Shown here piece by piece: positions 1 through 64,000 of a stretch of 64,000 nucleotides of DNA. Made by a program: the position numbers and the translations under genes. The stretch comes from Spongilla lacustris (Eukaryota > Porifera > Demospongiae > Spongillida > Spongillidae). The DNA is taken from assembly GCA_949361645.1 (NCBI GenBank), contig OX442423.1, positions 4,522,023 through 4,586,022 of the forward strand, written 5' to 3'. How positions within the stretch are numbered: the stretch's first letter is position 1; each line of letters starts with the position of its first letter. Below the pieces are notes generated by a model that worked only from the letters and a program-made list of their open reading frames with translations, ran no database searches and was not told where the DNA came from.

Positions 1-12
1 GACTGACCTCAC

Positions 13-104
13 GATCAACAAAGGAGTCAAATTCTTTAACAAAAATCACTTTCAGCAATTCCATATCTGCAATGCATAACTCTGGACTAGCTCCTATATA
101 ACAC
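13..104 (-). CDS. P450 gene A exon 4
   Basis: A 92-bp exon encoding CYIGASPELCIADMELL followed by KVIFVKEFDSFVD, the beta-1 / helix-B entry typical of clan 3 P450s (ADMELLK corresponds to the usual ADPELLK). Acceptor cttag, donor C|GTGAGG. The next exon lies off the left edge. Confidence 0.82.
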
Positions 105-3100
105 CTAAGAATTGCAACATGATGTCAGAACTCAAACATACACTCCTCCTTACCCAAAGATTGGACCAAACATCTCATAGTTGTAATGGTATGAAGGTAT
201 CATAGACTGAAAACAAGAGAAAGTAAATTACCAACCACCTGTGAGTCTTGGTTTCTCAATAAATGCATTAAGCAGCCTCCCTCCCCCCCCCCCCCCCCCC
301 CCAGCAGTGTGTAAAGCTGTGTTTGTGAACACAACAGGTTAGAAATGGTGGATTTTTTTCATTAATATTGAATGCAATGCTGATTTGACATCAAAATTGA
401 ATTCACAGTCCACCATTTTGAGTGTTACCTTTCTATGAAGAATTATGAGTTATGAGCTTATAGAAGGGGTTAGTTTCAGGTGTGTGGAAAATAGGCCTGA
501 CAATTAGACCCTACTCCGAATCGAGCTCTGAATGCAAATAACTTATATGAAATCCAGGTCAATTTATGTGACTGTACAGGATGTTTGACAAACAAGGAAA
601 ATCGTTTATAAATTAACCACAAACAGTTAATTGTTTCTACTTCCGACAATTAACACTATGGACTTTCTATTTTTACCACTTCATACTACACCTTTTCTCT
701 ATGGTAAAATACATTTTGGGGCCTTGCTCTAGCATTGAGCCAGTATTGCAACATTCGATACCTCATGGGGTTCAAACCTTCGGCAGGAGTAATCAAATCG
801 CTTCAAATTCGGTTTGTAGGTAGAGCTATTCGATTGTTCTGTTCATTAATTTTTATGTTATCTGTAACGGCCATACAATTGAACAAACTACGAGCACATT
901 TCCGCGCCAATGATTTGGGCAAATTGCATCCCACTCAATGTATGGGGAGACAGTGGTTATATCATTGGAGCAAATCAAGCAGGAAAACGTGCACGTAGTT
1001 TGTTCAACTGTCACAATTTTAATGAAATTCACATGAAAATGGCGTGGTTTTTAAGCCTCAATGTTTGCAACCAGCATTTTGATGGTACAGTTAACTGTTA
1101 CATCGTAAACGTGGGTTTCTATCGTGCAATCACCACCCCTCAGTATAAAAATTGATCTGCTGTCGCATATAATGAAATATGACTCAGCCAAACGTTGGGC
1201 AGCATTATATATACCAAATTTTGTGTTGATCTGCTGCCTCAGAGCTGAGAAATATGCTATACATCCATTTACTGGGACACTGAAAAACGAAAATCAAAAC
1301 ATGTGTTACCTTTCCGCCATTTCGTTATTTCTATTTTCTGTACTTCGCTTTATCCATTTTGGTGCAATTTTTCAATGTTTTGTTTCATTGGTAACCAGAA
1401 TTTGACACACCGAATTTGAACAATTGCAGAAATTTGGTTCAATTATTCGTATCGCCAAATTTAAAGGTTATAAGATGTTGTTAGATTTTCAGTACTGCAT
1501 ACTGCTAATGTTAAATGATCAAGTAAGCAATAAAACACACCCCAAAACATTTTGCGATAATTCACTGTACTTCCATGTAGTGATGATGAAGCCCATCCGC
1601 AGCTGTGGGAATCAGGCCTGGTCTAGGTACGAAACTACACTGTTGTAATGCATGATAGTTAGTGAATCAAGCTCCCCTTATGATTTTAGGTACCTGCAGC
1701 TATGCTTTATATACCTATGTGTTAATAAGACTGTTTTAAAAATATATCGTTCGAAAAAAATTAAGGGGGCTTGTCCAAACTATTCTAGGAAAAATTAGCG
1801 TCAGTGTGATGTTAACATTTTTACCCCCTCCCCCCCCCACCCTTAACGTCAGTAAGTTGTTAGATTCACTCATGATAATAGCACAGAACATGAATCAATG
1901 TGAGAGTCATTGCTGCCACAGTTGCTTGTGGAGTCTATGCTGCAGCTAGCTTTTATACAGCTCTGTATATTTATAAAAACCAAATTAGCAGATAATAGTA
2001 TTTTTTTAGTGTCGTATCCCATCCCCCAAACTCCACAATGACACTACTAGTAATTTTTCCAAAAATAAAAATTTGTTCAGCAGCGATATTGCAAGATTGC
2101 AGGAAAGAAAGAAGAGGACCAAGTGGTTATCTTAACTTCAGAAGAGATTGGAAGTTATAGAAGATGGTGAATACAATAACGAGGGAATGATAGTGGTGAA
2201 CAGAATGACAAGGAGACTGGTGGGGATGATGGTAGTGAACATGTATGAACATTCGGATGGAGAAATGAATGTTGTAGATTCTGTCATGTTTCTGTTAAGG
2301 TTCTAACACAACAAGAATTAGAACTGGGGGACACAGTTCTTGCTGACCGTGACATAACACATAATTTTGAAATGGAGCAATACCTGCTTTTACAAGGGGG
2401 AAGCAGCTATCCCAAGAAGAAGTTGAAAGGTCCAAACAGCTATCCTCATGTTGTAAGATTTCTTGGATCTAGTAAAACATGGTGGCAATATTCATGGATC
2501 TACCATTGACAAAATGTTGATAGAAAGTATTGTACCTGAATTACATGTCAGTTATTCCATGTGTATTATATTTTATAGTTCAATCCTAGCTTATTGTATA
2601 ACACATGCATTGCCATGTTTGGCTTGTATACCTTGATAAGATTTAATTAATTTGATTGACAACAATCTGCACAGACCATTCACCTTGCAGAATGCAATTT
2701 AGACTAGCCTCGTCCCCAGGCCCTGTTTTATTAAAGTTACGGGGTGAAAAACAGGGCCTGGTAGACACTGCCAGGGTCCTAGCGCGCATGCGCTAGTTTG
2801 TCCCAGAATACCTGGGGTAACCGTAATTTCCTTTTGGAAACCATTCCGTATACTCGTCTGATTTCGCGATGGCGTATTCTGCTCGTCTGATTTCGCTCGT
2901 TAAGACACGATACCGCTTCTCGGAACTAAACAGAATACGCCATCGCAAAATCAGACGAGTATACGGAATGGTTTCCAAAAGGAAATTACGGTTACCCCAG
3001 GTATTCTGGGACAAACTAGCGCATGCGCACTAGGACCCTGGCAGTGTCTACCAGGCCCTGTTTTTCACCCCCGTAACTTTAATAAAACAGGGCCTGGGGA

Positions 3101-6100
3101 CGAGGCTAAATTTAGACTAACACAACCAACACGAAAACCACTCATAATCGTTGTCACATCCAACCATAAGTCCCATTCCACATTGCAGCAAATGCAGTTC
3201 TTCAAATTGCTCAGACGATTGCTGAGTAGAGATGCAGCTGGTCTCATTAACTATGCTTGTAGCATCACGGGAGTTTGGACATAAGATCTTTCAGGAGGGA
3301 GTATCACCTTTATGTAGAAAAGGTCTAGCTTGGGCTGTATTCCTTCCCACACCATGCCACAAGTAGTCCAGCATACAAAATTCAAAATGGTCTGTCACAA
3401 ACAGCCAGCTGATTTCATATGAGTACATGTAGGCTCACCCAGCAATGCAGGTACAGTGGGCTGCCACTACGTACATCTCCAGGTCGCTACCTAAGCGCTG
3501 TGAGCATTGTCTGGAATTTACATGCTTGGGTTCACGAGAGCCTTCAGTATCCCACACTTACTCGTGTTTCTTAGATCCTACATGCATCTGAACAGTGCGA
3601 ATTGTAAAATAGTTGTATGCATCCCATTGCTTCCACTGGCACTGCAGCATTTGCTGGCATGTGTAGACTCCAGGGCGATCAATAAAGTAGCAAACGAAAT
3701 GGCCAAATTCAATAGGTGGCCAATAAGACATATCCTTAATTCACAAAGTTGATCGAGTTAGCAACCGTGCGACCAAGGTCTTTGTTGGCCGATAGCATTC
3801 AAAGAACTAGAGTAATCCATTTCACTAATAACTACAAAACACGAGTTTTTCCCGATGCCCAACATTGAATCTTTCCTACCAGTGGGTGTGGTTAACGTGA
3901 CGTTACATGTAACGTGATTAAATTCCTTCACACCTTTCTGTGGATACTATCAATAGCTTGGACATGCCCCCTAAACTACACGTATTTGACCAACTGTCGT
4001 CCCCAATCAGCCACGGTTGTATGCGGCTGGAAATTAGGTTTTACAATTAGAACGTACGGTGTCAATAATTGAAAAGAGACACCTCATTACTGGTTACCCG
4101 TGTTTCGAAGATCGTAACGACTCAGTAAAACCAGCAAATCAAAATAAGAAAAAGGATTCAAACACCACACTCATTCTTATGTTATCAAGACTTTACATAC
4201 ACACTCCACGTCGTACGGCAATGGTATGCGCAAGGTGTTTACAGAACATCACGCGGCAATCATTTTGAAGGGGTGGGTACTAAATTCAGTACAGTGGACT
4301 TTGTGCACTAATCCAGAAGGTAAGCTTACAACACCGATGAGTAAGAGAGATGTGGCTGTTAAAATTCTCACTCCTTAAGTAGTAACGAATTTTCTGTCGT
4401 CCCAAACAACGCGATTGTATTTCATGAATAATCGATACGATTCTCGTAATATATGTATGTACATGTTATATACAGGAATGGATTACCACATGCAACAAGA
4501 GCCCAAGCACTGCAGAGTGTGTGGGCAATGGCTAGAATGCGAAAACAGAAGCAAACATGCAGCCATGCAGCCTTTGGCCTCACCGCCTCAACTGTTGATA
4601 TCAGCATATTCAACGTTTTTGTATCTAATGTACATAAACATTCTATGCAAAGAACCGTCCTTTGACAAAGGAGATACATCACAGGTGTTCTATATAACGC
4701 CATTTCAGTGGCAAATACATACCAATGAAGAATGCATGCAAGGTAAATGCACTTTTTTGAAACTAAATAACTGCTATGACTTCATAATGCATTATGCAGG
4801 TGTGTGCGCACTTCAGCAAAGGTGAGAGAGGACATGTGAGGAGGTCAACTGTTGGCAGACCTAAGGTCCGAGTCACACCCAATAGGTTCCAAGCACTTTG
4901 AAAGATTGCCCCACCTCCATTCTTCTCTCATGATCATAGTCCACCTCTTGCAAGCCAGAAAATTTGGTCTATTTTCAACCAGGTGAAGTGTCAGATAACT
5001 GTGTTCCTGCCTTCTGACACAGCCCCCTGAGCTCCCATGCAACGCACTGGTATGCACCAAGTGCATAGTTGAGTGGGTAGCAGCAACAGGTGCATGGTGA
5101 AAACTGCCCTTCAAAATGCATACCCTGGAAGACCATGCCATACAATGGGCTATTCCAGTTAATACATACATGTAAGTGTACACCCCTACTGATGTTGTTA
5201 TTGATAAAGTAATCCCGTTGGACACAGATACCCTCCCCCAAGACAGATATATTACCTCCCCCACTGGACAGTTACACATCACACCACATCCCCCAGGACA
5301 GCAGTATGTCTCCATACACTACACCCAGGATATTATTTGTAGTTCCCACAGGACATGATTTATACCATTCACACACTCCCCCCCCCCCAGGACATATTTT
5401 ATAGCTCCCCCCCTGGACATGACGTATACCCCCCCCCCCCCCCCCCCCCCCCGTACGTGTTTCACTTCAACTCCATACACTGCTCTGATAGCTATGGCCA
5501 TCTGCCATAGGTCCAGGACATGGATTATAACTCCCCCCCCCTCCCCCCTTATACCACTCATCACCCTAGACAAGATTTATAGCACCCCCCCCCCCCCCCC
5601 CTTTCTGGACATGACTTATACCAACCCCACCCCCCCAAGACTAGGATAATAACTCTACTCCCAAGACGCAAATTTATGTCATCAGTAAGGGTGTACACTT
5701 ATCTACTGGAATAGCCATGTACTGGAATAGACCAATGGGCAAATGCTACCCATGTTTGTTTTGGTCTATTTTGGAGAAGAGGGTGCTGAGCTGATTTTTC
5801 AAAGTGAAGCAACTGCAATGCATTGTCAAAGACCATTAATCCTGTTTTAAAAGATAAGAGCCACATTTGGTTGTTGCCATCCCCCCCTCCAATGAGGAGA
5901 CAAAAGCTAACACAATCCTAACCCTGCTCATCATTAATGTGTGTATATGCATGCTACTCAGTACCACAGATATGTAAAGCTCCATTGGCTATCTATGGCA
6001 TGTGACAATACGTTCTGAAACCAATCTTAATTAGTAGCAATTCTAATACATACCGATGCATGCATATAGACCTACGTTACGAAGAAAATGGCCGATTTCA

Positions 6101-9100
6101 AGAAGCTTTAAAACCATTTCAGAAAATTCGTCATCACAAGCTTTTACTAAAAATTACTATCACAATGGTTGTTTTTTGCTCAGTTCTTGTGTCCGAGCGT
6201 CGGTATCGTTTTTTTGAATCCATGAGGTCACCGTTCACCGCAAGAAGTACCTTTGCTAGAATTAATAAAACTAGAACTTTTATGCACAGCCTAAAAGAGC
6301 AAATTGAATGCATCAAAAATATGCTTTTGCCACGGGAAACAGATTACTATTTCAAACGTTATAATGTTTCAAACATTGCATCGCGGGTAACTAACAATGT
6401 ACACAATGTGAATGGACCATGCTCATAGGCGGCCGGAGGGGGGGGGGGACCCAGGGGGCCTTGGCCCCCCCCTCCCCAGGCTATGGCGCCCCCTCCCCCC
6501 ACCCCCGATCCCTAAAACTATCGTCAATTACTACAATACAAAGAGACTACAACATGCAGAGCATAATTTAGCTTCTAGCGCTAGCTCGCATGCATTATTA
6601 GCAAGAATCCAGAGTCAAATGGTTACGCGCGTATCTGAAGTATCGTAAGCCACGCCCCCTTTTGGCGCCCCTCGTGTGTTTGGCCCCTCCCCTCGGTAGA
6701 TGCTGGGGCCGCCTCTGATGCTATAAAAAACTGTGACTGCTTGACTTCTCCATGCAGCTACTGTAAAAGTATTCAAGATAATGATGCCATAATTGCATAA
6801 AATACAACATAGGTACTCTTTATAAGGTTCACAGGGTCAAATACACATTACATCTAAATTTAGGTATCTCATTATATAATCTGCCAATAGCCTGTATAGT
6901 GATATCATAATGCTCTCCCCCTTTTTTTTCGCATTCATCATTCTTCCAATATGTAAAATTACTTTAGGAACTTCTTTGATTGATTTACACATATTTATAT
7001 GTCCATTGTACAGCACATTTTGATGATCCACAAACCATAGGCCAGGTGTTCAAAATACAGACCGTGATCACACCCATAGCCATTGAGACATCAGGAGAGA
7101 GCTTGACCATCACCTTAGGCAGGCATCGGGAGATTGCAATGCCTACTCTTACTTGCTACAAAGGCTATCAGTTGCAGTACAATGTGGAAATGCTGCTTCT
7201 GCTATGGATACTGTGGGCCAGCATGCATGCAGTGGAAGATTTTTTTTCTGTAACTTTTTATTAGTATAGTTACTTATTGAGCATTGTTTATGCTTAGCTT
7301 ACTGACACATTGGATAAAACGCTTAATATTACATTAATCTTCTTTTACATTGTAAGATATTAGGAAACTCATTTCCACTTCCTTTTCTGCCACACATTGC
7401 AACTTCTTTTCTATCTTCCTCCTTGAACTGTTCTCCTTCTTTTGAATCTTATCTTAAAGTTGCTGATCTTGCAATATAAAAATGTTGTGTTCATGTTGCT
7501 TACTAACTGACTTTACTCTCTGAGCTTGTCTGATGCAAAATTTAACTATATTTTCTTGCTTGTTCTGAGAGTGTGCACACAACCACTGCATTGTTCCATT
7601 AATTTTACATCTTACGTTTCCATCATTAAATATTAGGTGCTTTTCTATAAAGGTAAAATCAGCCAGGCCAAGGGTGCATTGTGTTCAGCAAACATACGTG
7701 GTGAACAATGGATGGTGATAGATGAGCTAAAGTACCTTCAAGGTAGTCATGCAACTGTGTCTATATTACACATACTACACCTTCAAGTAGCTAGTGCACT
7801 ACAATATCTATGATCTTATCTTTTTCTGTTGTAGCATGCAGAATTTTGTAGTTCAAGGTTCTGGGAGAGCAGTAATTCTCAAACCTGCCATTTGATCCAA
7901 AGCTATTTCAATAACTGGGCATATGCTGGTTATGGGTACATGTATTTCTCAATGTTACTGCATAGCTAGGATTCACCAACATGAAAATATTGTCTTGAAA
8001 AATACGGTGTGTGGGCACCATCATATTTTGATGATTGAGCTGTTTTTAATGATATGGCGGTCCATGCTGTAAAATACTTTCCATAACTAACGCGTGCCTT
8101 GACGAATTCGGTGTGTATTAAATAGAACTATCACACAACTCTTTGACACGTAAACAAAATAGATAGTCCATGCGTTGAAAATACAAAAAATAAGTTTCAT
8201 TCCCAGGGCTCTAACATAGAAATACCAGGTTAAGCATTATTATGTCAAGCTCTAAGCAATCCAACAGTAAACACCTGTGCCCATATTAAAATGGACCCTT
8301 GAGCACCATCCAAAGCTCATGAAATTTTATCCTGATATAGGCTAAGACCTAATAAACACGGGAAACGCTTCCTCAAGTTAGTGCCTAAGAATCTAGGGAA
8401 TAGCTAATCGCGACCGATTACTATGGAAATCAACGAGGCACACAAATTAACGCCGTTATGCTGGCTTACATTTAGATACCAATAGTGAATCGAGCAACCC
8501 CTTTTGTTCTGTAATCTAGCAATAAAGGCCTAAATACCTTGCAAACAACTTTACAAAGCGCGCGTCTTCTTTAAAGTACTCGTAGAGAAATCCTCGGAGA
8601 AATCCTAAATACGGTCACAATTTTCGACGAAATTTAGATCACCAGTTTCCGCCTACGCAAACGCTTTTTTAAAAAAAGTACCTACCTTTGCTTTCGAGCG
8701 CAAAAGCCAACGATTCACAGAAAAGGCGATTTGATTTCTGCTATATAGAAGGGTCAAAGGTGCTTGTAACTTGTGGTGCAGCGTTAAACTGATTACTACA
8801 TTTCTTGTACGTTCTACACAGCACATTCCTAAGGACACCGTTTGTCCAGTCCGTTGCTATGGGGCTTCGTAACCATTTCAAAATTTCTGGGCGTAGGGCC
8901 TAATAAATTTCCACGCGTTCAATGAGAGCAGACAGCAGTGCAGCCGCCATGCTGGCCCGCGCCCGCGACGTGCAGTCGTAGCCAAGGCTAGACCGAAGAG
9001 TCAATAAAACTCCTCACCCGCTCGACAAGTTCCTGAACGTTGCCCCAGAACATCTTGGGTTTCGGACCAGGCACGCCCATTCGCTTGAACACTTGATAGG

Positions 9101-9242
9101 GAGCATAGCCGAATCTATAGTAGGCCTATAGGATCGTAATACACTAACACCTCCACTTGACATACACGAAGCATTACCTGTAGTACAGAAGAAGCAGAAC
9201 TGTAAGCACCACCAACAAAAACGCAACCCAAAAGGTGTCCAT
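13..9242 (-). CDS. Cytochrome P450 gene A (clan 3-like), 5' part: exons 1-4
   Basis: This is the 5' part of a microsomal cytochrome P450 monooxygenase gene, a haem-thiolate enzyme anchored in the ER membrane. Four exons join in frame: 9242-9178 (signal anchor), 9114-9018 (proline-rich hinge PGPKP), 206-154 and 104-13. Exons 3-4 are near-identical to those of P450 gene B, which can be followed to its haem-binding exon, so the family assignment rests on both. Intron 1 is 64 bp and intron 3 is 49 bp, but intron 2 is about 8.8 kb and full of foldback elements. The remaining exons, including the I-helix and haem loop, would lie left of the window. The substrate cannot be told from this part. An additional small exon inside intron 2 cannot be excluded, but the reading phase already closes without one. 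Confidence 0.8.
154..206 (-). CDS. P450 gene A exon 3
   Basis: A 53-bp exon encoding IPSYHYNYEMFGPIFG, the helix-A region. Acceptor ttttcag, donor GG|GTAAGG. It is nearly identical to gene B exon 3 (61511-61563); one visible residue change is M for K before FGPIFG. Confidence 0.8.
303..600. other. P450 gene A intron 2, left end
   Basis: AT-rich unique sequence after a run of about 20 C (283-302). Nothing recognised. Confidence 0.5.
625..1040. mobile_element. F1 foldback, partly decayed copy
   Basis: The left arm matches the 42531-43855 family (cttcatactacacc, tatggtaaaatacattttgg, cttcaaattcggtttgta). Only a short right arm remains (aaaacgtgcacgtagtttgt, about 984-1003). Overlapping small open frames here are chance. 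Confidence 0.75.
1041..2305. other. P450 gene A intron 2
   Basis: AT-rich. Small open frames at 1124-1648 show no family features. Nothing else recognised. Confidence 0.5.
2306..2460 (+). pseudogene. Possible remnant of a DDE_Tnp_4 (Harbinger-like) transposase
   Basis: The frame reads QELELGDTVLADRDI then EMEQYLLLQGGSSYPKKK, resembling the LEPGDxVLADRGF...L..P.. stretch around the second catalytic aspartate of DDE_Tnp_4 transposases. It is short, flanked by stops and has no visible termini. A chance resemblance is possible. Confidence 0.35.
2705..3108. mobile_element. 404-bp foldback element, 9-bp target duplication
   Basis: Near-perfect palindrome. The ends are TAGCCTCGTCCCCAGGCCCT and its complement, with a central loop of about 60 bp around 2885-2930. 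It is flanked by the exact 9-bp duplication aatttagac (2696-2704 and 3109-3117). The 9-bp size is typical of Mutator-like insertions. Non-coding; it sits in P450 gene A intron 2. Confidence 0.9.
3118..5174. other. P450 gene A intron 2
   Basis: No recognised gene. Overlapping open frames at 4415-5315 on both strands look random. Confidence 0.45.
5175..5660 (+). repeat. C-rich minisatellite with poly-C runs
   Basis: Degenerate units built on cc-aggacatgatttatacc followed by C runs up to about 22 bp. The spacing varies between roughly 35 and 65 bp. Non-coding despite open frames rich in proline or glycine. Confidence 0.75.
5661..6423. other. P450 gene A intron 2
   Basis: Holds a 122-codon plus-strand open frame (6060-6428) that I do not recognise and that ends inside the 6424-6717 element. 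Otherwise featureless. Confidence 0.4.
6424..6717. mobile_element. 294-bp non-autonomous element, 5-bp target duplication
   Basis: The termini CATAGGCGGCC and GGCCGCCTCTG are inverted repeats (one mismatch), flanked by ATGCT on both sides (6419-6423, 6718-6722). The interior is G/C-rich at both ends, and no transposase is present. The termini recall hAT-type CAGNGGCGG ends. Confidence 0.68.
6718..9017. other. P450 gene A intron 2, right end
   Basis: AT-rich, unique, nothing recognised. Confidence 0.45.
9018..9114 (-). CDS. P450 gene A exon 2 (proline-rich hinge)
   Basis: The acceptor is ctatag|A and the donor CGG|GTGAGG. The 32 encoded residues include VFKRMGVPGPKPKMFWGN, the proline-rich hinge that follows the membrane anchor in P450s and the GN that precedes the first beta sheet. 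It ends in phase 0, matching exon 3. Confidence 0.82.
9178..9242 (-). CDS. P450 gene A exon 1 (signal anchor)
   Basis: Starts with ATG at 9242 and encodes about 21 residues, MDTFWVAFLLVVLTVLLLLY, a typical uncleaved N-terminal membrane anchor of microsomal P450s. The donor is AG|GTAATG. The arginine codon is split and is completed by the first base of exon 2. Confidence 0.78.
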
Positions 9243-9535
9243 GAGACTACAATCTCGATCCTGGTACTACTTTATACGGTCGTGTTAACTGGTACACGTG
9301 CACTCTGTTTAAACAAGAAGAATCGCTATTTGATTGTTTTGTCATTTTCCGGAGAAAAATTGAAATTATGATGTCATGCCTTAAGGCAGTCGTCACGGCT
9401 GTTTCATTGCATTGAAAAGATGGACATTAGGTCTCGTCCCCATACTTGGCGGAAGAAGATTTAATGGAGACCGCATTATAGCATAGCATTGGAATGTGGG
9501 CTCTATTGTAAAATCCGTTCTAGGTAAGCTTTATA
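9243..9535. other. Upstream region of P450 gene A
   Basis: Likely contains the promoter of gene A (transcribed leftwards). No TATA box could be assigned with confidence. Confidence 0.4.
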
Positions 9536-9576
9536 CACCGTGTGGAAGTTAGCCCCACATTCCTCAGCCGCACATT
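9536..9576 (+). repeat. 41-bp inverted repeat, left copy
   Basis: Matches the reverse complement of 23168-23208 with one mismatch. The pair brackets the satellite. Both copies can be read as AAEECGANF.TV, so it may be a fragment of a dispersed sequence rather than an element end. Confidence 0.7.
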
Positions 9577-9689
9577 TTAAAATGAATAAGTTTAACATTC
9601 CTCATGCGGCGGGCGCAGAAGCGCGCGCTTAATAGATCGTGAACGTAAACAAACACTAAGCGATGTGTTGTATGGACTTGCTTCGCCGT

Positions 9690-12600
9690 GATCGTGAGCC
9701 GTGCCATGTAGTCACAGGGTAGATGTGTACCTGTGCCAACCACGGATTCAACATCACGCGCGGATCCTGAACACTGAACCAGCTTGGAGCGTGACCACAA
9801 CTAATAAGTACTTACAAGCTGACCTATGGAGATGGATGTCATTCTTGTGAGTTACAAAACACACTGAGGCAAGCTCTGAGCTGTTTCATATACCCACAGG
9901 GTAGCTGTTTCTATGTGCCAATCAGGGACCCAACGTCACGTGAACACTTGGAGGTGTGACCACAACTAATATGGAGATGTCTTGTGAGTTGCAAAGCACA
10001 TTGAGCCATGCTCTGAGCTGTTTCATGTACCCACAGAGTAGGTGTGTCTATGTGCCAACCAGGGACCCAACGTCATGCGCAGATTGATGAACTATAGACC
10101 CATGTGACCACAACTACTAAATTGTAACCTATGAAGATGGATGTCATTCTTGTGAGTTGCAAGACACATTGAGCCATGCCTTGGGGCTGTTTCATGTACC
10201 CACAGGGTAGGTGTGTATATGTGCCAACCAGGGACCCAATGTCACGTGCGGATTTTGAACAACTGCATGGATGAACTATGGACCCAGTGACCACAACTAA
10301 TGAGTACTTACAAATTCTGACCTATGAAGATGGATGTCTTTCTTGTGAGTTGTAAAGCACATTGAGCCATGCTCTGAGCTGTTTCATGTACCCACAGGGT
10401 AGGTGTGTCTATGTGCCAACCAGGGACCCAACGTCACGCGCGGATTTTGAACAAGTGGATGAACTATGGACCCCTGTGACCACAACTAATAAGTACTTGC
10501 AAATTAAGATGGATGTCATTCTTGTGAGTTGCAAAACACATTGAGCCATGCTCTGAGCTGTTTCATGTACCCACAGGGTAGGTGTGTCTATGTGCCAACC
10601 AGGGACCCAACGTCAAGCGCGGATTTTGAACAAGTGGATGAACTATGGACCCCTGTGACCACAACTACTAAATTCTAACCTATGAAGATGGATGTCATTC
10701 TTGTGAGTTACAAAACACATTGAGCCATGTTCTAAGCTGTTTCATGTACCCACAGGGTAGATGTGTCTATGTGCCAACCAGGGACCCAACGTCACGCGCG
10801 GATTTTGAACAAGTGGATGAACTATGGACCCCTGTGACCACAACTAATAAGTACTTGCAATTTAAGATGGATGTCATTCTTTTGAGTTACAAAACACATT
10901 GAGCCATGCTCTGAGCTGTTTCATGTACCCACAGGGTAGGTGTGTCTATCTGCCAACCAGGGACCCAACGTCACACGCGGATTTTGAACAAGTGGATGAA
11001 CTATGGACCCATGTAAGCATATCTAATAAGTATTTGTAAATTAAGATGGATGTCATTCTTGTGAGTTACAAAACACATTGAGTCATGTTATAAGCTGTTT
11101 CATGTACCCACAGGGTAGGTGTGTCTATGTGCCAACCAGGGACCCAACGTCACGCGCGGATTTTGAACAAGTGGATGAACTATGGACCCCTGTGACCACA
11201 ACTAATAAGTACTTGCAAATTAAGATGGATGTCATTCTTGTGAGTTGCAAAACGCATTGAGCCATGCTCTGAGCTGTTTCATGTACCCACAGGGTAGATG
11301 TGTTTATGTGCCAACCAGGGACCCAACGTCACGCGCCGATTTTGAACAAGTGGATGAACTATGGACCCCTGTGACCACGTCTAATAAGTATTTGCAATTT
11401 AAGATGGATGTCATTCTTGTGAGTTGCAAAACACATTGAGCCATGCTCTGAGCTGTTTCATGTACCCACAGGGTAGGTGTGTCTATGTGCCAACCAGGGA
11501 CCCAACGTCACGCGCGGATTTTGAACAAGTGGATGAACTATGGACCCCTGTGACCACAACTAATAAGTATTTGCAATTTAAGATGGATGTCATTCTTGTG
11601 AGTTGCAAAACACATTGAGCCATGCTCTGAGCTGTTTCATGTACCCACAGGGTAGGTGTGTCTATGTGCCAACCAGGGACCCAACGTCACGCGCGGATTT
11701 TGAACAAGTGGATGAACTATGGACCCCTGTGACCACAACTAATAAGTACTTGCAAATTAAAATGGATGTCATTCTTGTGAATTACAAAACACATTGAGCC
11801 ATGCTATGAGCTGTTTCATGTGCCCACAGGGTAGGTGTGTCTATGTGCCAACCAGGGACCCAACGTCATGCACGGATTTTGAACAAGTGGATGAACTATG
11901 GACCCATGTGACCACAATTACTAAATTCTAACCTATGAAGATGGATGTCATTCTTGTGAGTTGCAAAACACATTGAGCCATGTTCTAAGCTGTTTCATGT
12001 ACCCACAGGGTAGGTGTGTCTATGTGCCAACCAGGGACCCAACGTCACGCGTGGAATTTGAACAAGTGGATGAACTATGGACCCCTGTGACCACAACTAA
12101 CAAGTACTTGCAATTTAAGATGGATGTCATTCTTGTGAGTTGCAAAACACATTGAGCCATGCTCTGAGCTGTTTCATGTACCCACAGGGTAGGTGTGTCT
12201 ATGTGCCAACCAGGGACCCAACGTCACGCGCGGATTTTGAACAAGTGGATGAACTATGGACCCCTGTGACCACAATTACTAAATCCTAACCTATGAAGAT
12301 GGATGTCATTCTTGTGAGTTGCAAAACACATTCAGCCATGTTCTAAGCTGTTTCATGTACCCACAGGGTAGGTGTGTCTATGTGCCAACCAGGGACCCAA
12401 CGTCACGCGCGGAATTTGAACAAGTGGATGAACTATGGACCCCTGTGACCACAACTAACAAGTACTTGCAATTTAAGATGGATGTCATTCTTGTGAGTTA
12501 CAAAACACATTGAGCCATGCTCTGAGCTGTTTCATGTGCCCACAGGGTAGGTGTGTTTATGTGCCAACCAGGGACCCAACGTCACGCGCCGATTTTGAAC

Positions 12601-15600
12601 AAGTGGATGAACTATGGACCCCTGTGACCACATCTAATAAGTATTTATAAATTAAGATGGATGTCATTCTTGTGAGTTACAAAACACATTGAGCCATGGT
12701 CTGAGCTGTTTCATGTACCCACAGGGTAGGTGTGTCTATGTGCCAACCAGGGACCCAACGTCATGCGCGGATTTTGAACAAGTGGATGAACTATGGACCC
12801 CTGTGACCACAACTAATAAGTACTTGCAAATTAAGATGGATGTCATTCTTGTGAGTTGCAAAACACATTGAGCCATGCTCTGAGCTGTTTCATGTACCCA
12901 CAGGGTAGATGTGTTTATGTGCCAACCAGGGACCCAACGTCACGCGCCGATTTTGAACAAGTGGATGAACTATGGACCCCTGTGACCACAACTAATAAGT
13001 ATTTGCAATTTAAGATGGATGTCATTCTTGTGAGTTGCAAAACACATTGAGCCATGCTCTGAGCTGTTTCATGTACCCACAGGGTAGGTGTGTCTATGTG
13101 CCAACCAGGGACCCAACGTCACGCGCCGATTTTGAACAAGTGGATGAACTATGGACCCATGTGACCACAATTACTAAATTCTAACCTATGAAGATGGATG
13201 TCATTCTTGTGAGTTGCAAAACACATTGAGCCATGTTCTAAGCTGTTTCATGTACCCACAGGGTAGGTGTGTCTATGTGCCAACCAGGGACCCAACGTCA
13301 CGCGCGGATTTTGAACTAGTGGATGAACTATGGACCCATGTGACCACAATTACTAAATTCTGACCTATGAAGATGGATGTCATTCTTGTGAGTTGCAAAG
13401 CGCACTGAGGCAAGCTCTGAGCTGTTTCATGTACCCACAGGGTAGATGTGTCTATGTGCCAACCAGGGACCCAACGTCAAGCGCGGATTTTGAACAAGTG
13501 GATGAACTATGGACCCCTGTGACCACAACTAATAAGTATTTGCAATTTAAAATGGATGTCATTCTTGTGAGTTGCAAAACACATTGAGCCATGCTCTGAG
13601 CTGTTTCATGTACCCACAGGGTAGATGTGTTTATGTGCCAACCAGGGACCCAACGTCACGCGCCGATTTTGAACAAGTAGATGAACTATGGACCCCTGTG
13701 ACCACATCTAATAAGTATTTGCTATTTAAGATGGATGTCATTCTTGTGAGTTGCAAAACACATTGAGCCATGCTCTGAGCTGTTTCATGTACCCACAGGG
13801 TAGGTGTGTCTATGTGCCAACCAGGGACCCAACGTCACGCGCGGATTTTGAACAAGTGGATGAACTATGGACCCATGTGACCACAATTACTAAATTCTAA
13901 CCTATGAAGATGGATGTCATTCTTGTGAGTTGCAAAACACATTAGCCATGTTCTAAGCTGTTTCATGTACCCACAGGGTAGGTGTGTCTATGTGCCAACC
14001 AGGGACCCAACGTCACGCGCGGATTTTGAACTAGTGGATGAACTATGGACCCATGTGACCACAATTACTAAATTCTGACCTATGAAGATGGATGTCATTC
14101 TTGTGAGTTGCAAAGCGCACTGAGGCAAGCTCTGAGCTGTTTCATGTACCCACAGGGTAGGTGTGTCTATCTGCCAACCAGGGACCCAACGTCAAGCGCG
14201 GATTTTGAACAAGTGGATGAACTATGGACCCCTGTGACCACAACTAATAAGTATTTGCAATTTAAAATGGATGTCATTCTTGTGAGTTGCAAAACACATT
14301 GAGCCATGCTCTGAGCTGTTTCATGTACCCACAGGGTAGATGTGTCTATGTGCCAACCAGGGACCCAACGTCACGCGCGGATTTTGAATAAGTGGATGAA
14401 CTATGGACCCCTGTGACCACAACTAATAAGTACTTGCAATTTAAGATGGATGTCATTCTTGTGAGTTGCAAAACACATTAGCCATGCTTTGAGCTGTTTC
14501 ATGTACCCACAGGGTAGATGTGTCTATGTGCCAACCAGGGACCCAACGTCATGCGCGGATTTTGAACAAGTAGATGAACTATGGACCCATGTGACCACAA
14601 TTACTAAATTCTAACCTATGAAGATGGATGTCATTCTTGTGAGTTGCAAAGCGCACTGAGGCAAGCTCTAAGCTGTTTCATGTACCCACGGGGTAGGTGT
14701 GTTTATGTGCCAACCAGGGACCCAACGTCACGCGCCGATTTTGAACAAGTGGATGAACTATGGACCCCTGTGACCACATCTAATAAGTATTTGTAAATTA
14801 AGATGGATGTCATTCTTGTGAGTTGCAAAACACATTGAGCCATGTTCTAAGCTGTTTCATGTAACCACAGGGTAGATGTGTCTATGTGCCAACCAGGGAC
14901 CCAACGTCACCCGCGGATTTTGAACAAGTGGATGAACTATGGACCCCTGTGACCACAACTAATAAGTACTTGCAATTTAAGATGGATGTCATTCTTTTGA
15001 GTTACAAAACACATTGAGCCATGCTCTGAGCTGTTTCATGTACCCACAGTGTCTATGTGCCAACCAGGGACCCAACGTCACGCGCGGATTTTGAACAAGT
15101 GGATGAACTATGGACCCCTGTGACCACAACTAATAAGTACTTGCAAATTAAAATGGATGTCATTCTTGTGAATTACAAAACACATTGAGCCATGCTCTGA
15201 GCTGTTTCATGTGCCCACAGGGTAGGTGTGTCTATGTGCCAACCAGGGACCCAACGTCATGCACGGATTTTGAACAAGTGGATGAACTATGGACCCATGT
15301 GACCACAATTACTAAATTCTAACCTATGAAGATGGATGTCATTCTTGTGAGTTGCAAAACACATTGAGCCATGTTCTAAGCTGTTTCATGTACCCACAGG
15401 GTAGGTGTGTCTATGTGCCAACCAGGGACCCAACGTCACGCGTGGAATTTGAACAAGTGGATGAACTATGGACCCCTGTGACCACAACTAACAAGTACTT
15501 GCAATTTAAGATGGATGTCATTCTTGTGAGTTGCAAAACACATTGAGCCATGCTCTGAGCTGTTTCATGTACCCACAGGGTAGGTGTGTCTATGTGCCAA

Positions 15601-18600
15601 CCAGGGACCCAACGTCACGCGCGGATTTTGAACAAGTGGATGAACTATGGACCCCTGTGACCACAATTACTAAATCCTAACCTATGAAGATGGATGTCAT
15701 TCTTGTGAGTTGCAAAACACATTCAGCCATGTTCTAAGCTGTTTCATGTACCCACAGGGTAGGTGTGTCTATGTGCCAACCAGGGACCCAACGTCACGCG
15801 CGGAATTTGAACAAGTGGATGAACTATGGACCCCTGTGACCACAACTAACAAGTACTTGCAATTTAAGATGGATGTCATTCTTGTGAGTTACAAAACACA
15901 TTGAGCCATGCTCTGAGCTGTTTCATGTGCCCACAGGGTAGGTGTGTCTATGTGCCAACCAGGGACCCAACGTCACGCGCGGATTTTGAACAAGTGGATG
16001 AACTATGGACCCCTGTGACCACAACTAATAAGTACTTGCAAATTAAAATGGATGTCATTCTTGTGAGTTGCAAAACACATTGAGCCATGCTCTGAGCTGT
16101 TTCATGTACCCACAGGGTAGGTGTGTCTATGTGCCAACCAGGGACCCAACGTCACGCGCCGATTTTGAACTAGTGGATGAACTATGGACCCATGTGACCA
16201 CAATTACTAAATTCTAACCTATGAAGATGGATGTCATTCTTGTGAGTTGCAAAACACATTGAGCCATGTTCTAAGTTGTTTCATGTACCCACAGGGTAGG
16301 TGTGTCTATGTGCCAACCAAGGACCCAACGTCATGCGCGGATTTTGAACAAGTGGATGAACTATGGACCCCTGTGACCACAACTAATAAGTACTTGCAAA
16401 TTAAAATGGATCTCATTCTTGTGAGTTACAAAACACATTGAGCCATGCTCTGAGCTGTTTCATGTGCCCACAGGGTAGGTGTGTTTATGTGCCACCCAGG
16501 GACCCAACGTCACGCGCCGATTTTGAACAAGTGGATGAACTATGGACCCCTGTGACCACATCTAATAAGTATTTATAAATTAAGATGGATGTCATTCTTG
16601 TGAGTTACAAAACACATTGAGCCATGCTCTGAGCTGTTTCATGTACCCACAGGGTAGGTGTGTCTATGTGCCAACCAGGGACCCAACGTCATGCGCGGAT
16701 TTTGAACAAGTGGATGAACTATGGACCCCTGTGACCACAACTAATAAGTACTTGCAAATTAAGATGGATGTCATTCTTGTGAGTTGCAAAACACATTGAG
16801 CCATGCTCTGAGCTGTTTCATGTACCCACAGGGTAGATGTGTTTATGTGCCAACCAGGAACCCAACGTCACGCGCCGATTTTGAACAAGTGGATGAACTA
16901 TGGACCCCTGTGACCACATCTAATAAGTATTTGCAATTTAAGATGGATGTCATTCTTGTGAGTTGCAAAACACATTGAGCCATGCTCTGAGCTGTTTCAT
17001 GTACCCACAGGGTAGGTGTGTCTATGTGCCAACCAGGGACCCAACGTCACGCGCGGATTTTGAACAAGTGGATGAACTATGGACCCCTGTGACCACAACT
17101 AATAAGTACTTGCAAATTAAAATGGATGTCATTCTTGTGAGTTGCAAAACACATTGAGCCATGCTCTGAGCTGTTTCATGTACCCACAGGGTAGGTGTGT
17201 CTATGTGCCAACCAGGGACCCAACGTCACGCGCCGATTTTGAACTAGTGGATGAACTATGGACCCATGTGACCACAATTACTAAATTCTAACCTATTTAG
17301 ATGGATGTCATTCTTGTGAGTTGCAAAACACATTGAGCCATGTTCTAAGCTGTTTCATGTACCCACAGGGTAGGTGTGTCTATGTGCCAACCAAGGACCC
17401 AACGTCATGCGCGGATTTTGAACAAGTGGATGAACTATGGACCCCTGTGACCACAACTAATAAGTACTTGCAAATTAAGATGGATGTCATTCTTGTGAGT
17501 TGCAAAACACATTGAGCCATGCTCTGAGCTGTTTCATGTACCCACAGGGTAGATGTGTTTATGTGCCAACCAGGGACCCAACGTCACGCGCCGATTTTGA
17601 ACAAGTGGATGAACTATGGACCCCTGTGACCACATCTAATAAGTATTTGCAATTTAAGATGGATGTCATTCTTGTGAGTTGCAAAACACATTGAGCCATG
17701 CTCTGAGCTGTTTCATGTACCCACAGGGTAGGTGTGTCTATGTGCCAACCAGGGACCCAACGTCACGCGCGGATTTTGAACAAGTGGATGAACTATGGAC
17801 CCCTGTGACCACAACTAATAAGTACTTGCAAATTAAAATGAATGTCATTCTTGTGAGTTGCAAAACACATTGAGCCATGCTCTGAGCTGTTTCATGTACC
17901 CACAGGGTAGGTGTGTCTATGTGGCAACCAGGGACCCAACGTCACGTGCTGATTTTGAACTAGTGGATGAACTATGGACCCATGTGACCACAATTACTAA
18001 ATTCTAACCTATGAAGATGGATGTCATTCTTGTGAGTTGCAGAACACATTGAGCCATGTTCTAAGCTGTTTCATGTACCCACAGGGTAGGTGTGTCTATG
18101 TGCCAACCAGGGACCCAACGTCACGCGCGGATTTTGAACTAGTGGATGAACTATGGACCCATGTGACCACAATTACTAAATTCTGACCTATGAAGATGGA
18201 TGTCATTCTTGTGAGTTGCAAAGCGCACTGAGGCAAGCTCTGAGCTGTTTCATGTACCCACAGGGTAGATGTGTCTATGTGCCAACCAGGGACCCAACGT
18301 CAAACGCGGATTTTGAACAAGTGGATGAACTATGGACCCCTGTGACCACAACTAATAAGTATTTGCAATTTAAAATGGATGTCATTCTTGTGAGTTGCAA
18401 AACACATTGAGCCATGCTCTGAGCTGTTTCATGTACCCACAGGGTAGATGTGTCTATGTGCCAACCAGGGACCCAACGTCACGCGCGGATTTTGAATAAG
18501 TGGATGAACTATGGACCCCTGTGACCACAACTAATAAGTACTTGCAAATTAAAATGGATGTCATTCTTGTGAGTTGCAAAACACATTGAGCCATGCTCTG

Positions 18601-21295
18601 AGCTGTTTCATGTACCCACAGGGTAGATGTGTCTATGTGCCAACCAGGGACCCAACGTCATGCGCGGATTTTGAACAAGTAGATGAACTATGGACCCATG
18701 TGACCACAATTACTGAATTCTAACCTATGAAGATGGATGTCATTCTTGTGAGTTGCAAAGCGCACTGAGGCAAGCTCTGAGCTGTTTCATGTACCCACAG
18801 GGTAGATGTGTCTATGTGCCAACCAGGGACCCAACGTCAAGCGCGGATTTTGAACAAGTGGATGAACTATGGACCCCTGTGACCACAACTAATAAGTATT
18901 TGCAATTTAAGATGGATGTCATTCTTGTGAGTTGCAAAACACATTGAGCCATGCTCTGAGCTGTTTCATGTACCCACAGGGTAGGTGTGTCTATGTGCCA
19001 ACCAGGGACCCAACGTCAAGCGCGGATTTTGAACAAGTGGATGAACTATGGACCCCTGTGACCACAACTAATAAGTATTTGCAATTTAAGATGGATGTCA
19101 TTCTTGTGAGTTGCAAAACACATTGAGCCATGCTCTGAGCTGTTTCATGTACCCACAGGGTAGGTGTGTCTATGTGCCAACCAGGGACCCAACGTCACGC
19201 GCCGATTTTGATCAAGTGGATGAACTATGGACCCATGTGACCACAATTACTAAATTCTAACCTATGAAGATGGATGTCATTCTTGTGAGTTGCAAAACAC
19301 ATTGAGCCATGTTCTAAGCTGTTTCATGTACCCACAGGGTAGGTGTGTCTATGTGCCAACCAGGGACCCAACGTCACGCGCGGATTTTGAACAAGTGGAT
19401 GAACTATGGACCCCTGTGACCACAACTAATAAGTACTTACAAATTCTGACCTATGAAGATGGATGTCTTTCTTGTGAGTTGCAATGCACATTGAGCCATG
19501 CTCTGAGCTGCTTCATGTACCAACAGGGTTGATGTGTCCATGTGCCAACCAGGGACCCAACGTCACGCGCGGATTTTGAACTAGTGGATGAACTATGGAC
19601 CCATGTGACCACAACTACTAAATTCTGACCTATGAAGATGGATGTCATTCTTGTGAGTTGCAAAGCGCACTGAGGCAAGCTCTAAGCTGTTTCATGTACC
19701 CACGTGGTAGGTGTGTTTATGTGCCAACCAGGGACCCAACGTCACGCGCCGATTTTGAACAAGTGGATGAACTATGGACCCCTGTGACCACAACTAATAA
19801 GTATTTGCAAATTAAGATGGATGTCATTCTTGTGAGTTACAAAGTACATTGAGCCATGCTCTGAGCTGTTTCATGTACCCACAGTGTAGGTGTGTCTATG
19901 TGCTAACCAGGGACCCAACGTCACGCGCGGATTTTGAACAAGTGGATGAACTATGGACCCATGTGACCACAACTACTAGATTCTAACCTATGTAGATGGA
20001 TATCATTGTTGTGAGTTGCAATACACATTGAGCCATGCTCTGAGCTGTTTCATGTACCCACAAGGCAGATGTGTCTATGTGCCAACCAGGGACCCAACGT
20101 CACGCGCGGATTTTGAACAAGTGGATGAACTATGGACCCCTGTGACCACAACTAATAAGTACTTACAAATTCTGACCTATGAAGATGGATGTCTTTCTTG
20201 TGAGTTGCAATGCACATTGAGCCATGCTCTGAGCTGCTTCATGTACCAACAGGGTTGATGTGTCCATGTGCCAACCAGGGACCCAACGTCACGCGCGGAT
20301 TTTGAACAAGTGGATGAACTATGGACCCATGTGACCACATTACTAAATTCTAACCTATGAAGATGGATGTCATTCTTGTGAGTTGAAAAACACATTGAGC
20401 CATGCTCTTAGCTGTTTCTTGTACCCACATGGTAGGTGTGTCTATATGCCAACCAGGGACCCAACGTCATGCGCGGATTTTGAACAAGGGGGTGAACTAT
20501 GGACCCATGCATGTGACCACAAGTAATAAGTACCTGCAAATTAAGATGGATGTCATTCTTGTGAGTTGCAATACACATTGAGCCATGCTCTGAGCTGTTT
20601 TATGTATCCACAGGGTAGATGTGTCTATGTGCCAACCAGGGACCCAACGTCACGCGCGGATTTTGAACAAGTGGATCAACTATGTACCCATGTAAGCACA
20701 GCTATCCTATGAATATGGATGTCATTCTTGTGAGTTGCAAAGTGCATTGAGGCAGGCTCTGAGCTGTTTCATGTACCCACAGGGTAGGTGTGTCTATGTG
20801 CTAACCAAGGAACCAACGTCATGCGCGGAATTTGAACAAGTGGATGAACTATGGACCCATGTGACCACAACTAATACGTACTTACAAATTCTGACCTATG
20901 AAGATGGATGTCATTCTTGTGAGTTGCAAAGCACAAGGAGGCAAGCTCTGAGCTGTTTTATGTACCCACAGGGTAGGTGTGTCTGTGTACCAATCATGCA
21001 GGGACCCAACGTCATGCGCAGACGTTGAACACTGTATCAACTGGAGGTGTGACCACAACTTATTAAGTACTTACAAGTTGACCTATAGAGATGGATGTCA
21101 TTCTTGTGATTTGCAAAGCACATTTCATTAGGCTAGATCTGAGCTGTTCTGTGTACCCACAGGGTAGGTGTGTTAGTGTGCCAACTATTGATCCAATATC
21201 ATACGCCGATCATCCTGAAAACTAGTCCAGCTGGGGTTTTCACTGCAGCAATGAAGTATGACCTAATGAGCTGGATGCCGTTCTTGTGAGTTGTA
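9690..21295 (+). repeat. 179-bp tandem satellite array, about 64 units
   Basis: A head-to-tail array with period 179 bp, anchored by gagctgtttcatgtacccac and acccaacgtcacgcgcggat in each unit. Two interdigitated variants exist. Type A carries aataagtacttgcaaatt and type B carries tactaaattctaacctatga before the shared gatggatgtcattcttgtga. Central units are very similar, while the outermost units (before about 10300 and after about 20700) are degenerate, the usual result of homogenisation. Each type A unit holds a 64-codon open frame, but 179 is not a multiple of three and the frame ends in every unit, so I do not call genes here. Confidence 0.95.
11800..15920 (+). repeat. Higher-order duplication within the satellite (offset 3391 bp)
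   Basis: Private variants recur 3391 bp apart: catgcacgga at about 11866 and 15257; cgtggaattt at about 12055 and 15446; acattcagcc at about 12328 and 15719. 3391 is 19 units minus 10 bp; one deletion that helps explain the shortfall removes ggtaggtg-type bases at about 15048. Later units repeat at 3928 bp (12689 and 16617; 12856 and 16784), i.e. three more units. Confidence 0.8.
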
Positions 21296-23586
21296 ATATA
21301 TTGGTTTTATATATGTGATTTGATGTGTATTATTATCATCTAGATCCATCAAACAGTTCATCAGGACCTTTGTCATAGAGGATGCAGTTGTACTCTGAAC
21401 TTTTTATCTGTTATGTATCTTGTTTACCTACATGTACTGACATAAATTTGTAATGTGAATAATGATTATGATTTCATTGGTTGAAGTTTGTTAATTATGC
21501 ATGTATTTGTGTACTTGTGTTTGTGTGTATTTTATAGCCACCTCTGTAGACGAAAGCACAATTTTGAGCCTAGTGCACTTGCAAAATACATTGCTGACAT
21601 GCACAGGGGAGACACCTCCAAAAGATGCATCATGTAATGAATGAAGTGGTTACTTGTACCTTGCTGCACAAGCTTTGTTGGGAAAATCAAATCCACATGC
21701 ATCCTTTGACATTTTTATGGCAGCAGTTAATAAAAGTTATATCATTTAGGTATACTGATATAATATTTGTATCCAATAGGCAGCAAGGCTGAATTCGGAG
21801 GATTTTCATACCTCCATACCCATGGCCAGATAGAGGGTTTATAAATTCATTGCTTGGAGTGTAGGCACATTTGCATGACTTGTAATTCAAACATAGGACA
21901 TGATGGAATGCAAATGTTCTATGCATGACTAAATTATCACATGATGATGAGCTATACCCACTACAAGAAGCAGACTGCATGATGCACCATAAATTATTCA
22001 TGGAAATTTTGTTAGACAAGCACGAGCATCCTATCATAGATTAAGAATACGTCTGCACAAACTGTCACTGCAACTTCAAGTGAAGGTCACATTTGCAGCA
22101 AAGCGTCATTCAGTGCATGATAATGGTAATGGTCTATAGCAATGGTGATTGTAGTGGTGATGAAGGATGTGGTGGCACTGCTGATGCTGGCATGGGGTTA
22201 TATTGTCAGTGATAATACATATGTACAAGAATAAAAATACCCCAAATGAACCTGGTGATGATAACAATTCTGCTGAGAGTTCTACATGACTACAATGGCA
22301 ACTTGGAGAAAGACACAACAATGCTACGTGAACACACCAGACTAGGATGATATATGTGCACCGCTGAAGCGGGGAAGGGAACATTATACCTCAGATACTT
22401 TCCATCTATGACCCTACAATTAAGGAGTATATACCGTATTATGTAAAGCAATTATATGTTATCCCAGCTGCATTAAAAAGTGAAACCCATGCAGTGCCCC
22501 ATTTACAAGAGAAGTAAGAAGCACTGTGAAAGAATTTCAAGTACAACATTCTAGCCAACTACATGTACAGGACTGAAATATACCCTTACACATTATTCTA
22601 GCCAACTCTGAATATCAGAGATCATTAGTGTAAGATCACATTATACCTGAAGAACACCAAAACTGTGGGAAAAATTCTGGAACCTAATCCGAAGGGGCCC
22701 ATTCAACATTGTCAAGGTAAGGTATGTCATGCATGTAATGGTTACTTTAACAGGCATCAGAAATCCAGCTTCAGTCTATCAGTACTGCTTCTATTTAGTC
22801 ATACATTATTTGCATGGTCAGAGGTACATACATTTGTAGCAATTTGTGTATTTAGTTTTTTTTTTTTAATATTAATGCCTTTCAGGTTGTGACCAATTTT
22901 ATCGGTTCAGTATTGCGCAATACTCTGACTTATTGATTTATTATTGTTATTGTTGCTGTTGTGTGTGTGTTTATGTATCGGAAAGAGCGTCATAGAGTGC
23001 ATACAAGACTGTGCATATGTTAAAAGCGTTTTTACGCTTCTATCCGCGTCGTATGCTGGCACACGGTAGTAGACATTATACTTATTTAGTTTTACGCGAC
23101 AATGAAATTCATGTTTTGCTTAGCCGTACGGCTAAACGTATTCATCTCAAAGTAATTATTCCGCAGGAATGTGCGGCTGAGGAATGTGGGGCTAACTTCT
23201 ACACGGTGCTTTATACACATGAGAACATGGGTTAAGCATCCTTCGAGGATTACAGGCATACTAGCGTTATGGTATTTATGTTCACGTACGCCACGATATC
23301 GAGCCTGGACTGATAGCGCTCCATTTGGAGTTATTATCTTCGAAAAAAGTTTTTTCTTTTTTTTGCCTGACAAGTGATCTATAAACTTATACGAGTGTAT
23401 ACAACAGTGTTGTCTCTATGTATTCTTGCTATCTCTGTTGTTAGGCACATTTTCTGTGAGACGTACGAAGGCTCTGAATATGGCAGTTATTGCTAACATG
23501 GCGGAGCGCTTCATTGATTCACCGGTATTCAGTGTACTATTGTAAATGAAATCAATGTCATGAGTATGTATTAACAAAGTTCAGTT
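21296..23586. other. Region between satellite and RAG1-like gene
   Basis: AT-rich. Contains the 41-bp inverted repeat and open frames at 21687-22384 and 23011-23377 with no recognised family. The 3' flank of the RAG1-like gene lies at its right end. Confidence 0.4.
23168..23208 (-). repeat. 41-bp inverted repeat, right copy
   Basis: Partner of 9536-9576. The surrounding 23011-23377 has overlapping open frames on both strands but none that I recognise. Confidence 0.7.
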
Positions 23587-24144
23587 CTAGTGTTCGCGCT
23601 TTCTTTTTCTCGTTCTTATTTCAGGCTTAAGGGCATTAAGAGTAGGACACACACTCAGGTGATGCTCTTGCATGATACATTTTAGCCTTTGCACTTTGTT
23701 TGCCATACAGCCATACGTCCTAGTCCTATACAACTTGTTGAAGTGGGCATGTATGGCTTCAGTGCCTTGTTCTCCCATTAGCCCAAATCCAGCATTGTAT
23801 GTATTCATCCACTTAATGATGTGCATTTCTAGTATATGCATTTTAACTGTCCTCTTTGTTCCTGGGAAAGCAAAGTCAAAATAGCTAAAGAATTCTTCTA
23901 TAGCATAACCTGCAATGAAAGAGACGTAAAAATAAAAAAAGACCTGAAATATAGTTCACATACTGAGTGCTGTCTTTTCTTCTTCAGATACAAAATTCTT
24001 GTTATACAGGATGTGGCACTGAGAAAATAGTGTAAATGCCTTCTTGTATTTCTCACAAAGGGCATTAGCTTCTCCAATGAGTTGTGGTGAGTACTTTTGT
24101 GCTGTGTCTACAAGGGATGTGCACAGTGCATGTGTGTGTTGAGC
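23587..24144 (-). CDS. RAG1-like exons 9-10 (third catalytic block, C-terminus)
   Basis: Exon 9 is 24144-23964 and exon 10 is 23909-23587, with a 54-bp intron. Exon 10 encodes GFGLMGEQGTEAIHAHFNKL, which parallels the RAG1 segment around its catalytic glutamate; the candidate Glu is about residue 922. It ends with a basic tail and TAG at 23589-23587. Confidence 0.74.
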
Positions 24145-27100
24145 CTATGTAAGAATATGTATTACATGTAAGCCGGGCCGAAAGTTGCTGCACATTTTAG
24201 TGTTTACTTACCTGCAATACCTTGTGTACATGATTACCAATAAATGCTCCACCATGGTACTGCTGGCGTTGTACATTCAGGGATTGGAGTACGGCTTCCA
24301 CTCCTTTTACAAATGGCCCCTCAGACACTGCAAACCCCTTTTTCAACTTCACATTCACATCACTGATGTTTTTTTCCTACATCCATTGGCATGAAGACGG
24401 ATAACATATGTGTTTTCTACCATAGTATAGTTACTAACTAACTCTGCTATTTTACTGCTGTAGCTGATGTTTTCCTCTGCAAGACTAGAGAGAAGAGGAC
24501 TGCTTTCTCCCACAATCATTGCAGAGTAGTTGAAGAGATCCTTCAGACTGCTGTATTCATGGTGTAACACTTCCAGCTGCTCCTTAATGTACGAACGCGC
24601 AGCGGGAACCTTGCGGGAACCTAGGTTCCCGCCCGGGAACCACTTTTCGTGCAGTACTTTATCATTATTGGCAAAGTTATGACTCTTTGAGTGATATTAG
24701 TGTATACACCTACCAATGCTGTTTCTTCCCCATAACACTAAACGCCGTACGTTGGCTAGACGCTGAGATATACAATGGTTTCTGGATCCACCTCGCACGC
24801 GTAACTTCCCGTTTGTACGGAAGGTTCCCGCGGCATGGTCCCATTTTAATGGCTACTGTGTAATAGTGGAAGATGCGGTGTTTGTTTTAATCACTCCATA
24901 AGTTAAACAAGTGATGGTTCAGTGTTCCCCATAAATAACTAGACTATAAAATTATCCAATAGGGCTGGAAATTCATAAATAATAAGTACATGAGGTTCCC
25001 GCGCATATAGAGCAAAATCATTGCACGATGAATTCATCTAACGGGTTGTTTTGCAAGTACCGTATTTATAAATTAGCGCACAATAAGAGAGGAGGGGAGG
25101 TTGCCCCGATGTGTCATTGTGCGTATGCATGTGTATTTGAATGATCTACGTTTAATTTTATGCCTGCATGCATGCACGTTGTACTTCGCAATTATGTGTA
25201 GCCAAGAAATGACAAAGGGGTACTTTTAAAAGGTCCCGTCGGCCTCAAGCGTTGAGGCCCAAGGTTCGAATATATCCCCTGCTCGTCGGCACCCGAAAAT
25301 AGAGGTGGCTTTTGATTAAACACGATTTCCAACTTATAGTCTAGGCGCCATTTTACGCTCAATTATTTTCAATAACTTGTACTACCACGCCTTTCTCACA
25401 AGTATTGGTGGTTCCCGGGCGGGAACCTTGTGTGGAAAATTGGTTCCCGCTCGGTTCCCGCGAATAAAAATATAGAATAAAATAAACGTTGGGTCAGGAT
25501 CGTCACTATACAAGTTATACATTCGCATTAAAAGCGGCAGAAATCGTGCATGCATTTTAGCAATACTATTTGCGGGAACCACGCGGGAACCAAACGCTGT
25601 CCGTTCGTACATTAAGTGCTGACAATTCTCTCAATGCAGTTGCATACTCTTCATAGGATGCAGTTGCTAGCCCTGTGTTTGTAGATAACTGCAAGGCGAG
25701 CCTTAGATCCAAGAGGTGGCATTCCTCCTCAAGTAAGGAGTACAGTTTGTAGAATATACCCATTGATATATGTAGTCCTGGAAGGCAGACCTTTAAAAAG
25801 GTATGGATATGTGACTTGATCATCGTATATGTGAATATTTACCTGGGTCAATGGAATATCAAATAAGGGTTCTCCCTTGCAGTTGTTAAAAAATTTCACA
25901 TTCTTTATATCCCCTCCAGATGCTACAAATCTTCTGTAGTCATCAAACATCGACTCAAGTGTCCGTTTGGGAAATGGGGCTCTCAAACTGCAACTTCTTT
26001 CTAGGTCCTCAAGTGTCACCAAACACCATAAACATGGCTGCTTCCCTATGTTAAGGTATGTGAATGTTGTTTACATTTCTAATTTTTAAAAATTCAGCTC
26101 GCATACCACTTGCACCTGAATGGCCATATAGTGCACATATAAACTCATAATCCCCTGATAGAAACACCCTGATGTTGTAATCTCTGTAACAGTAGCAATA
26201 GAGCACAAAGGGATATTAAAATCAAAAGATTTTTTATACTTGGTATATGACTCACTTCCACTGAGATGAACCTAAATTCACCACTTCATCCTTGTATCTG
26301 TCAAGAGCTATATGGAGGTTTGCTATGGTGTCCTGTGCCTCAAAACAAGCAAACACACAAGTACTGTGGATTGAGTTTGGTGAGTTGGTGTTTACAATTT
26401 GAAAGTTCATTTTAAATGCACCGCCGCCTTTATCACCTCCGAGTTTGACCCACACTTCAGTGTCTGGAATTACTCCATTATGCCACGTCAGAGTAGCTGC
26501 ACTGTTTAGAGGAATTAACTGTGCTGATCAGACTGCTAAAACGTAGTATACTTTACCTTTCATTTTCATCTATAAGTTTGGTCACCTTCTGTATGAGGCT
26601 AGGGGTATTAGCATATGCAGCTGCTCTTATCTCATCATCACAAGATGGACGCGAGAAGCAGAAAGGTGCAATTTCTGCTTCTAAATTCTCTCCCAGGATG
26701 TCTTTTGCAATGAGTCGTTGCCTCGTTTCGCTTCCTAACCGTACCCCAGACTGTGCCAACCATCTGAGCATAGAGAAGTGAGATTTAATTTATTTTCACA
26801 CTTGTGTCAAATTACCTTCTTAATGTCCTAAGTTGGTTCCAAGGCAAACCCATTTCAGCTTTCATGGCAAGTCCAGTTTTCGCATCTATTTCTAGTGAAA
26901 TCCCTGCGTCAGCTAGTATCTTCTTTTTTTCTTCACTTCCCAGGGCTCTAATTTCCTCCACGAGGACTTGTTCAGGTTTCTCAGGTGACAGAAGACTCCT
27001 CACTGACTGAACCTCACTGACTCTTCGCTTCAGAGTTTTAGCACTACAATTTTCCTCACTATGGGATGAACGGGCCTTTGTCACTCGCACTAAAGTTAGT

Positions 27101-28133
27101 GGCTGTAAAAGATCAAGATGCATTCAGTTTTAACTGTTAATTTACATACATTGTTTACATATGTATTGTTGTAAGTATCTTACCTAATCTTATTGTCATA
27201 ACTTACAGTTCCTCCCGTCTTGATTTGTAAAATGTTGTCATTTGTACTTTCAGACAGGATTCTCCGAATCACCTTACCAGCCATTTGCTCTTCAAGCACT
27301 TCAGATATGTGGCACTCATGTGAGGGATAGTCACCTGCTCGTACATCCCGATTGCATGTTTCACAGGATATTATTACATCACATAGAAGGCGTTGTATTA
27401 TGTCTGAAGCTGGTTGCACAGAACTTGGTACCAAGTTAACAGCACCATCACAGCATGGACACTGAGTACTGGCTGATGTTGTAATGGCATCAACAATGCA
27501 CTTAGCACACACGACAACATTGCAATGCAACTTCAGTGGCTGTGATAACATTCGTTTGCACATCCAACATGTGAGTAAGTCTATGACGGAAATTACCTGT
27601 GTTGGTGCTAATGCAGGGTCCTTTGTACCACACATGATCTTAGGAGGTGCAATGGTGTTTATATGTAGAAGCAATGCACTTGGTGTGATGCCTGGTGGTC
27701 GCCCTGGTGTTCTTGCCTTTTTAAAGTGGATCCATGAGTGTACATGTATGGTTTCCTGAAATGCATGTATTTGTGTGTGCAATGATTAACCATATGAGGT
27801 CATGCATGTGAATATGTTTACCTTGCATGTACTGGAACAGTGTAAGGACCAATTGTATGGCTTTACCATACACTTATATGGAATCTTCTTCTCAGAAGCT
27901 TCTTTAACCCTAGACATAGCAAGTCTGCAAGATTTGCAGAAGCTGGTTGGAACGTCAGCTGTGTCGTTACTGATTTCAATTTGAAAACATGACTGGAGCT
28001 CCACAGAAAACGTAGCACAGCTATATGTTGTCTCTTGATGACCAGCAGACGCTTTTTTCATCAATCTGTGTCCGCATACCCTGCATAAAAGGTGTACTTG
28101 GCATCTCGGAATATCCATTGCGGTACTGTTCAT
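23587..28133 (-). CDS. RAG1-like protein gene, ten exons, interrupted by an insertion
   Basis: Ten exons join through consistent splice phases: 28133-27822, 27755-27207, 27102-26816, 26763-26557, 26501-26256, 26183-26107, 26045-25843, 25790-24212 (interrupted), 24144-23964 and 23909-23587. Nine introns are 52-104 bp. With the insertion removed and one base restored, the frame spans 978 residues, close to vertebrate RAG1 (about 1040). Residues 1-104 resemble the RAG1 N-terminal zinc region (CRVC, SFCKSC, late H and C). Residues about 165-215 form a RING-like module, followed by a C2H2-like finger. The later exons follow the order of the RAG1/Transib RNase-H core: a GGDKGG block, a C..C pair, an LH..G block and a GEQGTEAIH block. 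Family knowledge suggests a DNA-recombinase/transposase relative or a domesticated copy. The C-terminus is basic (RTRKRKREH). Two disruptions make this allele doubtful as a working gene: a 1024-bp TTAA-flanked insertion in exon 8 and a one-base deletion in an A run at about 24371-24377. Confidence 0.75.
24212..25790 (-). CDS. RAG1-like exon 8, split by a TTAA insertion
   Basis: The right part (25790-25612) encodes LPGLHISMGIFYKLYSLLEE; the left part (24583-24212) continues with KEQLEVLHHEYSSLKDLFN. The frame reads straight through when the 24588-25611 insert and one TTAA are removed. Further left, an A7 run (T7 on the plus strand, about 24371-24377) puts the reading out of frame; eight bases would restore VNVKLKKGFAVSEGPFV. 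The exon ends KVLQ|GTAAGT. The LHISMG motif aligns with RAG1 LHCDIG but lacks its aspartate. Confidence 0.7.
24588..25611. mobile_element. TTAA-flanked non-autonomous DNA element inside RAG1-like exon 8
   Basis: A 1024-bp insert flanked by TTAA on both sides (24584-24587, 25612-25615). Its ends are inverted repeats starting TGTACGAACG, with AGCG following a short mismatch. Inside are many copies of the palindromic string GGTTCCCGCGGGAACC and its pieces near both ends. There is no long ORF. TTAA duplication is the hallmark of piggyBac-type (and Kolobok) transposition. Confidence 0.85.
25843..26183 (-). CDS. RAG1-like exons 6-7 (core, C..C pair)
   Basis: Exon 6 is 26183-26107 and exon 7 is 26045-25843. 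They encode IRVFLSGDYEFICALYGHSG and KQPCLWCLVTLEDL. The GDY..F...G..G..PC..C pattern parallels the zinc-binding C..C in the RAG1 core, between its first two catalytic positions. Exon 7 ends FDIPLTQ at CAG|GTAAAT. Confidence 0.72.
26256..26501 (-). CDS. RAG1-like exon 5 (first catalytic aspartate block)
   Basis: Encodes PDTEVWVKLGGDKGGGAF then KMNFQIVNTNSPNS. The aspartate in GGDKGG (about residue 475) sits where RAG1 has its first catalytic Asp, followed by the same beta-strand pattern. Acceptor aaacag|T avoids an in-frame stop that the upstream cag would create. Donor GAA|GTGAGT. Confidence 0.72.
26557..27102 (-). CDS. RAG1-like exons 3-4
   Basis: Exon 3 is 27102-26816 and exon 4 is 26763-26557, with a 52-bp intron. 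They encode a charged linker (SEEKKKILADAGISLEID) and WLAQSGVRLGSETRQR, then CFSRPSCDDEIRAAAY. No catalytic motif is seen. By position this corresponds to the nonamer-binding / dimerisation region of RAG1, but I see no clear sequence match there. Confidence 0.6.
27207..27755 (-). CDS. RAG1-like exon 2 (RING-like plus zinc finger)
   Basis: 183 codons. The basic segment KKARTPGRPPG has an AT-hook-like GRP core. The RING-like block reads LLTCWMCKRMLSQ, LHCNVVVCAKC and TQCPCCDG. Compared with RAG1, the RING histidine position (C-x-H) reads C-N-V, so one zinc ligand appears to be lost. Then follows SCETCNRD..HEC, a second zinc module. Acceptor ttcag, donor ACT|GTAAGT. Confidence 0.75.
27822..28133 (-). 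CDS. RAG1-like exon 1 (N-terminal zinc region)
   Basis: ATG at 28133; 104 codons. It contains HLLCRVCGHRLMKK, DVPTSFCKSCRLAM and YNWSLHCSSTCK. The spacing C-x2-C, FC-x2-C, W..H..C matches the zinc-binding N-terminal region of RAG1. Donor AAG|GTAAAC. An in-frame ATG follows five codons later, so the exact start is uncertain. Confidence 0.72.
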
Positions 28134-28635
28134 GCACGTGACTTCAATTTATTCATGATCAAACAAACGAAAAGTAACCGTTTTGTTCTCTCACCAGAAA
28201 ATGTGTCTAAGCACGAACTAAACATATATAGAATGTGTAATGATTCCTCTTTACGGAAAGGTAAGTTTCATGCCCAACAGTCAGGCGTTTTTTCGAGAAA
28301 AATTGGTTGCCGTTTGAGTACTTCATACTAAGCTATAATATGACCGTTACCTGCGCGGAGTTAGTAGGCAGGAAAATAACACGTCTCGACAGTGCGCACA
28401 TATCTTATCCAGTACGGAAATGAATGTAGAAAAGCTTAAACGAATAACGTTATTTATTGATAGCTTGTTGTGATTAAAATACGTTTTAGAACACACACCA
28501 CATTTTAATGAGCTCCTTCATTCATCGGGACACTAAGAGTACCGTAAATGTAATACATTTCTAATTAAAAAACCTAATGTCCATCTCGAAACAGCCGTGT
28601 CGTGGCCCTACCACCGCGTTTGGTCGGGAGGTAGG
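28134..28635. other. Upstream region of the RAG1-like gene
   Basis: AT-rich. No transposon-type terminal inverted repeat or RSS-like heptamer was noticed on a read-through, so this gene shows no visible element end here. Confidence 0.4.
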
Positions 28636-28745
28636 GTACATGTACATCATAGATATTATACGGAATTATATTCCGTATAATCATAGATTATTTATTTATT
28701 TGTCTAAATATTCTATGGTATAATATCTATGGGTACATGCACATG
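28636..28745. repeat. Imperfect palindrome, about 110 bp
   Basis: catagatattata near 28649 pairs with tataatatctatgg near 28720, and an inner tacggaatta/taattccgta-like hairpin sits at its left. Probably a decayed MITE. Confidence 0.5.
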
Positions 28746-28841
28746 TACACATGTACCAAGATTTGTTATGCATGAATATCATTATGTTACAAGTAATTCA
28801 AAAACTTCTCTATCGAGAAAGTGATTGGTGGGAAGTAGGTA

Positions 28842-28970
28842 CAGTATGTTAAAGTGAGGTTTGGTAGGATCCTACAACTCACAGTCCTGAATTTGCAAAC
28901 GAAGAAGCCTATTTGCAAATGTAGGACTGTTATAGTTGTAGGATCCTACCAAACCTCACTTAACATACTG
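28842..28970. mobile_element. 129-bp Tc1/mariner-like MITE
   Basis: Inverted repeats of about 38 bp start CAGTATGTTAAAGTGAGGTT, the insert is flanked by TA on both sides (28840-28841, 28971-28972), and there is no coding capacity. CAGT-type ends with TA duplication are typical of Tc1/mariner MITEs. Confidence 0.78.
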
Positions 28971-29069
28971 TACTGGCTCAGCCCCTACCATCAGGTTATG
29001 AATAACTATAATCTTATTGAGCGAGCGCGTGTTCTTCGAGATTGTTGTACTGTCAGTGACAGTGAGGGT

Positions 29070-29188
29070 TAGTCTCGCAAGCCAGACCTACTTCGTTATT
29101 GACGATCGATACAATGGACTGGGGACCAGGATAAGTACTACTTCTCCTGGTCCCCCACCCATTGTAGTCGATCGTGCTTGCGAGACTT
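29070..29188. mobile_element. About 119-bp hairpin element
   Basis: The arms start TAGTCTCGCAAGC and end with its complement (with an A to T change at the last base). The inner arm acaatgg...ccattgt pairs as well. The ends resemble the TAG[T/C]CT foldback family, but no target duplication is visible. Confidence 0.6.
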
Positions 29189-29587
29189 CGGTGTGCGTAA
29201 TACGGATGTAACGAAGGCAAGTTCTATTGCATGAATCATGGTCCGTTCCGAAGCCTGAGCTGTGTTGGAGCGTTAACGGGTGATTAAGGTACCGCCTGAG
29301 CTGTGTCTGTGGGGCAAACGTTACAAAGTGCGGTTTTGAATTGGGGGGTAACGAATTCGTTCTGTGAGTTGTCGAGGCAGTACCCTTGAAAACTACAGGA
29401 CATCAAAGTCAAGCGCAAGTATAGACATAATTTCGACGATGAGACAACTGTTACTGTTTACCTATTTGAGATCCTCCATGCATGACAGAAAGACGATATA
29501 ATAACTGCTTCATCTTGCATGAGCGTGCATTAATCTGGAGGATGTAGCCAAGGAATTAAATGATCATGCAGCGAATTCGGTACATTT

Positions 29588-29646
29588 CCCGCCGAAAAAA
29601 AATGGCCCATGTTTATAAACACGGACCATTTTTTTTTTTTCGGTGG
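29588..29646. repeat. Short hairpin with A8/T12 arms
   Basis: ccgccgaaaaaaaatggccc pairs with ggaccatttttttttttt then cggtgg across a short loop of about 14 bp. Likely a small MITE or hairpin. Confidence 0.5.
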
Positions 29647-29904
29647 ACGTGGAGGAGGGATATCGTATATTACGGTACGTGTGTGGGCATGAAATAATTA
29701 TCTTTTTTAACCACACCCTCCGCCGCCCCTGATCGATACCACAGCCTAAGCATGCTCTATGGATATGGCAGTACTATGACATGAGTCAAACTCAAAGTAT
29801 GGCTTGTGGGCCGTTGCTGCACAAGTGTACACGTGACATCATTACCACGAACCTAACGGAAAGTTTACGAGAAAAGGTGTATAATTAAAAAGTATAATAA
29901 AAAT

Positions 29905-30250
29905 GCATTACGTTTGAATTGCTATAACTTCCGAACAGTTAACGCTATCAACTTCCTATTTTCAACACTTCATACTGCACCATTTCTGTATGGTAAAATA
30001 CATTTTGGAGTCTTGCACTTGCTCCGTGTCAGTATTGCAACGTTCTATACTCCACTGGGTTCAAACCCGCCATAACTTTCGGTAGGAGTAATCAATTCGC
30101 TTCAAATTCGGTTTGTAGGTAGAGAGGTCCTATACCTATCGATTCGTTCTGTTCGTTAATTTTTATTTCATCCGTTACGGAGATACAGCGGCGCAAAGTT
30201 GGCACAAGTTTCCCGCTCGAATCGCGCTGTTGTACGTGCGTGAACCGCTT
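29905..30250. mobile_element. F1 foldback, single arm
   Basis: Matches the left arm of the 42531-43855 family from attgctataactt to the cccgctcgaat area. The complementary arm is absent. Confidence 0.72.
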
Positions 30251-30929
30251 CCATACCAAAAGACATGAATATGCAACTACTTCCTGTGGGCTGAGACTTC
30301 GATAACCTATAGCCACACCTCACAGGTGTTTGCGGCCCAATGTTTTGTGGACGCTAGGTTCGTTTTCCGAAAAATTGAAATGATGATGTCATGCCCTTGA
30401 CGACGACCTTGACAACCGAAGACCTTTGGAACGTGAGCTCACTCAAAAGCAACGATGGGCTAATCGCCATTTTACCACTAGGGTAGGAAAGAAACACCAT
30501 TTTTCTATTTGTGTTGCGAACCACGAGGCGTAGTGAAGTTGCTACGGCAAGCTACGGGCCTTGAAAGCGAGTTAGTCTTAGCGTACCTCTTCGTTACAGA
30601 AGCGATTTCCCACGCCTGCGACAATTGGAGATCAGAAAAAAAGGTTGGTTCGTGAAGGGAATGAAAGGTACTAATAGCTACTAGCATTGGCTTGTAGCCA
30701 CTTTTTTTTTTTTGACAGCGATCAAGCTTACTAAAAGTAAGTACTCTATACCGGTTGGCGCGGGTGTGTGTGTTACTAGCCTACAGTGGTATTGCCGCCA
30801 CGTTAGATGGCCAATGAACAGCAGTTGTCCTTTCACAATGGAGAGCAACTGCTGGACCTTACTTATGTCTTAAGTTTGTCTTGGTGCTGTTAGCTACTAA
30901 TATAGCTAGTATACTCTTCCGTATCAATC
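30251..30929. other. Unassigned intergenic sequence
   Basis: Unique sequence with one minus-strand 60-codon frame (30687-30505). Nothing recognised. Confidence 0.4.
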
Positions 30930-31230
30930 CCATTCCCAACCCCAGAGCCAGCCTCTCTCAGCCACCTGTACCAGCCTCATCTCAGTCACCAGTACCAGCC
31001 TTATCTCAGCTACCAGAACCAGCCTCTTCTCAGCTACCTGTACCAGCCTCATCTCAGCCACCTGTACCAGCCTCATCTCAGCCACCTGTACCAGCCTCAT
31101 CTCAGCCACCAGTACCAGCCTCATCTCATCCACCTGTACCAGCCTCATCTCAGCCATGGCCACCAGTCACAGCCTCATCTCAGCCATGGCCACCTGTACC
31201 AGCCTCATCTCAGACACCATGCCAGGGCCC
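30930..31230 (+). repeat. 24-bp minisatellite, first block
   Basis: About 12 copies of a 24-bp unit containing ccagcctcatctcag; the open frame through it reads PPVPASSQ repeated. It ends at the hAT-like terminus at 31232. Confidence 0.85.
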
Positions 31231-31231
31231 A

Positions 31232-31270
31232 GGGGCAGATCCAGGATTTCAGAAAGGGGGGAGGGGGGGG
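31232..31270 (+). mobile_element. Solo terminus of a hAT-like element
   Basis: caggggcagatccaggattt followed by a G run is the same terminus as at 41299-42081. It interrupts the 24-bp minisatellite. The second end was not found. Confidence 0.5.
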
Positions 31271-31289
31271 GGGGGTTACATATGAAAAC

Positions 31290-31470
31290 TGGGGTGTTGT
31301 CCACTTTAGGCCGATTCAACCGGGGGACGGGGGGGGGGTGCTGTCCGCTTTAGGCCAATTCAACCAGTGGGGGGGGGGGGGGGGGGGGGGGGGGGGGAGG
31401 GGGGTGCTGTCCGCTTTAGGCCAATTCAACCAGTGGGGAGGAGGTGTGCTGTCCACTTACGGCTCTCTCT
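31290..31470 (+). repeat. Tandem copies separated by poly-G
   Basis: Four copies of ctttaggccaattcaacca-type sequence preceded by gctgtcc and separated by long G runs (one of about 28 G at roughly 31370-31397). Confidence 0.75.
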
Positions 31471-31626
31471 ATGTTAAAAAAGGGGGAGAGTGCCCTCTAT
31501 ATTGGAAACCACATTGCTTCCTGTATGCGATAAGCTTACACTAGATTAATAAATAGGGATGCATCTTAACAAAAAAAATTCAGACCTAAGTTGGGGTTGC
31601 AACCCCCCCCCCCCCCCCCCCCCGTC

Positions 31627-31860
31627 CGTATCTCAGCCAAATGTACTAGTCTTATATCTCAGCCACCTGTACCAGCCTCTCTCTCAGACACCAGCACTAG
31701 CCTCACCTGTACCAGCCTCATCTCAGCCACTTGTACCAACCTCATCACAGCCACCAGTACCAGCCTCATCTCAGCCACCAGTACTAGCCTCATATCAGCC
31801 ACCTGTACCAGCCTCATCTCAGCCACCTATACCCTCATCTCAGCAACAAGTACCATGCAG
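31627..31860 (+). repeat. 24-bp minisatellite, second block
   Basis: The same unit as 30930-31230, more diverged. The two blocks were probably one array split by the G-rich insertion at 31232-31626. Confidence 0.8.
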
Positions 31861-32639
31861 CTTCATAATTTGTTCAGTAATTGATAACAAAATGAGTGGG
31901 TGTATTAGTGTTGACAGTATCATTGTGAGTATCAATGCCAAATACTAAATACTGAGTGTAAATTAGCTGAAATCTCTGTGCTTGGTATGAACGCCTTGAT
32001 TTCGTATCCCTAGGTGCCACAAGTAAGCGACCACTCACCCTGCATTGCTCCTGACCTTTGTTTATGTGATAATGCTCCATTCAAACTGCACGTATTATTC
32101 ATAAAATATACACGCCGCGTAGAGTGGTAAAAAAAAAAATGTGGCTGGTTCTAATTGTTGTAAATATGCTTCTTGATCTGTCTTGTTGATGTTGTAACTT
32201 GCTGACCTAAATCCTATTGTCGCTGTCTTTGCTACACACGATCAAAGTACCCCCTCTCAGTTACCGCCTCCATCACATGGACGTATAAAAACGATGCGCG
32301 GCTATTCGAGTAATATTGTAGGTCATGCGCGCTGGTAATTTTATTTAGTGCGATGGTAGGGGGTACGAAAGATCAAATTCACTCAAAGGTATGACTTGAA
32401 CAAAGCATGAAATGTGGGTCACAAAAAGTACGATTTATAATGAGCTCTAAAAGTAAATTATTTTGCACCATTCAAAAGGCATACCGTATTAGCCAAGTTC
32501 GAGCGGTACCGATACGTAGATCGATATTCAAGATACATTCGACGAGGATGGGGAGATCGAGAACGGTAGAGACGGCGGTCATACCACTGACGATGGTGGT
32601 TTTAGGGAGTAAGCAGCCGCTAAATCACTAAAAGAGCCA
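31861..32639. other. Unassigned intergenic sequence
   Basis: AT-rich, nothing recognised. Confidence 0.4.
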
Positions 32640-35600
32640 CAGCCCCCGCCCCCCAACATATGGGCCCTCACTACTAGGCCTTCATTGCAAATCCAGACAG
32701 CAGCCCCGCATAACCAACCGATGCCATGCAAAGCCACCAACCCGCAATACCTATGGAACCACCCGCCCATATCAGACCCTACACAGGAGCCACCAACTAA
32801 CCAATGGGGTCAGCCTCCACAATACCAACCCTCTCACTGCAAATGGAGTTGGCAGCCCTCACAATTTCAGGGCAGCCATGAACTACATGTACATGTACCA
32901 AGGGAAACCACACATGCCCCCTCCCAACACTACCAAGCCCTCACTGCAAATGGCCTTACATCTACATGTAAGCAGAACCCCATTGATCCAGCCCCCCTCC
33001 CCACCCCCACTAATGATTGTTCGCTGCAAGTTCAAGGGGCCAATGGAGCCATCCCCACACAGCAAAACCCTCACTACAGCCTCACAAACTAATACATCCA
33101 CACTGCAAGTAGAGGAGCCACCAGCTCTCTTACAGATGGGGCTTTCAGACCATGCACTGGCAGCAGGGGTGCCCACACATGCAGGGGTCAATAGCTATGA
33201 TGCCAGTGGAGATGCCAGCTGTCACACTACAAGCAAATAAGCAGTCCCCAAATTTCAGGGAAAGTCATGAACTACATGTACATGCACTGAACGTACACCC
33301 GCGTCCATTAGCCCTCACTACAAGTGCCCCACACACTGGGACCAGCCCCCACGGCCCTCCTGCCCACTACCTGTCCTTCACTGCACGTAGAGTCAACGGC
33401 CCAGGGACCGATAGGGTCAGCTCCCTCATTGCAAGCAGACAATAATGCAAGTGAACTTAAAAGCCCACACTGCATTCCAGTTAGCACCAGTGGATATTCC
33501 AGATGGAGTTATCAGACTGCCAGCAGGGAAGCCACCAGCTACTAAACTTCCTGGAGTCATTGGGGGACACCACAATAATGCATGCTGGTGCATGGAGTCA
33601 CACTGCAAGTAGAAATGGCACCCCCCACAATTTCAGGAAGCCATGAACTGGACCCACACATGCCCCCACTATCTATGGAACCATTCACACTTAGCAGCCC
33701 CCACATACGGTGCCCTTTCTCCCACTACCTATCCTTCACTGCAAGTTTCAGCAACCTTCTCAGCCTTCTCACTACAAGTGCACCATACCAGTGACCATTC
33801 ACTGCAAGTTCAAGGGGCCAATGGTCACACATCAGAACCAACATCCCCCATGATCACTGCAAGTGAACTCAACAGCCACACAATGCAAGTGAATTTACAT
33901 TGAATGCCTCCACGCTGCAAGTAGTGGACCCACCAGCTCTCTTACAGATGGGGTTACCAGACCCTGCATTGCCAGCAGGGGTGCCCACACATGCTGGGGT
34001 CAATAGGTATGAGGCCAGTGGAGATGCCAACCCTCGCACCACTAGCCATGAACTACATGTACTGTGCGTAATCCTGCCCCTCTCCAATGGAACCATTAGG
34101 CCTCCTGCACACTACCTGTCCTTCACTGCACGTTGAGTCAACGTACGGCCCAGGGACCAATGAGGTCGAGTCAGCTCCATCACTGCAAGCGGACAGTAAC
34201 ATTGGAACCATTAATGCAAGTGAACTTAATAGCCCCACACTGCACGTCCGGTTAGCACCAGCAGTTATCGGACTGTCAGCAAGGTAGCAACCAGCTGCCA
34301 AACACCCCAGGGTCATTGGGGCTCCCAGAATAATCATGCTGGTGGAAACTCACAACAGTGCAACTGCAATTGGCACCGCCCACAATATTAGGGGAGCCAT
34401 GAACTGGAGCCCCCCGCTATCCATGGAACCAATTTAGCCCTCACTTAGCAGGAGTACCTCCCACTACATGTACCTATCCTTCACTGCATATTTTATCAGC
34501 CAAGATTACCAGCCATATCACTACAAGTGCACCATACCAATGAACATTTAACGCAGGTTCAAGGGGCCATGGCCATTCTCACACATTAGAACCACCATCC
34601 CCCATAACTGCAAGTGGACTTAACAGCCGCACAAGACAAGTGAAGCTTTCATTTAATACCTACACACTGCTAATAGTAGAGCCACCAGCTCTCTCACAAA
34701 TGGGTTTACCAGAACTACACTGCCCACATAAGCTGGGATCAATAGGTATGTGCCAATGGAGATGCCAGCCATCGCACTACAAGTACTCCCCAAATTTCAG
34801 AGGAAGCGAAGCCATGAACTACATGTACTATACGTACACCCACCCTACTCCAAACACTACTAGTGGAACCTACCAGTGGAACCATTAGCCCTCACTGCAA
34901 CTACCCCACACACTGGGACCCACCCCCATGGCACTCCTGCCCACTATCTGTCTTTCACTGCATGTTGAGTTAATGGCCCATGCAGGGGTCAGCTCCCTCA
35001 TTGCAAGCGGCAGGATTATTAATGCAAGTTAACTTAATAGCCCCACACTACAAGTCCAGTTAGCACCAGTGGAGCAATTACAGAGATGGAGTCATCAGAC
35101 TGCCAGCGAGGGAGCCACCAGCTGCTAAAACCCCCTGCAGGGTCATTTGGGGGCCCCCACAATAATGCATACCGGTGGAGACTCCAGCTCTCACACTGTT
35201 CTGCAATACGAATACAATATTAGGGGAGCCATCAGCTAGAGTCACACATGCTCCCACTACCCATGGAACCATTAGCCCTCACTTAGCAGCCCCCACATAC
35301 AAGGCTAGCCCCCACGGCCCTGTCTCCCACTACATATCCTTTACTACAAGTTGTATCCGAGGTCCAGGAGCAAACGTGCAAGGCCATCCCCCACTCACTA
35401 GCCCTCTCACTGCAAACCCATAATACCAGTGGAACCACACTCAACCAGCCCTCCCACCCACCCACCAATGGAGTAATCAGACTGCCAGCAGGGCTGGTCC
35501 TCACAAAACTAGACCCAATCATGTGGAGTGGAACATGCACACATGCAATGGAGCCATTAGCCCTCACTGCATGTGGACTTACATGGTGCAGGCCCCAAAC

Positions 35601-35850
35601 ACTCGGGCCAGCCACAATGGCCCCCTATCCTAGCCCCACACAGAACAATCACCAGTACCTCACTGCACATGGAACCACTACCTGTGAAACCATTATCCCC
35701 CTACCTGTGAAACCATTAACCCCCACACTACAAGAGGACTTACACCTTCAGGGGAACCATCGACTACAAGTGGAGCTACCAGCCCACATTGGACAAATGG
35801 GAACACCACCACTGAAGCAGCCTCCGTTTGTAGAGTGTGCATGTCTATAC
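32640..35850 (+). repeat. Complex degenerate tandem repeat, unit about 0.75-0.8 kb
   Basis: Phrases recur in order, for example accagctctcttacagatgg (about 33120 and 33930, and in variant form 34684), ctacctgtccttcactgca (about 33367, 34115), and many cactgcaagt/actacaagt motifs. The base composition is strongly asymmetric (C and A rich on plus). Several open frames occur, but none looks like a conserved protein. Confidence 0.7.
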
Positions 35851-36013
35851 ATTTTGAACACATTTTGTGTTGTAGATCTGTTTGTGCATGTACAGAGGCA
35901 TGTACAGAGTAAATTTATCTGGGGTGGACATGAAGCCATCCTGTTAGTGGTGAAATAGTTACCAGCCCTATCGGTACTGATTGCGGGTGGTCTGTACCTG
36001 TGGTTGCTATGCC

Positions 36014-36099
36014 TAGTCTCGTTCCCAGACCCTATTTATTGAGAAACAAGGTAAATATTAACCTTGTTTCTCAATAAATAGGGTCTGGGAACGAGACTA
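36014..36099. mobile_element. 86-bp palindromic foldback element
   Basis: Perfect or nearly perfect hairpin with ends TAGTCTCGTTCCCAGACCCT. Flanks tgctatgcc and agctatgca share 7 of 9 bases. Same terminal family as the 404-bp element at 2705. Confidence 0.82.
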
Positions 36100-36823
36100 A
36101 GCTATGCACAAATGGATCAAAATGGTTGAATAACATATCAAGTGACCTCCAGACTGGCAGGGGCACGAGGACAACTAAGTTGCGCATAGATCACTAAAAT
36201 CGACGATAGCTTTAGTTCGGAAGGATTTCATGTAACAGCGATGGCTATTCCTAACTTTCCTGCCATGCAGACATACAATTAACGTATTACAAGACAACAA
36301 TAATATATTTAAATAAATTAATTAGCTGTTTTAATAACGTGATAAATCTCTAAAGTACCTAGTGAGTTTAATGGTGCAATCAGATTTTTAAAATCACACG
36401 AGTTATGCACTGATGTCCACAATTTCTTGACATGGCCCCACAATCTAGTACGTGCATCGGCTGTGCAATTACAGTTATACAATAAAATCTTTAAGCATCA
36501 TCTCCACAGCATCTAGCAAGGATGAATCTATTGATTCTTGTGCGTAATGGTGAAGATAAAGAGATGGCAAATAGTCCAGAAGATAAGGTAGCAAATAAAA
36601 TACCAGCCAATTTTTAAATTCTGACGTTTTCCAGAATTTCAAATGTTTTGCAATTGATCTAGGACAGCGTGAAAATTAATGCGGTGGATGCTGCTGCATA
36701 AAAACTCTCATGTCAATCACAGTAGTGTTTCTGCCCAAATAGTAAATAGGTTTGAACATAATTAGTGTTGCTGTGCCTTGAAACCCCTCTCGTCTTTTCA
36801 AAGCAATGTAGACATTTGTTTAG
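36100..36823. other. Unassigned intergenic sequence
   Basis: AT-rich, nothing recognised. Confidence 0.4.
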
Positions 36824-38038
36824 TGTCTTGCGGTCCGTAACGGGGTTAACCCCGAAATTTCGGGGTATACCCTTAACTTTTCGGATGTTAAAATTTATGG
36901 CTAATTTCCGCATTATACTAAAACAAATTAAGCCGACTGTTAGAACAACCAGTCGACTTATTTGGTTCTTCTCATTACACGATACTTATAAATATAAATG
37001 GTCGAAATCGTCATTCTTGCAGATGGTATTCCGTTTATTCAATGCTATTTTACTATACAAACAATTGATTTCATATGTAAACCACTAAAACCAATTAAAT
37101 GTCACGTGTAGGCGTACCTTGCAAACAGAAGATATGTAGTTCCTGTTAATTTAATGCGTATACGTACCTTTGTCTCTCGCGCGCGTGTGTAAAGTGCCTG
37201 CTGTGTGTGCATTGCATGGTGTGCCTGTTGTGCGTGCATTGCATGGTGTCGATTTCATGTCTCTTGATCCTGCGTACGTCGGGTGAAACAAGTTATTCAA
37301 TTTTCTTGTAGACATAGGCAAATCTATATATTGGTCTGATGTAGATGACTTCCACGTCACTACACATTTGCTGACATCCCCAGCAGACATTCCGATCACA
37401 ATACCATTAACTGGTTTGCTTAGATATCCGTTACCAAGCAATTCCTTGATTTCGGAAAACTTTGAAAGCCTAGCTTTGTTGTTACGCAGGAGCCTATTGC
37501 TGGCCAGCCAGACGGCGTTGTCAAGTACAAATCTAATAGTACTTACAGCAGCCATTTTCGCATGTGATCTACATGTAAACCTCAAGCCGCAGTGTTGTTA
37601 CAGCCTTATACAACGAATATAATTAAGTACTAGGCAAGAGAACAGTGTCGCAAAAAGATGCTACAATATCCGGAATTAGTATACAGTGCAGAAGATAACG
37701 GTTTTTAAAGTGGCAGGACTAGTTATATTAATAATCCTAATCACTTACCAAGTCATCGGGAAAATGATCATTGTAAGACACGTAGCTTTGCGCAAACAAA
37801 AGTACAGTCGCGGTATTTTTTTAAAAAGAGGGGGTACTTTGTGCTTATATAACTTTACATTGAAACATATTTGTGACATGTAATTTGGTACTTCTCTTGG
37901 GAAAAGGTAGATAAATATTCAGTGCAAATATTGATATTCCACTGGTCGCTATTTGTTAGTAAATCGAGCTTAAATGAAACCAAAATTTTATTCGGGGTTA
38001 ACCCCGTACCTGTCAGGTAAACCCCGGACCGCAAGACA
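36824..38038. mobile_element. 1.2-kb element with 14-bp inverted ends
   Basis: Ends TGTCTTGCGGTCCG and CGGACCGCAAGACA are exact inverted repeats. ggggttaacccc occurs next to both ends. No target duplication is evident. It encloses one minus-strand open frame (37585-37151). Confidence 0.7.
37151..37585 (-). CDS. Unrecognised 144-codon open frame inside the 36.8-38.0 kb element
   Basis: Begins MRFTCRSHAKMAAVSTIRFV and has an unremarkable globular part (VNGIVIGMSAGDVSKCVVTW). It then ends in a short internal repeat, PCNARTTGT / PCNAHTAGT. I recognise no family. A captured host exon, an element-specific gene or a chance frame are all possible. Confidence 0.35.
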   Translation of the reverse strand: MRFTCRSHAKMAAVSTIRFVLDNAVWLASNRLLRNNKARLSKFSEIKELLGNGYLSKPVNGIVIGMSAGDVSKCVVTWKSSTSDQYIDLPMSTRKLNNLFHPTYAGSRDMKSTPCNARTTGTPCNAHTAGTLHTRARDKGTYTH

Positions 38039-39175
38039 ATTAATAGAGTATTTTCCGTATATGATATGTACTGTTATTTTAATCACACATTGAAACTAAG
38101 TTCAGCTGAAAACAGTTCTTCTTGCCTAATATAAGGTTTCACAAGTGTGAAACTGGCAAATGGAACTCATGAGTAAATCAGTTTGGCTCTCCTCTTCATA
38201 ACGTTAAGGATGATCTTTTCAGTGGACAGCAAACAATCACAGGGAAAACTTTCCAGGCACCCAGGAAAATACTTTGGAATGACTTGATTTCAATGGTGAA
38301 CCCTGTAAAAACTTCACAAGAATCATGGAGAAAGCAAAAGTCATATCTTATTGCAGCAATCTCAATTTCCTTGAATGTGGCACCACCTATCATAATGTAT
38401 TAAAAGAGACAATTGCACTCTAGAAAGGGAGCACATTTAAAATAGCTGAGTAGTATTTTAGGCAGGATTGGAAGATCTTGCGTTTTCTGTATGTCCTGAT
38501 ATCAATTGGGTCTGGGCACGAGACTAGGCTGGTATGATATATGGCTAATGGAAATTAAAATTCTCTCACCAGCTCAAGTTCAGACACTATGTGATATCAT
38601 TTTGTTTAACAAATTTTTCGTACATGACACTTAATGCGGTTTTATGGATTACAACTATACAGGCAGAATGCTCAATGTTAGAATCGGGCTTCAGAGTTTA
38701 CAAGATCAAATTCCTACATGGTCCCCCCCCCCCCCTCCTCCCAATTATTGGAGCCGAGAATACATAGTCCTGGGGCCTGAGTCAGCTCTTGATGGCCGTG
38801 TACTAGGGCGCAAGAAAAAAAGGCATTTTTAATGAACTGTTTTGTGCCAGATCACAATACTACGTCTAATATAGCATTTGTCTTTCTCCCCCCCCCCCCC
38901 CCCCCCCCCCCCCAAGAAAATAATATATTACTATAACGAGCTAATATACTGTTCTTTCTCAGTGTGAAGACTAACGTTCATACCCCTGGTATGCGCACCA
39001 TAACCTTTATGGTCACAATAGCATATGCACAATTTAAAAATAAGCATTGTGTTCCCTCCTGCCTGTATTCAAAGTGCACTGGTGCAGTTTCCTTTTCATA
39101 ACAAAACAAACTACATAGTAGTACTGCAAAACACAGATTTGTGCGAACTACCTAAAATGCAGCCATATATAATGT
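38039..39175. other. 3' flank of P450 gene B
   Basis: Contains a solo foldback end (38504-38526), two C runs (38715-38732; 38888-38913) and no gene. Confidence 0.45.
38504..38526. mobile_element. Solo end of a TAGTCTCG foldback
   Basis: gggtctgggcacgagacta matches one terminus of the 36014 element with one or two changes. The other half is missing. Confidence 0.5.
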
Positions 39176-39262
39176 TCACAAAGAAGATGCTCTTGACACC
39201 ACACCAATATGGACTCCATTCATTGGAGATAGTGTAATGCCTAATGCAGTCTTCAGTGGAAT
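39176..39262 (-). CDS. P450 gene B exon 13 (C-terminus, stop)
   Basis: After acceptor gattgcag the frame reads IPLKTALGITLSPMNGVHIG and ends at TGA (39178-39176). This is the usual P450 C-terminal beta hairpin. Phase 0 matches exon 12. Confidence 0.88.
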   Translation of the reverse strand: MPLKTALGITLSPMNGVHIGVVSRASSL

Positions 39263-42200
39263 CTGCAATCAGAACAGCAATAATATCAATCAATCATCTA
39301 CATGTAATACTATCAAATAAATAAATAATTATCTACATGTAAACTATCAAATAAAAAGAAATATGTTACAGACCTTACAGACCTGTACGTGGTTCCACCA
39401 TGCTTTAATTTTAATGAACCAATTAACAATTGAAATCCTATGCTTGGTTTCAGCTTGCTATCTTATTATGATGCATTGCAGTTGGTTTGCATGGCTATCA
39501 GATATGCACATGTACTGGCTGTGTGTGCTAAACACTGCAGGCCCTTCCCAGTTAAATTTTTGGTCCTCAAAATCACTTCCATTACATAAACATATTGAAT
39601 TAAGGAATTTCACATGAGTTCATGCCGACAGTGAAGTGAAATATTTGATATGCAGATATAGAGAATTAATGAAATCTGATTTTTGTACAATGAACCACAC
39701 CATCTATGTCTTTTGATACTTCTGTGTGGAGTACATTTTTTACTGCATGTAAAGCAATGCTCAAGAAAAGACGTGTGCTGTCTACACAATAAAAAGGTAA
39801 TGGTGTGTATTCAATGCAAATTCATCACACCAACTGATGACAACACTCTTTCAACTTTAACACAACCTGCCATCATTAAGCTGCCATGATCGGGAATACA
39901 ATTGCCACCTGGTACATCAGCTTAGGAGGACTAACTCTTCTTTTTGGACGTGTACATGTACTTGCACACAACCACTGATGTATGGACACTTCTTCTCACC
40001 TCAGTGTCTGGGGTCTGGACAAACTTGTAGTCCTTGAGTATGGTGGCCAGCGCCATCTTTGCCTCCATCAGAGCAAACCTCATGCCAATGCAGTTACGAG
40101 GCCCCCACCCAAAAGGCATGTGACAAAGCTGAGGGCGTTTGCTTTTCTCTTCAGGAGTGAAACTGAAACAAATCGCAAAAACAAATTGAAAGTGGCAACA
40201 GTGCACTGGGGTGAAGTATAACATACCGTTCAGGTCTGAACTCTTCAGGATTCTCCCAGAATACCTTACTGTGATGTAGCACAACGATGGGAATAAGCAC
40301 TCTCATTCCTTTGGGAATCACAAGGTCATCTTTCACTTTGACACTTCTTGATGCAAGCCTATATGTTCTGATGGGAAGATATTTGGAAAGTGAAGAGGAT
40401 CCAAGCAGTCAATAAAGATGGTTTAAAAAGCAACAAAAACAAGCACGTTGTAGTTTATACAAACATGCACCCATAGTACGCATAAAGATGCACATCATGC
40501 ATGTAGATCATAGAAACGTCCATACAATTATTAATAAACAGTGTACAGATGTAAATTTTAAATGCAATCAAAGCCTAGATCCACGTGCCATCCCAGAACA
40601 ACACAACATTTGTAATTTTGTACTTACACTGGACCTTAAGCTAATTTGAATACCTTCATCATGAGTTAGGAGTAAGCAATTATAAGGAAGTAAGTGTATC
40701 ATATACAGGGCCGTCGCCGCCAGTCTGGTTGCACGGTTTTAACCGGACCACTTTAAAAATAATGATTCTTATCAACAAAATACCCTCTAACGCGTACAAT
40801 CCGAAATGTGTCAGCGGCTGGGGCAGGGTCTGAGGCGCTCTTACAGCGCTCCCAATTTCCCCGGCATCAGTGTACTTACACTGCAAAAACAAAAGTGTGA
40901 CGGTCACCCATTTTGTGATAATTATCTGTCACACCATTTCTTGTAACTTTAATAAGTATACACATATACGTTTAGTTGCTACAAAGTAGTTATGTCCCAG
41001 TCTCCCATCTGCCAAAGAATTCCATTATTTGGATGACTTCTCTAATCACTTTAGTAGTACTCACATGCAGAACAGGAATAGTCTGGGGACCAGACCATAT
41101 ATGAGAATATTCTCTTATATGGTCTGGTCCCCAGACTAGAACAGGAATGTGTGTGTAGCCCACACAGTAAAATGCCAAGCAGTTCACTCACTATAGTACT
41201 TCCTCAACGATATACTCAGCATTTTTTGCTCCACTGCACAACCGCACTTACACTCTCACATGTGTTCAAGCAACTTTATGACTGTACGAGCGCTATAGCA
41301 GGGGCGGATTTAGGGGGGGGGGGGGGGGGGGGGGAAGGGGGTCCGGACCCCCCTTTCCCTTATGAAGAATGATGTAATGCATACTGTAATCTATGCAGCA
41401 TTCTGGATGTTACCGTCCTTGGATTTGCAAGCTTGCACATTGTTCTAGCCAAGCGGGGTCTATATCGATCTAATAAATCCTCCTATTAACGAAATTTAAT
41501 TTGCATGTGTGGTTAATTAGTATTTAATTGCGCGATCGATCCAATGTGCAGGAATTGAGGTAAGCGATCAAAAGACGTGAATGGGATGGATCTCAGATTC
41601 TTTTCCTCAGAAAACAGGTAGCTATAGAGCTAAACAAACAAAAAATACTAATACTATTAATATAGTAAAACATACACGAGTTGTTTATAGACCGACATGT
41701 TGCTGGTGCATGGCCATGTGCACGCTTCGGTCACAAATTCACAAAAGCTTTGCATCACGAATTTAATTGCTGAGTAGTAGGAACCATAGCATTGTGAAGA
41801 ATGAAGAGTTTTCTCGAATTCTCGTCGCTATCCATGGATGCAGGCTCTAGTTAGTAATCTGGATATCACGTGATGTATGTATTGGATAACACTGTGAATT
41901 TCATGCTAAATAAATGCAAAAGCAAAAAAGCGGTTGGGGGAGCTATCAGCGCTCCCCCAGACCCCCTTGCAGTCACAGAAGGGGCACGCACCCTCCCCCA
42001 GACCCCCTTGCTGTCCACCCTCCCCCAGTTGTGAATATATTTACCAGACCCCCCTTTCCCAAAATCCTGGATCTGCCCCTGTATAGGTCATTTCGTTTCA
42101 ATTCAGAACCAGGATTGGGTGAATCCCGGTCACTGTATCCTAGGATATGGTGACCCGGTCCCTCCTATCCCGGTGTTAGTAATCAGTATTAAAACTTACC

Positions 42201-45200
42201 TGGACCGTAACCCTAACCCTAACCCTTGTAAACTTACCCGAAACCCTAACCCTAACCCTAACCCTAATCGCTAACCCAGTGGCTTCGCTTGAATCCAGCT
42301 TATGGACGCCCGCTATTCAGGAAATTGGGTGAAAGTCGTATCTGTGTAACCACCCTTATGGGTGCCCGCTAATCACAATAGAGGGTGAATCAAGCTCCCC
42401 TGAAAAAAAGTAACTATATATATATGCATTTAGATACTTGCAGCTCATTGTCTTACGAACTATAGTCTAATGAACTATACTCATTGTACCCGGTCCCTTT
42501 ACTCCCTCCTGTCCCGGTGTTAGTAATCAGTATCGTTTCCGATAAAAAGGACCTAGCACATATTATAAAAATGTTATAAAAATGGCATTACTTTTGAATT
42601 GCTATAACTTTAGAACGGTTTAATGTCTATTGTCCTGAATGTCCCCCGGAGGTACAATTGTATACCCGGGTGGACAGCAAAAAAGGCTTTTGCCGTTCAG
42701 TCACGAAAGGGACCTATGTCATTTAACGGTACTAGCTTATAGTGCAAGTCTTTTCAGGATTGGGCCGAGATAAACAAGGCTTAAATCCATTTGGTACATG
42801 TAGGACGAGCTGTGCTAGCGGACCTATTCATTATGCTCCGTGCGGATCGGTCGGAGCGTAATGGATAGGTCCGCTAGCATGGGTCATTTTACGAGTACCA
42901 AAAGGATTTAAGCCTTACTTATCTCGGCCCGATCCTGAAAAGACTTGTTCTGTAAGCCAGTACTGTTAAATGCCCCTTCCGTGATCGAACGGCAAAAACA
43001 TTTTTTGCTGTCCACCCAGGTGTCCAATTGTACCCCCGGGTGGACATTCAGGACAATAGACATTAAGTTATCAACTTCCTATTTTCGGCACTTCATACTA
43101 CACCATTTCTGTATGGTAAAGTACATTTTGGGGTCTTGAACATGCTCCATGCCAGTATCGCAACTTCCAATACCCCGAGGGGTTCAAAGTCGCCATAACT
43201 TTTGGCAGGAATGCTCAAATCGCTTCAAATTCGGTTTGTACATAAAGAGGTTCATTAGTTATTGGATTGTTCTGTTCATTAATTTTTATGTCATCCGTTA
43301 CAGAGATACAGTTGAACAAACTACTTGCATGTTTTCCCGCTTGATTCACGCCAATGATATAACCACTTAGTCTGAGGACCAGACCATATATGAGCATATT
43401 CTCATATATGGTCTGGTCCCCAGACTAATAACCACCGCCTCCCCATACATTGAGTGGGATGCGGTTTGCCCAAATCATTGGCGGGAATCGAGCGCGAAAA
43501 CGTGCACGTAGTTTGTTAACTGTATCTCCGTAACGGATGACATAAAAATTAACGAACAGAGCAATCCAATAGCTAAGGGACCTCTATATGTAAAAACCGA
43601 ATTTGGAGCGATTTGAGTATTCCTGTCAAAAGTTATGGCGAGTTTCAACCCCTTGGGGTATCGGACGTCGCGATACTGGCATGGAGCATGTTCAAGACCC
43701 CAAAATGTACTTTACCATAGAGAAATAGTGTAGTATGAAGTGCCGAAAATAGAAAGTTGATAGATTTAACCGTTAGAAAGTTATAGCAAATCAAACATAA
43801 TGCCATTTTTATAACATTTTTTATAATATGCGCTAGGTCCCTTTTCTCGTAAACGATCCCACCCATATGTGTAAACTAAACCTGCATACGTACTGTACAT
43901 ATAAATGTACCATAGGAGATTATGATTAGGAAGGGGGTCATCATATCCCAGGATGGTATGACCCCCCCTCCCCGGTCATCATTGTATCCTAGGATCCCCC
44001 GGTGACCCATGGTCACTGGATCCTAGGGATCCCAAGGATACCGCGCAACCGGGGGGGGGGGGGGGGGGGGGGGGGCGCACCGAAAAGGAGGGTCACCCAA
44101 TCCTCCGACACCAGACCACTTCTATTATGGCGCCGACGGCCCTGATATAAGAGAAGTGCACAGTAAATGTCAATGACATTTAAGAGCTACAACAGGTAAG
44201 ATACAGGTACAAGTATTTGTGAAGTTTACTGCTGTTGCAAGGCCGTAGACAAAGGGGGGCTTGGGGGGGCTTGAGCCCCCCCAAAATTTCCTTGAAAAAA
44301 AAATTAAAAATGTTAACCGTATCTCGTATAATTAGAATTAACCACTTACAGCTGTAATTCATTGATATCGGTCGATCTTGAGTTGTATACAGGGTGTACG
44401 ACGACGTACTATGTCACTGTTGAAGTTCTTTAAGAAGCAAGGTAGCACATCGTCAAACGATCCATCGCACGATGATTTGCCATGCACTAGCAGTAGCTGC
44501 AGCAACAACACGTGCAGCGTGGTGAATATTGAAGTGAGCCAAGAATGTGAAAGTACTAGTGATGCAGTTACTGATTTTACATTACCGGCCCGTGTTTGAA
44601 TTCTTCCTCCTACGCCCAACCAACCAAAAATAAACTTTCCAAAGAGCGTTTTTGGTGCACAACGGAGAGGATTCTCACCAACATGGTATGAAAATTATCC
44701 ATGGTTGCATTACATTCTAGAGGAAGACGCCGTTCTCTGTTTCTATTGTGCTAGTGCTGTTCAACACAAAATGCCAATGACTGGCTATATGGATAGCTTA
44801 TTTAGTCATACTGGTTTCACCAATTGGAAGAAAGCTGTTGATAGATTCAACAAACACGACCAATCTGCGTCACATCGAAATGCTGTTAGCATGGTTCTTG
44901 CAGCCTCTAAAGCTTCTATGGATGTAGGTTTACAAATGAGTAAAGATTATAAAGAAAAACAAGCTCAGAACCGCAAATGTCTGCTCGCAATTGTATCAAC
45001 AGTTCGCTTTCTTGCACGTCAAGGGCTTCCTTTGCGTGGAGCATCTCGAGGCGATAGTTCTGGCAGTGGTGAGATAAACAGTAACTTTATGCAGCTCCTG
45101 CTTCTCAGAAAAGAAGAAATACCAGACCTTGATGCATGGCTTGAGAAGTCACAGGATCGATTTACAAGTCCCGATATTCAGAACGAATTTTTGCAAATTA

Positions 45201-48200
45201 TGGCTCTGACTGTACTTCGTGGTATTACTGAAAGGCTAACAGATAGATATTTCTCTATAATGGTTGATAAGACGACTGATATATCTAACGTTGAACAACT
45301 GGTGTTCTGCATTCGGTTTGTTGATGGTAAACTTAACTGCCATGAAGAATTCATTGGTTTGCACAGCATGGACTCTATCTCTGCAGACAGCATCATCCGA
45401 ACAATAGAGGACATTTTGCTGAGGTTATCCCTTTCCCTTCAGAATTGTCAAGGACAGTGCTACGATGGGGCTAGTTCAATGGCAGGCTGTAAAACAGGTG
45501 TATCAACTACTATACTTCAAAAAGAGCATAGAGCTTTGTATACCCATTGCTATGGCCATGCTCTGAACTTAGCTGTTCAAGATGCAGTAAAGGCAAATGT
45601 AATCCTCCGTGATACATTAGACACTATTGAAGAAATGACAAAGCTGATCAAAAAATCTCCGCGGCGGCATGTGATTCTTGAAAAGGTCAAAAATGACATT
45701 GCTTTAGATTCACCAGGCATACGACTGCTAGCTCCTACCCGTTGGACTGTTCGTGCTGCTGCTTTGACTTCAATTGCAGAGAATTATGAAGCCCTGGGTG
45801 AAACTTGGATTCAGGCCAAAGAAGTGACCAAAGATAGTGAAGCCCGGGCTCGTATAGGTGGTGTAGCTAAACAAATGGAATCTTTCGACTTCTTTTTTGG
45901 AGTAGAATTGGGGCGTATTGTATTCAACATGGCAGACAACCTATCTAAAACATTGCAAGGCTCATCCGTGTCAGCTTGTGATGGCCAAAGTGTTATGAGA
46001 ATGACACTGACAACTCTTGAGACCATGAGATCAGATGAATCTTTCATTGCCTTCTGGAAATCCGTGAATAGGAAAAAACAACACTGTGGGATCGAAGAGC
46101 CAACTCTTCGTCGCCAGCGAAAGGTACCTAGGAAATTGGAAGTGGGATCCTCAATTCCAGAGATGCAAACATCAATTGAAGACATTTACAGGAAGACATA
46201 CTACGAGGTCTTAGATCATGTAATAAACGCAATAACGCAACGCTTTGATCAAGATGGCTATAAGGTGCTGTGCAAATTGGAAGAATTGCTGTGTAATGCT
46301 AATTCTAAATTAGAAGACTACGGTGATGTTTTGCAGTTGTATGCTGACGACTTTCACCAAGAACGTTTGGCTACACAGCTTTCCATCCTCCATTCTAATG
46401 TTGGACTTGAGGTATGGGATCTGAATGGAGGTGCCAAACTAAAAGGTATTGTGACATTCCTCCAGTCTCTTAATTCAGTAGAGAGTGAGTTATACACCGA
46501 AGTCATCAAGCTGACAAAAATAATTCTAGTGATGCCTGCTACCAATGCAACCAGTGAAAGGTCATTCAGTGCCCTTCGACGCTTGAAGACATGGCTCCGG
46601 AGTACTATGAATCAAGCAAGACTGAACTGGTGCATGATACTGCATATTCACCAAGATCAAACGGATCTGCTTGATATTCAAAGTGTAGCCAACGAATTTG
46701 TGGGTCGTAATGCCAGCCGTCAGAGTATGTTTGGAGTTTTTGTTTGATTTAGTTTGTATGGCTGAAGACTTGTAAATGTTGTAAATTACATGCACGCACA
46801 CATGTATGCAATTTTGATTCTTGTATAAGTTGTATCATTATACTAACTAAAATATATAACAATAGCATTCGTTGCTATACCGTATATAAGTTCATTATAA
46901 CCGGGTCAATTTCTGCATTCAATGTTAATAACAAATAAGGAAAAAGATAAAGCGGCTCGGGCTTCGCCCCAGACCCCATTGGGGGAGCTTACAGCGCTCC
47001 CCCAAACCCCCTTTCTGGTAGCAGGAGGGGGCACGCCCCCTCCCGCACCCACCCCCAGTCATTAAGCCCCCCCAAACTTTGAAACTTGTCTACGGCCATG
47101 TGTTATGCCAACATTTGTTATGAAGTAACATTTTTGATCACACATATAATTCTTCAAGCACTATCAGACAACTGATTGAAAACCTTATGAGTAGACATAT
47201 TTGGGGAGAGCCAGAATGCAACCCCCCCCCCCCCCCCCACCCCAGCCACATTAACAATTTTAGCTCTGACTTCACCACTGTACCTTGCTCCTGGAGGATA
47301 CAGCCTTAGCGATTCCTGCAGCACCATATCCACATATTGTACCTCACGACTGGCATCTGATACTGATGCATCCTGTGTGCACAGCAGAACATGTAGCGTA
47401 GACAGGCCATACAGAGGCATGTATGGTAGGCAAGACATACAGTGTATCATAGAGAGGCATGTCACAACATAGGCAGGCCATGTACCATACAGAGAACAGG
47501 GCAAAAAGTATTATGGGCAAGTCAGTGTTACTCCACAATATATCTACAACATTCTATTCAACATATTTCAGACATCCCCCTAGTAAATGATGGCAATACT
47601 GGTTCATATCTCCAGTTTTTTATATAAGACACACATACTATCAACATACACAAGTGTAAACTACATGTACATATAAATCTTTCATTACTGTAACAGGATC
47701 TGATTTGATTTGGCCAACTTGATCACAAACCCTTAGCTAGTTACCAACAGTTAATTATGCCTTATGAATTGTAGTGGTTCCCTGTATGGTCGCTTTAAAC
47801 TTGCAGGTCCCTTACCGGATGCTGTTGGTGGTAGAGATCTATTTCATCACACAGCTTGTCCTGCACTTCTGGGTTGGTAGCCAGGAGGTAGGCAGTGAAG
47901 GCCAGAGTATTGGCTGTGGTCTCATATCCAGCAAGCAAAAATGTTGTGCAATAAGATGCAATCTCCCCATTAGTTAGAGGCCTTCGTTGTGTTGTCGACT
48001 GATCACGGTACTCAACATCTTCTTCCTCTTCCTCTGTGCCTGCATCGATCATCAACTGCAAAAAGTCCTTGCGCTGCAAAAAATGGAACAAAAACAAACA
48101 GAAGTACACATTTATTAAATAATATTCTGCAAGACCACAGCTCAGTTTTCAATTAATGCAATATCAATTCAATGCACTATAAGAAGATAGATTACATGTG

Positions 48201-51200
48201 CAAATTTATAAATATTATAGACCTATATATAGTTAATTTGCTAAATAATGTAGATCCATAATATCTTGTTTCCTTTACAATTTGCTCCTTACAAATCCTA
48301 CATCACAAATTTAAATTATTTATTTTATATTCTATTTCCCTCATTTTAATTTAACCAGAGTGTATCAGGGAGCGAGCGTAAAGGTACCAAATATAGTTTT
48401 AGTGACACTAACACCTTTCCTGTTACTCCAGACTCCATCCAACCATATGCATTAGTGTGTCTTTTGCCTTCGTAGCTTGTCTGCCTTGCACCGATACTTT
48501 GTTATGAAGCTTTGTAGTGGGATAAGATACTGTGCTGGTTCTTTTTGGCATTGAAAAGTGAGTGCCAGCAGCTTCTCGAGAAGCCATTCTTAGCCCTTTG
48601 CATGAGGTAACCGTAGGAGGTAATGTTATTGACAGTTGCCAGTTTAACTGAGCACTCGTCGATTATAGATTAAGCATATACATGTATGTACCCAATGAAG
48701 AATACAAAACTAAATTAATAAAGAGAGTTGGTGATAGTAGGTTCTATGTACAGTTTGAAGTGTCATGGTTCTCGGTTGCAAGTACTGTATGTAGGTCATG
48801 TTTTGTAATGACTTCATAATTCGAGTCAAATCCTGTATGGTAGTTGCAAGTTGCAACTACCAATGGTGATCTACTAAATTACAATCTAATTATTGTGCAA
48901 TCATTTTTTTTCAATGTACAAATACATTCGTTTGCTATAATCAAGGATAATGGAGTGCACAAAAAGCTTGGACCCCCACCATGCCATTGCCACACCCATT
49001 GAATAAAATACATCAAATAGTACATTTCAAATAGAAGGTGTACAAAGTCATTCTGCATAGCCAAGGCTACATCACTTATAATGGCCGGCATACATGTACA
49101 TGGGGCAACTTCTGATCGCCTTATCGGCATATCATCCTTCTGTCGACTTGTCGCTCCGAATTAGAAAGGCTTTCTATTTTCTGGCAACAAATCGCTCGAC
49201 TGCAAGCGACAAATCGTTATCTAAGCTATGTCACTGTTCTTGAAGCTGTTTGACTACAAAATCCAACAATTGTGATAAGTTGCCAGAAAAGTCGCCCAGA
49301 AGTAGGCCTTAAAGTATGATTTGTGCATACAAACATAAGATCGTGTATAACTATGAGTACGATTTCTCATCACAGCTAGGATGGGAATAGAATTTAATTC
49401 TTAACCCTTCCCAACTCATTATTGTCCTAATTGTAATTTTCTTACATACATTTATAGCTATGGTAGTGATTGGACTTTTTTTAATTAAGCTAAACATACT
49501 GCCATGTTAAAAACATGGATAGAATATTTTTTGTTAATGTTTAATATACAGCTTGTCGTCCTTATTTAAGCATGGTTAGCGTCATTAATTAAGGACACAC
49601 TTTTTGAACATGAAGAAGAGTAACTAAGAGCAGCTTATATCATTTTCCGAAGTTTTCACGTTTGATGATATAAAAGCTAGTTGATACTGATTTAACAACT
49701 CACTCCCGGTCATTTTTTCAACAATTACTTTGATGCAGCATATTTACAGAATTATACTGAACGACAAACTATGTATTGTGTACTAAAAACTTATAATTTC
49801 AGAAAGCTGGATGATTAAGCATCATATGTACTTTAGTTCTTATGTGTTGGATATCAGGCATGTGGTTTATATATTATCCGCAATTGAGCTCTGATAGAAT
49901 TTCATGAATTTAAAATATTTAATTGATTTGTACTGATCATTGGCATTGCAACTGTCCACTTGCAGTACAAGACAATTCCATGGTACTGCTTTGCCATTCA
50001 AATGTTACTGATTCCAACTTGACACCTTCGATTTCCCTATAACAATTTGAGGGAGATCACTGTGACAAAATTAACTTAGTCATGTGACCAATTTTACTTT
50101 CAATCAAAGAAAACTTATAGCCACTAAGCTGTTGCCATTGTTTTTATACTTCAACATCGTCCTTATTTAAGGACCCTATGTCCCTTAAATAAGGATGTAT
50201 GGAGATTAAATGTTAAGCTTGCCAGTGATTTAAGGCTCGAAGTGTTCCTGTTTCACTCATCGTAAAGTAACTTTTTGAGAACCACCCCCCCACCCCCACC
50301 TCAACTTTTAGAATGCTCTCATGAAGCTCTATAATTTGGGTGGGGGTGGGGGGGTGGGGGGGGGCAGGCAATAATAATGTATTGAGAAATCATTTTCAAG
50401 GTCAGGCACTTAATGCAATCCGTTTCACAGTAGTAGCATTTAATCGAATTTGGAGGATCTTACCTAAAAAGTTGAAATACTCTAGCAATATACATATATA
50501 CCACTCAGAGCAAACCATTTTAACTCAAACAACATAGCTGCTCTGAGAAAAGAAACATATAGATGTGCAAAATAACAACTGAACTTTGCAACAAACATAA
50601 ATGTTGATGTCTGCTGTCGATTAACCCCCATTCACTCAAACTTTAAGGGATACATGTACACATCTCATAGTTGTATCTATTGCCAGTATTGGTTATAGGG
50701 TATGGCTTGCACCACTAACTGCACGACAGGATATTTTTATTATTCATTTACAACACGATGTTAACAACAAAGACAAGATTCTAGAGACCATATATAAACA
50801 ATTTAATCATGAATAACTTCACAACGGTAAATCATTTCACGGTGCATAAGAATCAAATTAATGATTGACCGCACGCCTACATGTATAGGCGTTCCATTGT
50901 GACTTCTGGTCCTCGCATGAAATGGTGTATAAAACTTTCAACTCGAAAAATGTTACACTAAGAACATTAGGCTTCATTTTACCTTCGCTTTGGAGATCGT
51001 TCAACCATTGGCTCTGTAGATGCCCGATTGAGTTGGAGGAGTGTTTAAAAATTGCCCACGATCATGATGACCAAGAGCATAAAAGTTGGAAATCGCGTGT
51101 GTTTGACCTCTGGAGGGGAAATTCTATCTGCCTAAAAAGCAGCCTTCATTGCTGTATTGATTATGATTATGTTTATTTCAGGCATTGGTTGTTTGTTCAT

Positions 51201-54200
51201 TGTTTGGAAAAAACATGTAGTGGTCGATCTATCATTAAAGACCAATGATCAAGACCTCTTTAAAATATGGACTTATCCATAGACCAGATAATAATATAAT
51301 AATGTATAATTATGTATGATTTTAAAAAAAGCGTAGTGTCAATTTAAAAAACCTATTTGATTTATTCTTACCAGTCATAGTTTTTGCCAATTAATGTCTA
51401 TTGTCCTGAATGTCCACCCTGGGGTACAATTGGACACCCGGGTGGACAGCAAAAAAAGTTTTTGCCGTTCAGTCACGGAAGGGACCTGGCTGCATTTAAT
51501 GGGACTGGCTTACAGAACAAGTCTTTTCAGGATTGGGCCGAGATAAATAAGGCTTAAATCCTTTCAGTACTTGTAAAATGACCCATGCTAGTGGACCTAT
51601 CCATTACGTTCCGCACGGAGCGTAATGGATAGGTCTGCTAGCGCGGCTCGTTCTACATGTACCAAAAGGATTTAAGCCTTGCTTATCTCGGCCCAATCCT
51701 GAAAAGACTTGTAGTATAAGCCAGTACCGTTAAATGCAACTAGGTCCCTTCCGTGACTGAACGGCAAAAACTTTTTTTGCTGTCCACCCGGGTGTCCAAT
51801 TGTACACATTCAGGACAATAGACATTAATCACATCTATTAATTACAGATCAATATGCATAATTTCAATTTCCAAGCTTTGACTACTAAAATTGTGGGTTC
51901 ATTGCGGAAGACATTGAGTGAATAGGGGGTTAAAGAACTCTGAAATGGAATGGAATGTAAAAGTCACTATTTGATAATTTAAGTAGTATTTATCATCTTA
52001 TATGATAGTTCCATTATAAAATAAATCACCTTAAATTCAGTCTTTTGATGCCTTCGTTCTTCAATGATTGCAAGTATAGCATCAACAATGTACTTTAAAT
52101 CATTTTTTACATTTGCGAGCTGAAAGTTTCGAAGAGTTCGCTTCAGCCAGGGGAAGTGACCTGAAATTGGATACACAACACTCATTTTGAACACAATGAC
52201 TAATTCAGCTGCATACTGAAGATAGCAATGATTCGCAGTGGATGTATCCCTTCTTTATTAAGTGCCACTGAAAAGACACTTGCAACTGCCTTACACAGCC
52301 TGTCCTCCTTTCCTGACTGGACATCAGTTATCCGACCAAAGGCAACAGACAGGATAGAGTCCAAAGTGAATGCACCAAACATCCTGGGAGGGGCATGAAT
52401 TTATACAATTAAAATAACATATGCACAATTACACACATGCACATACGTCATGTACAGAGACATGGTACACATGCACATACATGTATGTATACACATTGTA
52501 CTATTTAGGCGTATTTTTAACAGTTTCAGGTTTACACAGAAACCATAAAGTTCTGTTATGAATTCAATTTCATCATAAGCTTCTTTGTTAGCTGCCTTAA
52601 GTAATTTCATATACGTATGGCTGGCTGGTCAAATCTATTTCGATCCATTAACAATTCTGTCAATGCCTTTGAAGAAAATTGGGCGATAGTAATCTTCAAC
52701 TTGGTCAGGATATATGACTTGGATCATAGCACCTTGGAGCCCTTTGCTTTCACGGTAATGATGAACTCTCCACTTTGAGTTCATTTGCAGCTCATTGTAC
52801 TTTTCCCAAAATGCTCAAAAGGTCTTGTCTGTCTTAACAGATATCAACATCTTTACTGTTATAGCTGCGACCTTCTGCAGCAGATACATGTATGTGAGGA
52901 GATTGAATGGTTTTGCTCAAGTTGTCACTATGATGAAGAAGCAGCTTGCCTAGCATTATGATAAGGAAGTCAAATGTCCTCATGCAGTTTGAGTACCTAT
53001 AATCCGTGATAGCATATCAGTTTCCTGTACATATTCCAAAGCCTCCTCCCATACCTGGGAAAGAAGATCATAATTTGATATTATCCTTCCAAAACCTTTG
53101 GTATATGTGGTCCATCTTGTTGGACAAAGCGTTCTAATACCTAGAGATGGGGAAGTAATTTTGAGTTTTTATCGATTAAAAATAGCATCTCTGCGAGGAA
53201 ATCTTTTCATCAGCTTTTCTATTTCATGAATTTTCTTATGATCGGACACTGCTTTATGGTGTAATTGCAGGCTAATTTCAGCAAGTCACCATAACAGTGC
53301 GTGTAGATGGTCAAGGCTCTTCATCCAGAATGAGTTTTACAACTCCTACTTTACACCCTGATATTGCAGATCTATGCTCTGTCGTAACACTGGCCTCTCA
53401 GTATTAGTGATGGAACTATTTAGCCTATTTAATACATCATCATGGATAATTGTCAACAGCACAACAGATTCAGTCGATTGTTTCATATAGCCCAATAAAG
53501 ACTTCGTGAACATCTAAATCATCATCCACCCAGTGAAAATATATAACCACTTGTTCCTTATTTGCTTCGTCTGTTGTTTCGTCAATCATGATAGAAATAC
53601 ATGGTGCAGATTGAGTAGGTGTAGTAAGGTCGCGGAGAACCTTCTTTGCCATTACAGTAAGCTGATGATCTATATTTGTCTGTCTATTTCTTGAGCCGGT
53701 CTTTCCCTCATAGTCTTAATGAAATTAGATTCACTTCCGTCTCCATGTCCCCTGAGTGGCAATCCTTGCTTGATATGCTAGAAACTGGACACAATATTAA
53801 GAAACATTGGAGGCGCTCCAAACAATCCTTTTGATGCTTGGAGGAAAGGCACAACACAAATACACTTTTCTGTCGTTTGAGGAACGAATTAGACAGAAAA
53901 TATGCTCCTATACGAATGCAGTTTGAGAGTAGCCAACAGTGATGGTGCTAATATGTGCAGAGAGTATGATGCAAGGTCATGTGGATAGGTGTCGATATGA
54001 TGATGCAAGGTCAAGGGGCAGTAAAGGCCTCATGGCGAGATGTTGATGAGTGGTGTATTTGCGTGCGCATAGTAGCCATGTGGTCTGGTAGTATAAGAGA
54101 GGGATTTCGGGTGTACGTAAGCAATCTAGGCATTGTGTGCATGTTACTGTGGTGGCAACTTCCCCCCCCCCCCCCCCCCTCCCTTGACTCGCCGAAAGCC

Positions 54201-57200
54201 ACCTATGGTGGGTTGTGGGGTCTTTACACATGCAGGTTCAAAGTTAGAGGTACGAGAGTGAAGCAGCCTGGTACAAAAAGATGAGGCAGACCAGCCACAA
54301 GGAATCAAGTGTCCTGTTGCTATTGGTTTGGGTGTTAGGCAGAGCAGTATTAACATGGTTTTTTTTTCCTCACTAAGTGAGGTTTTTTCCCCTTGAGGTG
54401 GTATGGGTCTATCACCTCAAAATTAGGTCTAATTTAGTTATAGGTAGCTGGCCCCTGCTCTGCGTAGGTAGGTAGATCTATGTGTATGATGGCAGTGGTA
54501 TGTTGTCTAGTTGGTAATGACAGTGACATGCACAGCAGATGTGGCACCAATTATATGTCAAGTGGGTTGGGTGAAGCGAGCATGATATAGGAGCACCAGG
54601 GGTTGATGCTGGTAGAGTTATGTCACTGTGAAGAAGCTGCATTCATCTTGTTTGTAAAGAACAGCAGCTGTCTCATACAAGTGGCAATTCAATGCTGGCC
54701 GATAACGGTTGCAGCCAGCAAATAATTATGTATATGTATATACAAAAAATGTATGTCCATAACTCTAAAATTATTATAATACAAATAACTCTTAGGTAGA
54801 GGAGGCGCATTGAGACATTTACTCATTGTGCAGATGTGTGATCCTTTGCCTTTGGTATTTGTTACGGCTGACATCATTGAGTTGGAGTTGGACATCAGCC
54901 ACCCCCATACTCCCACCAGTGTATGGAATAGTGTAAACCGACCTTAGCATTTTGCTGGAAGATTGGTTACATCACTTTGTCAGGGAAGCCAGTTACAGCT
55001 GGAACCCAGAGGTCATCTGAAGAGCCACATGTTGATGAGTCACGTCAGGGTGATAACGAGAGGTGCCTGCATGCATATGCGTGCATAGGCATGCATAAGC
55101 ACAACATGTGATCGCGGCGCGGGACCAGACCAGTTTAGAACCGGTTTACCATAGATCCCCTATAAAACCACCCTTAGAGTTGTACTAGTAGACTGAGTTG
55201 ACTGAGTTGAGTTGCGTTGTACTAGTCCTTGTGATCATACACAGCCCGGTGATTCTGTGCGTCGGTACGCTAGCGCAGTGAACGGTCATCTACATTTGGT
55301 GGCAGCGTCGGGATTTTGGACTGTTAGACAGTTTTCTAACTTTACACGCTGAGCGACGGTGTATGACAACTCGTTCCGGTCGATCATTTCGAGCAGGCGA
55401 AATGGCGGTGCAAGCTTTGCAGGATATGCTGCAAAAATTGATCGAGGATCGACAGAAACGGGAAGAGGAGATCAAACACGAAAGAATCAGACGAGAGGAA
55501 GAACGAGTACAACGCGAAAAGGAGATAGCAGAGGAGAGGGCTGTACTCCTTGAGCCACTTGGTCAATGAGTCCGTCATCCTCACTGCAAACTCTCGATTT
55601 GTTTCGCCATCCTTTCGTTTCGATGACCTGAAACAATTCTTGAACGCGTCCTCGTTAATGTCGTACCAGACGAGGATCGCCACCTTTATCGCGTCGTAGT
55701 CCGCCGAGTCTGACACAGGCAGCGCCGCAAAAGCCAGTTGAGCTTTTCCGGTCAGCTGGGGGCAAGGTAGTGAGGCCAATGTCCTTTGTCCACCTTGTGC
55801 GCTGTCATAATTTGTTCAAAGGTCACCAGATATGACTCGATATTGTCAAGTTCAGTCAGGGCGACCAGCTTTACACTCAATTCCGTGGTCCCCTTTGATG
55901 CTGACGCGGACTTCTGTTCTTCGACGGTCTTCATTAGTCTATCCATCTGCGCTCTCATTTCCTCTACCTTCTCGCACGCGTCCCTTTCTCGTCGCATCCT
56001 TTCTTCTGCTACCTCTCTCGCGCGTTGTAAACAACTTCTGAGCTCGCTTCCAGTGGAGAAGAGATTGTGGCTAGATGAGCGCAAACCGAAGAAGTGTCTT
56101 CAGGCAGGCGAGTGGCTAGATGAGTACGAGCAGGCAAGGAGGCAAGACGTCAGACCTCTCAAGCAGAGAGACAATCCGGTTCCAGCAAAGGAGCCCGGTG
56201 ATGCATATGGGAACAAGGATGCAGTTCCGAAGAATTCTCAACCGGAGCAAAGGAACCCGCAGCGCCACCTACCTAGATGCTACAATTGTCACAAAGTGGG
56301 TCATGTGGCAAGCAAATGCCCGAGGAATGCCGCGACGTTCTACGGAGGGAGAGCGAAGCAGTCCGAAGTGAAGAGGGCACACTTGTCGCCGCGCAAGCTG
56401 GGCTATGTGGAGGGAACAGAAGTGAAGGACATAGTTCTGGATACCGGTGCAGCCAGGACATTAGTGCAAGACAATCTAGTGCCTAGGAATTAGTATCTTG
56501 ATAAATTCGTGTCAGTGCAATGCGTGCATGGCGACCATGTCTCTTACCCTCTAGCCAAAGTGAAAGTGGTGATCGACGAAAGGAGCTACTTTGTGGAGGC
56601 AGCCGTGGTGAAGAAACTACCTGCGTCCGTGCTACTGGGAAGAGACGTGCCTGAACTGGTGCAGATTGGTGGAGCAACAGAGGAGGTGCTAGCAGCTATG
56701 ACAAGAGCTCAGGCCAAACGGAGGTCGAGGGAGGAAGAGAGCGCATCCAAAAAGGAGGAGTCTGGTGTTACGTGTAGGGATTTGTTACCAGCTCGTGTCA
56801 CGAAGGTGAACGAGGAAGAGAAGTGGTCTCCCGGACCTGTTGAGTTAGAGAAAAATGCTGACCCTCAACAGGTGGATACCAAGGTCTCGAATGGAGTAAA
56901 GGAGATTACCTCTGGAGATAGTAACCTTGGAGTTGATGGAAATGAGCTAAGAAAGTTGCAACAGGAGGATGAGACACTGAGAGGTGTATGGGACTCCGCG
57001 AAGCAACCGTCAAAAGGTGGAAACTACTGGTTTTATGAAGAGGATGACCTTCTTTACCGTCATTGGCACCCACGAGAGGAAGGAGAGGAGTTCAGTGTCG
57101 AGCAGCTAATTGTTCCGAAGCAATATCGAGAGACAGTTCTGAGGATAGCTCACGAGATACCACTTGCTGGGCATATGGGTAAGAAAAAGACGGTTGGTCG

Positions 57201-60200
57201 AATCATGCAGAGATTCTATTGGCTGACGTTGTATCGGGATGTAGCTGAATGGTGCAGGACTTGTGAGAAGTGCCAGAAACATTCTCCTATCAGGAACTTG
57301 CGAGCACCCCTAGTTCCACTACCGGTAATCGAGGAACCATTTACCAGGATTGCGATGGATGTTGTCGGCCCTCTGCCGCGAAGTAGCTCTGGGCACAAGT
57401 ACATACTGGTTGTGTGCGATTACGCTACTCGCTACCCTGAGGCCATACCCATGAAGGCAGTCGATGCCGAACATGTTGCTGAGGAACTTGTGACCATGTT
57501 CTCACGTGTGGGTGTGCCGAGTGAAATCCTCACTGATCAAGGAACAAACTTCATGTCGAAGCTACTGAGTGAACTCTACCGGCTGTTGCACGTACGACGG
57601 ATAAGGACCAGTCCGTACCACCACCAAACAGACGGCCTGGTCGAAAGGTTCAACGGAACCTTAAAATCTATGCTCCGCAAGACAGCAGTAGAAGGGAAGG
57701 ATTGGGACAAGCTGCTCCCATATCTGCTGTTCGCAAACCGTGAAGTTCCTCAGGCGTCTACAGGATTCTCGCCGTTCGAGTTGATGTATGGCCGACACGT
57801 GAGAGGGCCTCTCGACATACTAAGAGAGACGTGGAAGGCTAGCAAATGTAGTGATGAAAGTGTAGTACCATACGTCTTGACAGTGCAGCAGAAACTTGCA
57901 AAGATGTCAGAGCTTGTGAGCGAAAACTGTAAGGAAGCACAGATAGAGCAAAAGAGATGGTACAATCGCAATGCAAGGAAAAGAGAGTTTGCTGAGGGAG
58001 ACCAGGTGTTGGTACTACTACCCACGATAACCAACAAGCTGATGGCAAAATGGCAAAGGCCTTACCTTATCAAGGCGAAAGTCACACCGTTGACGTATGA
58101 GATTGATATGAGTGACAGGAAGAAGTGGCAACGTATCTTCCATGTCAACATGTTGAAGGGGTGGAATACTCCAACAATGATGTGTCTGGCAGCCGAGGAG
58201 ACCGAAGAAGGGGAAGAAATCCCGTTGTGGAAGGAAGACATTGGGGAGCCGAAGATCAACGAAGGCCTAACTCCTAAGCAAAGGGGACAGCTAGATGTGC
58301 TGAGGGCTGAATTTAAAGATGTGATGAGTGACCTCCCTGGAAAGACTGAGCTGGTGGAACACAGGATAGAGACTGGAGAAGCGAAACCAGTCAGACTACC
58401 ACCATATCGTCTGCCTCAAGCTTATCGAGACATCGTGAAGAAGGAACTGGAGGAAATGGAGAAGTATGGCATCATCGAAAAATCCACGAGTGATTGGTCC
58501 TCTCCGATAGTACTCGCGAAGAAGAAAGACGGAACACTGCGCTTCTGCATCGACTTTCGCAGGTTGAACAGTGTCTCCAAGGCAGATGCTTACCCAATGC
58601 CTCGCGTTGACGATCTGCTAGATCAAGTTGGACAAGCGCGGTTCATCAGTACCTTAGACCTCACCAAGGGGTACTGGCAGGTCCCAATGGAGAAGGCAGC
58701 TCGATCAAAGACCGCCTTCAGGACTCCATTTGGACTCTACCAGTTTCGTAGAATGCCCTTTGGATTGCAGGGAGCTCCATCAACGTTTCAAAGGATGATA
58801 GACAGTTTACTGGTGGGAACGCAGGACTATGCAGCTGCCTACCTGGACGATTTAATCATTTTCAGCCACAGTTGGCAGAAACACCTGTCACACCTTAGGA
58901 GAATACTGCAGAAACTGAGGGAGGCAGGCTTGACAGTCAAGCAGAAGAAGTGTCAGCTCGCCATGTCGCACCGCTCATACCTTGGTCATGTTGTGGGGGA
59001 GGGGCTCGTGCGGCCTGAACTCTCGAAGGTTGATGCTGTGAAACAGTTTCAGGTTCCCACCACGAAATCCGCTGTTAGAACGTTCCTCGAATTAACAGGA
59101 TACTACAGGAAGTTTATCCCTGGGTATGCAGAACTCGCAGCCCCATTGATAGATCTGACGAGGAAGAACGCCCCGACCATAGTGAGGTGGACTGAAAGAT
59201 GTGATGATGCTTTCAACCAATTGAAGGAATGTCTCTGTAGTGAGCCGATTTTGAGATGCCCCGATTTCTCTCTGCCGCTCGTACTTCAGACTGATGCCTC
59301 CGGACGGGCGATTGGCGCTGTGTTGAGCCAGGTAGTGTGAGACGGTGAGGAGCATCCAGTCGCGTGTTACAGCAGAAAGCTACTCCCCCGCGAAGAAAAG
59401 TACTCGACGGTAGAAAAGGAGTGCCTGGCAATCATCCAGGGTATCCAGACATTTCGTGTGTACCTCCTGGGCTGTCCCTTCACTATACAAACAGACCATC
59501 GGTCCCTAGAATGGTTTGATCGCCTCAAGGAGAACAACAGTAGGCTGACCCGTTGGAGCCTGGCGCTTCAACCCTACCAGTACTCTGTCCAGTACCGGAC
59601 TGGTCAGAAGAACGGAAATGCCGATGCTCTCTCCCGGTACATGGTCGAGGCGACAAGTGTGTCGCAGGAGGAGGTGGAAGGAGTGTCAGAGAAGCCAGTT
59701 ACAGCTGGAACCCAGAGGTCATCTGAAGAGCCACATGTTGACGAGTCACGTCAGGGTGATAACGAGAGGTGCCTGCATGCATATGCGTGCATAGGCATGC
59801 ATAAGCACAACATGTGATCGCGGCGCGGGACCAGACCAGTTTAGAACCGGTTTACCATAGATCCCCTATAAAACCCCCTTAGAGTTGTACTAGTAGACTG
59901 AGTTGACTGAGTTGAGTTGCGTTGTACTAGTCCTTGTGATTATATACAGCCCGGTGATTCTGTGCGTCGGTACGCTAGCGCGGTGAACGGTCATCTACAC
60001 ACATACATATCGAGTGTGTATGTGGGCTGTTATCACATACATGCATAGCCCACACGCACTATCAGATTGATGCACTAGGCTTGTACCCAACCTTCAGCAA
60101 CCACAAAACAAAATTTGGTCTTTTATATGGACCACTTTGAAGGTGTTAAGATCACTCAGAAAAATATACTTTAACACAGGTATGTACATGTACGGACAAT

Positions 60201-61563
60201 CTGATTATGCACTACAGTTTTCATTAGACCATTCTATACTGAACTGAATGCCTTAAATTTACAAACTGGACCGGAATAGCTTATAATGATTTGAACACTC
60301 TCTAGCTATATATGAGGAATGTATTACATGCCACATACCTCCAGACATCAGCACTTTTCCCAGAATCTGCTACATCCTTCATCTTTTGTGCTAACACAAT
60401 ACAGCTGTCTTGGATCAATGGGACCATCTGAAAGATACAAAATACATTAAAACAGAATATAACTCTGATTTCTACAATATTCCAAATACTAAGTCAATGT
60501 TCTGTCCTCACCAGCCACTTTAAAATTAAAAATCTATTCGTTCTAAGCAATAGTCAAAATCAAATCAAAGTGGTGCGTACATATATGTATATAGTTATCC
60601 AACTAACGGGATATGCTTCCTGGAAATTTCAGTTTAAAATCAATGGCTAATAGCATATCATAATCATTTCATGTGGCCTGTTTGTATGAATTTAAATTAT
60701 GCTGATTTTTTGTTGAAGTACATAAAAATATAAATAGAACAACACGCACAAGTGGTAGATACCAATAAAACCACTGTGACTGACTCAGACTAAATGGTAC
60801 AAGAACTGTTACCGTAACAGTGACTGAAAATTTGATATAAGGCAATGCAGTTATGCTAAGTACTGCTCTGCATGCACCTTAACACATCTGATAATGTTCT
60901 GTAATAAATAATATTCATGAAGTGCTGCAAAGACAAAAATCTATTATACACATAAGTAGTGCCATATGAGTGCCCATTTCATGTGCCTGAAAATTTGACA
61001 TTGAAACCATATGCAGTAATGAAAATATCAAACTTGTACACATGTATTGTGTATAGGTTAGGCTTATAAAGTTAGGCAAAATACACGTTTTTTTTAATAA
61101 GTAATAACCAGCAATGTAAAGATTTGATATCTAGTTCTAATTGGCTCAATTGACACACAGCTATACACACTGTGTACCTGTTTCATTTTATTTGAGGAAA
61201 ATACAGGGGTGATGTGGGGTCTTGCATTCTTCCATGTCTCCCCCTGAGCAAATAGAAGGCCTGGAGGCAGCCCAAATGGAGTGAATGCTGATACAGGATT
61301 GGCCTTATTGGAAGGAAGGTTGTTAACATCAGCTGATGTAAGGCAACAGCAGTGTGCAGACTGACCTCACGATCAACAAAGGAGTCAAATTCTTTAACAA
61401 GAATCACTTTCAGCAATTCCATATCTGCAATGAATAACTCTGTACTAGCTCCTATATACCACCTAACAATTGCACATGATGTCAGAACTCAAACATACAC
61501 TCCACCTTACCCAAAGATTGGACCAAACTTCTCATAGTTGTAATGGTATGAAGGTATTATAGA
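39176..61563 (-). CDS. Cytochrome P450 gene B (clan 3, CYP3A/CYP5A-like), exons 3-13
   Basis: A nearly complete ER cytochrome P450 monooxygenase. Eleven exons join in one frame and give 475 residues; with about 53 residues for the missing exons 1-2, the protein is about 528 aa, a normal P450 length. Hallmarks in order are the C-helix WKNARP (exon 5), I-helix oxygen-binding AGYETT (exon 9), K-helix ESLR (exon 10), FRPER (exon 11) and the haem loop FGWGPRNCIGMRF with its cysteine ligand (exon 12), ending at SPMNGV and a TGA (exon 13). Wording such as MVPLI..C and SVAFG is closest to the CYP3/CYP5 (thromboxane synthase-like) clan. No frameshift or stop is needed anywhere, so the gene looks functional despite 22 kb of transposon-packed introns. 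The exact substrate is unknown. Two very short introns (38 and 53 bp) are inferred from reading phase. Confidence 0.9.
40000..40162 (-). CDS. P450 gene B exon 12 (haem-binding loop)
   Basis: Encodes FTPEEKSKRPQ and then MPFGWGPRNCIGMRFALMEA, matching FxxGxRxCxG with the axial cysteine. Acceptor gtttcag, donor GAG|GTGAGA. Open reading continues past the donor, but the family's C-terminus is found in exon 13. Confidence 0.95.
40227..40367 (-). CDS. P450 gene B exon 11
   Basis: Encodes VKDDLVIPKGMRVLIPIVVL then HHSKVFWENPEEFRPER. The PER of the PERF motif ends at the splice junction CG|GTATGT. Acceptor atcag. Confidence 0.93.
40368..41069. other. P450 gene B intron 10, left part
   Basis: AT-rich intron sequence between exon 11 and the palindrome cluster. 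Nothing recognised. Confidence 0.45.
41079..41138. mobile_element. 60-bp palindromic element, exact 9-bp target duplication
   Basis: A hairpin beginning TAGTCTGGGGACCAGACC and ending with its complement, flanked by exact gaacaggaa copies (41070-41078, 41139-41147). Near-identical to 43368-43427. Confidence 0.92.
41299..42081. mobile_element. Non-autonomous hAT-like element, 783 bp
   Basis: The ends CAGGGGCGGATTTAGG and CCTGGATCTGCCCCTG form imperfect inverted repeats, flanked by exact tatag (41294-41298, 42082-42086). The right part carries agcgctcccccagaccccct, a string also found near the right end of the coding hAT element (about 46993). It sits in P450 intron 10. Confidence 0.75.
42195..42280 (-). 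repeat. Interstitial telomere-type repeats (CCCTAA)n
   Basis: Two short runs, ccctaaccctaaccc near 42209 and aaccctaaccctaaccct near 42243, are the complement of the animal telomere repeat TTAGGG. They lie inside P450 intron 10, between the hAT-like element and the F1 foldback. Confidence 0.8.
42620..43066. mobile_element. TTAA-flanked foldback element, copy 1 (nested)
   Basis: 447 bp including TTAA at both ends (42620-42623, 43063-43066). The long inverted arms begin TGTCTATTGTCCTGAATG and reach almost to the centre (tagcggacctattcattatg / cgtaatggataggtccgcta). The TTAA target suggests piggyBac-type mobilisation. Confidence 0.88.
43368..43427. mobile_element. 60-bp palindromic element, second copy, nested
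   Basis: Same hairpin as 41079-41138, flanked by ataaccact and ataaccacc (8 of 9). It is inserted near the centre of the 42531-43855 foldback. Confidence 0.9.
44238..47100 (+). mobile_element. hAT-superfamily transposon with transposase, 2863 bp
   Basis: Inverted ends CAAGGCCGTAGACAA and TTGTCTACGGCCATG. Flanking 5-mers tgttg and tgtta agree at 4 of 5. Subterminal G/C-rich runs (gggggcttgagccccccc; agcgctcccccaaacccc) are typical of this group. It lies in P450 intron 10, transcribed antisense to the P450. Confidence 0.85.
44411..46747 (+). CDS. hAT transposase (TTF-type zinc finger / DUF4371 / hAT dimerisation), one in-frame stop
   Basis: A cut-and-paste transposase. One frame runs from the ATG at 44411 to TGA at 46745-46747 (778 codons before the stop), broken only by TGA at 44597-44599 in a low-complexity N-terminal linker. 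Beyond that stop 715 codons are open. Features in order: a TTF-type zinc finger (FSPTWYENYPWL, CFYC, then FNKH...SASHR), the DUF4371 catalytic region with candidate Asp 286 (MVDKTTD) and Asp 352 (CYDGASSMAG), HCYGHALNLAVQDA, LAPTRWTVRAAA, and the C-terminal dimerisation block with Glu 716 (NATSERSFSALRRLKTWLRS). The catalytic triad therefore looks intact. The stop may have arisen by CpG decay, or a downstream start may be used. A recently active copy is likely. Confidence 0.88.
47284..47372 (-). CDS. P450 gene B exon 10 (K-helix)
   Basis: Encodes VQYVDMVLQESLRLYPPGAR. ESLR is the invariant ExxR of the K helix. Acceptor cacag, donor AG|GTACAG. The next intron (6.9 kb) holds the hAT element and the foldback cluster. 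Confidence 0.92.
47816..48073 (-). CDS. P450 gene B exon 9 (I-helix)
   Basis: Begins RKDFLQLMIDAGTEEEEED and contains the I-helix TTFLLAGYETTANTLAF, where AGYETT is the A/G-G-x-E/D-T-T oxygen-activation motif. Then follows LLATNPEVQDKLCDEID (helix J). Acceptor ttgcag, donor CCG|GTAAGG. Confidence 0.93.
48074..51390. other. P450 gene B intron 8
   Basis: AT-rich. A short palindrome (cgtccttatttaagg / cccttaaataagga) lies at 50158-50195. There is no gene apart from the doubtful frame at 50922. Confidence 0.45.
50922..51248 (+). other. Unrecognised 108-codon open frame
   Basis: Contains LGFILPSLWRSFNHWLCRCP and HKSWKSRVFDLWRG, loosely like a death-fold helix pattern. There is no start-site support or splice partner. 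Kept only as a candidate. Confidence 0.2.
51391..51828. mobile_element. TTAA-flanked foldback element, copy 2
   Basis: 438 bp, the same family as 42620-43066, with TTAA at 51391-51394 and 51825-51828. The right arm has lost a few bases (tgtacacattcagg in place of tgtacccccgggtggacatt). Located in P450 gene B intron 8. Confidence 0.88.
52030..52215 (-). CDS. P450 gene B exon 8
   Basis: Encodes YAAELVIVFKMSVVYPISGH, then PWLKRTL and KYIVDAILAIIEERR, the F-G region and helix H. Donor AAG|GTGATT, phase 0. Confidence 0.82.
52269..52383 (-). CDS. P450 gene B exon 7
   Basis: Encodes MFGAFTLDSILSVAFGRITD then VQSGKEDRLCKAVASVFS, helix E and the E-F loop. The right-hand splice is set by acceptor ccag|G. 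The donor TCA|GTGGCA is inferred because a 53-bp intron is needed to keep the frame into exon 8. Confidence 0.8.
52540..53960 (-). pseudogene. Decayed hAT/DUF4371 transposase
   Basis: A degenerate minus-strand copy of a ZMYM6-like hAT transposase with multiple stops and frameshifts. Recognisable pieces run right to left: SAPCISIMIDETTDEANKEQ (first catalytic Asp), DVHEVFIGLYE, TLCPTRWTTYTKGF, YYRPIFFKGIDRIV and EIEFITELYGF. The dimerisation tail is missing. It is clearly different from the hAT at 44.2-47.1 kb. Located in P450 gene B intron 6. Confidence 0.8.
53961..54977. other. P450 gene B intron 6, between the hAT remnant and the LTR element
   Basis: Contains a C run (about 54163-54180), a cctcactaagtgagg hairpin (54369-54383) and a repeated tcacctcaa/ccttgaggtg motif. 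No gene recognised. Confidence 0.45.
54978..55294 (+). repeat. 5' LTR
   Basis: Begins TGTCAGGGAAGCC and ends catctaca. It contains a cctataaaacc TATA-like box (about 55157-55167) followed by tandem gactgagtt units, a plausible promoter. A primer-binding-site-like tggtggcagcgtcggga starts two to three bases after the LTR. Confidence 0.9.
55297..55314 (+). promoter_or_regulatory. Primer-binding site of the LTR element
   Basis: ggtggcagcgtcggga directly follows the 5' LTR, as expected for tRNA-primed minus-strand synthesis. The tRNA species was not identified. Confidence 0.6.
55363..55545 (+). pseudogene. gag N-terminal fragment
   Basis: ATG at 55363 opens a coiled-coil-rich frame (ALQDMLQKLIEDRQKREEEI) that runs up to AEER. 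It then crosses the inversion junction and stops at 55567-55569. Confidence 0.75.
55546..56030 (-). pseudogene. Inverted central segment of gag
   Basis: On the minus strand two frames carry Gypsy gag sequence: REVAEERMRRERDA, NIESYLVTFEQIMTAHKVDK and QLTGKAQLAFAALP, then DYDAIKVAILVWYDINEDAF. These belong between the plus-strand N-terminal and C-terminal gag pieces. The left junction lies near gctgtactcc (about 55546) and the right near 56028. The two minus-strand frames meet at a one-base shift near 55765, an extra break in gag. Confidence 0.82.
56042..56493 (+). pseudogene. gag C-terminus, CCHC zinc knuckle and start of protease
   Basis: Reads LPVEKRLWLDERKPKKC, then the zinc knuckle CYNCHKVGHVASKC (56278-56319) and the aspartic protease active site VLDTGAARTL (DTG at 56440-56448). 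TAG at 56491-56493 interrupts the protease domain, which continues in the same frame. Confidence 0.85.
56494..59337 (+). CDS. pol: end of protease, integrase, GPY/F-like, reverse transcriptase, start of RNase H
   Basis: One open frame of about 948 codons. The protease ends at VLLGRDVPEL. The integrase has an HHCC zinc domain (H and C residues about 57150-57280, CRTCEKCQ) and a DDE core (MDVVGPL, LTDQGTNF, LVERFNGT at about 57354, 57535 and 57642). A GPY/F-like module follows (GDQVLVLLP...RIFHVNMLKGW). The reverse transcriptase has LDLTKGYWQVP, FGLQGAPSTFQRM and the catalytic YLDD (about 58840-58852). RNase H begins with LQTDASG and stops at TGA 59338-59340. Integrase ahead of RT is the notable feature. 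Confidence 0.93.
59341..59817 (+). CDS. pol 3' part: RNase H
   Basis: The same frame continues after the TGA: EEHPVACYSRKLLPREEKYS, VEKECLAIIQGI, TDHRSLEWF, then GNADALSRY. This is the standard Gypsy RNase H with its acidic residues, followed by a short tail that runs into the LTR. One nonsense codon separates it from the upstream part. Confidence 0.88.
   Translation, partial: DGEEHPVACYSRKLLPREEKYSTVEKECLAIIQGIQTFRVYLLGCPFTIQTDHRSLEWFDRLKENNSRLTRWSLALQPYQYSVQYRTGQKNGNADALSRYMVEATSVSQEEVEGVSEKPVTAGTQRSSEEPHVDESRQGDNERCLHAYACIGMHKHNM
59684..59999 (+). repeat. 3' LTR
   Basis: Begins TGTCAGAGAAGCC and ends catctaca. The pol reading frame runs about 130 bp into this LTR before its stop at 59815-59817. 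Confidence 0.9.
60339..60427 (-). CDS. P450 gene B exon 6
   Basis: Encodes MVPLIQDSCIVLAQKMKDVA then DSGKSADVWR, the helix D region. This wording is characteristic of CYP3/CYP5 proteins. Acceptor tttcag, donor AG|GTATGT. It precedes an 8-kb intron that holds the LTR retrotransposon. Confidence 0.86.
60428..61177. other. P450 gene B intron 5
   Basis: AT-rich, nothing recognised. Confidence 0.5.
61178..61332 (-). CDS. P450 gene B exon 5 (C-helix)
   Basis: Encodes PVSAFTPFGLPPGLLFAQGE then TWKNARPHITPVFSSNKMKQ. WKNARP matches the C-helix WxxxR motif whose Trp and Arg contact a haem propionate. Acceptor catcag, donor CAG|GTACAC, ending in phase 0. Confidence 0.87.
61371..61462 (-). CDS. P450 gene B exon 4
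   Basis: Encodes WYIGASTELFIADMELLK then VILVKEFDSFVD. Acceptor gttag, donor C|GTGAGG. It is followed by an intron of only 38 bp. Confidence 0.83.
61511..61563 (-). CDS. P450 gene B exon 3
   Basis: A 53-bp exon encoding IPSYHYNYEKFGPIFG, in the same splice frame as gene A exon 3. I did not find exons 1-2 between here and 64000. Confidence 0.82.
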
Positions 61564-61894
61564 CTGAAAACAAAAGAAAAAAGATTACCTGAGCCTTGGT
61601 TTCCCACTTAGTGCATTAAGCAACCCTTAACCATAGATTGATCAGTATTAACTTAAGTTACGCGAGATGCTTACCTAAGTAAGCAAGCTAAAATTGATGG
61701 TTTCGTGCCTATAAAAGTATTTCCAGAGGTTCAATTCAAACCACAGTATCACCACACATACTGCCCCATGACTGTAAGTAAATTTAGTTCTGGCTTTGGC
61801 ATTTATGAAAACGAAGTGCACAAATACATGTTTCTTTTCTTTAAAAGGCTGTACGAGGCCTATCACTCACTCTACTTATGTGGTCCTTCCTTCA

Positions 61895-62480
61895 TACGGT
61901 TAAGGCTATTGACTTCCTATTTTCAACACTTCCTACTACACCATTTTTCTATGGTAAAATATATCTTAGGGGCAATAGCTCCATGCCAGAGGTTCAAGAC
62001 CACCATTACTTTTGGCAGGAGTAATCAAATCGCTTCAAATTTGGTTTATAGTTAGAGAGGTCCTTTAGCTATTGGATTATTATGCTCGGTTTTTTTTTAG
62101 GTCATCACTTGAACAAACTACGTGCATGTTTTCCCGCTTGATCCATGGCAATGATTTGGGCAAATGCATCCCCCTCAGTGTACGAGGAGGTGGCAATTAA
62201 ATCATTGATGTGAATGAAGCGGGAAAAATGTGCATGTACATGTAGTTCGTTCAACTTTATCGCCGTAACAGATGACACAAAAATTAACGAACAGAATAAT
62301 CCAATAGCTAAGGGACCTCTCTACCTGAAACTGAATTTGAAGCGCTTTGATTACTCCTGCCAAAAGTTATGGTGGGATGCAGCAATACTAGGGAAATGGT
62401 GTATGATGTGTTCAAAATAGGAAGTCAATATAGCCTTAACAATTCGGAAGTTATAGTGATTCAAATGCAACACCATTATA
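61895..62480. mobile_element. F1 foldback, both arms
   Basis: The left arm (acttcctattttcaacactt) and right arm (aaaataggaagtcaatatag) are complementary around a centre near 62180. It lies at the same distance upstream of P450 exon 3 as the copy at 625-1040 in gene A. Confidence 0.78.
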
Positions 62481-64000
62481 TACAGGTATGCAAATCTGAC
62501 ATTTTCGTGGAAACTGTCCCATATAAATATTATTACTTCATAACGTACTATATTTTTACCCACCCTACATTTATTAATATAAATAAATGAGTGGTCATTG
62601 TATCTTAATTATAGTGGATTGAATTTACCAGGCAAGTTGAAATAATTTAAATTGTTGGGGTCTACGTTTTTAATTACGTGTTGTTGAGATTAATTTTATT
62701 TCTTTGATTTTAATTAATGAAGTACTAATAAATATTCAGCCCAGATTATTAGAACATGTAGCAACAATTAATTCTTTATGGTTAATTTATCAAGGACCCT
62801 GTATAGAGAAGTCTAGTGTAATGGTTTTTACTAAGTGCAGACACCTCAAGTCTCACGCCTTAAGCGTGAGTCTCATGCATAAGAGTCCAATCTCGCACTC
62901 TCACGCATAGCCGATTTGATCTCATGCATACAGTTTTATTTCAAAATTACAATGATATCCCTATCATTAAACTACTATTAATGAATTAATCAAGACCGAT
63001 AGCAAAGGTGTGGTATCGCAAACGTAAATTGCATGCATATGCACACAAAATGAACGAAACAATGGCTGAAGAGAATGATGAATTAATAGTGTCCTACAAA
63101 GAGGAAGATGAGACAAGGTCTGGACCAGCTAAGTATGCCACAGGTGCTGGAAAATACCATACTAAGTTCCATCGTGAGTAGACAAAGATCTGGCCATTTA
63201 TCGTTGAGATCAGAGACAATCTGTTTATGTTTCAATGTACTTTGTGTCTTCGCCAGATAAGTTGTAGACATTTGGGTAAAGCTGATGTAGAATGGCACAT
63301 CAGCACGCCCATGCATGTCTCAAATGTTAAGGCTACAAAATCAACTGCAAGCTGGGAGTACAATAAAACACATTCAAGGAAATAGACTAAATACTGTTTG
63401 TATTGCGTGTTTATAAGCCCTACACTTAGTGTCGTACCTAATAGTGTAACGTACTGTACCGTGTCGCGTTTGGCTATGAGACTAGCACGAAATAAAATAG
63501 GTATGTTGCAAATCGTGCAATAATTGTCCTCCATTTTGTTCCACATTATTATTGCAGGATTAGTAACACTTTTGAGGTCCATTCAAAAAGTTGCTTTGCG
63601 TAGGGTTATGGAATGGAATGGGGAGAGTTCTTTGCTTTGTGACATAGTTCGAAGGTTCGTCTTCATCCTCTTGTGTAGATTTCAAAAAAAAACTTATTTT
63701 ACCAGATCTCATTAACTATTGGAAAAAGTGCTATAACTTTACCATGCACAAACACCTAGATCGGGATAGCGGACATCTTTGAGAGGTGTTTGGACATTCA
63801 ATGTAGTGTATAACCTTGTATTGTACAAAATCTATCGATGTGAAGATACTGTTTTTTCGCCCGGAATTTGGTATGCCATGCAGGCTCTCACAATCACAAA
63901 GGATGGCTAGAAGGCTGGATGGCTTACATTGTTACATTGTGTGCAGTGCGCTGGCCTCTGCAATGGGCCGTGTCTGTGTCTGTGACTTTGAAGACAAAGT
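62481..64000. other. Upstream interval of P450 gene B exon 3
   Basis: AT-rich. Contains a small degenerate tandem of tctcacgc/tctcatgcat motifs (62850-62935) and the zinc-finger fragment at 63050. Exons 1-2 of P450 gene B were sought here and not found. Confidence 0.45.
63050..63385 (+). pseudogene. Zinc-finger fragment of transposase type
   Basis: The frame from ATG 63050 reads acidic sequence, then KYHTKFHRE, TAG (63179-63181), then KIWPFIVEIRDNLFMFQCTL, CLRQISCRHLGK and HISTPMHVSNV. The K..WPF...F.C..C......G..D...H....H pattern resembles the single zinc finger at the N-terminus of some hAT-related and domesticated transposases. The TAG sits where a W is usual in this family. A GTGAGT donor-like string overlaps the stop. 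Confidence 0.45.

Follow-up and report, generated by a model that had tools for sequence, protein, structure and literature searches.

A Chapaev-type transposon with a RAG1-like zinc and RING region in the freshwater sponge Spongilla lacustris

Results

Transposase gene in the window

The window, a 64-kb stretch of S. lacustris DNA, contains a predicted transposase gene on the minus strand, located inside a larger mobile element that carries two nested insertions (Table 1). The first-pass annotation had placed the gene correctly, as the first in-frame ATG was found at 28133 and the stop of the last coding piece at 23587. The spliced gene model consisted of 963 codons in 12 coding pieces, with GT/AG ends and matching phases at all predicted joins. 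Pieces 25790-25611 and 24582-24421 represent one exon broken by a TTAA-flanked element, and hence the gene would originally have had 11 exons and 10 introns. A GTTAGT donor lies 18 bases before the modelled end of exon 8 and the homologs stop this exon six codons sooner, which suggests a true transposase length of 957 codons. The annotation had proposed ten exons, nine short introns and about 978 codons; its consistent splice phases were retained, the exon count and the length were corrected, and one of the gaps in the frame turned out to be a transposable element and not an ordinary intron. Many of the joins reappeared in Ephydatia muelleri gene models, which omit some pieces (P0001 is without the start of exon 5 including the first catalytic Asp, P0002 without the whole of exon 5). 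Residue numbers refer to the 963-codon model. No Rfam match was obtained in the 64-kb window at gathering thresholds.

Table 1. Features of the transposon and its transposase gene (positions in the window).
Feature	Position	Strand	Basis or details
Whole Chapaev-type transposon including two nested later insertions	9394..28599	-	homology to complete copy L009
Target site duplication (TSD) TCGT adjoining 3' end	9390..9393	.	
3' terminal inverted repeat, inward reading	9394..9431	+	CACGGCTGTTTCATTGCATTGAAAAGATGGACATTAGG
Nested 13.7-kb inverted-repeat element in 3' UTR of the transposon	9537..23207	.	41-nt terminal repeats, 98%
Transposase gene, 957-963 codons	23587..28133	-	spliced model and homologs
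Exon 11: H(4)H pair H881/H886 and catalytic Glu E907	23587..23909	-	
Exon 10	23964..24144	-	spliced model
Exon 9	24212..24376	-	spliced model
Exon 8, part downstream of TTAA element	24439..24582	-	first model extended to 24421
Inverted-repeat element of 1,024 bp within exon 8, with TTAA on both sides	24588..25611	.	terminal inverted repeat TGTACGAACG, TSD TTAA
Exon 8, part upstream of TTAA element: LH motif L633-H634	25611..25790	-	
Exon 7: C(2)C zinc pair C564/C567	25843..26045	-	
Exon 6: second catalytic Asp D545 (GDYEF)	26107..26183	-	
Exon 5: first catalytic Asp D475 (GGDKGG), DUF1280 match	26256..26501	-	
Exon 4	26557..26763	-	spliced model
Exon 3	26816..27102	-	spliced model
Exon 2: RING (Cys167 onward) and zinc finger after it	27207..27755	-	
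Exon 1: Chapa / RAG1 importin-binding-like zinc region	27822..28133	-	
5' terminal inverted repeat	28573..28599	-	CACGGCTGTTTCGAGATGGACATTAGG
TSD TCGT adjoining 5' end	28600..28603	.	

Termini of the transposon and nested elements

The 5' terminus of the transposon (CACGGCTGTTTCGAG) was placed at 28599 through homology to L009, the nearest copy to the window gene (4,571 bp, with CACGG to CCGTG ends and ACCG on both flanks). The final ~136 bp of L009 aligned to 9529-9394, away from the gene, with the 3' terminus at 9394 and the same flank, TCGT, as at 28600. The 5' and 3' pieces are 13.7 kb apart and were joined via the L009 homology and the common TCGT. Minus both nested elements and the duplicated target bases, the window copy measures ~4,498 bp by arithmetic, close to L009. 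The 5'-CAC..GTG-3' terminal inverted repeats correspond to those of the Chapaev superfamily and the 4-bp TSDs of the window copy (TCGT) and L009 (ACCG) fit the Chapaev range of 3 to 4 bp.

A 16-nt inverted repeat (23441-23456 / 28195-28210) was rejected as the pair of termini because homology to other copies extends past both sides. Its score was equalled by only 2 of 2,000 shuffles, yet with this homology it is internal or a chance match. A 3' end candidate at ~23202 was also discarded, as the matching TSD was found at the end at 9394. Upstream of the transposon, a short palindromic element was noticed at 28839-28973, with arms of 28 and 14 nt that are 100% complementary.

The nested 13.7-kb element is bordered by a 9-bp TSD, GCTTTATAC (9528-9536 and 23208-23216), a length that would fit a Mutator-like element. 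It holds ~62 copies of a 179-bp satellite in an array at 10086-21185, and one of its ends recurs in at least 13 other places of the genome at 98-100%, with satellite matches near. Elsewhere in the window, a 715-codon open frame (44600-46744) encodes a hAT-type transposase with DUF4371 and hAT dimerisation domains, and in an LTR-retrotransposon frame at 56494-59337 the integrase domains precede the reverse transcriptase. This is a Copia-like order with Gypsy-like domains, as in Gmr1-type elements.

The element in exon 8 is presumably a piggyBac-like MITE, judged by its TTAA target. It was missing from the same site in the related copies L009 and L010. A total of 43 matches was detected in the genome, twelve of them at 97% or more including the window copy, and the insertion is considered young because of these near-identical copies elsewhere. 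The flanks were TTAA in six of seven copies read and CTAA on both sides in the remaining one. Base 25611, the first base of the element, is used in exon 8 in the spliced reading. The unspliced frame stops 14 codons into the element, and without splicing the copy would yield a truncated protein lacking the H2 pair and the catalytic Glu. The window copy is thus probably disabled unless the TTAA element is spliced.

Protein family and likeness to RAG1

The window protein matched DUF1280 (PF06918) in its core (Pfam E = 1.4e-11), and this domain was recognised in 13 of 15 family members, RAG1_imp_bd and the RING model being found in seven of 15 each (E up to 0.01). For the window protein alone, the RING model gave E = 0.022 and RAG1_imp_bd E = 0.042, both below Pfam's cut-offs, so that the assignment of these two domains to the predicted protein is a family-level case. 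The RAG1_imp_bd zinc region was matched by four of five family members at E up to 0.1.

Compared with PDB sequences, the window protein alone matched RAG1 with E = 2.6e-6 and a 12-sequence family profile matched residues 152-376 of mouse RAG1 with E = 3.9e-12. The region before the RING was searched separately, as a five-sequence profile, to rule out a generic RING as the source of this match. A RAG1 fragment was recovered with E = 4.9e-8 and full-length RAG1 with E = 2.8e-4; all significant PDB matches were RAG1, and the best non-RAG1 match had E = 1.5. At family level, the RAG1 likeness of the predicted N-terminal zinc and RING region is beyond chance, in agreement with the claim of the first-pass annotation.

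The core motifs that had been named beforehand were all present, namely D475, D545, C564/C567, L633-H634, H881/H886 and E907, which form the DDE triad with the C(2)C, LH and H(4)H motifs of Chapaev. Among the 11 PDB sequences matched by a core profile with E ≤ 10, there was no RAG1 or Transib chain. Unlike this profile, a fold search with the predicted model of homolog P0025 (44% identity to the window protein) found both RAG1 and Transib. The P0025 core has the RAG1 fold, with RAG1 scored above HzTransib, and was compared with the RAG1 core over ~456 residues at 15% identity. The predicted structure of P0004 (15-row alignment) had a pLDDT of 47 and was not used.

When a very large protein set was searched and the best 7,993 candidates were scored, 24 homologs were recovered, each labelled E. 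muelleri or carrying a EukProt 'Em' gene name; such names were taken as E. muelleri, a freshwater sponge. The top homolog showed 70% identity across 99% of the window protein. Searching with the family alignment extended the set to 71 proteins, including those of acorn worm, lancelets and sea urchins. RAG1_imp_bd, RING and DUF1280 occurred together in three proteins of Ptychodera flava (P0052, P0064 and P0072).

Copies and derivatives in the host genome

In a protein search of the host genome (248.6 Mb, 51 contigs), 47 of the 2,048 first-look candidates were scored and 141 stretches matched. Loci L011-L026 (16 of the 20 first taken) were copies of one ~4.56-kb element, some with inserts, and their pieces were about 97-100% alike in pairwise comparison. 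An exact 4-bp TSD was found for 13 of 15 of these relatives (L020 being outside the count), the exceptions being L014 and L026. In the window itself, a decayed second Chapaev element, a relative of the ~4.56-kb family, was located on the plus strand at 4012-8940, with CACGG / CAGTG ends and CAGC on both flanks.

Among the 47 of 2,048 candidates scored, the nearest long-coding copies were 75% and 70% identical to the window copy in their best stretches, and the window copy was the sole member seen of its own coding subfamily. The frame of L009 is broken by the apparent absence of 10 bases from exon 1, and L010 has no clear 3' end. The Ka/Ks of the window copy was 0.16 relative to L009 (Ks 0.81, Nei-Gojobori, 947 codons) and 0.19 relative to L010. 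In three of seven matched stretches, L009 (C13:3963800-3970800) and the E. muelleri protein P0001 shared 97-100% identity, the other four showing lower identity and being partly intron-spanning. This near-identity may reflect a very close host relative or a recent transfer between sponges.

Both ends of the window copy (5' 466 bp and 3' 140 bp) recurred in 39 other places each among the matches scored, at 91-93% and 89-95% identity, respectively. A same-strand 3' end was listed within less than 9 kb for 27 of the 39 listed 5' ends, in 24 cases at 2.3-3.4 kb. Four end-sharing loci, each partly seen, contained pieces of the first and/or last exon and no DD core match, for which reason they look like internally deleted derivatives; their description as wholly transposase-less was dropped because of these exon pieces. 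The TSD was exact in three of four inspected derivative pairs. Derivatives at C1:10183935-10187028 and similar places share both ends with the window copy at 89-95% identity.

Discussion

Identity of the element

Chapaev DNA transposons were reportedly described by Kapitonov and Jurka in 2007. With a probability of about 95%, the gene studied here encodes the transposase of a freshwater sponge element that belongs to the Chapaev superfamily of cut-and-paste DNA transposons. Of the two options left by the first-pass annotation, the intron-containing transposon is supported by the two termini, the TSD and the dispersed copies. The placement was made from Pfam membership, motifs, TSD length and literature. 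The predicted core most probably belongs to the Chapaev (DUF1280) clade and not to Transib/RAGL, a placement that also draws on PMC3985635 and PMC4411706. The description of the core as Transib-like stood for the fold and the order of motifs and failed for the sequence family. Of the comparisons that the annotation had proposed, the profile search recovered RAG1 for the N-terminal region and not for the core, the structure of the homolog returned the RAG1/Transib core fold, and the genome search yielded copies and terminal inverted repeats with 4-bp TSDs.

The other option, a Chapaev transposase recruited as a single-copy domesticated gene for a sponge function, would be in keeping with the lack of a second long-coding copy at the same identity level among the 47 of 2,048 candidates scored, with a frame open except at the TTAA insert and with the Ka/Ks of 0.16. 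However, a Ka/Ks value obtained with a relative also includes selection that acted on active transposons before the insertion, and the recognisable termini and intact 4-bp TSD mean that the window copy is an insertion whose transposon ends have not been lost. A very young element interrupts a coding exon, and P0001, the best E. muelleri homolog, belongs with L009, so that no E. muelleri orthologue of the window copy was present among the scored candidates. Domestication is accordingly regarded as very improbable. Slightly less probable still is a place within the Transib/RAGL line itself, as an ancestor or sister of vertebrate RAG1, to which the RAG1-like N-terminal region of the family, the RAG1 order of domains and the RAG1 core fold of the P0025 model, with RAG1 scored over HzTransib, could point. 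Transib and RAGL elements generally have a 5-bp TSD, and the sponge TSD has 4 bp. An example of the longer type is CCAGG, given in PMC4411706. The core of the sponge protein belongs to DUF1280, none of the 11 PDB matches of its profile was RAG1 or Transib, and, by size only, an element of ~4.5 kb leaves little room for a RAG2-like gene (L009 has 4,571 bp, mostly transposase gene).

Within the Chapaev reading, the TTAA element might act as a ready-made intron, the copy still making full-length transposase. Read in the orientation of the gene, the insert has AAT|GT...AG|GAG borders in phase 0, which preserves frame and length. The insertion is too young, though, for the open frame on either side to count as evidence of splicing, and across the site in six other copies the longest frame had 104 codons (a figure without a chance control), with none recognised as a gene. 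This addition is rated unlikely. A little more doubtful is the general form of the idea, in which the terminal TGTAC together with a TTAAG target would create GT...AG ends and splicing would remove just as many bases as the insertion had added. If true, coding TTAAG sites could take up the element at almost no cost, and the family would supply an animal genome with new introns. As to a preference for coding exons, no coding site beyond the transposase gene was recognised among the window copy and six others.

Comparison with known systems and proposed mechanism

The Chapaev-type element of the sponge shares with described Chapaev the DUF1280 core, CAC..GTG termini, the 4-bp TSD and the C(2)C, LH and H(4)H motifs (PMC4411706 and PMC4079192). 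Two Chapaev subgroups have, like the sponge protein, a Chapa zinc domain followed by a RING, which Kapitonov and Koonin call 'similar to RAG1' (PMC4411706). Differences from described Chapaev are the sponge host, the gene of ~11 exons and the 13.7-kb and 1-kb nested insertions of the window copy. The Ptychodera flava Chapaev-like proteins, compared as proteins alone, combine RAG1_imp_bd, RING and DUF1280 in a single protein and are 26-31% identical to the sponge query P0004. The joining of zinc/RING and core, which the annotation had thought less usual, is already known in Chapaev (PMC4411706) and recurs in the Ptychodera proteins. A RAG1-like overall build was known in Chapaev elements and the sponge member adds to a known kind. 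Among the papers listed in the literature searches, none was recognised as describing a Chapaev element or a comparable gene from a sponge.

RAG1 is the enzyme that cuts our antibody genes. The sponge transposase has in common with vertebrate RAG1 the order of zinc region, RING and DDE core with C2 and H2 zinc ligands, the N-terminal sequence match and, in the homolog, the predicted core fold. The annotation's view of a RAG1-related gene outside the jawed-vertebrate line, with a RAG1-type N-terminal region joined to a RAG1-fold core, was borne out. In contrast, the core showed no match among PDB sequences to RAG1, a domesticated recombinase partnered with RAG2. The element differs from Transib and RAGL (ProtoRAG) in TSD length and core sequence family, with no RAG2L partner seen, on size only. 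Canonical Transib, as described in PMC4411706, has no N-terminal region, unlike the window transposase. N-RAG-TP of Aplysia likewise carries RAG1 N-terminal-like sequence within a mobile element and, in PMC8355894, is described as all N-terminal-like with no core, unlike the window transposase.

By analogy with RAG1 and Transib, a transposase dimer would bind the CACGG... terminal repeats, the Asp-Asp-Glu site would nick and then cut at the element ends, and the excised element would join target DNA with a 4-bp stagger, giving the 4-bp duplication. The zinc and RING region would have a role of the kind that RAG1 is reported to show, in import, dimerisation or ubiquitin ligation. After insertion of the transposon, the 13.7-kb element entered its 3' UTR and the young TTAA element its coding exon 8.

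Two models for the origin of RAG1 bear on these data. In PMC4411706, a common ancestor already carrying the fused parts is proposed, and in the model given by PMC8355894 the N-terminal zinc and RING parts of RAG1 come from a separate N-RAG-TP joined to a Transib core. The succession of zinc region, RING and RAG1-fold core in sponge transposons fits the ancient-ancestor alternative of PMC4411706. Presence in a sponge alone is no proof of antiquity because horizontal transfer of Chapaev elements is documented (PMC4079192). The predicted P0025 model may serve as a structural bridge between the Chapaev and RAG1 cores, and the near-identical sponge copies look recently mobile and could be assayed. 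The value of the sponge family lies in its taxonomic reach, in a good predicted structure tying Chapaev to the RAG1 core and in likely mobile copies.
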